From positions 1-48,237 of the forward strand of contig JAISDJ010000307.1 in NCBI GenBank assembly GCA_031264865.1: a DNA stretch of 48,237 nt, in the 5' to 3' direction. The first letter of the stretch is position 1, and the number at the start of each line of letters is the position of its first letter. Below are positions 1 to 48,237 of the stretch, piece by piece. The notes below the pieces were generated by a model. It saw only the letters and a program-made list of their open reading frames with translations, had not been told where the DNA came from and did no database searches. Source of the DNA: Tannerellaceae bacterium (GTDB lineage Bacteria > Bacteroidota > Bacteroidia > Bacteroidales > Tannerellaceae). Made by a program: the position numbers and the translations under genes.

Positions 1-1251
1 TTCCTGCACCCAAAGGTCGCCCAGCCCTTCCAGCACTTCGCGCGGATAAATAAATTGTTCGTCTGTCGCCATCTTGACTGTTCTTTTCCAGGTACCGTCT
101 TCGTTCTTCGGATTAACCAGAGGAGAGAGGCTCAGCGTTCCGTACAGGCCGATATTTCCACCTTCGGTCACATTGTACGTGTTGTTGGTAACAAATCCTA
201 ACTTAATATAACTGCCCACTTCCTGATCAAGGGAACCGCGCAGCGATATACGGTTATATTGTTGTGTAGGCACTACGCCCTGATCATTATAATAACCCAA
301 TCCGAAACTGTAGTTATTATCCTTGCCACCGCCGGAAACGCCTATATCATGACTGGTGGTGATACCGGTACGGTAGAACAAATCCTGCCAGTTGGTATTC
401 GTATCGTCGGATTCATCTATTCCGTTGCTGTATTTACCAGCAGCTTTACGAATGGCCGCCAATTCCGATCCGTTCATCATCGGATATTCTTCAGCAATCT
501 TAACGCCGTAATATCCGTTGTACGTTACCTGCGCTTTCTGCTCCGTGTATCCTTTATTGGTCGTAACCATGATTACGCCGTTTGAACCGCGCGAGCCATA
601 AATAGCCGTAGAAGAAGCATCTTTCAGAATATCGAGGCTTTTGATATCATTCGGATTGATGTCTGACAGCGAACCTGCAAAAGGAATACCATCCAATACA
701 ACCAGCGGGTCGTTGCTGGCATTGAGCGAACGCGTACCACGAATACGTATCTGCATGGATGCACCCGGTTTGGAGGAAGTTTGCGACATATCCACACCAG
801 CCACGCGCCCCTGCAAAGCCGATGATATATTCCCTGTTTGCACGGCCCGCAGGTCGTCGCCACGCATGGAAGCAATAGAGCCGGTTACATCCGACTTTCT
901 CGCCGTGCCATAGCCGATCACAACTACGTCTTCCAGCATCTTGGAATCTTCTTCCAAAACAATGTTAAAAGACGTTTTTCCGTCAACCGGAATTTCTTTC
1001 GTCTGGTAACCGATAAAAGAGACGGAAAGAATAGCGTTGCTACTTATATTTAATGTAAACGCTCCGTCGAGATCGGTGATAATACCGTTTGTTGTTCCTT
1101 TTTCTACTACATTAGCGCCAATAATCGGCTCTCCTGTAGCATCTTTCACAAGACCTTTTATGCTAATCGTTTGCGAAAATGCGAACAAAGGCATTAAGCA
1201 TAACAAAAACAATAAGCCTTGACGCTTTATAAAATAATTTATGAATTTCAT
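1..1251 (-). CDS. SusC/RagA-type TonB-dependent receptor, 5' part (cut by window edge)
   Basis: Outer-membrane TonB-dependent transporter of the SusC class; only the first 417 codons lie in the window and the frame is still open at base 1. The start at 1251 gives a signal peptide (MKFINYFIKRQGLLFLLCLM..., cleavage near AFSQ). A carboxypeptidase-regulatory-like domain follows (GLVKDATGEPIIGANV), then the TonB box/plug region (VVVIGYGTARKSDVTGS), and the SusC-typical plug motifs LKDASSTAIYGSRGSNGVI and PLVVLDGIP. There is no N-terminal STN domain, so it is not expected to signal through a FecR/ECF pair. A divergent AraC-family gene starts 269 bases away and is the likely regulator. The SusD partner would lie left of the window. 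Substrate unknown. Confidence 0.93.
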   Translation of the reverse strand, partial: MKFINYFIKRQGLLFLLCLMPLFAFSQTISIKGLVKDATGEPIIGANVVEKGTTNGIITDLDGAFTLNISSNAILSVSFIGYQTKEIPVDGKTSFNIVLEEDSKMLEDVVVIGYGTARKSDVTGSIASMRGDDLRAVQTGNISSALQGRVAGVDMSQTSSKPGASMQIRIRGTRSLNASNDPLVVLDGIPFAGSLSDINPNDIKSLDILKDASSTAIYGSRGSNGVIMVTTNKGYTEQKAQVTYNGYYGVKIAEEYPMMNGSELAAIRKAAGKYSNGIDESDDTNTNWQDLFYRTGITTSHDIGVSGGGKDNNYSFGLGYYNDQGVVPTQQYNRISLRGSLDQEVGSYIKLGFVTNNTYNVTEGGNIGLYGTLSLSPLVNPKNEDGTWKRTVKMATDEQFIYPREVLEGLGDLWVQE

Positions 1252-1423
1252 AATAAAAGTTGTTTGAATTAGTAAAACAGTGTCCTCTTTTGTAAAGTTG
1301 AAGTATGGACATGATAAATGCAACATTGCTTTTTATCAAGGTTAACGGGGGTTTTCCATAGGCATATTATTTAATTAAGTTAAACATCATAATTGTATTT
1401 TTTTATACTTCTTTATCTACATA

Positions 1424-1452
1424 CAAAAATATGCTTTAAAAAAATACCCAAA
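1424..1452 (-). promoter_or_regulatory. Candidate Bacteroidetes promoter for the SusC gene
   Basis: On the minus strand TATTTTTG (1431-1424) fits the TAnnTTTG -7 consensus, and TTTG (1452-1449) lies 17 bases upstream in the -33 position. The leader to the start at 1251 would be about 170 bases, long but not unusual for SusC genes. Motif match only. Confidence 0.4.
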
Positions 1453-1469
1453 TAATTGTTTTTTTGCAG

Positions 1470-1485
1470 AAAATATGCATATTTT
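1470..1485. promoter_or_regulatory. Perfect 16-bp palindrome in the susC/araC divergent region
   Basis: AAAATATGCATATTTT is its own reverse complement, centred between 1477 and 1478. It sits 35 bases before the AraC start and just upstream of the candidate SusC -33 box, so a protein bound there could affect both genes. AT-rich palindromes arise by chance, so the operator role is inference. Confidence 0.35.
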
Positions 1486-1520
1486 AGCAGATATTACATT
1501 TACCCTGAAAATTAAAGAAA

Positions 1521-2390
1521 ATGAGAACGATAATGAATGAAAAACTTCCTATTTCGGAAGCAAACCCTATCCATCCACGTTATTATGATTATGCTCATTT
1601 TACTTATCCCTGGCATTTTCATAGTCAGTATGAGATTATCTATGTGAAAGAAAGCACGGGATTGTGTTTTGTTGGGGATTGCATTGAAAAATATTCCGAC
1701 GGCGATCTTATCCTCTTGGGAACAAACCTTCCTCATTATATGCTAAGCGATGATATTTATAAAACGGGTAATCAGGAATTGCGCGTGAAAGGTACGATTA
1801 TCCAGTTTGAAAAGGATTTCATGAGCTATTCAATCGAACACTATCCTCAGTTTCTACAAATAAAGACATTTTTGGAAGAATCTAAAAGGGGAATCTTTTT
1901 CCGTCAACTGGATTGTCTGCCAATCATTGCTCTGCTGGATGATTTTCCTACGTTCAAAGGTTTCGAACAAATAACTAATTTATTATTGCTCCTACAAAAG
2001 ATGGCAACGCATAATAAAAGGCAATTATTAGCCTCTCCTTTATACTATGAAGCTTTTCCCACTTTCGGAAATAAACGGATTGAAAAAATAATATCGTTCA
2101 TCAACAATAACTATACCCGTGATATCAGCCTGACGGAAATTTCTTCTATGGCCGCCATGAACCCCAGCGCCTTCTGCCGGTATTTCAAAGAGAACACCGG
2201 CAAAACCTATATACAATATGTGATGGATATGCGAATAGGATATGCCTGTAAGCTGTTAGCATTAAACAAAATGAATGTTTCCCAAATAAGCGATGAGTGC
2301 GGATTCGACTCCATAAGCAACTTCAATCGCACTTTCAAACAAGCCACCCAATTTACCCCAACCCAGTATCAACAGAAGATTTTGAAGTAA
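1521..2390 (+). CDS. AraC-family transcriptional regulator
   Basis: Soluble 289-residue AraC/XylS-type activator. The N-terminal half looks like the cupin sensor domain of the family (YPWHFHSQYEIIYVKES, then a GD-containing turn and LGTNLPHYM around residue 70). The C-terminal ~100 residues hold the double helix-turn-helix: first helix pair around DISLTEISSMAAMNPSAFCR, second around MNVSQISDECGFDSISNFNR, ending in the usual FTPTQYQ. An A-rich GAAA tract precedes the 1521 start; 1533 is an in-frame alternative. It diverges from the SusC gene, so control of that transporter is the natural inference. No transmembrane segment is visible. Confidence 0.9.
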   Translation: MRTIMNEKLPISEANPIHPRYYDYAHFTYPWHFHSQYEIIYVKESTGLCFVGDCIEKYSDGDLILLGTNLPHYMLSDDIYKTGNQELRVKGTIIQFEKDFMSYSIEHYPQFLQIKTFLEESKRGIFFRQLDCLPIIALLDDFPTFKGFEQITNLLLLLQKMATHNKRQLLASPLYYEAFPTFGNKRIEKIISFINNNYTRDISLTEISSMAAMNPSAFCRYFKENTGKTYIQYVMDMRIGYACKLLALNKMNVSQISDECGFDSISNFNRTFKQATQFTPTQYQQKILK

Positions 2391-2477
2391 ACGCCCCCCA
2401 ACCCTCTGAAGGGGGGGACGGATAATCTCGTTTATTTCTTGATCGTTTCCATATTCAAATGTACGTTTGATAACCCA

Positions 2478-2550
2478 CTTCTTATTTCGATTAGAATGTG
2501 TATCAGTATGGACACAAATATAAAACTTTTTATTTATATCTTAACATTGC
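2478..2550. repeat. 73-bp direct repeat, left copy
   Basis: Matches 3313-3385 at a constant offset of 835 bases with six substitutions over 73 bases. The two copies bracket the toxin-antitoxin pair. Outside the aligned stretch the sequences diverge at once. Confidence 0.85.
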
Positions 2551-2600
2551 TGTATTATTTTCAGCGTGGAAGGAGTATGATAAGCCCTTTTCTCAAGAGG

Positions 2601-2650
2601 TGCCTATCTTTTTTGAGGTAGGTACTTATCTTTTTTCAAAAAGGTAGGCA
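2601..2650. repeat. Imperfect inverted repeat
   Basis: TGCCTATCTTTTTTGA (2601-2616) pairs with TCAAAAAGGTAGGCA (2636-2650) apart from about two positions. It lies downstream of the toxin on its strand and could end that transcript, or mark the end of an inserted segment. Confidence 0.4.
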
Positions 2651-2732
2651 TGAAATTTTTAACAGTTAAAGGAATTATTTAGGGCAAGGGTAGTTTGCCA
2701 CATTGATAACGGGCAACTTCTTACTTGAGGTT

Positions 2733-3062
2733 TTATAAAAATTGCGCTATCATATGATTATTCGTTATATAACGCACTAATAAAATGGTTTCTTCATTGT
2801 CTTGATATACATTAAATACTACATACCATTGTGTTACCTTATTTTTAGAGAATACAGAATAGAACATTTTTTTTCCATATCTATTAAAAAAAGGCGGGGC
2901 GGGGCGTTTTATCTTGTTAATGAGATTTGTTCTTATATCATTTTCCAAATCGATAACATATTTAACGGCATTCTCTTTAAAACCAAAATATTCTTTTTGG
3001 TACAATATTTCTGCTAACTCGAAAAGATAATTTTCGACTTCTGGCAAAAAAAGAACTTTCAT
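2733..3062 (-). CDS. RelE/ParE-type toxin
   Basis: Basic 109-residue protein with the size and pattern of the RelE/ParE mRNA-interferase/gyrase-poison fold. It has an N-terminal strand (MKVLFLPEVENYLFELAEIL), a helical middle, and C-terminal strands around MFYSVFSKNKVTQWYVVF and ILLVRYITNNH. Its start overlaps the stop of the upstream antitoxin by four bases (ATGA), the classic coupling for antitoxin-first type II modules. I cannot say whether it cleaves mRNA or acts on gyrase; catalytic residues of RelE are not conserved across the family. The pair sits between two 73-bp direct repeats. Confidence 0.75.
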   Translation of the reverse strand: MKVLFLPEVENYLFELAEILYQKEYFGFKENAVKYVIDLENDIRTNLINKIKRPAPPFFNRYGKKMFYSVFSKNKVTQWYVVFNVYQDNEETILLVRYITNNHMIAQFL

Positions 3063-3310
3063 TTATCAAAGAGTTTTTCTATACGAGGGATTAATCTTTC
3101 TAAAAGTTCTTCTCCTGTAATTGCCCTTTTGAGATCTTCATCCGGTTCAAGAATATATTCTTTAGGAATATAAGAAGTATATTCCGTTATAGGGGTGAGG
3201 GCAAAACTTCCATTTTCTTTTGATTCCAGAATGATTTCCTCTCCATTTTTTACCATACCAAGATATTTTCCCTGATTGGTTCTAAATTCACGCATACTAA
3301 TAATTAACAT
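3059..3310 (-). CDS. Phd/YefM-type antitoxin
   Basis: 83-residue antitoxin. The N-terminus (SMREFRTNQGKYLGMVKNGEEIILES) matches the Phd/YefM pattern in which a short strand and helix precede a 'gxxiiles' strand and form the DNA-binding dimer. The acidic C-terminal tail (LEPDEDLKRAITGEELLERL) would be the toxin-wrapping part. It starts at 3310, or at 3295 with the internal Met; either way it overlaps the toxin by four bases. The right 73-bp repeat starts three bases upstream, so that repeat must contain or adjoin the module's promoter, and autorepression there is expected. Confidence 0.75.
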   Translation of the reverse strand: MLIISMREFRTNQGKYLGMVKNGEEIILESKENGSFALTPITEYTSYIPKEYILEPDEDLKRAITGEELLERLIPRIEKLFDK

Positions 3311-3312
3311 AG

Positions 3313-3385
3313 CTTCTTATTTTGATTAGAATGTGTACCAGCATGGATGCAAATATAAAACTTTTTATTTATATCTCAACATTGC
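3313..3385. repeat. 73-bp direct repeat, right copy
   Basis: Partner of 2478-2550 (six mismatches in 73). It lies immediately upstream of the antitoxin start and upstream of tetR, so it is both module boundary and shared intergenic region. Confidence 0.85.
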
Positions 3386-3513
3386 CAGAATCGTTGATTA
3401 CGTTAGAGATTTCTGCAAAAATCGAAACAGAGTCCAAGTTTTTGTCGATATGCTTGGTAAATACAATCTTTTTTTGGTACTTTGCGCACAGTTTTAATGA
3501 AAATGTGCAGTTT

Positions 3514-4107
3514 ATGGCGATGACCGTTTCCAAAACTCGTGATATGCTGGTAGATGTAGCCAGGCAATTGTTTGCTCGTATGGGAGTAGACAATACAACC
3601 ATGAATGACATTGCACAGGCTTCGCGCAAGGGTAGGCGTACATTATATACTTACTTTAAAAGTAAAAATGACATCTATCAAGCAGTGGTGGAGACGGAGT
3701 TAAACAAGTTGTACGAAATGTTGCTTGAAGTGGCCGAGAAAGATTTGCCTGCCGATGAGAAATTGATGAATTTCGTGTATATCCGATTGAGTGCAGTGAA
3801 AAAGATTGTATTTCGGAATGGGAGCTTACGGGCTAATTTTTTTCGTGACATCTGGCGTGTTGAGAAAGTACGTAAGGAGTTCGACTTGAAAGAAATGGAA
3901 ATAATAAAAGGGATATTGAAAACAGGTGTGGAAGAAAATATTTTTCAGGTACCGGATGTAGATATCACTGCTAAAATATTGCATCATGCATTAAAAGGAC
4001 TTGAAGTGCCTTATATACGGGGACAGATGGGATTTACTGTCTCCGAAAAGATTAGACATAGAGAAAATATTATGAATTTAATATTTAACGGAATTAAGAT
4101 TAAGTAA
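3514..4107 (+). CDS. TetR-family transcriptional regulator
   Basis: 197-residue TetR/AcrR-type repressor. The N-terminal DNA-binding domain is clear: helix 1 TRDMLVDVARQLFARMGVD, then TTMNDIAQASRKGRRTLYTYF with the usual YxYFxxK ending (YTYFKSK). The rest is an all-helical ligand/dimer domain. I chose the ATG at 3514 because homology begins there. The frame is open back to 3322, but that extension is encoded by the 73-bp repeat and AT-rich DNA. A weak promoter-like TACTTTG at 3478-3484 also precedes 3514. It ends ten bases before the ketoacyl-ACP synthase gene, so it probably heads and controls that operon, perhaps sensing an acyl compound. Confidence 0.87.
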   Translation: MAMTVSKTRDMLVDVARQLFARMGVDNTTMNDIAQASRKGRRTLYTYFKSKNDIYQAVVETELNKLYEMLLEVAEKDLPADEKLMNFVYIRLSAVKKIVFRNGSLRANFFRDIWRVEKVRKEFDLKEMEIIKGILKTGVEENIFQVPDVDITAKILHHALKGLEVPYIRGQMGFTVSEKIRHRENIMNLIFNGIKIK

Positions 4108-4117
4108 AAAATCAGGA

Positions 4118-5062
4118 ATGTTTATTAATGCTACAGGTGTTTATGTACCCGAAGAGCGTGTACATAACAATCATTTTTTAGAAGTGAATGGGTTGACAAG
4201 TGAGTGGATAGAACAACGTACAGGTATTGTAACCCGGTCGAAAGCCAAACCGGAAGAAAATATAACTACTATGGGACTGGACTCTATCCGTGATGCACTA
4301 CCTAAATTACCCTATGATATAACAGATGTTGATTTGATAATTTCTGCATCTTATTCGCCTTATGATACGGTTGCCACGGCTGCTCATGTAGCTCAAAGTG
4401 ATTTTAAGATGGAAAAGGCAAAATCATTTTCAGTATCTTCCGCCTGTTCTTCCTTTTTGAATGCACTGGAAATTGTGGAAGGTTATTTTGCTATTGGTAA
4501 AGCAACCAAAGCATTGATTCTTTCAGCCGATAAAAATTCAGCCTATGCAAATGAAGCAGATCCTAAATCGGGACATTTGTGGGGGGATGCTGCGGCTGCC
4601 TTTTTTATATCCAATGAACGTATAACGGATCATGATCAGGAAGTAATAGATATATATACCGAAGGTTTGGGACATCTGAGTAAAGGGCCGCATGCCGTGC
4701 AACTTCGTCCGCTGGATGGAGGAATTATGATGCCGGAAGGACGCGATGTGTTTGTTCAGGCCTGTACTTATATGCCGAAGAATGTATTATTCCTTTTGGA
4801 AAAAAACGGGTTGTCATTGGATGATTTATCTTATTTTATCGGTCATCAGGCGAATATGCGTATTATGTCGAATATCGCTAAACAACTGAATTTGCCGGAA
4901 GAGAAATTCCTGCATAATATTGAAGAATTGGGTAATACAGGCTCTGTAAGTTCGTCGTTGGTTTATGCACAGAACGTAGATCAATTTAAGAAAGGCGATC
5001 TGGTGGCGATTACCGTATTTGGCGGCGGCTATTCGGCAGGAGCCTGTTTGATTAGGTGTTGA
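4118..5062 (+). CDS. 3-oxoacyl-ACP synthase III (FabH-like)
   Basis: Thiolase-fold beta-ketoacyl-ACP synthase, 314 residues, close to the usual FabH length. The catalytic triad is visible: Cys110 in SVSSACSSF, His243 in IGHQAN and Asn273 in LGNTGSVSSS. The opening (INATGVYVPEERVHN, EWIEQRTGIVTR) is typical of KAS III. The enzyme condenses an acyl-CoA with malonyl-ACP. Here it is the second gene of a tetR-fabH-fabG cluster without acyl-carrier protein or acyltransferase genes. That suggests an accessory enzyme for a particular starter unit or acyl chain rather than the housekeeping FabH; the substrate cannot be told from sequence. Confidence 0.88.
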   Translation: MFINATGVYVPEERVHNNHFLEVNGLTSEWIEQRTGIVTRSKAKPEENITTMGLDSIRDALPKLPYDITDVDLIISASYSPYDTVATAAHVAQSDFKMEKAKSFSVSSACSSFLNALEIVEGYFAIGKATKALILSADKNSAYANEADPKSGHLWGDAAAAFFISNERITDHDQEVIDIYTEGLGHLSKGPHAVQLRPLDGGIMMPEGRDVFVQACTYMPKNVLFLLEKNGLSLDDLSYFIGHQANMRIMSNIAKQLNLPEEKFLHNIEELGNTGSVSSSLVYAQNVDQFKKGDLVAITVFGGGYSAGACLIRC

Positions 5063-5107
5063 TGGCATTTTATGGATTGAAAATTTATACATTAAACTTA
5101 TAATACA

Positions 5108-5854
5108 ATGAAATTATTGGAAGGTAAAGTAGCTGTTGTAACCGGTGCTGCCCGTGGGATTGGGAAGGCTATTGCTTTGAAGTTCGCTTCGGAAGGCGCT
5201 CATGTGGCATTTACGGATTTAGTGATTGATGAATCGGGACAGACTACACAAAAAGAGATAGAGGCTTTTGGCGTGAAGGGAAAAGGATATGCTTCTAATG
5301 CAGCTAATTTTGAAGAGGCGCATCAGGTGATAAATGAAATACAGAAAGAATTTGGACGAATTGATATTTTGGTAAATAACGCAGGTATTACCCGCGATGG
5401 CCTGATGATGCGTATGACCGAAGAACAATGGGATATGGTAATCCATGTAAATCTGAAATCGGCCTTTAACTTTATTCATGCCATAACTCCTGTCATGATG
5501 AAACAGAAAGGCGGAAGTATTATCAATATGGCTTCGGTAGTAGGTGTTTCGGGAAATGCCGGACAAGCCAATTATTCGGCGTCCAAAGCTGGTATGATCG
5601 GGTTGGCTAAGAGTGTGGCGAAAGAATTAGGTTCGCGAGGTATACGCGCCAATGCGATTGCTCCGGGATTTATTATTACAGATATGACTGCCGTACTGTC
5701 GGAAGAGGTAAAAACCGAATGGGCCAAACAAATACCGTTGCGCCGTGGTGGTACGCCGGAAGATGTGGCTAATGTAGCTACTTTCCTTGCTTCCGATTTG
5801 TCGTCTTATGTAACAGGGCAAACCATTCACTGCGACGGTGGCATGAACACTTAA
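5108..5854 (+). CDS. fabG: 3-oxoacyl-ACP reductase (FabG-like SDR)
   Basis: Classical short-chain dehydrogenase of 248 residues. Nucleotide-binding TGAARGIG is at 12-19, NNAG at 90-93, and the active-site tetrad is Asn115, Ser143, Tyr156 and Lys160 (YSASK). The C-terminus (VTGQTIHCDGGMNT) is typical of FabG. It should reduce 3-oxoacyl-ACP to 3-hydroxyacyl-ACP with NADPH, the step after the upstream ketoacyl synthase. It lies 45 bases after that gene and two bases before the pseudouridine synthase gene. FabG is the best family match, but SDR substrates are hard to assign. Confidence 0.88.
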   Translation: MKLLEGKVAVVTGAARGIGKAIALKFASEGAHVAFTDLVIDESGQTTQKEIEAFGVKGKGYASNAANFEEAHQVINEIQKEFGRIDILVNNAGITRDGLMMRMTEEQWDMVIHVNLKSAFNFIHAITPVMMKQKGGSIINMASVVGVSGNAGQANYSASKAGMIGLAKSVAKELGSRGIRANAIAPGFIITDMTAVLSEEVKTEWAKQIPLRRGGTPEDVANVATFLASDLSSYVTGQTIHCDGGMNT

Positions 5855-5856
5855 AA

Positions 5857-6534
5857 ATGGATGTTATTTACGAAGACAATCACCTTATAGTTGTAAATAA
5901 GAAGTGCGGCGAGATTGTTCAGGGAGATAAAACAGGTGATGTAACGCTTGCGGATACCTTGAAAGAGTGGTTGAAAGAGAAATATCAGAAACCCGGGAAT
6001 GTTTTTGTGGGAGTGTCTCACCGGTTGGATCGCCCGGTAAGCGGGATTGTTTTGTTTGCCAAGACCGGTAAGGCTCTTTCCCGTTTAAATGATATGTTCC
6101 GTTCGGGAGAGATAAAGAAAACGTATTGGGCTATTGTAAAGAACCGTCCTCCAAAAGAGGAAGATGAACTTGTTCATTGGTTGGACAGAAACGAACGTCA
6201 GAATAAAAGTTACGCTTACGACGACGAACGTCCGAATACGAAAAAAGCAATCCTTCACTACAAACTGATTGCCTGTTCGGATCATTATTATTTGTTGGAA
6301 ATTGATTTAAAGACAGGCCGCCATCATCAGATACGTTCTCAATTATCCAAAATAGGCTGTCCTATAAAGGGGGATTTAAAATATGGCGCGAATCGCTCTA
6401 ATCCTGACGGCGGCATAAGCCTCCATGCCCGTAATATACGATTTACCCACCCCGTATCCAAAGAAACGATACAATTGATTGCCTCAGTACCACAAGATGA
6501 TAGCCTGTGGAAAAGCTTTGCTATTACTTATTGA
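5857..6534 (+). CDS. RluA-family RNA pseudouridine synthase
   Basis: 225-residue pseudouridine synthase. The catalytic motif HRLDRPVSG carries the nucleophilic Asp58, and the family landmarks LYEDNHLIVVNK-like opening (VIYEDNHLIVVNKKCG) and the C-terminal TGRHHQIRSQLSKIGCPIKGD are present. No S4 domain is seen, as in the small RluA-type enzymes that modify rRNA or tRNA; the target uridine is not predictable. It begins two bases after fabG, so it is co-transcribed with it. Its 3' end overlaps the convergent cyclophilin gene by eleven bases. Confidence 0.9.
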   Translation: MDVIYEDNHLIVVNKKCGEIVQGDKTGDVTLADTLKEWLKEKYQKPGNVFVGVSHRLDRPVSGIVLFAKTGKALSRLNDMFRSGEIKKTYWAIVKNRPPKEEDELVHWLDRNERQNKSYAYDDERPNTKKAILHYKLIACSDHYYLLEIDLKTGRHHQIRSQLSKIGCPIKGDLKYGANRSNPDGGISLHARNIRFTHPVSKETIQLIASVPQDDSLWKSFAITY

Positions 6535-7198
6535 CAATAGCCGTCGATTTTATTTTTATATTCTTTAAAGGGCGGTCGTATTCGTTGGTAGGGACGAATT
6601 GTATTTTGTCGACTACTTTCATACCGCTGACTACTTCTCCGAAAATGGTGTATTTATTATCTAAGTTAGGGACACCGCCTTCCAGCATATAACTATGTTT
6701 TTGTTCGGGAGTAAACGTTTTGTTTTCTGTTTTTTCTATCTTGTCGAGTTCCATTTCGGTAAAAAACTTACCGGTTACAATATAGAATTGTGTAGCAGAT
6801 GAAGCCTGTTCGGGATTACTCTCGTCCGCCGCACGCGCCGCACAGAGCATACCCCGTTTGTGAAAATAGGCAGGATAAATAATTTCGGCGGGGATCGTAT
6901 AGTCTAAGTCGCCGCTGCCTAATTGTTTATCCAATGGGGCGTCTTTGGAAGTAACGTCGCCAGCTTGTATCATAAATTGTTTGATTACCCGGTGAAAGAG
7001 TAGTCCTTCGTACCGGTTTTCCGAAACGTTTTTGATAAAGTTATCACGATGCAAAGGTGTGTCGTTAAAGAGTTTCACCTTTATTTTACCCATATCGGTA
7101 TCAATCAATACCAATGTCTCTGTTTCCTGGGCATGCAAAGAAGCCGCGGAGAAAACAACTACCATCAACAATAGCAATAATAAATAAATCTGTTTCAT
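6524..7198 (-). CDS. Secreted cyclophilin-type peptidyl-prolyl isomerase
   Basis: 224-residue cyclophilin with an N-terminal signal sequence (MKQIYLLLLLLMVVVFSAASLHAQ), so it acts in the periplasm. Core motifs are visible: VLIDTDMGKIKVKLF, the active-site FHRVIKQFMIQAGD, and SATQFYIVTG in place of the usual FFI strand. A lysine/glutamate-rich insertion (about residues 155-170, MELDKIEKTENKTFTPEQK) enlarges it compared with minimal bacterial cyclophilins. It follows the nucleotidyltransferase gene by eight bases and probably shares its transcript. It catalyses cis-trans isomerisation of X-Pro bonds. Confidence 0.9.
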   Translation of the reverse strand: MKQIYLLLLLLMVVVFSAASLHAQETETLVLIDTDMGKIKVKLFNDTPLHRDNFIKNVSENRYEGLLFHRVIKQFMIQAGDVTSKDAPLDKQLGSGDLDYTIPAEIIYPAYFHKRGMLCAARAADESNPEQASSATQFYIVTGKFFTEMELDKIEKTENKTFTPEQKHSYMLEGGVPNLDNKYTIFGEVVSGMKVVDKIQFVPTNEYDRPLKNIKIKSTAIVNK

Positions 7199-7206
7199 CT
7201 GCCTTA

Positions 7207-8109
7207 TCAGAATAATTTATCCGGATATTCTCCGGCGTCGACTAATGCTTTTATTTTATCAACCACTCCCTGACGGTCTTGGGCATACGTAACGCCAAAC
7301 CATTTGGATGTAGTATCCAATACTTTTACGTTGGCTTTGCCTTTTGTAATCAGTTCATTTACCATTAAAGGAATAAAGTATTCACTTTTCAGGTTCGTGC
7401 TGTTTTCTTTCAGGAAATTTACAAAATAGTCTTCCGAATACGTAAAATAATCAGGCGTGAATCCCCACATGTTCATCGATACGGGAGTATGGTCGTCTAG
7501 AACAACCATTTTTCCGTTTTCGTCGGTAAATTGGATTTTTCCGTTTATTCGTTCGATAGCCGTACGTTCTACTACCCCTGTAAGGTAGCCATCTATGTTT
7601 GTTTCGCATACCCCGCGGGCTACCGAACCGCTTTCGCTCAGCGTATTTCCTACCCGGTAACCAACCATGCAATAATCATTTTGCTTGCCTTCCATCCCTG
7701 CGAGTTGTTTGCCTAATACGGCAAAGCTGTCGCGGCCATAAAAGTCGTCTGCATTTATTACGGCAAAAGGTTCGTGTATAACGTCTTTACCCATCAATAC
7801 GGCATGATTGGTTCCCCAAGGTTTTTCGCGCCCTTCCGGCACACTAAAACCGGCGGGTAAATTATCTAATTCTTGAAAAACAACTTCTACCGGAATGTGA
7901 TTTTCATATTTGGATATAATTTTTGCGCGAAAATCATCCTCAAACGATTTACGGATGACAAATACCAATTTACCGAATCCCCCGCGGATCGCATCAAATA
8001 TAGAATAATCCATAATAGTTTCACCGTTCGGACCTAAGCCGTCTAATTGTTTTAATCCTCCATATCTGCTACCCATTCCGGCAGCTAATACAAATAAAGT
8101 AGGTTTCAT
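7207..8109 (-). CDS. Sugar-phosphate nucleotidyltransferase family protein
   Basis: 300-residue GT-A-fold nucleotidyltransferase. The N-terminal signature LAAGMGSRYGGLKQL contains the GxGxRxxxLxK-type triphosphate loop, with Lys20 as the probable catalytic lysine. NADDFYG around residue 120 is the metal-binding Asp region. It probably makes an NDP-sugar from sugar-1-phosphate; the base and sugar are not predictable. It is the first gene of a two-gene minus-strand unit with the cyclophilin, behind a good TAnnTTTG promoter. Confidence 0.83.
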   Translation of the reverse strand: MKPTLFVLAAGMGSRYGGLKQLDGLGPNGETIMDYSIFDAIRGGFGKLVFVIRKSFEDDFRAKIISKYENHIPVEVVFQELDNLPAGFSVPEGREKPWGTNHAVLMGKDVIHEPFAVINADDFYGRDSFAVLGKQLAGMEGKQNDYCMVGYRVGNTLSESGSVARGVCETNIDGYLTGVVERTAIERINGKIQFTDENGKMVVLDDHTPVSMNMWGFTPDYFTYSEDYFVNFLKENSTNLKSEYFIPLMVNELITKGKANVKVLDTTSKWFGVTYAQDRQGVVDKIKALVDAGEYPDKLF

Positions 8110-8129
8110 AATATTGTTTATATTTTCGA

Positions 8130-8158
8130 CAAATATAGTGATTTTTTGGAACTCTCAA
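8130..8158 (-). promoter_or_regulatory. Bacteroidetes-type promoter of the nucleotidyltransferase operon
   Basis: Minus strand TATATTTG (8137-8130) fits TAnnTTTG, with TTG (8158-8156) 18 bases upstream. The expected transcript start leaves a leader of roughly 15 bases before the ATG at 8109. Confidence 0.55.
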
Positions 8159-8192
8159 TATTTAGCGACAAGTATTGCCGGCCGGTCGTAAA

Positions 8193-8230
8193 AAAATACC
8201 CGGAAGATTTCTTCACCTCTCGGGTATTTT
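8193..8230 (-). terminator. Rho-independent terminator after the broken lipoprotein gene
   Basis: AAAATACCCG (8193-8202) is the exact reverse complement of CGGGTATTTT (8221-8230). An inner GAAG/CTTC pairing (8203-8206 with 8211-8214) extends the hairpin. On the minus strand the right arm runs into a T tract. It lies just downstream of the frame ending at 8259. Confidence 0.75.
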
Positions 8231-8258
8231 GTGTCTTGCTTTGTATCATCTGCCAATT

Positions 8259-9143
8259 TTAGGGGGTCTTTTCCAAGATGATCCTCCCACCTTCCATTTT
8301 TATTTTATGCTTTCCACCTTCACCCAAGGAGGGAAGAACAGCCTTCGCTTTCGAGGCAGTTCGGCTGGTTCTTATACACCGCGTATTGTGATCGCTAAGG
8401 TTTTGAGTTGTATTTTTATAAGAAACAGTTGAGTTAGCATAAAATTCGGAATCGGAGAGCACGTGGGTAATCTGCGTGTTAGTGCCCCCAGAACCATCAA
8501 AGTCTCCGTCATAGAAGAAATTTCCGTTCGTCGTTATGATTCCCGATTGTTTGTCATACGTATAGGTTCCTACAAATTCAAACGTCCATTCATCCCACAG
8601 ATAGCTAATAAAGTAGACCGTTCCATCCGGGTGAAAATTCCAATATATATTGTGATAGGTTACTACAACTCCCCATCTTGTCCAGTCAGTCGCCCTGATT
8701 CCATTTATAAACGTCCAATCCCCGACAATATCCTCCGGATAGTCGTCCTCCTCTATTGCCTTGGCTGTAAAGAATACGGGCTCGGAGATTTCTTCATTAG
8801 TGACAATATCTATGACGACGGCCTTCACTTTTTGTTCTTTATCGGGATCACCTAATATCCATTCCGTGCTTGCGGTTTTCATCTCATTAGTTCCGACAAT
8901 CTCTTCCATTACAACACCTCCGCCGGAGACTACTTCGAACTTCACTTTTTGATACTCGGAGCTATCGACGTACACCCCGTCTTCGTCCATGGTGGTGACG
9001 TATACCGTAAGTGGCTGCGATAGCTTGGAATAAGCCCACCCCGTCTGGTTATCTCCGCCTGTTTTGATAATATCTACAACGGTACAGGCCTCTATTTCCC
9101 CGTCATAGTAGTGGAGGCAGAAGTTGATTTCCTCCGGCGACAT
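8259..9143 (-). pseudogene. 3' part of a frameshifted lipoprotein gene
   Basis: Open frame of 294 codons from an internal Met; the frame is open further upstream to 9209, without a plausible start. It continues in a third frame from the gene that starts at 10067. The first ~90 residues look like an Ig-like (Big_1-type) repeat (QPLTVYVTTMDEDGVYVD...FEVVSGGG...FTAKA). The next ~110 resemble a lipocalin-like beta-barrel domain (GDWTFINGIRATDWTRW...FHPDGTVYFISYLWDEW...). The last ~27 residues (from AVLPSLGEGGKH) come from a purine-rich intergenic-type sequence and are probably not original. Reading it as a stand-alone gene would miss the signal peptide and first domain. Confidence 0.65.
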
Positions 9144-9192
9144 GAAATAAAGTATTACCCTTCTCGGCGTATTTCCAAGTGCTTTAATTTGG

Positions 9193-10067
9193 TTATCGCA
9201 AATTCTTGGCTACATTTTGAGCTTTTTCAAATCCCGAATAGGGTACAGTAAAAACATCCAGAAACATACCGACCCACGCATTCATGAAATCCCCGATTGA
9301 TATTGATCCATCATCAAGTTTGCCCGCTACTGCCGTAGCAGTGGCATTTACGAGCATGCCTCCCACCCGCGCAAGATCTTCCGTTTGCTTGGATACATCA
9401 ATCCCTATAAGGCTGAACAGATCCGAAACAATCTGGCCCGCGAAATTAAGTATGGCCTCCTGGCTTGTTCTGGAAAGATTAAAACGGTATTCTCCGCATA
9501 GGACTCGTCGAGTAGCTCTTCTATCAGGTTTTCCGTTGCCGTCAGCAAGGCTACGTTCTCCGTATCATAAAGAGGCCGCCCGGCTGCGATGGATTTAGCC
9601 ACCTCGTTATACAGGGCTTGGTAGGAAGAGGCGCCGGTCACCAGGTTCACAAGCTCGCTGTAATCCGTTCCGACGATCGACCAGAAAAGCGGGTGCATGG
9701 TAATCAGCGCAAGGGTTGTGCTCTGCGCGTTTACCTTTACCTGTTCGTTTTCGGAATAGACGCCGCGGGCCATCAGAATCACCTCGTCGTTCGGGTTGCT
9801 CACCAGCAACAGTTGAGGATAGTTGTTCGACGACAATACGACTGTCGAGGCACTGTTTCCCTGTAACGAAGTTTCTTTAAAAAGGGTGGTTACAGTCAGC
9901 CCCTCTTTGGCACCTATACCCTCTACTTCCACGTTGACAGTAACGCCGTCTTGATATACTTCCTCTTCATCCTCCTTTTTAACCTCATCGTCAGCCGTAT
10001 CCTTCTGACACCCCCAAAGCATAATTGCAATCGCAAGTGCCTTGCATAAAAAAAATAAATGTTTCAT
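9193..10067 (-). pseudogene. 5' part of a frameshifted lipoprotein gene
   Basis: The ATG at 10067 gives a lipoprotein signal (MKHLFFLCKALAIAIMLWGC, Cys20) and about 195 sensible residues. The frame then becomes arginine-rich nonsense and stops at 9405. In the next frame a coherent helical protein resumes near 9480 (LSRTSQEAILNFAGQIVSDL ... GFEKAQNVAKNLR) and stops at 9193. A third frame then carries the Ig-like and lipocalin-like part down to 8259. So one ancestral surface lipoprotein of roughly 600 residues is broken by frameshifts near 9480-9500 and 9195-9215. It follows the GH51 gene by 45 bases, so it was probably an accessory surface protein of that unit. Sequencing error is the main alternative. 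Confidence 0.7.
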
Positions 10068-10112
10068 GATAGCTGAATTAAATTAATGTGTACAATAAGC
10101 GAGCGCGTTTAC

Positions 10113-11651
10113 TTACTTTAACTCTAATACAACGATAGACCGGGGAGGGAGCGTTACGTTTAGTTTGCCTTTTTCCAGTTTAGCACCGGTGAAGGGGACG
10201 GGCTTTACTTTTTCGGGGTTTTCGAATGTATTATGGTCGTTAATGGAAGGCGAGGTAAGGATACGTCCGCTTACGGTTTTGAGGGTGGTATTGTCCAGTG
10301 TAACCGACAGGCTGTTGCTTTTGTCTATATCTACATTAGCCAATGTGAGGTGGATCGTTCTTTTGGCATCGCGTGAAGCGGAAGCGCTTATAACGGGCAC
10401 TTCGCGGTTGCCGTCTACGATTAATTTTTCACAACTTACATCCATCGGCAGATAGGTAGCATCCTGATGTACTTTAAACATTTCGAATATATGATAGGTG
10501 GGAGTCAACGTCATTTTGCTTCCATTGGTAAGGATCATCGATTGAAGTACGTTTATGATTTGTGCGATGTTAGCCATTTTCAGCCGGTCGGTATATTTAT
10601 GAAAAAGATTCAGCGTTAAGGCTGCTACAAAAGCATCGCGCATTGTGTTTTGTTGGAATAGGTGTCCCCGGATTGTGCCGGGTTCTTCATCAAACCAGGT
10701 TCCCCATTCGTCGAGCATTAATCCGATTTTCTTTTCCGGGTCGTACTTATCCATAATCGTGATGTGTTTCTTTATCACTTCTTCTATTTCCAGGCATTTG
10801 CCTATTATCCAATAATACTCATTGGTGTTAAAATCGGTTGCCGAGCCTTTACTTCCATTCCAACCGGTAGTGGTGTAATAATGTAGAGAAAGGCCGTCCA
10901 TACGTCCGCCTACGTTTTTCATTAACACTTCCGTCCAGTTATAATCGTAATCGCTGGCGCCGCTGGCTATTTTAAAGAGACGGTTGCCATCATACGTACG
11001 GCAGTAGGTTGAATAGCGACGGTAGATGTCGGCATAGTATTCGGGGCGCATGTTTCCGCCGCATCCCCAGCTTTCGTTTCCCACTCCCCAGAACTTCACT
11101 TTCCAGGCGTTGTCGCGCCCGTTCTCCCGTCGAAGGCGCGCCATCGGGCTGTCGCTGTCCGAATTGACATACTCTACCCATTTAGCCATTTCTTCCACGG
11201 TTCCACTGCCTGCATTGGCGCTGATGTAAGGCTCTGTTCCCAATAATTCGCAGAGATTCAGAAACTCATGTGTTCCGAAACTGTTGTCTTCAATGGTTCC
11301 TCCCCAATTTGTATTCACCATTTTAGGACGGTTTTCGTATGCGCCGATGCCATCCATCCAATGATATTCGTCGGCAAAGCAACCTCCCGGCCAGCGGAGG
11401 TTCGGTATCTGTAGTTTTTTCAGCGCATCCAATACATCATTCCGGTAGCCTTGCGTATTCGGTATATCGGATGCGGGGCCAACCCATAATCCTCCGTAAA
11501 TGCAGGTGCCTAAATGTTCGGCAAAATGACCGTAGATGTGTTTACTGATTTGTTGTTTTCCTTTATCAGGATAAATGCGGATACTTGCTTCCCGTTGTGC
11601 AGAAAGAGGGAGCGAAAGAATGGTTGCCAGGCAGAATAGAAGTGTTTTCAT
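10113..11651 (-). CDS. GH51 alpha-L-arabinofuranosidase, secreted
   Basis: 512-residue glycoside hydrolase of family 51, which releases terminal L-arabinofuranose from arabinan or arabinoxylan. It has a signal peptide ([19 protein letters not shown]), the family opening ([20 protein letters not shown]), [13 protein letters not shown], the acid/base Glu193 in [11 protein letters not shown] and the nucleophile Glu315 in [17 protein letters not shown]-terminal beta-sandwich ends at RSIVVLELK. It is not linked to a SusCD pair; only the broken lipoprotein gene follows. The preceding ~160 bases are AT-rich and are its likely promoter region. Confidence 0.93.
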
Positions 11652-11814
11652 GATACTGTTTTTTGAGTATTAAACTTATGGCTATAAAAGTATATAAAAA
11701 ACACTTATCGTATATGCGAAAGAGAATCTTTTACGATTTTATTTCTATACGTTCACTCCACGCAGCATTTCTCTTTATATAAGCACGGATTTAGTAAACA
11801 GGATGCTATAATTT

Positions 11815-11870
11815 GTCAGGGGTATTCTTACGGATAATCATTTATGATTATTCGCATAAATACCCCTGAC
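11815..11870. terminator. Long hairpin between GH51 and amidohydrolase genes
   Basis: GTCAGGGGTAT (11815-11825) pairs perfectly with ATACCCCTGAC (11860-11870). The interior adds GGATAATC against GATTATTC with one G-T pair, giving a near-continuous 56-base hairpin. It lies 40 bases past the stop of the minus-strand amidohydrolase, where a terminator is expected, but neither strand has a clear T run. It also marks the left edge of the GC-rich block. Confidence 0.5.
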
Positions 11871-11909
11871 TTCAATTCAAAAACCGGAACCCTTTCCGTA
11901 ATTCGTTTA

Positions 11910-13139
11910 TCAGTTGTTTATTTGCGGATACAGCTCCCTGGCAACAAAAATATCACAGTCATCGTATAATTTGTAAATATCATCCAATGAAGGCGACTTA
12001 TCCTTCCTCCACCCGGTGATCTGTTCATACAACGTACCGAACATTTTATCTTCCGTTTCCCCGGTCCGCTGCATGTAACCGTCGCCCGCCTGGTTGAACA
12101 GGAGTTCCCAATTGAAATAATTCTCGGTATTCGTGCCCCGGTGATAACCATAAACTCTCTCCCGGAGCATGTCGGCCATATCACATAGCGGGCAATGCCG
12201 GTTTTCCTTATCTACGGTCAGCAAGCGCGGAAGTTTTTTTTCCGCACCTTTCACCCAGACCGGTATGGCAGGGGTCACGGGCGGATAGCCTATGACAGTC
12301 CACATGGTGGTGAACGATGCGTCCTCACCCGGTTTTACACCTTGGATGACTACGGCACAGGAGGTGCTCCGGCGTGCGATAAAATCCTGCTCTGCAAACC
12401 AGCCGGTAGTTTGCGGTTTATTAAACTGCCCGTCTTTCAGGTCAATACCCAGCAGGGGGTTGTGAAACGAACGGGACAGGTTCTGAAAGAACCACTGCGG
12501 CGTAATCTGCCCGGTTGCGGAAACGGTGAACAACTTCTCCGAGGCTTCCTGGTAGCGAACATAGCCCGCTCCTTCATTCAACTTACCGCTAACCGAGAAA
12601 TTGGTGCGGACTAAATACCCATGGGGGGCAACATCCGGGTCGTTCACGTCATACTCCTTATATCCTGTACTGTTCACTTCAAAATAAGAGCCGTTTCCCT
12701 GCTCGTCTATCACTCCATAGTTCGAGCGTACGTTCATCGGGCGCTTCAGGGTGTCCAGGTAATAGCGGAATTCGGCCAAGGTGGAGCAGATTCCCAACGC
12801 TTGTTTCATCACGACGCCGTTTTGCTTGCTGCTTCCTTCGTCATTTTCTTCCACCAAATTATAAGAGAGCGTGTTCATAATCGAGAATCCGGTATCATTC
12901 GTCCCAATCCAGACGGAGCGCGGATTGGCGGCATATCCTGTGACGGCCACAAAGCCATATTTCTCGCCCTTCATATAGCGCACACAGTTCAACAAATCAT
13001 TCGTGTCACGATTTTTCCACATAATGGGACGCCCGTCGGGAGTCACTTTGCCCGATACAATAGCGGAAGTGCAGGAAAAGCACTTTTCCGCGCCAGATGC
13101 GAGAAATGCGCACAATAGCAATAGAATCCTGTATTTCAT
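11910..13139 (-). CDS. Ntn-type linear-amide C-N hydrolase (C45/choloylglycine-hydrolase-like)
   Basis: 409 residues with a signal peptide (MKYRILLLLCAFLASGAEKC). Directly after it comes FSCTSAIVSG, in which Cys23 followed by Thr-Ser fits the N-terminal nucleophile of choloylglycine hydrolases and acyltransferase-type C45 peptidases, freed by processing. GRPIMWKNRDTN (37-47) is the paired substrate/oxyanion strand, and NYGVIDEQGNGSYFEVNS resembles the mid-domain of these Ntn enzymes. It should hydrolyse a linear amide (N-acyl amino acid, peptide-like or bile-acid-like) in the periplasm. It is last in the SusC-SusD-carboxypeptidase-GltS operon, which suggests that it processes the imported amide. 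The exact substrate is unknown. Confidence 0.72.
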   Translation of the reverse strand: MKYRILLLLCAFLASGAEKCFSCTSAIVSGKVTPDGRPIMWKNRDTNDLLNCVRYMKGEKYGFVAVTGYAANPRSVWIGTNDTGFSIMNTLSYNLVEENDEGSSKQNGVVMKQALGICSTLAEFRYYLDTLKRPMNVRSNYGVIDEQGNGSYFEVNSTGYKEYDVNDPDVAPHGYLVRTNFSVSGKLNEGAGYVRYQEASEKLFTVSATGQITPQWFFQNLSRSFHNPLLGIDLKDGQFNKPQTTGWFAEQDFIARRSTSCAVVIQGVKPGEDASFTTMWTVIGYPPVTPAIPVWVKGAEKKLPRLLTVDKENRHCPLCDMADMLRERVYGYHRGTNTENYFNWELLFNQAGDGYMQRTGETEDKMFGTLYEQITGWRKDKSPSLDDIYKLYDDCDIFVARELYPQINN

Positions 13140-13239
13140 ACGATTAATTTATTTTTTTCTTGTCGGCATATAGAACCCGCTTTTAATCATTAACTTGCAT
13201 AGGAATGATAGTGCTCGTTCCATCTATCTATTATATTCT

Positions 13240-14574
13240 TTATTGTTTCTTTCCTGCATACCATCCCTTAAAATAAGCAACAGCCAGTACCGACAGGCCG
13301 GCCGCCAGACAAATAAAGGAGAATAGCAAACCGTAGCCGGCGCAGAACACGGCCGGCGCGAAAGTGATCAGCGAAATCTCTACCGGCGCGATAAACAGAT
13401 AGGCCAGCGCGTAGCTGTCCAGCGCGCGGCTTCGCATTTTCGGATCCACCACGCGGAGCAGGGCGATGCCCATTGCCATGGTACCTGTGAACCATCCCCA
13501 GGTGAAAATGGATTTCTCGAACCAACAGTCTTTCATCAGCAGGCGCCCCATGGCAATGACATAGAGCAGCGTCAGCACAAGCCCCACCAGCAGGAGGATG
13601 CTGAGCGGAACAATGTATTCCATCACCACCGACAACTTGATGGATGCGATGCCAAACGCCACCAGCAGGTCTGTAAATGTCCCACTGATATGCCCCACTG
13701 TTTGTGGGCATACGTAGTCGCTCACCCGCGTATGGTCGAATATCCTTTTGACGAGCAAACCGATGACGAATGCACAACTGAATATGGGCAGCTCAAAACC
13801 GCTTACGAAATAGGATACTAATTTGCTGACACCGTATCCGCCCAGTGCGATGGCCAAAACCACAACCAGGTTGAACGTCAATGAGTCGATGGAGATGGAC
13901 GAAGTGGACGACTGGCCCATGCTTTCGCGCTTCTCCAAAGGAAGCAAGCCCGTGCGCAGTTCGTGGGGCAGTTCGTTGTAGTTGGCCAAAAAGGCCGTGT
14001 GACGCTTCCCTGTGCCCCACTTGACGATGACCAGTCCGAAGATGACTGCCGCCACAATGCCCACGGTGGCGGCGGTCATGGCCAGCGTCAGGATTTCGTC
14101 ATAGCCCAGGTTGGCGAACGACTGTCCGATGGCTGCCGCCGTGCCATGCCCGCCACAGTATCCGCTGGGCATGGTGATACCGAAGCCCGGACTGAGCGGC
14201 CAAAACTTGTTCAGCACCAGCAGTCCCAGCAGTCCGCCCAGCGCCCATTGCAGCAGCAGTCCGGCTTGTGAGTAGGCCCACATGCTTCCTACGGCGGCCC
14301 CTTCGCCTTTCACCTTTTGAGAGGTGAGGGGCAACGACCCGAAGATGAACGCTATCAGGATGCCGGCATAAGTACCCATCTGGGCGGACAGTGGAATGAG
14401 GTCGAAGCCGTTGGGCCCCAGTATCAGTCCGAGAAAGCCGGCCAGCAGACTGGGCGGAATGAAGAGTTTCTGGATCAGTTTGATCTTAACCCTTATCAGC
14501 TTGCCCACAAGCATCAGCAGCGAGATAATACCCGCGTCGACAAAGAGAGTCCAGGGAGTGAAGTTTTCCATCAT
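13240..14574 (-). CDS. gltS: GltS-type sodium:glutamate symporter
   Basis: Polytopic inner-membrane protein of 444 residues with about ten to twelve hydrophobic segments. The diagnostic loop GFGITMPSGYCGGHGTAAAIG (first half) corresponds to the GltS re-entrant loop, and the second half has the matching TVGHISGTFTDLLVAFGIASI. The family imports glutamate with sodium. I start at ATG 14574 (MMENFTPW); the frame is open to a TTG at 14583 but that codon is unlikely. It lies five bases after the carboxypeptidase stop, so the two are co-translated. Its place behind SusCD and a carboxypeptidase suggests it takes up the released glutamate. Confidence 0.85.
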   Translation of the reverse strand: MMENFTPWTLFVDAGIISLLMLVGKLIRVKIKLIQKLFIPPSLLAGFLGLILGPNGFDLIPLSAQMGTYAGILIAFIFGSLPLTSQKVKGEGAAVGSMWAYSQAGLLLQWALGGLLGLLVLNKFWPLSPGFGITMPSGYCGGHGTAAAIGQSFANLGYDEILTLAMTAATVGIVAAVIFGLVIVKWGTGKRHTAFLANYNELPHELRTGLLPLEKRESMGQSSTSSISIDSLTFNLVVVLAIALGGYGVSKLVSYFVSGFELPIFSCAFVIGLLVKRIFDHTRVSDYVCPQTVGHISGTFTDLLVAFGIASIKLSVVMEYIVPLSILLLVGLVLTLLYVIAMGRLLMKDCWFEKSIFTWGWFTGTMAMGIALLRVVDPKMRSRALDSYALAYLFIAPVEISLITFAPAVFCAGYGLLFSFICLAAGLSVLAVAYFKGWYAGKKQ

Positions 14575-14579
14575 GATAA

Positions 14580-17249
14580 TCAATAATTGGATTTATAACC
14601 GGCCTGGATGCACGTGTTGTAGAACAGGGCGTTCATAAACAGCTTGCTCGTGGCGAAAAAATAGGAACGGAAGTTCATGTCGTCGGCAAAGACAATCACC
14701 AGCCCGCTTTTACAGGGTTTAGCGAAGGCGGCCGGCGTGTCTGCCAGCAGCTTGCGGTTGGAGGCCGAGAGGAAACCGGACAGCAACGGTTGCTCCTTGT
14801 AGTGCAGCGGAGAGGCGTAGGGATCCTTGTCTTTCCGGAAGATGATGCTGTTGTTCTTCATCACCGCGATCTCATCCTGGTCAAGCCCCCAGCACAGGGG
14901 ATGAGTCTTATCGAGGCGACAATTCAGGATCACGCCATCGATGCTTTTTCCCGCGCCGGATTCCGCTTTTTCCGCGAACGGGCGGTAATTGATGGTGTCG
15001 CCTTTTTCCGAGAAATTACCGTCGTCTTTTGATTCAGGCGCGTCAGCATTCTCTTTCGAGGAGATATTGTCCATCGTTTGCGCAACGCTCTTTGTCTTCA
15101 ACGATAGCAGACCGTTTTTGTTCAGCCATTCGTAAGCCTTGCCGGTGGCAATCAGCGTACCTCCGGCGGCCACCCACTCTTTCAGGGCGGCTTCGCTCGT
15201 ATTGTTCAGGTTGGGGATACCGTTCGGCAGGATGATGACGTTGTACGCCTGTAACTCTTTGGCCGTGAGCGAGGGGCTTTCTATCAGCACGGGCCGCATC
15301 TGGAAACGCTTGTCGAGCAGGAACCAGATTTCCCCTGAATCGGAAATACCCATTCCGCGGCCTACCAGCACGGCTACCTTGGGCTGCACGAGGGGCTTGA
15401 AAGCGGGACTGCCCATATCTATATCCTCCATCAGTCCGGTGGTGGCGGAATAAATATCCACTCCTGTTATTTGTGCAAGCCCTGCCAGCGTGTGATAAAG
15501 TTCGTCGGCAGAAAGCGACTGATTCTGCACCAACACTTGGTATGTGCCGTAGCCCATCTGTTTTTCCACATCTCCGTTCTTAAAACGGAACGGACGTTTG
15601 CTCGCGCTGACGCGGATGCCCTTGAGTTGGAGTTCATACACTATTTTGGGAGCATAAAACTCTGTGTTTTCAAACAGATAGCCTACTCCACTCTTGCCGC
15701 CAACCATTTGTCCCACGGGAAACGGATTGTCTGTTACCTGTTCACCCAGCAATCCCGAGACGCTCTTGAGGGGGGCATAGTGCAAGTTAAACGCATGGGG
15801 GAATGTCCAGGTGGAAATGTCATAAAACGTACTGTCATTGTATTCCAGCATGTCCTCCATCAGGGTCTTCACCATTATGCTGTATTTCTGAGCTACGGGG
15901 ATAACGTAGGCCTCTTCCTTTATAAACCTATTCGTACCGACGGGGATGTCTTTTGCCAGATGATACACGTCGATATGGTGGCGTGCCATATTTTCCAGGA
16001 AATGAAAAGCCACGGATTTGGAGCCGCGTGTGTCGAACACATAACCTTGCACGGCCTCCTTGCGGGCATCGGTGTCGGAGCGCTTGTAGTACTCCTTTTG
16101 GTAATCGAGCAGCCGGAGACGCATCTCTCGGGCTGCCGTGAGCGTGGCGAGGGAGGCCAATGCCTGATTGCGCACGGTCCAGGCAAACGACCATACCCCG
16201 CTCGGAGTATTCCGTAGGTGCCCACGGGTGGAACCTTGCTCATAAAGCAGACATACGGAACCGTGTATGTCGCCATACGCCGCGCCTTTGCCGTAGTAGA
16301 AGTCGTCATAGCCTTCCTTGGAATAATAAGTAGTGCCTATATTGTCAAGAGCTTTGGCAGTATAGGCAGAGATCTCCGCCGTGAGGTCCTGGTTGAACTG
16401 CGTGGTGAGCGGATGGGTACGTTTGGGATGGCCGGGACTGAAATAATACGGGCGTATGGCGCCTTGTTCGTGCTGGTCGACCACCACGTTGGGCAGCCAT
16501 TCAAAGTAAACGTTTAGTCCATTGACACCTTCGGGATGCTGCGCCATCAGCCAGTCGCGGTTACAGTCGATCCAATAGTGATTGGTGCGGCTCGATGGCC
16601 ATGGCTCCGTAAATTCGCGGGAATTCAGGTCGCTGACATCCGTCAGGCTACGTGAGCTATTCACCCAGGAGGCGAAGCGGTTGATGCCGTCCGGATTTGC
16701 GCCGGGAGTCATCACCACGACTTCATTCTTCAGCAGTTCATCTATTTCGCTACCTTGGGCGGCTGCCAGATAATAGGCCACAGCCAGCGAGGCGTTCACT
16801 CCTGAAGCTTCGTTGCCGTGTATGCTATAAATAAGGCTGGTCACTACGGGCATATCGCCCGTGCGTAGCGATCCCGACCGGTTCGGATCACTCAACTTCA
16901 AATGTTCCTCCCTGATGTGGTCCAGATTCCTCTGGTTCTCGGCGGACGTAAATACGACTTCGATAAACGGGCGATGCTGGTAAGTACGTCCGGTTTCTTT
17001 GAGCGAGACACGGTCACTGTGCTGTGCAAGCAATTTCATATAGTCCGTTACCTGGTCCCATCCGGCATGCTGTTGTCCTATCTGGAAACCGAGGACGCTT
17101 TCAGGGGTGGGAATTTGCGGGTCGTAAGTCTGGCTGCCTCCGGGAAGGAACCAGGCCAGATCATACGTGTATTTTTCGGGTTGCGGTTGAGCAACAACGC
17201 TTGCTGCCAGAAATCCCGGCAATAGACAGAAGATAATAAATTTTCTCAT
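14580..17249 (-). CDS. M14-family zinc carboxypeptidase with C-terminal GATase-like domain
   Basis: 889 residues, secreted (MRKFIIFCLLPGFLAASVVAQ). The M14 catalytic domain occupies about 55-400: zinc ligands His144 and Glu147 in HGNEASG, third ligand His260 in VVDQHEQG, and general base Glu337 in CLLYEQGSTRG, with DCNRDW as the substrate-carboxylate region. Around 625-730 there is a class-I-amidotransferase/DJ-1-like fold (VAVLVGRGMG, AYNVIILPNG, AAGGTLIATG), seen in large Bacteroidetes M14 proteins and probably not catalytic. It trims C-terminal residues from peptides or gamma-glutamyl-type bonds. It lies 42 bases after SusD and just before GltS in the operon. Confidence 0.88.
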   Translation of the reverse strand: MRKFIIFCLLPGFLAASVVAQPQPEKYTYDLAWFLPGGSQTYDPQIPTPESVLGFQIGQQHAGWDQVTDYMKLLAQHSDRVSLKETGRTYQHRPFIEVVFTSAENQRNLDHIREEHLKLSDPNRSGSLRTGDMPVVTSLIYSIHGNEASGVNASLAVAYYLAAAQGSEIDELLKNEVVVMTPGANPDGINRFASWVNSSRSLTDVSDLNSREFTEPWPSSRTNHYWIDCNRDWLMAQHPEGVNGLNVYFEWLPNVVVDQHEQGAIRPYYFSPGHPKRTHPLTTQFNQDLTAEISAYTAKALDNIGTTYYSKEGYDDFYYGKGAAYGDIHGSVCLLYEQGSTRGHLRNTPSGVWSFAWTVRNQALASLATLTAAREMRLRLLDYQKEYYKRSDTDARKEAVQGYVFDTRGSKSVAFHFLENMARHHIDVYHLAKDIPVGTNRFIKEEAYVIPVAQKYSIMVKTLMEDMLEYNDSTFYDISTWTFPHAFNLHYAPLKSVSGLLGEQVTDNPFPVGQMVGGKSGVGYLFENTEFYAPKIVYELQLKGIRVSASKRPFRFKNGDVEKQMGYGTYQVLVQNQSLSADELYHTLAGLAQITGVDIYSATTGLMEDIDMGSPAFKPLVQPKVAVLVGRGMGISDSGEIWFLLDKRFQMRPVLIESPSLTAKELQAYNVIILPNGIPNLNNTSEAALKEWVAAGGTLIATGKAYEWLNKNGLLSLKTKSVAQTMDNISSKENADAPESKDDGNFSEKGDTINYRPFAEKAESGAGKSIDGVILNCRLDKTHPLCWGLDQDEIAVMKNNSIIFRKDKDPYASPLHYKEQPLLSGFLSASNRKLLADTPAAFAKPCKSGLVIVFADDMNFRSYFFATSKLFMNALFYNTCIQAGYKSNY

Positions 17250-17291
17250 AATATAAATAAGTATAATAATTAGGCAAAAAGAAGCGCCTTG

Positions 17292-18929
17292 TTACAAAGG
17301 ATTCTGTTCGCAAAGCGGGTTCATGTCAATCACATCCTGATGGAAAAGGAACTGCCACTCCTTGTGCCCGGCCTCCCGGTAACGGTTTTCATTTCCGATT
17401 ACGGTACCATTGTCATACATGTTGAAGTTGGACCATTCGGGGTTCCAGTCATCGGGAAGCACAAAGGTATCACCCTCTTTATCGCCTACTACAATCTTCC
17501 ACCATTTGCTGTATCCGGCAGGAGGCTGCACGCCTCTGTCGAGCGGCAGGTTCAGGCGTTTCAGGTCGAGGAAGCGAAAGCCTTCGCCCCAGAGTTCCAC
17601 ACGACGCTGAATCATGATCTCGTCTATCAGGTCCTGTCCCGTCCCGGTGGATTTCACGTATTGCGGGTCGCGGTGGCGAGCCAGCGGGTAGAGCGCGTCC
17701 TGCGCGTCCGCATCGTGTCCGCCGGCGCGGGCATAGCCTTCAGCCATCACCAGCATCATTTCGGGAAGACGCATGAAAGGCACGTCTCCACAGATATCAG
17801 CCGGATTGGTAAGTAGGTATTTATTTGCCATATAATTGGCTACACGCCCATTGGCATAAGTGGAATAAACCGGAGTGCCTTCCACAGCCCAGGTGCTTTT
17901 GTCCGCCGCGTGCGGGAACCATATTTTCTTGCGCACGTCCGTAGGGCTTATCCGGTCATACAGCCAATTGTAGATGGCACGGGGTGTGTTGCCGTTGTAC
18001 GAGCGGAAGTTGTTCGACATGTACTCGTGGAAGGAGCGTAACGTGGCGGTCTGCTCCGTGTTGGCTTTCTTTCCCCACAGCCATTCGGTATTTGTCTGGT
18101 CGCTGAAACGGTTGTTGGTTGTGGTATAGGTATCATCCTGCAGCTTCGCGCCGCTCTGCTCCACCACCAGTTTGGCCATTTGCGCCGCTTCCAGCCACTT
18201 GCTCTGTGTCAGCAGCACGCGCGCTTTCAGTCCGCGCGCCACGTGCACGTTGATGTGCGATTTGTTGGGACGTTCCACCGTGGTGGCCTCCAGATAGCGG
18301 ATGGCCTCGTCCAGATCCGCGTTGATTTGCGCGTACGCCTCTTCCACCGTAGAGCGTGCTTTTGGTCCCAGACCGCTGTCGTCGCGCATTACCACGCCGA
18401 GTTGTGTATTATCTCCTTCCGCTTTGTAGCGTTGCCCCCACAACTGCACCAGGTGGTAGTAACCGAAGGCGCGGTAGAACAGCGCCTGCCCTTTGATGTT
18501 GTTCTTCTCGTTGTCCGGCCCGCTGGCATCGTCTATGTTGTCCATGATCATGGTGGTATTGGTCACGAAATAATACAGCAGGGTGAAGAAATGCTTCAGG
18601 TGTCCGCTGCCCGTGTAGTTGCGGTGCGTCACCCACTTCGCTTCGCTTCCGTATTGCGCGTTCGAGTAGGTGTACACCAGGTCTTCGCCCAGCATGTCCA
18701 TCCATATCATCAGCATCTCGAAGCCGCCGCGTGGAGCGGTTCCGCTCAGGTCGTTCGTCCACATCAGCTTGTGCAGTCCGTTCACAGCCAGCATGGCGTT
18801 CTTAGTATCCGTAAACACGATACTCTCGTCGATGTTCACCGACGACTTGGTTTCCAGAAAGTCTTCTTGGCATCCGCCAGCGATGAGGATGAACAGAAGT
18901 ATTGCCGGTAAAAATATGTTCCGTTTCAT
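17292..18929 (-). CDS. SusD/RagB-family nutrient-binding lipoprotein
   Basis: 545-residue surface lipoprotein. The signal MKRNIFLPAILLFILIAGGC puts the lipidated Cys at 20. The SusD pattern follows: N-terminal NID..IVFTDTKNAMLAVNGL helix, TPR-like central helices, and near the end the RRVELWGEGFRFLDLKRLNLPL signature common in RagB/SusD, then MNPLCEQNPL. It forms the lid of the SusC transporter encoded 15 bases upstream. With an M14 peptidase and GltS behind it, its ligand is more likely a peptide or amide than a glycan; that is inference from context. Confidence 0.93.
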   Translation of the reverse strand: MKRNIFLPAILLFILIAGGCQEDFLETKSSVNIDESIVFTDTKNAMLAVNGLHKLMWTNDLSGTAPRGGFEMLMIWMDMLGEDLVYTYSNAQYGSEAKWVTHRNYTGSGHLKHFFTLLYYFVTNTTMIMDNIDDASGPDNEKNNIKGQALFYRAFGYYHLVQLWGQRYKAEGDNTQLGVVMRDDSGLGPKARSTVEEAYAQINADLDEAIRYLEATTVERPNKSHINVHVARGLKARVLLTQSKWLEAAQMAKLVVEQSGAKLQDDTYTTTNNRFSDQTNTEWLWGKKANTEQTATLRSFHEYMSNNFRSYNGNTPRAIYNWLYDRISPTDVRKKIWFPHAADKSTWAVEGTPVYSTYANGRVANYMANKYLLTNPADICGDVPFMRLPEMMLVMAEGYARAGGHDADAQDALYPLARHRDPQYVKSTGTGQDLIDEIMIQRRVELWGEGFRFLDLKRLNLPLDRGVQPPAGYSKWWKIVVGDKEGDTFVLPDDWNPEWSNFNMYDNGTVIGNENRYREAGHKEWQFLFHQDVIDMNPLCEQNPL

Positions 18930-18944
18930 ATAAGCATATAGTTT

Positions 18945-21900
18945 TTAGAAGGTGAGATTAAGTCCGAAAGTAAATACGCGTGCGGGGAGATATACGTCCA
19001 CATTGCCACTGTATCCTGAAAAGATATTGCGGCGCGGATAGATGCCCTGGCGGCTGGTAATCAGCAGCAGGTTGTCGCCTGAAGCATATACGCGCAGTCC
19101 GTTCACGCTGAACCGATTGAGCAGCTTTTTGGGGATGTCGTAACTCAGCGTGGCGTTGGTCAGTTCCAGCATGTCCGAGCTGGTGAGCCAGCGAGTAGAA
19201 GTGCCCGCGTATAAGTCGGTGTTGCCGAACTCTATGCGCGGTACGCTGGTGATGTCGTTTTCCTTTTGCCAGCGTTGCAGAATATCCACATGTCGCGTGG
19301 AACCGAGCGGATAGCCATAAGGTTCGGTCATCAGGCTGCTGTAACCCGAATCGTAGAATTTGCCGCCCAGCTGGTAGTAGAACTGTACGCTAAGCGTAAC
19401 TCCCCGCCATGATACGGCTGTGTTGAAGCCTCCCGACACGGAAGGGGTGGAAACGCCCGACCAGTTGCGTTCGGCCTTCGCCACTTCCGAAGTGTAGAGC
19501 TTGCCGTTCAGTTCCACGAGATTCATCGCCGCCTTGTCCGCGTCTGTCGCTTCATTGTAGGCGGTCATGGTCTCCTCGTTGGGAATGTAGAGACAGTCAC
19601 CGTTTTGGGGATTAACGCCTGCCCACTGGCGGAGGTAGAACTCGTAGATGGAATGTCCTTCTTCTATGCGGTGCACGCCGTCATTATAGGGATCAACCGG
19701 CAGGGAGGTAATCTTGTTTTTCAGGTACATGGCATTCAGCCCCACGCTCCACGTGAAGTCTTTCGTCTGCACAGGCTTGCCGTTCAGCTCCAGTTCCATA
19801 CCGCGGTTGTACATGGTTCCCGCATTCTGGTACGCGCCGGTGAAACCCGCGTCCACCGGTTGCGGCGCGTTAAAGAGCAGGTTGCCCGACTGGCGGTTGA
19901 AATACTCTGCCGACCCGGTCAACCGGTTCTTGAACAGCTCGAACTCCAATGCCACGTCGCTGCTTTTCGATTTCTCCCATTGCAGTTTTTTGTTCCGGAC
20001 GGTGTTATCCTGGATGTAGCCCGGCTCCGTACCGTTGGGCGACAGCACATACATCGTCTGCCAGCCGTAATAGGTGCCGATGTTATCATTGCCCACCTCG
20101 CCATAAGACACGCGCAGCTTCAGCAGGTCGATGAATGTCAGCGGCTGCATGAAAGCTTCCTGGTCGATGCGCCAGCCTGCGCCGAAGGAGAAGAAGTTGC
20201 CCCAGCGAGCGTCCTTGTAGAAGCGGGAAGATCCGTCGCGTCGCGCCGAAGCGGACACGAAGTAGCGGCTATCGTAATCATAGTTCACGCGGGCCAGGTA
20301 ACCTTCCGTGCTATATTTATCCGTACGCGAAGTGCCGTCGTTCCATTCATTGTAGTTCTCAAACTCGTAATTGCCGTTGTCCACCCGCATGCCTTTCTTC
20401 TGGGCGGTCAGGTAGTTGTATTCCCAACTGTAACTCTCATGCCCCACGAGCACGTCGGCATGGTGCTTGCCGAAATCCTTTGCGTAGGAGAGCAGTTGGT
20501 TGAATGTCCACGTGGTGGTGAAGCTGTTCGATTTTGTGGAAGTGACCGTTCCCATGTTGTTCTTTTCGGGATAGTAAACGCCGGCGATACGCGCCAGGTA
20601 GGCATTTGCACCCACCGCGCCGTTGGCCGTGAGCTTGAAACCGTCCAGGAACCGGATCTCCGCATAAGCTTTCGCGTTCAGCGTGTTGCGTTTGTAGCCG
20701 TCGTACCGGTTCTGCAAGTCGATGGCAGGGTTCGCGTCGCCTATGTAGGGACGTCCGCCTGCGCCGAAGTCATATTGTCTGTTCCCATATTCGTCGAGCA
20801 GGTACTCCTTCGTATCGGCATCGTGCAAATGAATGGGATAGATAGGACCCACGTATCGCGTAAAGCGGAACGGGTTGCCGAGCACATTGCTTCCTTCATC
20901 CTGGTTACCCTTAGACTCGCTAAGGTTGCCGTTCAATGTTCCTCCTATTTTCAGGAACGACGTAATCTGTGAGTTGATGTTGGCGTTCATCGTATAGCGC
21001 TCAAACTCCGAGCCGATAATGTATCCGCTCTCGGTGAGATAGCCCACGGACAGATAGTAGTCCGATGTGTTCGTCCCGCCGCTTACGTTCATACCGGCTT
21101 CCGTACGGTTGCCAAGCTGCTGGATGGCGCCCAGCCAGTCCGTGTCGTCACCCCACATGAACCTGGCGTTAGGATTCAGGTTGCCGTATTCGTCCACTAC
21201 CTGGTCATTCGGCACGTTGAAAGGATTCATCACCAGCGTACCCGACATCAAATCCCTTGCCGCTTCCTGTCCTGCCAATACGGGGTCGGTGCCGCCTTTT
21301 ATCTTCTGGTTACGCTGGTTCTCCCAGTGCACTTTCAGGAAGTCCGCCACTCCCAGCGTCTTGTAGTCTGCGCTCTGGCGGGCCGTGAAGCCCTGGTTGA
21401 ACTTCACATTGACGCTTGTGCGTTCCTTGTTTCCTGCCTTGGTATTGATAATCACCACGCCGTTGGCCGCACGAGCACCGTACAGGGATGCGGATGAAGC
21501 GTCTTTTAGCACCGATATGCTTTCGATGTCACCCGGATTGATGCTGCTGATACTGTTGTCGTAGGGCACCCCGTTCAGAATGATGAGCGGCGTGTTGCTT
21601 GCCGAGAATGAACCTAATCCTCTGATGTAGATACTCGATTCCGACCCCGGCTGTCCGTTGGCGCTGCTCACCTGCACGCCGGGCGTAGCGCCCACCAGGG
21701 CGCCGGTGGCATCGGTCAGAGGGCGTGTCGCCAGCTTCTCGCTCTTCACCATGGATGCCGAGCCGGTGAACGAACTCTTTTTCGTCGTGCCGTAGGCCAC
21801 TACCATTACCTCGTCCAGTAACCTGGAATCACTTTCCAGATAGACCGTCATTTCCGACTTAATCGGCAATTTCTGAGAAACCAGTCCTATGCAGGAAACG

Positions 21901-22193
21901 ACCAGCGTTTTGGCTCCTGCAGGCACATTCGCAAGCGTAAATTGTCCGTTAATATCGGTGACGGCGCCTATTGTGGTACCGTCTATCCATACATTTGCGC
22001 CGACTACGACGTCATTGTCTTCCCTGGAAAGCACTTTGCCTGTAACCTTTCTCTCTTGTTGCGTGATTCCGATACCCGCCCCTGCCACATTGCAGACAAA
22101 AGTGAGGAACAGCACGAAAACGAGCAGTCGTCTTAGGGAACAGCGGATATCAGAGCGTACCCGCATACTAATTCTCATACTACATAGATGCAT
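18945..22193 (-). CDS. SusC/RagA-type TonB-dependent receptor
   Basis: Complete SusC-class transporter of 1082 residues. The N-terminus is a signal sequence (RRLLVFVLFLTFVCNVAGAGIG). It is followed by a carboxypeptidase-regulatory-like domain (KVTGKVLSREDNDVVVGANV), the plug (VVAYGTTKKSSFTGSASMV; LKDASSASLYGARAANGV) and the barrel ending in ARVFTFGLNLTF. There is no STN domain. Three Met codons (22193, 22178, 22166) are possible starts; none has a clear Shine-Dalgarno site. It heads the operon SusC-SusD-M14-GltS-amidohydrolase. Base composition is clearly higher in G+C than flanking genes. The two divergent 7TM-AraC genes are its likely regulators. Confidence 0.94.
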   Translation of the reverse strand: MHLCSMRISMRVRSDIRCSLRRLLVFVLFLTFVCNVAGAGIGITQQERKVTGKVLSREDNDVVVGANVWIDGTTIGAVTDINGQFTLANVPAGAKTLVVSCIGLVSQKLPIKSEMTVYLESDSRLLDEVMVVAYGTTKKSSFTGSASMVKSEKLATRPLTDATGALVGATPGVQVSSANGQPGSESSIYIRGLGSFSASNTPLIILNGVPYDNSISSINPGDIESISVLKDASSASLYGARAANGVVIINTKAGNKERTSVNVKFNQGFTARQSADYKTLGVADFLKVHWENQRNQKIKGGTDPVLAGQEAARDLMSGTLVMNPFNVPNDQVVDEYGNLNPNARFMWGDDTDWLGAIQQLGNRTEAGMNVSGGTNTSDYYLSVGYLTESGYIIGSEFERYTMNANINSQITSFLKIGGTLNGNLSESKGNQDEGSNVLGNPFRFTRYVGPIYPIHLHDADTKEYLLDEYGNRQYDFGAGGRPYIGDANPAIDLQNRYDGYKRNTLNAKAYAEIRFLDGFKLTANGAVGANAYLARIAGVYYPEKNNMGTVTSTKSNSFTTTWTFNQLLSYAKDFGKHHADVLVGHESYSWEYNYLTAQKKGMRVDNGNYEFENYNEWNDGTSRTDKYSTEGYLARVNYDYDSRYFVSASARRDGSSRFYKDARWGNFFSFGAGWRIDQEAFMQPLTFIDLLKLRVSYGEVGNDNIGTYYGWQTMYVLSPNGTEPGYIQDNTVRNKKLQWEKSKSSDVALEFELFKNRLTGSAEYFNRQSGNLLFNAPQPVDAGFTGAYQNAGTMYNRGMELELNGKPVQTKDFTWSVGLNAMYLKNKITSLPVDPYNDGVHRIEEGHSIYEFYLRQWAGVNPQNGDCLYIPNEETMTAYNEATDADKAAMNLVELNGKLYTSEVAKAERNWSGVSTPSVSGGFNTAVSWRGVTLSVQFYYQLGGKFYDSGYSSLMTEPYGYPLGSTRHVDILQRWQKENDITSVPRIEFGNTDLYAGTSTRWLTSSDMLELTNATLSYDIPKKLLNRFSVNGLRVYASGDNLLLITSRQGIYPRRNIFSGYSGNVDVYLPARVFTFGLNLTF

Positions 22194-22257
22194 AAAAAAA
22201 CAGTTTTTTCAGTTTATAATATTACGTAATTAAATGTGAAAGCATATTAAATTGTTA

Positions 22258-22291
22258 CAAATATATAATTCCGGCTTGATATAAGATCAAA
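22258..22291 (-). promoter_or_regulatory. Candidate promoter of the SusC-amidohydrolase operon
   Basis: Minus strand TATATTTG (22265-22258) is a full match to TAnnTTTG. TTTG (22291-22288) lies 22 bases upstream, slightly farther than usual. The leader to the start at 22193 would be close to 58 bases. Confidence 0.5.
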
Positions 22292-22350
22292 AAATCGTAA
22301 AAAACTTTCTATTCAATAATCAGCAATTTACTATTATTGATTCATACGAT

Positions 22351-22380
22351 TTTGTAATTTGTTTATTTTTAATAAATTTG
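22351..22380 (+). promoter_or_regulatory. Promoter of the first 7TM-AraC gene, which also decides its start
   Basis: TTTG (22351-22354), 18 bases, then TAAATTTG (22373-22380) fits the Bacteroidetes consensus. The apparent TTG start at 22378 lies inside this -7 box, so translation must begin at the ATG at 22405, about 18 bases after the predicted transcript start. Confidence 0.6.
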
Positions 22381-22404
22381 CGGTACAAAACCGTATTTTA
22401 TCCA

Positions 22405-23568
22405 ATGATAAAAATTTTTCTGCTTGGAATGCCGTTGATTGTAGCGTCAGCAGGATGCCTGATCATCTATCAGGCATGGCGCGATACGTCAAGCAGAAAC
22501 GGACGAACACAAAATCTTCATCTGCTGCTTTTCTTGCTGACATTGGCGGGAACATGGCTCGGCTGGTTTTTATGTCATCTGGCGCCGGATGTCTTTAATG
22601 TCTGTTTTCCGTTTTACAGCGTGGTAGCGCTGTTGATGCCGGTCTTCTTGTGGGCTTATATCCGTCTCGTTCTGGTTGAGGAACGAAAACAGGCTTCTAT
22701 ATTGCCTGTATGGAAACATTATATATTGCCGGTGGTGTTGAGTATAACGGTAAATATCCTGTCCAATCTGCCTGACGGTTTTAGGAAAACAATCCCTCCG
22801 GCCATGCTGCTGCTGAACATCTTGCACCTCGTCCTTGCGCTGGTTTATGGCAGCTTGTCCATAAGCATACTTATCCGGCGGTACCGGAAGAACCGTATGC
22901 CGGATGTTTTTCCTTTTCCTTCCGGCTGGTTGCCGACAGTGTCTGCCATTATCGGCGTACAACTGCTTACTATCGTACTTTCTGTATTTACCGGCGAACC
23001 GGAAAGTTGCGCCGGCTTGCCCTATATGGTTACAGGCGCTTTGCTTATTTCCATCTTGACAGGTAGGCTGGCGTACCGCGTGATTTGTACGGAAGCCTTA
23101 TTGTCCGGACAGGTTATTACAGGTGAAGATATGGAAGGAGAAGAGAAAAGCGCTGCTGTGCAACCGCCCCCCAAACGCAGTAGGCAGAAGAAAAATGAAA
23201 GCCGTGATGAAGATGAAGGAGTTGACCTTTCCCCCTCGGCAGCTCCCGACCTTTCACGCAGGCAGTTTGAAAGCTACGTTTTCAGCGTCAAGCCCTGGCT
23301 TAACCCGAAGTTATCTATTACGGGGCTTGCCGAACGAATGAAAACGAACCGTACCTACCTGTCGGCATTTGTTAATAAGGAATACGGCATGAATTTCAAT
23401 CGATGGGCAAATGACTGCCGGTTGAAAGAACTGGAACACCTGAAGTCATTGCCGGAAAATGAAAATGCGAGCCTGCGCTCTCTTGTGGCAAAGGCCGGAT
23501 TCGGAACTTACCAGGGATATTACCTGGCACGTAACAATACAGAAGAAAAGGAAGAGGCAGATGAATGA
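22405..23568 (+). CDS. Membrane-bound AraC-type regulator (7TM + HTH), first of a tandem pair
   Basis: 387 residues from the ATG at 22405. The N-terminal ~210 residues are hydrophobic with about seven transmembrane segments (MIKIFLLGMPLIVASAGCLI..., LHLLLFLLTLAGTWLGWFL, ...). A charged, disordered linker follows (PPPKRSRQKKNESRDEDEG). The C-terminal ~95 residues form an AraC-type helix-turn-helix domain (SITGLAERMKTNRTYLSAF, NKEYGMNFNRW, LVAKAGFGTYQGYY). It would sense a ligand or state at the inner membrane and bind DNA while anchored. It diverges from the SusC operon and overlaps the next, paralogous regulator by eight bases. Confidence 0.85.
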   Translation: MIKIFLLGMPLIVASAGCLIIYQAWRDTSSRNGRTQNLHLLLFLLTLAGTWLGWFLCHLAPDVFNVCFPFYSVVALLMPVFLWAYIRLVLVEERKQASILPVWKHYILPVVLSITVNILSNLPDGFRKTIPPAMLLLNILHLVLALVYGSLSISILIRRYRKNRMPDVFPFPSGWLPTVSAIIGVQLLTIVLSVFTGEPESCAGLPYMVTGALLISILTGRLAYRVICTEALLSGQVITGEDMEGEEKSAAVQPPPKRSRQKKNESRDEDEGVDLSPSAAPDLSRRQFESYVFSVKPWLNPKLSITGLAERMKTNRTYLSAFVNKEYGMNFNRWANDCRLKELEHLKSLPENENASLRSLVAKAGFGTYQGYYLARNNTEEKEEADE

Positions 23569-24730
23569 GATTATACGCATCATGGGTTATATGGCGCCGC
23601 TGACTACCGCATTGTTCTGCCTGGCGTTGCTGGCTGCCTACCGTTTTACCACAGCGCACATCTCCCGTGAAGACAAGGGATTGCTTTCCATCATTGCCGT
23701 TTATTATGTCGTGATGACTGTCAACTGGCTGCAACCGCTGCTGTATATCTACTATCCGGAGGTTTACGCGCAGGAGTCCGCGGTGTATTTCATCGGTTTG
23801 CTGCTTACCCAGGCGGTGTTTTACCACATTATATATAAGATTACCGCAGTGGAAGGGCAAAAGCCTTTCCCGTTTATCCATTATGCCTTGATCGGTGTGG
23901 CAGGAACACTGTTTGCCATTTGGTCGCTACTGATACCTTACGACGTACGGTTGACCCTGACGAATACGGGTGAGATGCAGGCAGGCTATGGAGCGTATTC
24001 CATGCTGTCCGTCTATAAACTGGAACTGCGGGGAATCTATACGGTTATCTATGGATTCCTTTGTATACGCAGGCTTCTCCGCTACCGGAAAATCATCCTG
24101 GAATATTCCGTCGACCGTGGACGAAGAAGTTCGCCGACATGGCTATATAGCCTGATTATATTTACGCTGGTACTTGCCCCCTTGCCGATGATCGCGTTTT
24201 TTATTCCCAACCGGACGCTGGCAATTTCGCTGCTCCCCATGTGCTGGGAAATCCCTTACATGGCGCTGTTTGTGGTACTCCTTTATAACCTACTGGCGGA
24301 AAACTATGTGATAATCCGTCCTGAAAAGCAGGAAGGCAAAAAAGGAAGGAAGCAACGAAAACTGTCCAAAACGGATTTTGAAACGTATATGTCCCAGAAG
24401 AAGCCCTACCTGAACTCCAAGCTGAGAATTACCGACCTGACCCTCCTGCAGGGAACCAACCGCACGTACCTTTCCGGATTTATCAACAAGGAGTACGGCA
24501 TGAACTTTTCCCGTTACATCAACCTCAAACGCCTTGAGGAACTGAATCGCCTGCGTACAGACGCCGGATACAATGACCTGAGCGAAGTGGAACTGGCGCT
24601 GAAAGCCGGATTCAGCAGCTATTACGGCTACCGGTATTTTCTCCGGGCGGAAGAGAGGTTGAACAGGAAGCCGTTTGTCGGGCAGGATGCCGAACCAGCC
24701 CGCCCGCGCGGGGACATAAATACGAATTAA
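23561..24730 (+). CDS. Membrane-bound AraC-type regulator (7TM + HTH), second of a tandem pair
   Basis: 389 residues from the ATG at 23561, which follows a GGAAGAGG ribosome site and overlaps the upstream stop by eight bases; the frame is open back to 23459, but that part is the shadow of the first gene. It has seven hydrophobic segments (GYMAPLTTALFCLALLAAY..., IPYMALFVVLLYNLLAENY) and a basic linker (EGKKGRKQRK). The AraC-like HTH has ITDLTLLQGTNRTYLSGFI, NKEYGMNFSRY and LALKAGFSSYYGYRYF. The HTH is plainly paralogous to that of the first gene (NRTYLS.F.NKEYGMNF shared). The pair may act as a heterodimer on the divergent SusC promoter. Its end overlaps the convergent gene by four bases. Confidence 0.85.
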   Translation: MNEIIRIMGYMAPLTTALFCLALLAAYRFTTAHISREDKGLLSIIAVYYVVMTVNWLQPLLYIYYPEVYAQESAVYFIGLLLTQAVFYHIIYKITAVEGQKPFPFIHYALIGVAGTLFAIWSLLIPYDVRLTLTNTGEMQAGYGAYSMLSVYKLELRGIYTVIYGFLCIRRLLRYRKIILEYSVDRGRRSSPTWLYSLIIFTLVLAPLPMIAFFIPNRTLAISLLPMCWEIPYMALFVVLLYNLLAENYVIIRPEKQEGKKGRKQRKLSKTDFETYMSQKKPYLNSKLRITDLTLLQGTNRTYLSGFINKEYGMNFSRYINLKRLEELNRLRTDAGYNDLSEVELALKAGFSSYYGYRYFLRAEERLNRKPFVGQDAEPARPRGDINTN

Positions 24731-25401
24731 AACCGGATGGTTACGGTGGTTATTTTATCTCCCAATGTCCAATTGGGGCCTTGCTGGACAACACGTATTG
24801 CTTCCAGGTCGGAAGTAGGGCAGAGGGATTTTTTTATGTCAAGGTCGTAAGGCCGGCCTTTGGCGTTAACCTTAAAGGCTACAACCACCTGTCCTTTGGT
24901 ATCGCCACATTCGTCGAAAGCCGGGAGGAAGAGGTTTTCATAGATGTATTCCTTATAAGCCCTTTCGCCGGTTGCCGGCTTGGGTTCGCCTTTAATGGTG
25001 TTATCACTCAAAGGAGTCGGTTCGGGAACCGTTAAGGAATGACTGATACTTTGGTCTTGATCCTGGAATTGAGACGCTTCTTCTACTGTGTCTAAAGAAT
25101 AGGCGATATGATTTTCTTTCCGGAGCGGATTATCCTCGTGTAGCAGAAAATAACTGCCTATCCCGATGCAAACCGCCAAGCTGGCGGCAATACCGGCGGT
25201 TCTGGCTAACGAAACCCTTTTGTGCGTCTTCTGGCGGATATCTCTCCTTATATCCTCTATGCGCTTTATCGTATCTTCGTTTTTTACAAGATCATATCCT
25301 TCGATAGCATCAGTCAGAAAAGGATCTTTCATTGCTTCGAGTTCGATGCGTTGCGCCTCTCTTCCTTTGCGGGATTTTGTTATGTAATGCAGGAAGTTCA
25401 T
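24727..25401 (-). CDS. Single-pass membrane protein with TonB C-terminal domain, coupled to an ECF sigma factor
   Basis: 224 residues from the ATG at 25401, which overlaps the sigma-factor stop (ATGA), so the two are translationally coupled; an earlier in-frame ATG at 25422 is less likely. Order: cytoplasmic helical part rich in charged residues (EAQRIELEAMKDPFLTDAIE), one transmembrane helix around 60-77 (AGIAASLAVCIGIGSYFLL), a Pro/Ser/Thr periplasmic linker, and a C-terminal TonB-C-like module (GQVVVAFKVNAKGRPYDLDI...AIRVVQQGPNWTLG). The pairing suggests an anti-sigma-like role for the cytoplasmic part combined with a TonB-type periplasmic sensor or energy coupler. No SusC gene with an STN domain is adjacent. 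Confidence 0.75.
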   Translation of the reverse strand: MNFLHYITKSRKGREAQRIELEAMKDPFLTDAIEGYDLVKNEDTIKRIEDIRRDIRQKTHKRVSLARTAGIAASLAVCIGIGSYFLLHEDNPLRKENHIAYSLDTVEEASQFQDQDQSISHSLTVPEPTPLSDNTIKGEPKPATGERAYKEYIYENLFLPAFDECGDTKGQVVVAFKVNAKGRPYDLDIKKSLCPTSDLEAIRVVQQGPNWTLGDKITTVTIRF

Positions 25402-25985
25402 GTGGTATGTTTTTCTATACAAATTTTTAAATTTCGTTTTCCGTTTTGAATATAACTCTTAACTCTGCTTAATGTATATCCTGTTGATTCGACGATATCA
25501 GCGTATGACATTTCATCTATAAAGAAATGAGTGATGCTGATTCGTTGCGCTTCGGGAAGCTTTTCCATACAGTTTTTCAAAGCCTCCGTTCGTTCATTGT
25601 CTTCTTCGTCTTCACTTAATAGATGCAACACTTCGTAGGATTCCATACTGTTTGCACTGAAATCTACCGGAATTTCCTTGTTTTCTTTCCGGAGTATCTG
25701 CAAACAATGGTTTTTACTTACGCTGTATATCCACGTTCTGAAAACGGCTATTTCATAAGTAGAAACTTTAGGAAGCAGATTCTCAAATAACTGCATTACG
25801 GCATCCTGCGCCCTGTCGGCATCGTGTAAGTATTTTAGGCAAACACCATACAATAGAGGAATATACCGGTTGTATAGTTCCCCGAAATAGTCTGTTTTCC
25901 CGGAACTGTTATATAAAGCTAACAGTTCCTCGTCACTCCGTTTTAATATGTTTTTCTTTCCGTACGACAACGGCTTTTCCGGCAA
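25398..25985 (-). CDS. ECF-type RNA polymerase sigma factor
   Basis: About 195 residues. Sigma region 2 is at FGELYNRYIPLLYGVCLKYL through DRAQDAVMQLFENLL and FRTWIYSVSKNHCLQILR. Region 4 is at LPEAQRISITHFFIDEMSYADIV followed by TLSRVKSYIQNGKRNL. The start is uncertain: no ATG is available, and the TTG at 25985 coincides with a perfect TACTTTTG -7 box (25990-25983). A TTG at 25970 is an alternative, or the promoter match is chance. It is followed with a four-base overlap by the TonB-C membrane protein that probably controls it. Target promoters are unknown. Confidence 0.82.
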   Translation of the reverse strand: MPEKPLSYGKKNILKRSDEELLALYNSSGKTDYFGELYNRYIPLLYGVCLKYLHDADRAQDAVMQLFENLLPKVSTYEIAVFRTWIYSVSKNHCLQILRKENKEIPVDFSANSMESYEVLHLLSEDEEDNERTEALKNCMEKLPEAQRISITHFFIDEMSYADIVESTGYTLSRVKSYIQNGKRNLKICIEKHTT

Positions 25986-25990
25986 AAGTA

Positions 25991-26373
25991 GGAAAAATAA
26001 TTATCTGCTTATGGATTTGTACAACTTTTTACCTCTTCTTTCAGCTTTCAGTCTTGTTGTTAAGAATTGATTTGCAGAATAAAACACTGAAAGAAGTCCT
26101 TTCAGGCTGCTTTCAGCCGGGAATATCGGGAGAAGCAGGTGTTCAACCCTTAACAGGGTTAGTGGAGGAGGTGGAACCTCTTTCTATTGATATGAATGCC
26201 CGGCAGGGCAATAACTGACCAATTCTTAATGATATCTATCATTTCTTATCTTGAACTCAGGTTATATATACAAAGCTGGAAGAGAAAATAAGGAGGAGAG
26301 AGGCTATTTGGCTGTTTTACAATATGCTTCTTTCAGGGTTTATTCTCTGACAGATTTTAAGTGATTTGCATTT
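25991..26373. other. Non-coding stretch upstream of the sigma factor
   Basis: No credible gene on either strand. Its first half is dominated by the hairpin-rich element at 26060-26229; the rest (26230-26373) is AT-rich with nothing I can assign. Confidence 0.5.
26060..26229. repeat. Hairpin-rich element bounded by a 10-bp perfect inverted repeat
   Basis: TTAAGAATTG (26060-26069) is the exact reverse complement of CAATTCTTAA (26220-26229). Between them are five short perfect hairpins: CTGAAAG/CTTTCAG (26087-26105), GGCTG/CAGCC (26105-26118), AACCCT/AGGGTT (26145-26160), GAGGT/ACCTC (26168-26180) and TGCCC/GGGCA (26197-26210). This could be a structured RNA or a non-autonomous palindromic repeat element of the kind scattered in Bacteroidetes genomes. 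There is no coding potential and no second copy in the window. Confidence 0.6.
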
Positions 26374-26628
26374 TTAGCTAACAAGTACCTTGAACGGACA
26401 AGGGAAAACTATTGGTTGATTTCGAATGTTTTTTTGTAGGAAATATTGGTCGTTATCGAATATCCTGTGCAGGGTTTCAACTGATTTTTGAAAAACTTCA
26501 AAATTCGACTTGGTAATCAAATACTCTATCCTAAGCTCTTTTTCTTTTTTCTTAACGTTAAAGTAATTTAACGATTATAATACAAATAGAAGTAGAAAAA
26601 ACGCAAATAAAATTATCCATTTAATCAT
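26374..26628 (-). pseudogene. Small membrane protein gene with in-frame ochre stop
   Basis: The ATG at 26628 overlaps the beta-propeller stop (ATGA), as in coupled genes. The frame reads MIKWIILFAFFLLLFVL, then TAA at 26577-26575, then continues sensibly for 66 codons (SLNYFNVKKKEKELRIEYLI ... FPCPFKVLVS) to a stop at 26376-26374. The result is one hydrophobic helix followed by a basic/soluble region. The TAA may be a Tyr codon mutated to stop. The family is not recognised. Only the 17-residue hydrophobic peptide would be made from the start codon. Confidence 0.55.
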
Positions 26629-27794
26629 TTTTTGAATCTGCATAAAACAATAATAGGGTTTGAAAATTCAGAAAAATTAGGTGAATTATAAATTCTCAGT
26701 ATATCTTTGTTGATTGATACATTTTTCGATTGGGACAATTTAATCAAACTCATGAATTGCGAAGGTTGTAATATAAAGCACATTTGTTCTTCATTCACAA
26801 TAAATGGGCCATTGTTGTTTTCGATAAGTATTTCATCTTTAAAGTTATAGTCATCCAATAAATGATCTCCAAGATAAGTAATCTGACTTTTTTTATCATA
26901 AAAAGACCAATAAATATTTTGTGACTTACGGATTGATAAACCAATCATATGATCGTTTTCCGCATAATTACCCACAAGATAAATATACGAATGTTCATTG
27001 GCTTTCTTTGCGAAATCTGCAATATCTGTATATTGTTCTTTATAAAACCAAAGAGGTACATGGTTTACGCCTAAACTAATAACATATTGTGGAATCAATT
27101 CATTGTTATCTAAAATATTATATATTGTATCGGATGGGCAGAAATAAAAAGAAAAAGATGAATAAGAACTAAAATTATTTGCATCTATCACATAAAAATA
27201 TTCAGCAAGATGTTTATCTATCGGCAACAATTTCGTAATGATTTTTTCTTCTTTTGGATTATATGCTATCAGTTTGTGATCCATAATATCTGAAGACATA
27301 TTATTATTATAAAACCAATAATAGGAACTATTTTTTTTATAAAATGAAAAAGAAGAAAACGATGTTTTGAATCTATCAATAAAATTGCCCTTTTTATCAT
27401 ATTTCAGCACCTTCTGCCCATTCATATCTAATAATTCTAAGGTATTTTCTTCTTTATCAAATAGCATATCATATAATGAAATGTATTCATTTGACCCTCC
27501 ACCGACATGTCTTATGCTCGTAATGAGATCTCCCGAATAAAGATCATATAAAATGACACTTTTATTAGTTAATAATAAAAGCTTTTCATCGTACAGTTTT
27601 ATACGGTCAATATCACCTATAAGTAGAGAATCGCTTAACGATATATATTGAATCTCATCAAAAAAAGTAGATAATTTTAATGATTCTGATTCCTTAATAT
27701 TGATTGATATTTGTGGAATATCTATTTCTTTTTTTACTGTTGAAGTACAAGCAACAAAAAATAAAACAAACAAACTATAGAATATTATTTTCAT
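26625..27794 (-). CDS. Six-bladed beta-propeller lipoprotein
   Basis: 389-residue lipoprotein: signal MKIIFYSLFVLFFVAC with the lipidated Cys at 16. The remainder is repetitive beta structure with propeller-type turns (IDRIKLYDEKLLLLTNKSVILYD..., HVGGGSNEYISLYDMLFDKE, LLDMNGQKVLKYDKKGNFID). This matches the Bacteroidetes six-bladed propeller family (BF3164-like lipoproteins) that is often next to NVEALA peptide genes. It sits 74 bases downstream of an intact NVEALA gene and overlaps the small membrane-protein pseudogene by four bases. The molecular role of this family is not established; an extracytoplasmic sensor or peptide-handling protein is plausible. Confidence 0.8.
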   Translation of the reverse strand: MKIIFYSLFVLFFVACTSTVKKEIDIPQISINIKESESLKLSTFFDEIQYISLSDSLLIGDIDRIKLYDEKLLLLTNKSVILYDLYSGDLITSIRHVGGGSNEYISLYDMLFDKEENTLELLDMNGQKVLKYDKKGNFIDRFKTSFSSFSFYKKNSSYYWFYNNNMSSDIMDHKLIAYNPKEEKIITKLLPIDKHLAEYFYVIDANNFSSYSSFSFYFCPSDTIYNILDNNELIPQYVISLGVNHVPLWFYKEQYTDIADFAKKANEHSYIYLVGNYAENDHMIGLSIRKSQNIYWSFYDKKSQITYLGDHLLDDYNFKDEILIENNNGPFIVNEEQMCFILQPSQFMSLIKLSQSKNVSINKDILRIYNSPNFSEFSNPIIVLCRFKK

Positions 27795-27868
27795 TTTGCA
27801 TCTATTTAAAAATTTGCAGATATAAAATGGAGACCAAGTGATTTTTATTTAGTCTCTATTTTCATACT

Positions 27869-28120
27869 TTAACATACAGCTCCACAGTCACTACCGGTGC
27901 AATTTCCACATTTATATGCACCACTCGAATTCCGTAATAAAGGTTGTCCGTGCATACTACTTTCGTTTTGAGCATGCACTTCTACGGCATCCAAAACAAC
28001 GTCCATTTCGTCATTAGTACTCAAACTTACGTTGATATTAAACACTGCTACTGCTGCAAGAGCTATGACCCCGACAATGGTCAGAATCATTTTCTTTCTA
28101 ATTATAAGATACTTTGACAT
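27869..28120 (-). CDS. NVEALA-family peptide precursor
   Basis: 83-residue small exported protein: basic N-terminus, one hydrophobic helix (MILTIVGVIALAAVAVFNIN, residues 11-30), then the NVEALA-type segment in the variant form VLDAVEVHAQNE. The Cys-rich tail contains KCGNC and DCGAVC. The family (small secreted peptides of Bacteroidetes, function unknown) is characterised by a signal helix, an N-V/I-E-A-L-A-like motif and a short Cys-containing tail. It lies immediately upstream of the beta-propeller lipoprotein gene, and a second, damaged NVEALA gene is 270 bases further upstream. Four tail cysteines suggest disulfides or a metal site. Confidence 0.72.
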   Translation of the reverse strand: MSKYLIIRKKMILTIVGVIALAAVAVFNINVSLSTNDEMDVVLDAVEVHAQNESSMHGQPLLRNSSGAYKCGNCTGSDCGAVC

Positions 28121-28130
28121 AATAAAAAAA

Positions 28131-28385
28131 TTAAAGATTAATTATATTATAAAATTCGCCTTTATACGTATGCCGATAATAAGGTGAAATCTGATTTCGG
28201 CAGTTTTTGCATTTTCCGAGTAAAATGCAAGCAAACTCATTCCTGCTATAAATTACTCCATAAAACCATCAAGAACTATCGATGGTTGTTTCTTTGGAGA
28301 AATCTCTATAACGAGGATAAGTATCTCTTGTATTCATAGTACAAGAAGTGAAAGAACAGAATAATATGTAAATAACACGCCTCAT
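28131..28385 (-). pseudogene. Short lipoprotein gene with in-frame TGA
   Basis: The ATG at 28385 follows the NVEALA pseudogene stop by two bases. It gives a lipoprotein-like start (MRRVIYILFCSFTSC, Cys15) and 38 residues ending DFSKETTIDSS, then TGA at 28271-28269. The same frame stays open for 45 more codons (WFYGVIYSRNEFACILLGKC ... YNIINL) to TAA at 28133-28131. It may be the remnant of a propeller-type lipoprotein like the one downstream, cut short, but similarity is only in the start. Family not recognised with confidence. Confidence 0.45.
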
Positions 28386-28387
28386 CT

Positions 28388-28609
28388 TTACAAACTTACA
28401 CTGTATCTGGATATTTTATATTTTACTTTATACCCGCTACAATCAATACTCCCATATCCTGCACACAAATTCGCACTCCATTCCTCGCTTGCCAACGCTT
28501 CTATATTATTATATAGAAAATCATTCCATTCGTCATTTCCACTCTTGCTTAAAATGAACAGGAAAGTGACCCCAATTGTTACAACACACAATTTTAATAA
28601 CTATTTCAT
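28388..28609 (-). pseudogene. NVEALA-family peptide gene with amber stop at codon 3
   Basis: The ATG at 28609 is followed by AAA and then TAG (28603-28601). The frame afterwards reads LLKLCVVTIGVTFLFILSKS, a normal signal helix, then YNNIEALASEEW, a clear NVEALA motif, and a tail with two cysteines. A Lys codon mutated to TAG would explain this. Translation could only restart at a TTG (28591), which would lose the basic N-terminus. A -7 promoter box lies about 45 bases upstream of the ATG. Second member of the NVEALA pair in this operon. Confidence 0.65.
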
Positions 28610-28644
28610 TTTATACTACATTAAATGAATCCGTAAAATTATTT

Positions 28645-28660
28645 TATATTTGCAAACATA
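28645..28660. promoter_or_regulatory. Overlapping back-to-back -7 boxes between NVEALA operon and wHTH gene
   Basis: TATATTTGCAAACATA: the plus strand has TATATTTG (28645-28652) and the minus strand TATGTTTG (28660-28653), both full TAnnTTTG matches sharing one near-palindromic site. The minus promoter would leave a ~37-base leader for the NVEALA gene at 28609; the plus promoter would lie ~120 bases before 28773. No good -33 TTTG is seen for either. Confidence 0.45.
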
Positions 28661-28772
28661 AGAGTTCCTTTATGAAATACCTAAAAAAACACTGATATTT
28701 TACTGATATTAGAATTAGCCTAAAAAAACAAACGATTATATTTATATCCATTTGTGAAGAAACTTTTTTTTA

Positions 28773-29360
28773 ATGATAATGAGACAAAATTATAAGTTCT
28801 ACATTAGCCTGACTTTAGTCTTCTTCCTATGCTTTATCTATGGTCTATTCATAGCAGTTATCGGAAGTGATGGTGAGATTACACTGCGGGCATTTGTGAA
28901 ATTATCGCCTTTCGGCATTGTTCGTCATGCCGCTTCCATAATGGGAGGAATTACATTTATCTGGTTAATACCAATGAGTATCATTACTTACTTTACGCTG
29001 AAAAAAAGAAAAAGAGGCAGCCGTAATAGAAAAGCCCCAACGGCGCAGGGGGCAATTAACGGATAATCTATATTTAGAAGCAGACAGGAATTGCTTAATT
29101 TATAACCAAAAAGAAATTGAACTGACCGGAGACTATACGCCCAATTTCTGTTTGTCGTGTTCAATAGCTCCGATTATTTTGCCGGATATGAGGAGTTAAC
29201 CAAAGAATTGTATGGCGAAATTGGAATAGAAGCAGGAAAAGAACGATTATCTCAATTAGTAAAACGGATATGTACGGAAATATTTACGCTCATCCCGGAA
29301 ATAGAGTTGAAAAATGTCTCCCGAAAAGGTTATATCCTGATAATAAACAGGGCCTGCTGA
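28773..29360 (+). pseudogene. Membrane-anchored winged-helix regulator with two frameshifts
   Basis: The first frame (28773-29066) encodes a protein with two hydrophobic segments (FYISLTLVFFLCFIYGLFIA and IMGGITFIWLIPMSIITYF). At an A7 run (29001-29007) the sensible frame moves by one base: KEKEAAVIEKPQRRRGQLTD then NLYLEADRNCLIYNQKEIEL. Near 29140-29156 it moves back, and FNSSDYFAGYEELTKELYG, RLSQLVKRI and IELKNVSRKGYILIIN complete an OmpR/PhoB-type winged-helix domain (to 29360). The rebuilt product is about 195 residues: two TM helices plus a C-terminal wHTH. It is divergent from the NVEALA/propeller operon, hence its likely regulator. If read as annotated frames, it splits into a short membrane protein and an orphan wHTH fragment starting at GTG 29157. 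Confidence 0.7.
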
Positions 29361-29405
29361 ATTACTCTCTATTGCTCCGATTGCCAAAGTCAAGGATTAA
29401 AAAAG

Positions 29406-29515
29406 TCATTACGATGTCTTCAGCAAACCACTACGATACTTTTGTAAAACCACTATAATGTTTTTGCAAAAGCATTGTATTGGTTTGAGAAAAACACTAT
29501 GATGAAAAATCGGAA
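29406..29515. repeat. Five degenerate 22-bp tandem repeats
   Basis: Units start at 29406, 29428, 29450, 29472 and 29494; the middle ones read CCACTACGATACTTTTGTAAAA and CCACTATAATGTTTTTGCAAAA, with consensus near CACTAyrATryTTTTGyAAAA. Units are contiguous without spacers, so this is not a CRISPR. The rest of 29361-29633 holds no gene I can support. Confidence 0.7.
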
Positions 29516-29633
29516 GGCTAGAAAACCCCTAAATATTTCGAACCGATTCTCCGGCTCAAAAGAACTGCTGACAATAATTGCTACGAAACTCCAATTACAG
29601 TCGTTAGCCTGTTGAAAGGTTACTTTGCTTTTT

Positions 29634-30929
29634 TCAAATAAACAGATAATTTAAAATAAATAAGGCGGCAAGTATATACATGGGAATCGTTATTTCTTTG
29701 TACTTGCCGCTAAGGAGTTTTACCAATACATATGAAAGAAGCCCTAAGATCATGCCGTCGGCAATGGAGTAGGTAAATACCATCATGATAATCGTAATGA
29801 AAGCAGGAAGGGCTTCCGATATATCTTCCATATCTATTTTTTTAATAGAATCCATCATCAACACGCCAACGAGTACTAAGGCTCCTGTGGTAGCAGCTCC
29901 CGGTATTAAAAGGAAAATAGGAGAGAAGAATAAGGCTATAAGAAAGAGTATACCTGTAGTGAATGCCGTAAGCCCTGAACGGCCGCCTTCGGCTATACCC
30001 GACGCGCTTTCTACATAGGTAGTTATCGTAGAACAACCTAATGTTGCTCCGATTGTTGTACCGATTGCATCAGACATCATCGCTTCTTTTACCTTGGGAA
30101 TCTCTCCGTCGTCTTTCATAATACCTGTTTTAGTGGCAAGGCCGACTAAAGTTCCGGCTGTATCGAATATATTCATAAAAAGAAGTGTGAAAATAATAAT
30201 AGCTATATCGGTTGTAAAGAACTCGTGAAAGTCGAATTTCCAGAAAGTAGGTTCTAATGAGTGAGGCATGGAAACGGGCAGGAAATGTTCGGGTATTTGC
30301 GTTACTCCTAAAGGAATTCCGATCAATGTACATATAATTATACTGAAGAATAAGGCGCCTTTTACTCTTTTTATCATCAATACGCCGCTCAAAATGATTC
30401 CTGTCATAGCTAATACCGAAGCGGATGTAAACTCGCCTAATTGTACGAATGTGGAAGGATTAGATGCTATAATCCCGGCATTTTTCAATCCGATAAAAGC
30501 GATGAACATGCCAATACCCGCTGATATGGCGTAGCGCAGGTTCATCGGAATACTGTTTAATATGATCTCGCGCACATTAATAAAGGTGATCAGTATAAAA
30601 ATGATCCCTTCTATAAACATGGCGGTAATGGCCGTTTGCCACGAATATCCCATTCCCTCCACTAATGTAAAAGCGAAAAAAGCATTCAGCGCCATACTTG
30701 GGGCCTGGGCAAAAGGAAGTTTAGCTATGAAAGCAAGTAACAGTGTTGCAATAGCCGAAGCCAGTGCGGTAGCTGTAAATACGGCTCCTTTGTCCATTCC
30801 CGTTGTCCCCAGTATCGAAGGGTTTACGGCCAGGATATAACTCATAGTAAGAAATGTTGTAAGTCCGGCTATAAACTCAGTCCGGATAGTCATGGTTTTC
30901 TTGTCAAAACCAAAGAATTTCTGTATCAT
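29634..30929 (-). CDS. NCS2/AzgA-family purine permease
   Basis: 431-residue inner-membrane permease with 12-14 hydrophobic segments. The AzgA/PbuG-type opening FFGFDKKTMTIRTEFIAGLTTFLTMSYIL and the substrate-site stretches PFAQAPSMALNAFFAF and FMNIFDTAGTLVG are characteristic, as is TTYVESASGIAEGGRSGLTA. The family imports guanine, hypoxanthine or adenine with protons. It follows the Tsx-like outer-membrane gene by two bases, so outer- and inner-membrane steps of nucleobase/nucleoside uptake are encoded together. Confidence 0.92.
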   Translation of the reverse strand: MIQKFFGFDKKTMTIRTEFIAGLTTFLTMSYILAVNPSILGTTGMDKGAVFTATALASAIATLLLAFIAKLPFAQAPSMALNAFFAFTLVEGMGYSWQTAITAMFIEGIIFILITFINVREIILNSIPMNLRYAISAGIGMFIAFIGLKNAGIIASNPSTFVQLGEFTSASVLAMTGIILSGVLMIKRVKGALFFSIIICTLIGIPLGVTQIPEHFLPVSMPHSLEPTFWKFDFHEFFTTDIAIIIFTLLFMNIFDTAGTLVGLATKTGIMKDDGEIPKVKEAMMSDAIGTTIGATLGCSTITTYVESASGIAEGGRSGLTAFTTGILFLIALFFSPIFLLIPGAATTGALVLVGVLMMDSIKKIDMEDISEALPAFITIIMMVFTYSIADGMILGLLSYVLVKLLSGKYKEITIPMYILAALFILNYLFI

Positions 30930-30931
30930 AA

Positions 30932-31636
30932 TTAATTAAATGTCCATTTAATCGCCAATGTGGGGATAGCATAGAATCCATCCCTGTTGGCAAAGTTGTA
31001 AGTTAATTCTACTTCACTTCCTATACTCAGGTTAAAATTGTCGTCTATTCCGCTTAATTTGTTTAAATTTATCCAACATTGAGGTTCAGCCAGAAAGATA
31101 AAGTTTCCTACGGGTGACTTCTCTCTCCACCAGTCTGCAAATCCGGTAAATGTACAAAGTCCATTTTGGGCAAAATGTAAATACCAGGTGGCTGTTAGTT
31201 GGAAATTATGCGGGCTGTCGTGTTTTTGTATATACTTATACATAGGAGTAAACGTGAAACCTTTGCTGAAGTCTGAATTGTTGTATATATAGCTAACGCC
31301 TCCTAAATAAGCATTTTGAAAAGGGAATGATTTCGTAAGCCCTCCATTGTATTCCACATGAATGGATAATGGGTTTTTCCAAAACTGTAACTCTCTGGCA
31401 ATTTCCCAGTATCCGGATACAATCCCTTCGCTTTTATAATCCATATCGATAAAAAAGAACGTGCTACCCCATTTATCGGGTTTGAACATTTCTACAGTTG
31501 AAGTGAGTACCGGACGGTCATTTAGTTCTTTGTTATAAATTGACCCGCCGAAATCATAATGTAATTGGATATTTTGTGCAGTCAATATACATAAAGGCAA
31601 CAAAATGAAGATTTTTAGAATTAGATATTTTCTCAT
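30932..31636 (-). CDS. DUF5020 / Tsx-like outer-membrane protein
   Basis: 234 residues with a signal peptide (MRKYLILKIFILLPLCILTAQ) and alternating amphipathic strands ending IPTLAIKWTFN, as in a small outer-membrane barrel. Patterns such as LHYDFGGSIYNKEL, FFFIDMDYK and a late WWREKSPVGNFIFLAEPQCW resemble the DUF5020 family, related to the nucleoside channel Tsx. It is the first gene of a two-gene operon with the purine permease (two-base gap), which supports a role in passing nucleosides or nucleobases across the outer membrane. Confidence 0.75.
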   Translation of the reverse strand: MRKYLILKIFILLPLCILTAQNIQLHYDFGGSIYNKELNDRPVLTSTVEMFKPDKWGSTFFFIDMDYKSEGIVSGYWEIARELQFWKNPLSIHVEYNGGLTKSFPFQNAYLGGVSYIYNNSDFSKGFTFTPMYKYIQKHDSPHNFQLTATWYLHFAQNGLCTFTGFADWWREKSPVGNFIFLAEPQCWINLNKLSGIDDNFNLSIGSEVELTYNFANRDGFYAIPTLAIKWTFN

Positions 31637-31663
31637 TAATAACTTTTAAAGATTATGAAGCCG

Positions 31664-31671
31664 CAAAAGTA
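31664..31671 (-). promoter_or_regulatory. -7 box upstream of the Tsx-like/purine permease operon
   Basis: Minus strand TACTTTTG (31671-31664) is a full TAnnTTTG match 28 bases before the ATG at 31636. No matching -33 TTTG is visible at the expected distance. Confidence 0.4.
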
Positions 31672-31825
31672 ATGATTAATTGTTAATCTTCCTCATTTTC
31701 CGGGTAGAGGTTAATTCTTTTTTTGATTAGCTAATGCGAGTAGATACTCCAGCCCTTTTACACCTATATATTTACATAGAAAGGGAAAAATGAAGAGCTT
31801 TCATAGTGTATATCAAAGACGCAAA

Positions 31826-31860
31826 AATCCCAACTGGTTGTTTGCAAGCCAATTGGGATT
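31826..31860 (-). terminator. Rho-independent terminator after the GH30 cluster
   Basis: AATCCCAACTGG (31826-31837) pairs with CCAATTGGGATT (31849-31860) apart from one mismatch. On the minus strand the hairpin runs into TTTTTG. It lies 27 bases past the stop of the last GH30 gene. Confidence 0.72.
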
Positions 31861-31886
31861 AACTTTTATCACTCACGGAGGAATAA

Positions 31887-33329
31887 TCACCAGCTACTGT
31901 CAACTGGCGGGATGACCAGTGTCATTAGCGATTTTGGCGGAATTTTAAGATCTGCCGTACAGTTATTCATGCGAAGTTTCGGTGCATTAGTTTCTCTTTC
32001 GTTTGTATTGAGAACTACTACGATGATTTCGCCGTCAGGATTGGAAAAGGCCGCTGCTTTGATACCGTCGTTATAAGTGCTGCTGCCTATTCTTACGGCT
32101 CCACGCTTGATAAATTTACTGAAGTGCCCATTCGTATAATACGTTGATCTGATGGAAAAATCTTTTGTATTTGTATTAACGATAATCGGCGCTGAACCAC
32201 CGAGGTTACGATTGTGAACCGGTCCGCCGGTCTGGTCAAGTATCAAATTCCATGCAACGATAGCAGATGTGAAGTTGTTGAAATTCATAATCGTTTCTTT
32301 TGCATAACGTTCTACCGAACCCCACCAATTTTCTGCTCCTATCACAGATCCACCACCACTATTCTCTGTGGCTACCAGTGGTTTATCCGGATAAAGTTCG
32401 TGCGCCATCCTCAAATTATCAAAGTGATCGCCTGAATACCAATGATGGGCGATACCCCAAATAGCTTTTTCAGCACCTGGCACTGACATTGATTCCCTGG
32501 CCCGTTCCATCACACGTTCTTTGTTGTGGTCCCAAATCATAATTTTTGCTTCGTCGAAGCCGCTTTGATCAAGGGTAGGGCGAAGAAAATTGGCAGCAAA
32601 CTCGCCCTCTTCTTTACCTGTCCAAACACAACTTTCCCAGGTTTGCACCGCTTTGGCTTCATTTTGGATAGTAACACCGAAGAAATTAATACCTTCTTTT
32701 TTATATTCTTCCAGGTAACGTGAAAAATATTTTGCCCAAGTCGGATAATATTCCGGCAAAAGACGGCCTCCTTGAATTACTCTCTTTGTATCTTTCATCC
32801 AAGCGGGTGGAGACCATGGTGAAGCAAAAAGCCACAACTCGGGATTCGCTTTACGTGCCGCCTTAATCATTGGCAAAATATCTTTTCTTTCTCTGTCTAT
32901 GTTGAATGTCTCCAAGTTAACATCACCATCTTTAACATATACGTATTCGCTCACTCCGTAATCAGAGGAATTAATGTGCGTACGACAAAAATTAAATCCA
33001 AGACCACTTTTGCTAAAATACAAATCAATAACTTTCTGCTGTTTGTCGGGGCTTAACAGTGAAAAATTGACCGCCGCCGCTTCAGTAAATGCAGCACCAA
33101 AGCCAAGTACTTTCTGGTATTTAAACTCAGGATAGACATTGATCACTTGATTTTCGGTCTCATAATCAAATTTAAAAACAGTTTCCGGTTTTTCGACAAG
33201 CATCTCATTTTCGCTTACTGCACTTAAAAAAATCCGCACCTTTTTGCCGTCTGTTTGAGCAAAAAGTGACATTAAAGAAATAGCCAATGCGCTGAGCGTT
33301 AACATTATTTGTACAATAAAATTCCTCAT
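31887..33329 (-). CDS. GH30 glycoside hydrolase, secreted (copy 1)
   Basis: 480 residues; signal peptide (MRNFIVQIMLTLSALAISLMSLFAQ) without a lipobox. (beta/alpha)8 GH30 domain with the acid/base Glu224 in GVTIQNEAKA and the nucleophile Glu322 in LVATENSGGG, plus the ASPWSPPAWMKDT strand typical of the family, and a C-terminal beta domain (IVVVLNTNERET). GH30 members include glucosylceramidases, xylanases and endo-beta-1,6-glucanases. The pattern here fits the glucanase/glucosylceramidase-like branch, so a beta-1,6-glucan is the favoured but unproven substrate. Nearly collinear with the next upstream gene, from which it arose by tandem duplication. Confidence 0.9.
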   Translation of the reverse strand: MRNFIVQIMLTLSALAISLMSLFAQTDGKKVRIFLSAVSENEMLVEKPETVFKFDYETENQVINVYPEFKYQKVLGFGAAFTEAAAVNFSLLSPDKQQKVIDLYFSKSGLGFNFCRTHINSSDYGVSEYVYVKDGDVNLETFNIDRERKDILPMIKAARKANPELWLFASPWSPPAWMKDTKRVIQGGRLLPEYYPTWAKYFSRYLEEYKKEGINFFGVTIQNEAKAVQTWESCVWTGKEEGEFAANFLRPTLDQSGFDEAKIMIWDHNKERVMERARESMSVPGAEKAIWGIAHHWYSGDHFDNLRMAHELYPDKPLVATENSGGGSVIGAENWWGSVERYAKETIMNFNNFTSAIVAWNLILDQTGGPVHNRNLGGSAPIIVNTNTKDFSIRSTYYTNGHFSKFIKRGAVRIGSSTYNDGIKAAAFSNPDGEIIVVVLNTNERETNAPKLRMNNCTADLKIPPKSLMTLVIPPVDSSW

Positions 33330-33391
33330 CTTTTTTAGGATTTAAGTAGTGATAAAAAATATTTTTAAAATACACCTAATCAAATGAAACA

Positions 33392-34867
33392 TTACCAGTT
33401 ACTGCCAAGTGGTGGAATTATCAACGTTTGCAGTGATTTTCCTGGCAAATTAAATGTTGCTGTGCAATTATTCAGACGAATTTTCGGAGTTGTTTCTCTT
33501 TCGGTTGTATTGAGAACTACTACGACAATTTCGCCGTCAGGATTTGAAAAAGCGACTGCTTTAACACCGTCGTTATAAGTGCTGCTGCCTATTCTTATCG
33601 CTCCTCGCTTGATAAATTTGCTGAAATGTCCAATCGTATAATAGGATGCCCTGACAGTAAATTCCTTTTTGTCTGTATCAAAAACAATCGGCGCTCCACC
33701 ACCGCTAGTTGGCGGGGTAGCTACGGGAGGATTGTTTCTGCGAGTTACGTTGTGAATCGGTCCGCCGTATTGATCAAGTACCATATTCCATGCAACTATA
33801 GCAGACGTAAAATTATTGAAATCCATAATTGTTTCTTTAGCATATCGTTCTACAGTATTCCAATAATTTACTCCTCCTACAATAGGTCCACCAGTCATAT
33901 TCTCAGTGGCTACCAACGGTTTATCAGGAAAAAGTTCGTGCGCCATTCTCAGATTATCAAAATGATCACCCGAATACCAATGATGGGCAATACCCCAAAT
34001 AGCGTTGTCAGCGCCTGGAACCGAAAACGATTCTCTGGCACGTTCCATTACGCGCTCTTTGTTATGATCCCAAATCATAATTTTTGTTTCACCAAAACCG
34101 TTTTTCTCAAGGGTAGGGCGAAGAAAATTTACGGCGAATAAGGCTTCTTCTTTACCACTCCAAACACAACTTTCAAAGGTTTGTACCGCTTTAGCCTCAT
34201 TTTGAATGGAAACTCCGAAGAATTCAACACCTTCTTTTTTATATTCTTCCAAATAGCGTGAAAAATAGTTTGCCCAGGTTTGCCAATATTCCGGCAAAAG
34301 ACGGCCTCCTTGAGTTACTTTCTTTGTGTCTTTCATCCATGCGGGTGGTGACCAGGGCGATGCAAAAAGCCACAAATCGGAATTAGCTTTGAGTGCTGCT
34401 TTAATCATCGGCATAACATCTCTTCTTTCTCTGTCGAGACTGAATGTCTTTAATTCAACATCACCATCTTCGACATAAACGTAATCCTCCGTTGAATAAT
34501 CGCAGGAATTAATATGTGTACGGCAAAAATTCAAGCCGATACCGCTTTTACTAAAATACAACTCGATAACTTTCTGCTTTTGAGCAGGAGTTAACATCGT
34601 GAAATTGACTGCAGAAGCTTCAGTAAATGCAGCTCCAAAGCCGAGCATTCGCTGATATTTAAACTCAGGATAAATGCAAATCAACAGATTTTCGGTCTCA
34701 AGATCTCGTTGTAATACAATATCCTGTTGTTCAACAAGCATCTCATTTTGATTTGCCGCACTTAAAAAGACTTTCACCTTTTTGCCGTCTGTTTGAGCAA
34801 AGAGTGACATTGAAAAGACAATCAATGCACTGATTATTAATGCTCTTTGTTTAATATGACTTTTCAT
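33392..34867 (-). CDS. GH30 glycoside hydrolase, secreted (copy 2)
   Basis: 491 residues, signal peptide MKSHIKQRALIISALIVFSM... cleaved near SLFAQ. Same architecture and register as copy 1: acid/base Glu224 (GVSIQNEAKA), nucleophile Glu322 (LVATENMTGG). The main difference is a Pro/Thr/Gly-rich insertion after HNVTRRNN (PPVATPPTSGGGAP) in the loop before the C-terminal beta domain, where copy 1 is shorter. The gap to copy 1 is 62 bases. Retention of both copies with intact catalytic residues suggests different chain-length or linkage preferences rather than redundancy. Confidence 0.9.
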   Translation of the reverse strand: MKSHIKQRALIISALIVFSMSLFAQTDGKKVKVFLSAANQNEMLVEQQDIVLQRDLETENLLICIYPEFKYQRMLGFGAAFTEASAVNFTMLTPAQKQKVIELYFSKSGIGLNFCRTHINSCDYSTEDYVYVEDGDVELKTFSLDRERRDVMPMIKAALKANSDLWLFASPWSPPAWMKDTKKVTQGGRLLPEYWQTWANYFSRYLEEYKKEGVEFFGVSIQNEAKAVQTFESCVWSGKEEALFAVNFLRPTLEKNGFGETKIMIWDHNKERVMERARESFSVPGADNAIWGIAHHWYSGDHFDNLRMAHELFPDKPLVATENMTGGPIVGGVNYWNTVERYAKETIMDFNNFTSAIVAWNMVLDQYGGPIHNVTRRNNPPVATPPTSGGGAPIVFDTDKKEFTVRASYYTIGHFSKFIKRGAIRIGSSTYNDGVKAVAFSNPDGEIVVVVLNTTERETTPKIRLNNCTATFNLPGKSLQTLIIPPLGSNW

Positions 34868-34941
34868 TTTATTGTGATTAAAATTGTGATTAAAATAATT
34901 TATAATCTGATGTACCGTTCTCGCATTACAAATCGATCATG

Positions 34942-36501
34942 TTATTTAACATCCCACACATATGTACCTACTGAGTTCGGTTGCAAGAGTATATTGGCAT
35001 ATTCGCCTTTATACTGTACTCTGAATGAATTTACAGTGGAATTATCATTCACTACGATTAGGACGATTTTACCATCGGGTGTACGAAAAGCTACATTTGG
35101 TAATGCATCAACATTGTCAAATGAGCTTACCCACACAAGATCCGGATGGTCTTGAAGATTAGTGGCTAGCAACACTGACTGGTCGCCTTTGTTGGTAGAT
35201 TTAATACGTACCGAACCGGGACGTACAAATTTCGAAGCATGTGCGATTACATAATATGCAATGTTGCGACTTACGTTATCTCCATCAATTGTCACTGCAC
35301 CCTGACACGACGAACAACCGCCATCGTCGGTATGCGGGTCATTGTTGGGATCGGCAGCCAAATTCCACAGGATAACATTACGGCTCCAATTCTGTATCAC
35401 GTTAATAATCATGCGTTTTACCTGTGCCGCAATGGCAATCGTGTTAGTTCCCGGTCTTTCCGTCACCATTTGCTCGGTAAAGTAAATATGTTTATCCGGA
35501 CGGGCATTGTGTACCAAAGTCATGGCGCTCATGTCGCCACCATAATGATGGTAACCTGTTCCATCGACATATTGTGCCGCTTCGTGATCACGCAACACCG
35601 TGAGGGCATAGTCGGGACGATCAAGATTATGATCGTAAAGCACGATTTTAGTTGATAAATTGGCGGCTCTAAGTGCAGGACCAAGATTATTCTTGATAAA
35701 TTCAGTTTGTTCAGTTGCGTTCATCATCATACTGGGTGTATTACCTGCATGAATCGGTTCGTTCTGAATTGTGATAGCGTCTATCGTGATTCCTTCCTTC
35801 TTCATCTCCTGAATATATCTCACAAAATAGCGGGCATATACGTCATAACAATCTTTTTTGAGTGCTCCTCCTTTTACTTTACCATTGGTTTTCATCCATA
35901 CAGGTGGCGACCATGGTGATCCCAAAATTTTGATATTAGGATTGATAGCTAAGATTTCTTTCATGACAGGAATCACATCCAGTTTGTCCTGTGCCAAGTC
36001 GAATTTGGCTAACGGAAAATCCGTTTCACCTTCAGGCAAATCGTTATATGAAAAAACAAAGCTATTCAAATCCGACGCCCCAATGGAAAGGCGGATATAA
36101 CTGATTCCGATTGCATTTCCCTCAGTAGCAAACAGTTCTTTCACCAGTTTGGTACGTTCCGTTTTGTTCATCATCATCATCAGTCCGGCACTCCCGCCGG
36201 TAAGTGCAAATCCGAATCCATCTACCGTTTGCATGATTTGTTGTTCGTCGATCACAATAGGCGTTCCTCCTCCTCCGCGACCACTGGTAATGAAGGTAAA
36301 AGGTACTTTTTCGGATTGTTGTACGAAAAGCGACGAACGGTCATATGTTGTGACCCACGAATCAATTTGTCGTCCCGATAACTGCGGCTGAGGTTGTTGC
36401 CGACGTTGTCCTTGTTCCTGTTGAGCCGTAAGCGGCAAAGCACTGCATGCCAATGCGATGCAGAGAAATGTTTTAATCTGATTTTTTGCTATTTGTGCCA
36501 T
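34942..36501 (-). CDS. GH30 glycoside hydrolase, divergent member of the cluster
   Basis: 519 residues; signal peptide (MAQIAKNQIKTFLCIALACS...LTAQ), then a Gln/Arg-rich stretch (GQRRQQPQPQ) before the catalytic domain. Acid/base Glu248 in AITIQNEPIHAGN and nucleophile Glu343 in HIYFTEQMVTERPG; GSPWSPPVWMKT is conserved. It carries a short Cys pair (GGCSSCQG) in the C-terminal half not seen in the two paralogues. It is the first enzyme after SusD in the locus, so it may be the principal endo-acting enzyme. The sequence pattern is that of Bacteroidetes GH30_3-like endo-beta-1,6-glucanases; the subfamily is inference. Confidence 0.88.
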   Translation of the reverse strand: MAQIAKNQIKTFLCIALACSALPLTAQQEQGQRRQQPQPQLSGRQIDSWVTTYDRSSLFVQQSEKVPFTFITSGRGGGGTPIVIDEQQIMQTVDGFGFALTGGSAGLMMMMNKTERTKLVKELFATEGNAIGISYIRLSIGASDLNSFVFSYNDLPEGETDFPLAKFDLAQDKLDVIPVMKEILAINPNIKILGSPWSPPVWMKTNGKVKGGALKKDCYDVYARYFVRYIQEMKKEGITIDAITIQNEPIHAGNTPSMMMNATEQTEFIKNNLGPALRAANLSTKIVLYDHNLDRPDYALTVLRDHEAAQYVDGTGYHHYGGDMSAMTLVHNARPDKHIYFTEQMVTERPGTNTIAIAAQVKRMIINVIQNWSRNVILWNLAADPNNDPHTDDGGCSSCQGAVTIDGDNVSRNIAYYVIAHASKFVRPGSVRIKSTNKGDQSVLLATNLQDHPDLVWVSSFDNVDALPNVAFRTPDGKIVLIVVNDNSTVNSFRVQYKGEYANILLQPNSVGTYVWDVK

Positions 36502-36576
36502 TATTATTATTTTTAATATTTATGTAAAGTTAAAGTAAACTTTGATGTCTCATAAAATGAATTGAAGAAATCATGA

Positions 36577-38136
36577 TTAATATCCCGGATTTTGAGTGAG
36601 ATTCGGGTTTTCGTCCATTATATTTGCCGGAATAGGAAGTATGTAGGAGTATTGTTCGAAAGGATATACCAAATCCAGCCGATCCGGATCCCTTTGCTTT
36701 GCTGTATTCATCACCTCTTCTACCTTATCCAAGCGCACCAGATCGAACCAACGCTGACCCTCGAATGCCAATTCAAGACGACGTTCTTTCAAATAAGCAT
36801 TCAATATGGCATCCTTGCTGATTGTTGCCGATGCAGGTAAATTATCTAATCCTGCGCGATTTCTCGTCTGGTTGATGATGGCCGCTGCTCCGGCAAAATC
36901 ACCTTTACTAATAAGGGATTCGGCTTTCAGTAGAAGAATATCGGCATATCTGATTTTGATGATACTGCTATGAGAACTACGGCATTTGAACATAAAAGCA
37001 TAATTATTAGAAGGATAATGATTGGTCCATCCGCCAGACGCACGCCATACGATTGCTTGTTCGTAACGCTTGTCGACTCCTTCGCTGTTGTATTCGTTAA
37101 CAATATCGCGGCTTGGAGTAATCCATTTTGCCCAAGTGAAATTATTATTCCAGTTATCGAGCCGACGACCAAACATATACGATACCCAACTGGTAGCGCC
37201 AGGGAAATAAGCCGCTTCGTAAATACTTTCAATAGTATACCTTTCTTTCGCGCCAATGGATCTGTTTTCATTCGACACCGGTGCATCTGGATCGGTAAGT
37301 ACGACCTCCCAAAGGTCTGAGAAATCGTCTACTAGTTTAAAACCTGCAGCCGCTAATTCATCGGCATATCTGATCACCTTGTCGTAATCGCGCAAAGGTT
37401 TTTCGGCATACAGTTTTGCTAATAACGCACGAGCAACATTTTTTGAAGGTATACTCACAAATTCATTTTTGTCTCTGCTGGCAGGAGATTCCTCAATCGC
37501 ATCTGCCAATCCTTCGATAAGGTCTTGCTCAATTTGTTTGTACACGTCAATTTCTTCCGATTGATCCGGAAACCAAACAGGATATATATCCTCAACATTT
37601 TCAGAAGTAATATCTGCTGCCACAGTAAGATTTAGCGGTACTCTGCTCCATATCCTTACCATGTCAAAATATGCCATTGCACGGAGTATTTTCCCCTCGG
37701 CTTTAAATTGCCGTTTTTCAGCATCTGTAAGATCTGCCACATCGTCAACTCCCCAGATCATTTTATTGAAGCATGCTATATTAGACATATAAGCGGTCCA
37801 GTCGCGAGTCAGGTTGATACTTGATCCCTCAATGGAGTTATTGGCAAATGGAGTAGTTTCATTACCATATGTTCCTGCGTAAGCATTGTCTGCATGAGTT
37901 TCGTTAAGCAGTAATATATCAAGATACCAAGGCTCCTGGTCGTTTCTAAACTGACGCAGGAAGTCATTGCTGTTGCGGTAGCTTAGTACAGCAGCCTTGT
38001 CAACGAATATAGGTTTTACCTGATTCTCTATTCCTTGCGTAATATCCGAATACACACTTACGGGATCATAATCCAAGGAACAGGATATCGCCAGCGAAAA
38101 GGCGAAAACTATCAATAATAAAGATTTTATTTTCAT
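36577..38136 (-). CDS. SusD/RagB-family nutrient-binding lipoprotein
   Basis: 519-residue surface lipoprotein; signal MKIKSLLLIVFAFSLAISC with the lipidated Cys at 19. SusD features: NDFLRQFRNDQEPWYLDILL region, TPR-like helices (RAMAYFDMVRIWSRVPL; YADILLLKAESLISKGDFAG), and a C-terminal ERRLELAFEGQRWFDLVRL followed by LPIPANIMDENPNLTQNPGY, the family's usual end. It lies 12 bases after the SusC gene and 75 bases before the first GH30 gene, placing it in a single utilization operon. Confidence 0.94.
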   Translation of the reverse strand: MKIKSLLLIVFAFSLAISCSLDYDPVSVYSDITQGIENQVKPIFVDKAAVLSYRNSNDFLRQFRNDQEPWYLDILLLNETHADNAYAGTYGNETTPFANNSIEGSSINLTRDWTAYMSNIACFNKMIWGVDDVADLTDAEKRQFKAEGKILRAMAYFDMVRIWSRVPLNLTVAADITSENVEDIYPVWFPDQSEEIDVYKQIEQDLIEGLADAIEESPASRDKNEFVSIPSKNVARALLAKLYAEKPLRDYDKVIRYADELAAAGFKLVDDFSDLWEVVLTDPDAPVSNENRSIGAKERYTIESIYEAAYFPGATSWVSYMFGRRLDNWNNNFTWAKWITPSRDIVNEYNSEGVDKRYEQAIVWRASGGWTNHYPSNNYAFMFKCRSSHSSIIKIRYADILLLKAESLISKGDFAGAAAIINQTRNRAGLDNLPASATISKDAILNAYLKERRLELAFEGQRWFDLVRLDKVEEVMNTAKQRDPDRLDLVYPFEQYSYILPIPANIMDENPNLTQNPGY

Positions 38137-38148
38137 GTCTTTTCTTTT

Positions 38149-41100
38149 TTAAAATTCAATATTTATACCAAATACATACTGTTTGCTATGAGGATAAGTT
38201 CCCCAGTCAATACCTTGTATTGCACCTCTGCTTCCATACTCGTTCACTTCAGGATCCATACCATTGTATTTAGTCAGGGTCAAAAGATTACGTGCAGTAA
38301 AATAAGGTTGCAGACGTGTAATTCCTAATTTGCTGATGAGTGAACCTTTGAAATTGTAAGACAGAGAAATATCCTTTAAACGAAGATAACTGCCGTCCTC
38401 AATAAAAAAGGTTGAGGGTTGAATGCTCCATCCTACTTTTGGAATATCGGTAACATCTCCTGGATTTCTCCAACGCCTCAATACATCAACAGATTGATTC
38501 CTACAGTCATACATACCTACAAGGTCGCCTGTCGATGCGTTAAAAATATCGTTGCCATACGAACCCTGTATGAAAATCATTAAGTTGAATCTTTTATACG
38601 AAATGGTATTGGTTAATCCATAAGTGAATGTAGGATTCGGATCGCCGATATAAGTTTTGTCGGAAGCTGTAATTTTGCCATCTCCATTGATGTCGCGATA
38701 AATCGCATCTCCTGTTTGAGGATCAACACCATCCATGTAATAGCCCCAGAATCTGCTAAGAGAACCTCCTGCTGCATTGCGGATACAGTATGTATTATGG
38801 AAAGCATCTGTTGTTTGAGCTTCATAATATACCTGTTGCAACTGAAGTTTTTCCAATTTATTTTTATTGCTGGAAATATTAAATTCGGTATCCCATTGAA
38901 AGTCTTTACGAGCAATATTCCGGGAATTAATCGTAATTTCCCACCCTCGGTTGCTCATTTCACCTTCATTACGGACAATCGTATTTGAGGCGGCTGCGCC
39001 TGCCGGCAACGACACATTCATCAACATGTCGGTAGTGTATTTGTAATACCAGTCCAGCACGAGAGAAAGACGACCGTCAAGTAATAATCCATCCACGCCT
39101 ATACTGGTTTGAGTTGTTGTCTCCCATGTAAGGTCTTTGTTCCGGATATTGGATTGTGAAATGCTGACCATATCATTTTCCTGTCCTGCTACCCACCAAT
39201 TTTGGCGGCTTGCGCTATAACGTTGCAGATAAGCATACTCATTTATACCCGACTGATTCCCCGTTTGTCCCCAGCCTGCACGGATTTTCAAATCATCTAG
39301 CCATGGTAATCCCTGCATGAACTCTTCCGCAGAGATACGCCATGCTGCCGATGCCGATGGGAAAGTACCCCAGCGATGGTCAGGATGTAATCTTGATGAA
39401 CCGTCTTGACGAACGGTTGCCGAAAAAAGATATTTGCTGTTGAAATTGTAGGAAAGACGTCCAAAGTATGACATGATTGCCCATTGATTACCATCAGAGC
39501 CGGTTCCACCGGTGCCAGTACCGATATTAAGTGTGTTAGCTACATTGAGGGTTTGAATGATATCATCCTTAAAATGAGTCCCGTTAACATAATTCCGTGT
39601 CATGGTAGATTCCGTCCACGAGGAACCCAACATCGCTTCAATATTGTGGCTGGCAAAACTTTTTTTGTAGTTCAAGACATTATCAAAGGTAAAAACAGTG
39701 ATTTGTTGGCGAAGATCCGATGCCGAACCCCAGTCGGAACGATCAGAACTATGTTTGGGAGGCGAGAAATTGGTGTTAATCTGGTTACTCCTATCCATTG
39801 AGAATGATGTATTGAGGTTCAACTCAGGCAAAAAGGTGATCATTGAAGTACCTGTTGTTATTAACCTGGTGTTGCGGTTATTTCTGTATTTACCGTCAGA
39901 TATAGATTCGAGAGGGTTTGTAAGAGGTTCCCCGTAAAAATTCCGATTGAAAAATCCTTCATCATTATAAACGGGTAATGATGTAGGTAAGGCAACAACA
40001 GCCAATACTACGCCTCCGCGATTTGCACCGTAACCCGTAGTGATTCCATTTAGCTTTCTTTCCGAAAAGTTTGTGTTTATTCCGAGTTTCAGCCATTTCC
40101 GTACTTGGCTATCAATACTTGCACGAAAGTTGTAACGCTGATTGTAAGTCGAATTAATTACACCTTTTTCTTTCATGTAACCTCCCGACACAAAATAACG
40201 AAGTTTTTGATTACCATCGGATACTTGCACTTGATAGTTTTGGTTAACGCCCATGCCGTATACTTCATTAAACCAATCGGTTATATCCTCTGTCCCCATT
40301 TCCGCTGCGCGCTGGGGGGATATTTCTTCTATCAATTCTTTAAACTGAACTGCATTGAGCGATTCAATCTGGTTACCAACTTTGGTGAAACCTAATTGTG
40401 TACTTACCCGTATCTTTGCTCCACCTTCCGCCTGCTTTGTGGTGATAAGCACTACACCGTTAGCCGCACGTGAACCGTAAATGGCAGCTGAAGAGGCATC
40501 CTTCAATACCTGTAGACTGGCAATATCATTAGGCGATAGGAAGTTCAGATTGCTTACCGGTACTCCATCAACTACATAAAGCGGTTCGTTACTACCTGTA
40601 ATAGATGTAGTACCGCGCACGCGGATCACCATATCTGCTCCGGGTGTACCACTCGGCATATACACATGTACACCGGCTGCTCTACCCTGTATGGCTTGTA
40701 CAGCATCAACAACAGGACGTTCGTCGAGATCTTTGGTAGATACAGTAGATACAGCTGTAGTCACGTCCTTTTTGGCTACCGTGCCATAACCAATGACAAC
40801 GACTTCATCAAGGACTTTGGTGTCTTCCACTAATTCTATCATGATATTTGTTTGGTTACCTATCGCAATTTCTCTTGTTATATAACCGATATAGGAGATA
40901 TTTAAGGTGGCATTTGGAGAGATCCTCAAATTGAATCGTCCGTTTACATCTGTGATGATGCCGTTGTTGGTGCCTTTTTCCACTACATTGGCACCAATGA
41001 TAGGCTCTCCGTTTGTATCGGTTACAGTTCCTGATACCTGCCTGCCGTCTTGTTGAACGATAGGAGCCGCTCTTTTACTCAATAGGATGTGAGTACCTTC

Positions 41101-41436
41101 CATAACATAATCGATGTCTGTATTCGCTAAGAGGTTACTTAGTACTTCAGACACTGGCTTATTTTTGACATTGGCCGATACTTTGCGGTTTACATTTACA
41201 TAATTGTTGTAAATAAAAAGATAGTCTGTTTGACTTTCTATCTCAGCTAGAATTTCATCCAACTGAACATTTTTCTTGTTGATATTGACTCTTGCATTTT
41301 GCGAAAGCGTATTTTCTGCGAAAGCGCATAGTATACTGATCATTAGTAGGAATGTGGTTAGTCGCATAATTCTAAAGATTTGAGTTAGTCGCGGATTTTT
41401 CAAACGATATCCTTTCGACAAAGATTTATTTTCCAT
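38149..41436 (-). CDS. SusC-type TonB-dependent receptor with STN signalling domain
   Basis: 1095 residues. After the signal region (RLTTFLLMISILCAFAENTL) comes an STN domain (INKKNVQLDEILAEIESQTDYLFIYN ... LANTDIDYVMEGTHILL). A carboxypeptidase-regulatory-like domain follows (VSGTVTDTNGEPIIGANVVE), then the plug (VVIGYGTVAKKDVTTAVSTV; LKDASSAAIYGSRAANGVV) and the barrel, ending YVFGINIEF. The STN domain means it signals to the FecR-type anti-sigma factor encoded just upstream, switching on its own operon when substrate is bound. A Met at residue 24 is a possible alternative start. Confidence 0.95.
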   Translation of the reverse strand: MENKSLSKGYRLKNPRLTQIFRIMRLTTFLLMISILCAFAENTLSQNARVNINKKNVQLDEILAEIESQTDYLFIYNNYVNVNRKVSANVKNKPVSEVLSNLLANTDIDYVMEGTHILLSKRAAPIVQQDGRQVSGTVTDTNGEPIIGANVVEKGTNNGIITDVNGRFNLRISPNATLNISYIGYITREIAIGNQTNIMIELVEDTKVLDEVVVIGYGTVAKKDVTTAVSTVSTKDLDERPVVDAVQAIQGRAAGVHVYMPSGTPGADMVIRVRGTTSITGSNEPLYVVDGVPVSNLNFLSPNDIASLQVLKDASSAAIYGSRAANGVVLITTKQAEGGAKIRVSTQLGFTKVGNQIESLNAVQFKELIEEISPQRAAEMGTEDITDWFNEVYGMGVNQNYQVQVSDGNQKLRYFVSGGYMKEKGVINSTYNQRYNFRASIDSQVRKWLKLGINTNFSERKLNGITTGYGANRGGVVLAVVALPTSLPVYNDEGFFNRNFYGEPLTNPLESISDGKYRNNRNTRLITTGTSMITFLPELNLNTSFSMDRSNQINTNFSPPKHSSDRSDWGSASDLRQQITVFTFDNVLNYKKSFASHNIEAMLGSSWTESTMTRNYVNGTHFKDDIIQTLNVANTLNIGTGTGGTGSDGNQWAIMSYFGRLSYNFNSKYLFSATVRQDGSSRLHPDHRWGTFPSASAAWRISAEEFMQGLPWLDDLKIRAGWGQTGNQSGINEYAYLQRYSASRQNWWVAGQENDMVSISQSNIRNKDLTWETTTQTSIGVDGLLLDGRLSLVLDWYYKYTTDMLMNVSLPAGAAASNTIVRNEGEMSNRGWEITINSRNIARKDFQWDTEFNISSNKNKLEKLQLQQVYYEAQTTDAFHNTYCIRNAAGGSLSRFWGYYMDGVDPQTGDAIYRDINGDGKITASDKTYIGDPNPTFTYGLTNTISYKRFNLMIFIQGSYGNDIFNASTGDLVGMYDCRNQSVDVLRRWRNPGDVTDIPKVGWSIQPSTFFIEDGSYLRLKDISLSYNFKGSLISKLGITRLQPYFTARNLLTLTKYNGMDPEVNEYGSRGAIQGIDWGTYPHSKQYVFGINIEF

Positions 41437-41492
41437 ATCTTTGTAATGTTTTGAAAATTAATACAGTTTATTTTTTTTAATTGTGTTAATGG

Positions 41493-41524
41493 ATGCTGGT
41501 AGGCGGTGGTGTGCTTACCAGCAT
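41493..41524. terminator. Strong hairpin between fecR and susC
   Basis: ATGCTGGTAGGC (41493-41504) pairs with GCTTACCAGCAT (41513-41524) over 12 positions including one G-T pair. A T-rich run (TTTCTTTT) follows on the plus strand only. On the minus strand, where the flanking genes lie, no T tract follows; it may be a processing or attenuation hairpin in the susC leader, or limit readthrough from fecR. Confidence 0.5.
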
Positions 41525-41603
41525 TTCTTTTAGACGATTTTTTGTTTTATCATAGGCAATACGTTTTTTAGTTAACAAATAGGGTTTATCTTGTAATCTT
41601 TAT

Positions 41604-42530
41604 TTATTCGATATAAATAATATGATTCTCGTCGTCGCGGGAAAACGAAAAACGAATATCTTTCTGTAATACCCGTAGGGCGTAGTCTATGCCGTCGGTA
41701 TGCCTGAATTTTCCGGTGTATGTGTATTTCTGAACTTGCTGGTTTTTTACTTCTATAGTTACACCATAATATTTTTCGAATGTTTTCATGATTTCGGTGA
41801 ATGGTTCGTTTTTAAAGCAGATCAGTCCTTCTATCCAGCGGTATTCGGTATAATCATCTATCCTTTCGATCGTAAATTTGTTGTCTTTTAGAATCGCTTT
41901 ACTATCAGGAGAAAGATAGACCACTTCTTTGCCGTCCGAAGATGAAACTTTTACCCTTCCTTTCATCAGTGTTGTTTCAAAATTGCCTTTTTCGCTATAG
42001 GCTTCCAGATTAAACTCTGTACCTAATGCTTCCACACTGCCTTGATTGGCGCTGACAATAAAGGGTTTTTCTTTGTCTTCTTTTACTTCAAAGTAGGCTT
42101 CTCCATTGAGGTACAGGCGGCGTTCCTTTTTGTTGAAGGAGTCCGGATATTTCAGTTCCGACCGAGCGTTCAGCCATACATTTGTTCCATCCGGTAATGA
42201 GATATTAACCCTTTGTCCGGCCGGGACGACGATTGACTGCATCGTTATGGCAATTGACGATTCCTGATAATTCGTATATAGGGAACCAATGCCTACTGTT
42301 ATTAAAACAACAGCGGCTATTTTCAGCCATTCAAGAATGAATTTACTTTGCAGATAGGTGTTTTTCTTATGACTTGTTTGGGCAAGTAACGTGATTGCAT
42401 CGAATAGTTTACGTTCTTTGTATAAGATTTGTTCATTCTCCGGAGAGGCTTCCATCCAGTTGCGAATTTGTTGTTCTTCTTCCATAGAAGCTAGACCTTC
42501 AAAAAACTTATAGAGTATTTCCTTTTTCAT
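41604..42530 (-). CDS. FecR-type anti-sigma factor / transmembrane signal transducer
   Basis: 308 residues. A cytoplasmic N-terminal part (~1-66) binds the sigma factor; one transmembrane helix is near 69-86 (LKIAAVVLITVGIGSLY). The periplasmic FecR domain has VVPAGQRVNISLPDGTNVWLNARSELKYP and RRLYLNGEAYFEVKED. A C-terminal domain (FTEIMKTFEKYYGVTIEV) contacts the STN domain of its receptor. It sits 167 bases upstream of the STN-containing SusC gene. The usual partner ECF sigma gene is not next to it: the upstream neighbour is divergent rpiA. Confidence 0.92.
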   Translation of the reverse strand: MKKEILYKFFEGLASMEEEQQIRNWMEASPENEQILYKERKLFDAITLLAQTSHKKNTYLQSKFILEWLKIAAVVLITVGIGSLYTNYQESSIAITMQSIVVPAGQRVNISLPDGTNVWLNARSELKYPDSFNKKERRLYLNGEAYFEVKEDKEKPFIVSANQGSVEALGTEFNLEAYSEKGNFETTLMKGRVKVSSSDGKEVVYLSPDSKAILKDNKFTIERIDDYTEYRWIEGLICFKNEPFTEIMKTFEKYYGVTIEVKNQQVQKYTYTGKFRHTDGIDYALRVLQKDIRFSFSRDDENHIIYIE

Positions 42531-42730
42531 ACGTTCTTATGATATAAATATCCAATTACATATTAATAACAGTTCAGAAAATAATCCCCCTAACGGGAAA
42601 TGTAATTTTCTTAGATGAAAGAATATAAAAAATCGGTAAAAGTAACATTAGAAAAAAGTAAAGGCATGATTGTATTGAATTTAAAAGATTTGTTTATTAC
42701 TTTGCATTGTAAAATAATCAGGCGAAACAA

Positions 42731-43441
42731 ATGGAGTGGAAAAATAATATAATCAATTCATTGCCGTGGGGGAAAACCATTACCCGAAGGGAAGAGAAAG
42801 AGATAATAGCCAATAGAATAGCCTCCCTGGCAAATGACGGAGATATTATAGGGATTGGTTCAGGATCAACATCTTATATGGCCTTATTGGCGCTTGCTAA
42901 ACGGGTAAAAGAGGAAAATATACAGATTAAAGCGATTCCAACTTCGCTTGAAATTACAATTGCATGTGCACAATTAGGTATTCCGGTCACGAGTCTGATG
43001 GAATATAAACCGGACTGGACATTCGATGGAGCAGATGAAATTGATAATCATTTAAGCTTGATAAAAGGGAGGGGAGGCGCTATGTTTAAAGAGAAGCTAT
43101 TGATTAATTCCAGCCCTAAGACTTACATTATCGCTGATTCGTCTAAAATGGTTTCTCGTTTGGGTAGTAACTTTCCTGTTCCGGTAGAGATTTTTCCACA
43201 TGCACTCACCTATGTAGGGCAGGCGCTTAGCGAATTATCTCCCCGCGAAGTAAATCTTCGGATGGCTGAAGGAAAAGACGGCCCTATTATTACAGAAAAT
43301 GGAAATCTGATTCTTGATGTCCGATTTGATGAAATACCTTGCACAATGGAAAAAGCTATTAAGTCTATAACAGGCGTTATTGAAAGTGGACTGTTTATAG
43401 GCTATGACATAGAGGTATTGAATGCCGGTACATTCGTTTAA
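42731..43441 (+). CDS. rpiA: Ribose-5-phosphate isomerase A
   Basis: 236 residues. Family motifs are all present: GIGSGSTSYMALLAL (phosphate loop), TFDGADEID (active-site Asp pair) and LIKGRGGAMFKEKLL. It interconverts ribose-5-phosphate and ribulose-5-phosphate in the pentose phosphate pathway in the cytoplasm. The N-terminus carries a few extra residues (MEWKNNIINSLPWG) before the usual start of homology. It overlaps the convergent nitroreductase gene by four bases at the stop codons. A promoter-like TTACTTTGCA lies ~30 bases upstream. Confidence 0.93.
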   Translation: MEWKNNIINSLPWGKTITRREEKEIIANRIASLANDGDIIGIGSGSTSYMALLALAKRVKEENIQIKAIPTSLEITIACAQLGIPVTSLMEYKPDWTFDGADEIDNHLSLIKGRGGAMFKEKLLINSSPKTYIIADSSKMVSRLGSNFPVPVEIFPHALTYVGQALSELSPREVNLRMAEGKDGPIITENGNLILDVRFDEIPCTMEKAIKSITGVIESGLFIGYDIEVLNAGTFV

Positions 43442-44184
43442 AAAACAAATCCTTGATCTTTTAATGTTTTGAGGTATTTTTCCGAGAAGTATTCGTTATT
43501 TTTCCGGGTGTAACGGATATCTGTGAATACTTGTGCAAGCGTTTCTTTATTATTTTCCTTTACATATTGTTTATTTATACTTAGTTCTTCTTTTGCTTTG
43601 TACAATGTATTGATATCATCGGGGGTATAATCAGTATATGTTTCATGGTGAATGATAGCTTCCATAGGCAGGCGTTCCGGTTGCTCCGGCGTATCGGCAG
43701 GCCAGCCTACCGTGATTGTTGTTACGGGAACGACTAATTTGGGGAGCGATAGAACTTCTATTATCTTGTCTGCATTATAAGTTGCTGTGCCGAGGTAACA
43801 AATACCTAATCCTTTTTCTTCGGCTGCAGTACAGAATGCCTGGGCAAATATAATTGCATCAATCATTGCCGCTATAAATGTTTGGAAGTTATCAAATCCC
43901 GGTTGAGCATTTCTTTGTTCTGCCCATTTTACGAATCGATTTACATCTGCACAGCATGTTAACATTACCGGCGCCGTTGTTACCATTGGTTGGTTAAAGT
44001 GAGCAGGAGCCATTTTTTCTTTGTTTACTTGGCTGCGTGTAATTACTACGCTGTACAATTGCATATTGCCGGTATTGGAAGCACGTGCTGCCGTTTCCAA
44101 TAATTCATTTAATAATGTGTCGGATATATCTTGCCCGGTGTATTTGCGGATACTCCTTCTTTTTTTCATATATTGTAATGACAT
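43438..44184 (-). CDS. Nitroreductase-family FMN oxidoreductase
   Basis: 248 residues of the nitroreductase fold. The opening MKKRRSIRKYTGQDISDTLLNELLETA and NTGNMQLYSVVITR are the FMN-binding start, and AAEEKGLGICYLGTATYNADKI with VPVTTITVGWP is the second FMN region. It resembles the NfsA/NADPH-dependent group that transfers hydride from NAD(P)H to nitroaromatics or quinones; the natural substrate is unknown. Starts at 44184 or at 44169. A TACATTTG -7 box lies 26 bases upstream. Confidence 0.88.
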   Translation of the reverse strand: MSLQYMKKRRSIRKYTGQDISDTLLNELLETAARASNTGNMQLYSVVITRSQVNKEKMAPAHFNQPMVTTAPVMLTCCADVNRFVKWAEQRNAQPGFDNFQTFIAAMIDAIIFAQAFCTAAEEKGLGICYLGTATYNADKIIEVLSLPKLVVPVTTITVGWPADTPEQPERLPMEAIIHHETYTDYTPDDINTLYKAKEELSINKQYVKENNKETLAQVFTDIRYTRKNNEYFSEKYLKTLKDQGFVF

Positions 44185-44209
44185 ACTATAGTTTGTATTA
44201 ATATGGCTT

Positions 44210-44217
44210 CAAATGTA
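44210..44217 (-). promoter_or_regulatory. -7 box for the nitroreductase gene
   Basis: Minus strand TACATTTG (44217-44210) fully matches TAnnTTTG, 26 bases before the start at 44184. No clear -33 element. Confidence 0.4.
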
Positions 44218-44318
44218 CGTAAAATAAAATTGTTATACGATACGTTTATTTGCGGGTAATTTGTTTGCAACTAACATTATTCTTATTTTTGGATGTTTAT
44301 TTGATTAGCGATTGGAAC

Positions 44319-45722
44319 ATGATTAAAAAGATATGCATGAAAACCTTTAAATTATCTTTTGCGTTACTTGTCATTGTAACAATAATCTCTTGTGCGGAAA
44401 GTAAAAAAACGGTTGTGAAAGAATCGGAATATCCTTTGTTTTGGACATGGTTGGATTACCGTCCGGGTATGAATTTTGATTCGGTATGCGTGGTGATGAC
44501 TGAGACGGGTATAGATGGCATGATGCTGAATGCGCCTACTCCTGATGATTACAGGAAGGTGATACCTGTTGCTCATGCACATGGTATTGAAGTGTATGCT
44601 TGGCTATGGACTATGAATTTGGAACATGGACGTGATTCTATTGTTAAAGCACATCCCGAATGGCTCAGTGTAAATAGAAAAGGAGAAAGCCTGGCCAACC
44701 ATACAGCTTATGTGGGGTATTATAAATTTATGTGTCCGGCTCTTCCTGAAGTACATGAATATATAAAGGATAAAGTAAAAACCTATTGCGAAGTAGAAGG
44801 GTTAAATGGGATAGCAATTGATTATCATCGTTTGGTAGATGTAGTTCTTCCAACTACCTTATGGCCTAAATACGGAATTGTGCAAGATAAAGAATATCCG
44901 GAATGGGATTATGGTTATCATCCTGCTATGATAGAGAAATTTCAGAGTTTACACGGATATGACCCAAGAGAACAAGAAGATCCATCAATGGATGAGAAAT
45001 GGCTTCAATTCCGTTGCGACCAGATAACAGAAGTAGCCAATGAAATAGCAGACGTGGTTCATTCATATGGTAAAAAAATGGCCGCATCACCTTTCCCTAC
45101 ACCAGCTATGTCGCGTCGGATGGTACGTCAGGATTGGGGAAAATGGAATCTTGATATTGTATTTCCGATGGTTTATCATAATTTTTATACGGAAGATGTA
45201 TCCTTTATATCAGATTGTACGATTGAAAATGTAAAAGAGAAAAATCCGAATACAACATTGTATTGTGGAATGATGGCTTCCAACGGGCCGGAAATGTTCG
45301 AGTTAATGGATGCCGCATTGAATAATGGAGCGGAAGGCGTATCTATATTCACGATCGGAGGCCTGCGGAATCCCGAGCTTCGCGCTTCTTTCAAGGCGTA
45401 TGCCGACAGTGTAAGGGCTCAACGCGCCCAATCACCGGTTAATCCGGCTGCGACAGGGGTAACGGAAGTAACAATCAATCCGTTTGAAAAGCTGGGTATT
45501 ATGAAATTAATCAATCAAAGAATAGCTAAGTATATTAGTGATTCGCAAAACAGTAATGTTGTTGAAATAGAATTGGGCGAGTATAAGTTGACGGATGAAT
45601 ATGGCGCAACCAAATGTTATAATGTAACAGAACTTGTGAATAAACAATCGTTTGATGTTACATTCTATTTTTATGGCGGCATATTATCCGGCTGGAATGT
45701 AGAACCTCATACAAATAAATAA
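44319..45722 (+). CDS. Glycosyl-hydrolase-like (family-10-like, COG1649-type) lipoprotein
   Basis: 467 residues from ATG 44319, or 461 from ATG 44337; both give a lipoprotein signal ending LLVIVTIISC. A frame extension to TTG 44250 is unlikely. The mature part looks like a TIM-barrel hydrolase of the uncharacterised GHL10/COG1649 type: MTETGIDGMMLNAPTPDDYR, IPVAHAHGIEVYAWLWTMN, GLNGIAIDYHRLVDVVLP, KKMAASPFPTPAMSRR, WNLDIVFPMVYHNFY. Asp and Glu in these strands could be catalytic. It was probably selected for an extracytoplasmic sugar substrate. It is followed after one base by the DUF362 gene and then mnmE, suggesting one transcript. Confidence 0.72.
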   Translation: MIKKICMKTFKLSFALLVIVTIISCAESKKTVVKESEYPLFWTWLDYRPGMNFDSVCVVMTETGIDGMMLNAPTPDDYRKVIPVAHAHGIEVYAWLWTMNLEHGRDSIVKAHPEWLSVNRKGESLANHTAYVGYYKFMCPALPEVHEYIKDKVKTYCEVEGLNGIAIDYHRLVDVVLPTTLWPKYGIVQDKEYPEWDYGYHPAMIEKFQSLHGYDPREQEDPSMDEKWLQFRCDQITEVANEIADVVHSYGKKMAASPFPTPAMSRRMVRQDWGKWNLDIVFPMVYHNFYTEDVSFISDCTIENVKEKNPNTTLYCGMMASNGPEMFELMDAALNNGAEGVSIFTIGGLRNPELRASFKAYADSVRAQRAQSPVNPAATGVTEVTINPFEKLGIMKLINQRIAKYISDSQNSNVVEIELGEYKLTDEYGATKCYNVTELVNKQSFDVTFYFYGGILSGWNVEPHTNK

Positions 45723-45723
45723 A

Positions 45724-46842
45724 ATGAAAGCTTCAAAAGTTTATTTTACAAATTTGCGGACAACGCCATCAAGCAACCTTCTCGACAAGATGGAAAGGCT
45801 TGTAAAACGGGCAGGGATTGAATCTATTGACTTTAAGAACCAATTCGTTGCTATAAAAATACATTTTGGCGAACCTGGAAACTTAGCTTATATCCGTCCC
45901 AATTATGCGGCAAGACTGGTAAAACTGTTACAAAACCTGGGAGGAAGACCTTTTCTTACCGATTCTAATACATTGTATTCCGGAAGAAGATCGAATGCTG
46001 TTGACCATTTACATAGCGCGATGGTTAATGGTTTTAATCCCATAGCTGTTCCGTGTAATGTAATTATTGCAGACGGATTGAAAGGCACTGATTATAGAGA
46101 GGTGCAGATTGACGGAGAATATTGTAAAGCACCCAAGATAGGAGCAGCCGTTGTTGATGCGGATATTGTAATCAGTATGAATCACTTTAAAGGACATGAA
46201 CAAAGTGGCTTCGGAGGAGCTTTAAAGAATTTAGGGATGGGGTCCGCCAGTGTTGGTGGTAAACTTGAATTGCATTCATCCTCTCAACCGGTAGTGGATC
46301 GTACGAATTGTACAGGTTGCCGTATTTGTGTAAAATACTGTGCTCATGGCGCTATTCGGCTCGATGGAGAAAAGAAAGCGGTGATTGATCATGAAAAATG
46401 TGTAGGATGCGGACAATGTGTTGCATTATGCCAATACGACGCTGCTGTGTTAGGTGAGGGGGATACATCGGAACGTTTAAATTATAAGATTGCTGAATAT
46501 ACCAAGGCTGTTTTATGGGAGAAACCCCATTTTCATGTTAGCTTTATTATGAATGTTTCTCCTGAATGTGATTGCTGGAATCATAATGATGCAGCAATTA
46601 TACCAGATGTAGGAATAACGGCGTCTTTCGACCCTGTGGCGCTTGACCAGGCATGCGCTGATATGGTGACCAAAGCACCTGTTCTTAAAAGTAGCAGTTT
46701 AGGCGAAGCTCATCCACATACACATTTGGAAGGTGAGGATAAATTCCATTTGATGCATCCCGATACCAATTGGCAAGCAGGATTAAGCCATGCTGAAAAA
46801 ATAGGTGTCGGAATAAGAAACTATGAATTGATTACTGTATAA
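45724..46842 (+). CDS. DUF362-family protein with two 4Fe-4S clusters
   Basis: 372 residues. The N-terminal ~185 and C-terminal parts belong to the DUF362 fold (KIHFGEPGNLAYIRPNYAARLV, PFLTDSNTLYSGRR, MNHFKGHEQSGFGGALKNLGMG; late VGITASFDPVALDQAC). In the middle is a bacterial-ferredoxin module with two complete CxxCxxCxxxC motifs: Cys196/199/202/206 and Cys226/229/232/236. It should be a cytoplasmic electron-transfer protein; its partner is unknown. It starts one base after the upstream lipoprotein gene and ends seven bases before mnmE. Confidence 0.9.
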   Translation: MKASKVYFTNLRTTPSSNLLDKMERLVKRAGIESIDFKNQFVAIKIHFGEPGNLAYIRPNYAARLVKLLQNLGGRPFLTDSNTLYSGRRSNAVDHLHSAMVNGFNPIAVPCNVIIADGLKGTDYREVQIDGEYCKAPKIGAAVVDADIVISMNHFKGHEQSGFGGALKNLGMGSASVGGKLELHSSSQPVVDRTNCTGCRICVKYCAHGAIRLDGEKKAVIDHEKCVGCGQCVALCQYDAAVLGEGDTSERLNYKIAEYTKAVLWEKPHFHVSFIMNVSPECDCWNHNDAAIIPDVGITASFDPVALDQACADMVTKAPVLKSSSLGEAHPHTHLEGEDKFHLMHPDTNWQAGLSHAEKIGVGIRNYELITV

Positions 46843-46849
46843 ATAAGAA

Positions 46850-48237
46850 ATGAACCAAGATACTATCTGTGCCATATCAACACCTCCCGGAACAGGAGGT
46901 GTTGCCGTCATTCGTATTTCGGGGGCGGAAGCTATTCCGATAAGCGCCTCTGTCTTTGTTCCTAAGGCAAAGGGAAGAGAATTATTGAATCAAAAAGCCT
47001 ATACATTAAATTATGGGAGCCTATATAGAGGAGATGAGCAAATTGACGATGTGCTGGTTTCCATTTTTCGGAATCCTCATTCATTTACAGGAGAAGATAC
47101 AGTAGAGATAGCCTGTCATGGATCTATTTATATCCAGCAGCAGATACTTCAGTTACTGATAGAAAAAGGAGCGCGGACAGCGCTTCCCGGAGAGTTTACC
47201 CAACGTGCTTTTCTGAATGGTAAAATGGATTTGAGCCAGGCGGAAGCCGTTGCCGACCTGATTGCTTCCACATCTGCAGGCATGCATAAATTGGCGTTGA
47301 ATCAAATGCGGGGTGGATTTAGCCAGGAGCTTAGCAAACTACGTGCCCAATTATTAGATTTTACGTCTCTGATTGAGTTGGAATTAGATTTTAGCGAAGA
47401 AGACGTTGAGTTTGCCGACCGTTCTAATTTAAAGCAGTTAGCCATTGGGATTGAAAAGCTTATCAAACAATTAGCAGATTCTTTTAGCATAGGAAATGCT
47501 GTTAAGAATGGTATTCCGGTAGCTATTATAGGAGAAACAAATGCAGGAAAGTCTACTTTGCTTAATCTGTTGGTAGGAGAGGAGAGAGCCATTGTTTCCA
47601 ATATTCACGGAACAACCCGTGATGTAATAGAAGATACGATAAATCTATCGGGAATTACTTTTCGGTTTATAGACACCGCCGGTATTCGTGAAACAACAGA
47701 TACAATAGAAAGCTTGGGTATAGAACGGACCTTCAGCAAACTAAAGCAAGCCTCTATTGTATTATGGGTGATTGACCTCCTCAATTCTGCAACCCAAATA
47801 GAAGAACAATTAGCTAAAGTTATAATCCCCTATTTAGAAGGGAAGCAAACCATTCTGGTATTTAATAAATCTGATTTATTAGACACAGAAACCTTAGCTG
47901 CTAAAAAACATCTATTGACCGGTTTAAATGCTGAAAGAATCTATATATCAGCAAAAAAACAAGAAAATATAAACCAATTAAAAGACTATTTAATAAAAGC
48001 AGCAGCCATTCCCGAAATACACCAAAATGACATAATTATAACAAATATCCGCCATTATGAAGCTTTAACCAAAGCCCATGCCGCCATTCTCCGCGTATCA
48101 GAAGGCCTCAATCAAAACATATCCGGCGATTTTCTAAGCCAAGACATACGGGAATGCATGCACTATTTAGGAGAAATAACCGGACAGATCAGTAATGATG
48201 AGATACTTGGGAATATCTTTGAGCGGTTTTGTATAGG
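46850..48237 (+). CDS. mnmE: tRNA uridine-5-carboxymethylaminomethyl modification GTPase MnmE (3' end cut by window edge)
   Basis: 462 codons are present and the frame is still open at the edge; the last residues ERFCIG match the conserved C-terminal C-(I/L)-G-K, so only about one residue and the stop are missing. Domains: N-terminal tetrahydrofolate-binding part (TICAISTPPGTGGVAVIRIS; GEFTQRAFLNGKMDLSQAEA), helical domain, and inserted Ras-like GTPase (GETNAGKST at 228-236, DTAGIRET, NKSD). With MnmG it modifies U34 of certain tRNAs. It is downstream of the DUF362 gene by seven bases. The upstream ATG at 46850 follows AAATAAGAA. Confidence 0.96.
   Translation, partial: MNQDTICAISTPPGTGGVAVIRISGAEAIPISASVFVPKAKGRELLNQKAYTLNYGSLYRGDEQIDDVLVSIFRNPHSFTGEDTVEIACHGSIYIQQQILQLLIEKGARTALPGEFTQRAFLNGKMDLSQAEAVADLIASTSAGMHKLALNQMRGGFSQELSKLRAQLLDFTSLIELELDFSEEDVEFADRSNLKQLAIGIEKLIKQLADSFSIGNAVKNGIPVAIIGETNAGKSTLLNLLVGEERAIVSNIHGTTRDVIEDTINLSGITFRFIDTAGIRETTDTIESLGIERTFSKLKQASIVLWVIDLLNSATQIEEQLAKVIIPYLEGKQTILVFNKSDLLDTETLAAKKHLLTGLNAERIYISAKKQENINQLKDYLIKAAAIPEIHQNDIIITNIRHYEALTKAHAAILRVSEGLNQNISGDFLSQDIRECMHYLGEITGQISNDEILGNIFERFCI

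What the first reader, a model, noticed from the sequence alone, without database searches (positions are those of the whole stretch)
11910..24730. Glycosidase-free SusCD locus with M14 carboxypeptidase, GltS and an Ntn amidohydrolase: a candidate peptide/amide scavenging system
Seen: SusC, SusD, M14 carboxypeptidase, GltS-type symporter and C45-like amidohydrolase on one strand with gaps of 15, 42, 5 and 100 bases, ending at a hairpin. Known: SusCD pairs import oligomers, M14 enzymes release C-terminal residues (some act on gamma-glutamyl bonds), GltS imports glutamate, and Ntn C45/choloylglycine-type enzymes split linear amides. Inference: the operon captures a glutamate-containing peptide or conjugate (N-acyl glutamate, gamma-glutamyl peptide, folate-like or poly-gamma-glutamate-like), cleaves it and takes up glutamate.
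Basis: partly seen in the sequence, partly recalled or inferred. Interest (0 to 1): 0.78.

Follow-up and report, generated by a model that had tools for sequence, protein, structure and literature searches.

The report
Outer-membrane importer with peptide-cutting enzymes
A gut-type Bacteroidales genome carries a gene cluster that most likely takes up peptide-like molecules, not sugars, trims them outside the inner membrane and imports a released acidic amino acid; relatives repeat the plan with different cutting enzymes and a different transporter.

Summary
SusC-SusD-M14 is a real unit in Tannerellaceae: 31 of 38 M14 genes read have SusC/SusD-like genes within three genes; loci chosen by C45 or GltS give 1 of 22 and 1 of 16. 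SusC and M14 trees agree (r=0.86, 27 pairs), though shared descent alone could give that. M14 follows SusD in 8 of the 10 closest SusC relatives; one contig ends inside SusD; in one (L130) a secreted-type M20 amidohydrolase and an SDF symporter replace M14. GltS is in none of the 9 readable relatives, C45 in two (one internally deleted): the exact five-gene order was seen only in the window.

SDF-family symporters (GltP-like in L041 and L271, an unnamed subfamily in L270, L274, L275) lie in five further SusCD loci with M14, M20, S9 or S51 enzymes. This supports a peptide or N-acyl-amino-acid substrate and, less firmly, a Glu/Asp product. "Glycosidase-free" is only partly right: an arabinofuranosidase lies 258 bp downstream, and at least 3 of the 10 relatives have glycosidase-type genes nearby. 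No paper on SusCD-M14 loci was listed in five searches. No substrate is proven.

The parts
18945..22193 (-). SusC-type TonB-dependent outer-membrane transporter, 1082 aa
   Evidence: TIGR04056 780 bits; best solved match RagA, 371.5 bits, next 306.3; 10 relatives at >=57% identity
17292..18929 (-). SusD-type lipoprotein lid, 545 aa
   Evidence: PF14322 and PF07980 above cut-off; Cys20 in a lipobox-like position (by eye, sequence)
14580..17249 (-). M14 zinc carboxypeptidase, 889 aa, signal-peptide-like start; H144, E147, H260, E337 intact
   Evidence: PF00246; those residues invariant in 23 aligned homologues
13240..14583 (-). GltS-family (ESS) sodium symporter, 447 aa (ATG start possible at 14574)
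   Evidence: PF03616 65.9 bits; only PF03616 match in the genome; overlaps or abuts M14
11910..13139 (-). C45/AAT-like Ntn amidohydrolase, 409 aa, signal-peptide-like start, Cys23
   Evidence: 17 of 24 aligned homologues match PF03417; Cys23 invariant
11815..11870 (-). Strong stem-loop after the C45-like gene; possible 3' boundary of the transcript
   Evidence: -40.5 kcal/mol for 11800-11905, z -6.75; no T-run
11885..11898 (-). Small terminator-like hairpin with T-rich tail just after the C45 stop
   Evidence: Listed; such sites occur at about the chance rate there
22378..23568 (+). Membrane AraC-type regulator 1, divergent
   Evidence: HTH_18 E 5.9e-5, below cut-off; no relative in the related SusCD loci
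23459..24730 (+). Membrane AraC-type regulator 2 (a later ATG may be the true start)
   Evidence: HTH_18 E 2.9e-4, below cut-off; no relative in the related SusCD loci
10113..11651 (-). Alpha-L-arabinofuranosidase just downstream (GH51-like, recalled); doubtful member
   Evidence: PF06964 177.7 bits; a 60% identical homologue follows M14 in L074; separated by 258 bp and the hairpins

Best explanation
A peptide- or amide-scavenging SusCD locus, the protein counterpart of a polysaccharide utilisation locus. SusD/SusC capture a peptide-like or N-acyl-amino-acid molecule and move it to the periplasm with TonB energy. The secreted-type M14 enzyme removes C-terminal residues. The secreted-type C45-like Ntn hydrolase splits a further amide bond, for example an N-acyl cap. 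GltS imports the freed acidic amino acid, most likely glutamate. Shown: the gene families and the conserved SusC-SusD-M14 unit. Inferred: that the substrate is a peptide or amide (about 0.85), that an acidic residue is the product (about 0.55), and the order of the steps.
For: SusC/SusD-like genes within three genes of M14 in 31 of 38 Tannerellaceae genes; of the other 7, 4 are at contig edges and 3 have none. Controls 1 of 22 and 1 of 16. SusC-M14 tree-distance correlation 0.86, n=27, 0 of 2000 permutations. SusC's best solved relative is the peptide importer RagA. Enzymes in related SusCD loci are amide-cutting: M20 (L130, L086, L106 by Pfam/NCBIfam; L270, L271, L274, L275 by my profile), S9 (L099, L131, L274, L275), S51 cyanophycinase-type (L094, L271), C45 (L066, L075, L082, L083). 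L130 lies inside the window clade (support 0.98 with L079; clade 1.0) and has M20 plus a GltP-like SDF, so enzyme and transporter differ together. SDF symporters lie in SusCD-hydrolase loci L041, L130, L270, L271, L274, L275: L130 in the window's clade, the others in two distant SusC lineages. In L157 SDF is next to M14 and a beta-aspartyl peptidase, without SusCD.
Against: GltS is next to M14 only in the window; its closest relatives found (71-73%) sit in another context, L109 and L110. In G299 (L129, 64% SusC) the contig ends inside SusD and no M14 was found anywhere in that 92% complete assembly. The L130-type SDF gene is common (67 of 123 genomes); among its 30 fetched loci only L220, which is L130 itself, has an M14, M20-profile or C45 gene beside it. 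The SDF subfamily in L270 and L274 has no NCBIfam match at E<=1e-20, so its substrate is unknown. The arabinofuranosidase is close, and L074 places a homologue after M14 among glycosidase-type genes. M14b-type SusCD loci point to sulfur amino acids instead. The tree agreement may reflect shared descent and includes near-identical loci. Elsewhere in the phylum SusCD is rarely beside M14: 3 of the best 80 named loci (of at least 550) have SusD there, all Tannerellaceae and all contigs already counted; 3 of 19 in the order sample.
Confidence: 0.55

Rival explanations
1. General peptide scavenging without acidic preference: SusCD-M14 takes mixed peptides, and GltS and C45 are recent add-ons without shared substrate logic.
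For: GltS in 0 of 9 readable relatives and C45 beside M14 in 2; the L130-type SDF is usually elsewhere; M28 and S9 genes converge on L072.
Against: The non-homologous symporters GltS and SDF both occur in such loci; GltS shares the high GC3 of SusC and SusD (0.70-0.71) and is tightly spaced after M14.
Confidence: 0.3
2. Glycopeptide or glycoprotein locus: the arabinofuranosidase and flanking glycosidases belong, and peptidases trim the protein part of an arabinosylated plant glycoprotein.
For: Arabinofuranosidase 258 bp downstream; L074 has M14 followed by a 60% identical arabinofuranosidase and a GH2, with DUF6259, DUF2961 and GxGYxYP genes upstream; L073 has GxGYxYP upstream; L083 has a divergent GH106.
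Against: Strong stem-loop between C45 and the arabinofuranosidase; its GC3 is lower (0.50 against 0.61-0.71); glycosidase-type genes were recognised beside only 3 of 10 relatives, though not every flanking gene was identified.
Confidence: 0.1
3. Conjugate processing: the C45-like enzyme splits bile-acid or fatty-acid amino-acid conjugates and GltS takes up the released amino acid; M14 is incidental.
For: C45 is in the wider Ntn group that I recall to include bile-salt hydrolases; in L109 the 73% GltS relative adjoins a protein with 760.6 bits to 3-succinylcholic-acid synthase (cut-off 800).
Against: M14, not C45, is the conserved partner of SusCD; no bile-acid gene was recognised among the window genes I scanned, which are not all of them.
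Confidence: 0.05

Closest known systems
RagAB of Porphyromonas gingivalis
   Same: SusCD-type importer for peptides; best solved-structure match to the window's SusC; described as responsible for peptide uptake in PMC11817032 (passages read)
   Different: I did not examine the genes around ragAB; here M14, C45 and GltS are in the same cluster
BT2263/BT2264 SusCD of Bacteroides thetaiotaomicron
   Same: SusCD complex whose cavity is said to fit peptides (as reported in PMC11817032, passages read)
   Different: BT_2264 matches the window SusC far less well than RagA (149 bits); neighbouring genes not compared
Sus-type polysaccharide utilisation loci
   Same: SusC, SusD, hydrolases, inner-membrane transporter and regulators in one cluster
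   Different: Hydrolases cut amide bonds; no glycosidase inside the five-gene block
AbgA/AbgB/AbgT p-aminobenzoyl-glutamate utilisation (recalled)
   Same: Same logic: an M20 amidohydrolase frees glutamate from an N-acyl glutamate; relative L130 has M20 plus SDF
   Different: No AbgT-type gene recognised in the genes scanned; here SusCD and M14/C45, with GltS as transporter; L130's M20 matches only the broad TIGR01891 family above cut-off
Cyanophycin degradation (cyanophycinase S51 plus isoaspartyl peptidase; pathway recalled)
   Same: S51 enzymes above NCBIfam's cyanophycinase cut-off lie in SusCD-M14 loci L094 and L271; L157 pairs M14 and SDF with a beta-aspartyl peptidase (312 bits, equivalog cut-off 567; PF01112 above cut-off)
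   Different: The five-gene block of the window has neither S51 nor isoaspartyl peptidase

Membership tests
SusCD nutrient-acquisition locus | Adjacent SusC and SusD genes, same strand | tested here: met
   TIGR04056 and PF14322/PF07980, 15 bp apart
Polysaccharide utilisation locus | Glycoside hydrolases in the same operon | tested here: inconclusive
   None in the five-gene block; arabinofuranosidase 258 bp downstream behind a stem-loop; transcription not testable
RagAB-like peptide importer | Sequence closeness to RagA among solved SusC proteins | tested here: met
   371.5 bits, next SusC 306.3; a sequence ranking only
RagAB-like peptide importer | Binds and imports peptides | not testable with these tools
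   No binding assay possible; structure prediction switched off
M14 zinc carboxypeptidase | Zinc ligands HxxE and His, catalytic Glu | tested here: met
   H144, E147, H260, E337 invariant in 23 homologues; assignment to these roles from recalled M14 motifs
GltS (ESS) symporter | PF03616 above gathering score | tested here: met
   65.9 bits, cut-off 26
GltS (ESS) symporter | Glutamate transport | not testable with these tools
   No NCBIfam hit at E<=0.1; no solved homologue by phmmer
C45/AAT Ntn hydrolase | PF03417 match | tested here: inconclusive
   Window protein no hit at E<=1; 17 of 24 homologues hit at E<=1, best 3.4e-9
C45/AAT Ntn hydrolase | N-terminal nucleophile Cys after processing | tested here: inconclusive
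   Cys23 invariant in 24, directly after a signal-peptide-like stretch; cleavage and activity not tested

The most novel reading that the evidence does not exclude
Bacteroidales carry an undescribed modular class of SusCD loci for peptide- or amide-bound acidic amino acids (N-acyl or isopeptide-linked Glu/Asp, including cyanophycin-like polymers). The amide-cutting enzyme (M14, M20, S9, S51, C45) and the symporter (GltS or SDF) are exchangeable parts, and the window is the GltS version.
Probability: 0.35. Interest if true: 0.78.

Novelty: new variant of a known kind. Interest (0 to 1): 0.6.

Why it matters
SusCD pairs are usually read as sugar importers. A conserved SusCD-peptidase unit, with enzyme exchange inside one SusC clade and recurring amino-acid-type symporters, gives a concrete way to find and test nitrogen- and amino-acid-scavenging loci in gut Bacteroidales, and warns against calling every SusCD cluster a glycan locus.

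Tried and rejected
Murein-peptide recycling (LD-carboxypeptidase, epimerase or NlpC genes expected in the own-genome SusCD-M14b locus L050): rejected, the neighbours are NlpA lipoprotein, an Fe-S protein and a Cys/Met PLP enzyme. Glutathione as the cargo, prompted by those sulfur-metabolism genes: not supported for the window, whose five-gene block has none; the one literature search on it returned nothing.

GltS as a conserved part of the locus: rejected, 0 of 9 readable closest SusC relatives. L130-type SDF as a marker of such loci: rejected, 1 of 30 fetched SDF loci has an M14, M20-profile or C45 gene beside it, and that one is L130 itself (flanks of about 1.5 kb; other hydrolase families were not searched, and one neighbour in L246 looks PepD-like by eye). 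L126, where SDF adjoins C45, was not among those 30. The position test (4 of 4 SDF genes among 2154 non-focal ORFs lie within two genes of M14, C45 or SusD, p about 0.001) is post hoc, includes duplicate loci (L139, L140 and L141 have the contig lengths and gene order of L076, L082 and L088) and is only supportive.

M14 specificity from residues near the catalytic Glu: not attempted, because no solved homologue aligned over that region. Regulators as a conserved marker: rejected. In the scripts and my Reg2 query was in a wrong frame, and the Reg2 GC3 is wrong; redid both (Reg2 GC3 0.63).

The ORF lists in the scripts are mechanical six-frame calls and contain spurious ORFs, so 'within three genes' counts are approximate. 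Of the 31, L078 is a TonB receptor without SusD, L102 has SusC only and L105 SusD only. flags 7 of 80 named loci, of which 4 are receptors of roughly 720 aa without SusD. Weaker M14 hits in 7 further places and 4 fragments were not read. The tree test leaves out loci where another gene separates SusD and M14 (L094, L099, L100, L106) and does not correct for shared descent.
Full report
WHAT IS THERE. The block 11910-22193 (minus strand) holds SusC, SusD, an M14 peptidase, a GltS-family symporter and a C45-like hydrolase, with gaps of 15, 42, about 5 and 100 bp. The M14 keeps H144/E147, H260 and E337 (invariant in 23 homologues). The C45-like protein has Cys23 right after its signal-peptide-like stretch (invariant in 24). 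It has no Pfam hit itself, but 17 of 24 homologues match PF03417 at E<=1. GC3 is 0.61-0.71 in the five genes, against 0.50 in the downstream arabinofuranosidase, 0.52 and 0.63 in the two regulators, 0.48 in the TonB-like gene and 0.40 in the sigma factor. A strong stem-loop without a T-run follows C45, and a small terminator-like hairpin lies between (chance rate). The window is bases 1-48237 of contig C54 in a 4.69-Mb draft genome (94% complete, 6.9% contamination). Its family is Tannerellaceae by inference: named contigs L139 (Parabacteroides MAG) and L140 (Tannerellaceae MAG) have the contig lengths and gene order of family members L076 and L082.

IS IT A UNIT? In 123 genomes of the family, M14 relatives (E<=1e-20) occur in 29. 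By my count of the rows there are 43 distinct genes; I read 38 besides the window's and left 4 fragments unread. SusC/SusD-like genes lie within three genes on the same strand in 31 of the 38; 4 are at contig edges and 3 have none. Three of the 31 are weak: L078 (receptor without SusD), L102 and L105 (one partner only). In the order-wide sample it is 3 of 19 read. In the best 80 named loci of the phylum (of at least 550) 7 are flagged, but only 3 have SusD, all Tannerellaceae contigs already counted. Control loci chosen by C45 or GltS give 1 of 22 and 1 of 16. For 27 SusC-M14 pairs the tree distances correlate at 0.86 with 0 of 2000 permutations as high; common descent would also produce such agreement. 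The linkage is real and lineage-bound.

THE WINDOW'S OWN CLADE. Ten relatives have SusC at 57% identity or more (G334 is split over two contigs). M14 follows SusD in 8 (L072, L073, L074, L075, L076, L077, L079, L083). In L129 (G299) the contig ends inside SusD; no M14 was found in that 92% complete assembly, while a 60% identical end piece of the C45-like gene starts another contig. In L130, M20, a GltP-like SDF symporter, a 184-residue protein and a second M20 follow SusD in M14's place. L130 lies inside the clade, beside L079 (support 0.98; clade support 1.0), so this looks like a replacement. C45 is next to M14 in L083 (6 bp), in L075 with residues 55-218 deleted in frame, and in the next clade in L082 (order C45-M14-SusC-SusD). 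GltS is in none of the 9 that can be read. Its nearest relatives found (71-73%) are in L109 and L110, away from SusCD-M14. The next SusC clade (42-44%) has an S9-like gene after SusD in L131, L134 and L135, 3 of 7 loci read there (Pfam tested on L131 only; L133 has a similar gene beyond an insertion, by eye).

A WIDER PATTERN. Searching the family with L130's M20 gave 18 of 123 genomes and 20 loci. Six of the 20 have an SDF symporter beside M20 (L250, which is L130, and L257, L259, L261, L263, L265). Longer stretches show SusC-SusD-redoxin-M20-SDF (L270), SusC-SusD-S9-M20-SDF (L274, L275), SusC-SusD-S51-M20-M14-threonine synthase-SDF (L271), and M20-SDF without SusCD in L272 and L273. L041 has SusC-SusD-M14-SDF and L094 SusC-SusD-S51-M14-threonine synthase. 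The S51 proteins pass NCBIfam's cyanophycinase cut-off (223 and 130 bits against 126.6). Outside SusCD, L157 has SDF-M14-beta-aspartyl peptidase. The 412-422-residue SDF proteins score best, though far below cut-off, to the Glu/Asp symporter GltP. The subfamily of about 390 residues has no NCBIfam match at E<=1e-20 in the two tested and its substrate is open.

A SECOND TYPE. A more distant M14 group (M14b) sits in SusCD loci with NlpA, MetN-like (below cut-off), Cys/Met PLP enzymes, or an APC permease with CBS (L050 in the same genome, L095, L101, L106, L047). This argues that SusCD-M14 loci as a class handle peptides, and that the inner-membrane module tells which residue is wanted.

MECHANISM. 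Best reading: SusCD imports a peptide-like or N-acyl-amino-acid molecule, M14 (and C45) release residues in the periplasm, and GltS imports an acidic one. The class 'peptide or amide' is well supported; 'acidic' rests on two symporter families and on S51/beta-aspartyl enzymes in relatives, and is weaker. Against it: GltS is unique to this locus; the L130-type SDF is common and usually elsewhere (67 of 123 genomes; 1 of 30 loci with an M14, M20-profile or C45 gene beside it, that one being L130 itself); glycosidase-type genes flank L073, L074 and L083.

LITERATURE. Searches for SusCD/SusC/SusD with carboxypeptidase, M14 or peptidase, or with glutathione and peptide uptake listed no paper whose title or abstract start describes SusCD-M14 loci; one search listed 15 of 220 papers. 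In PMC11817032 and PMC10199937 I read the found passages, in PMC4936053 likewise (irrelevant). RagAB is the known peptide SusCD (listings). The library is open-access papers only, so a description elsewhere cannot be excluded.

Noticed in passing
L050:819-10732 (own genome, contig C152): Second SusCD-M14 locus in the same genome: SusC-SusD-M14b-NlpA lipoprotein-Fe/S protein-Cys/Met PLP enzyme; same order in L095. Looks like sulfur-amino-acid peptide scavenging.
   Followed up: partly
L271:4150-16490: SusC-SusD-cyanophycinase-like S51-M20-M14-threonine synthase-SDF symporter on one strand: the fullest version of the pattern.
   Followed up: partly
L130:863-13849: The M20/SDF version of the locus lies between urease-type genes (urease alpha by Pfam; UreA-like and urea-ABC-like genes by eye only).
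   Followed up: no
L106:7669-14310: M20-M14-O-acetylhomoserine sulfhydrylase followed by nifH (TIGR01287, above cut-off).
   Followed up: no
L109:7891-12146 and L110: GltS relative (71-73%) next to a beta-lactamase-family protein; in L109 it scores 760.6 bits to 3-succinylcholic-acid synthase (cut-off 800). The L110 neighbour was matched by its sequence start only.
   Followed up: no
L126:1372-4050: C45-like gene directly followed by a GltP-like SDF symporter.
   Followed up: no
L157:8583-13573 (Seonamhaeicola MAG): SDF symporter, M14 and beta-aspartyl peptidase in a row without SusCD; single case among 80 named loci.
   Followed up: partly
L075:12382-13146: C45-like gene beside M14 has lost residues 55-218 in frame in a single-contig genome: decay or a shortened protein.
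   Followed up: no
window 31887-41436: Separate locus with three GH30-type genes and two further large ORFs (519 and 1095 aa) that look SusD/SusC-like by size; those two not searched.
   Followed up: no
window 24727-25985: ECF-type sigma factor and a TonB_C-like protein (below cut-off) on the minus strand just beyond the regulators.
   Followed up: no
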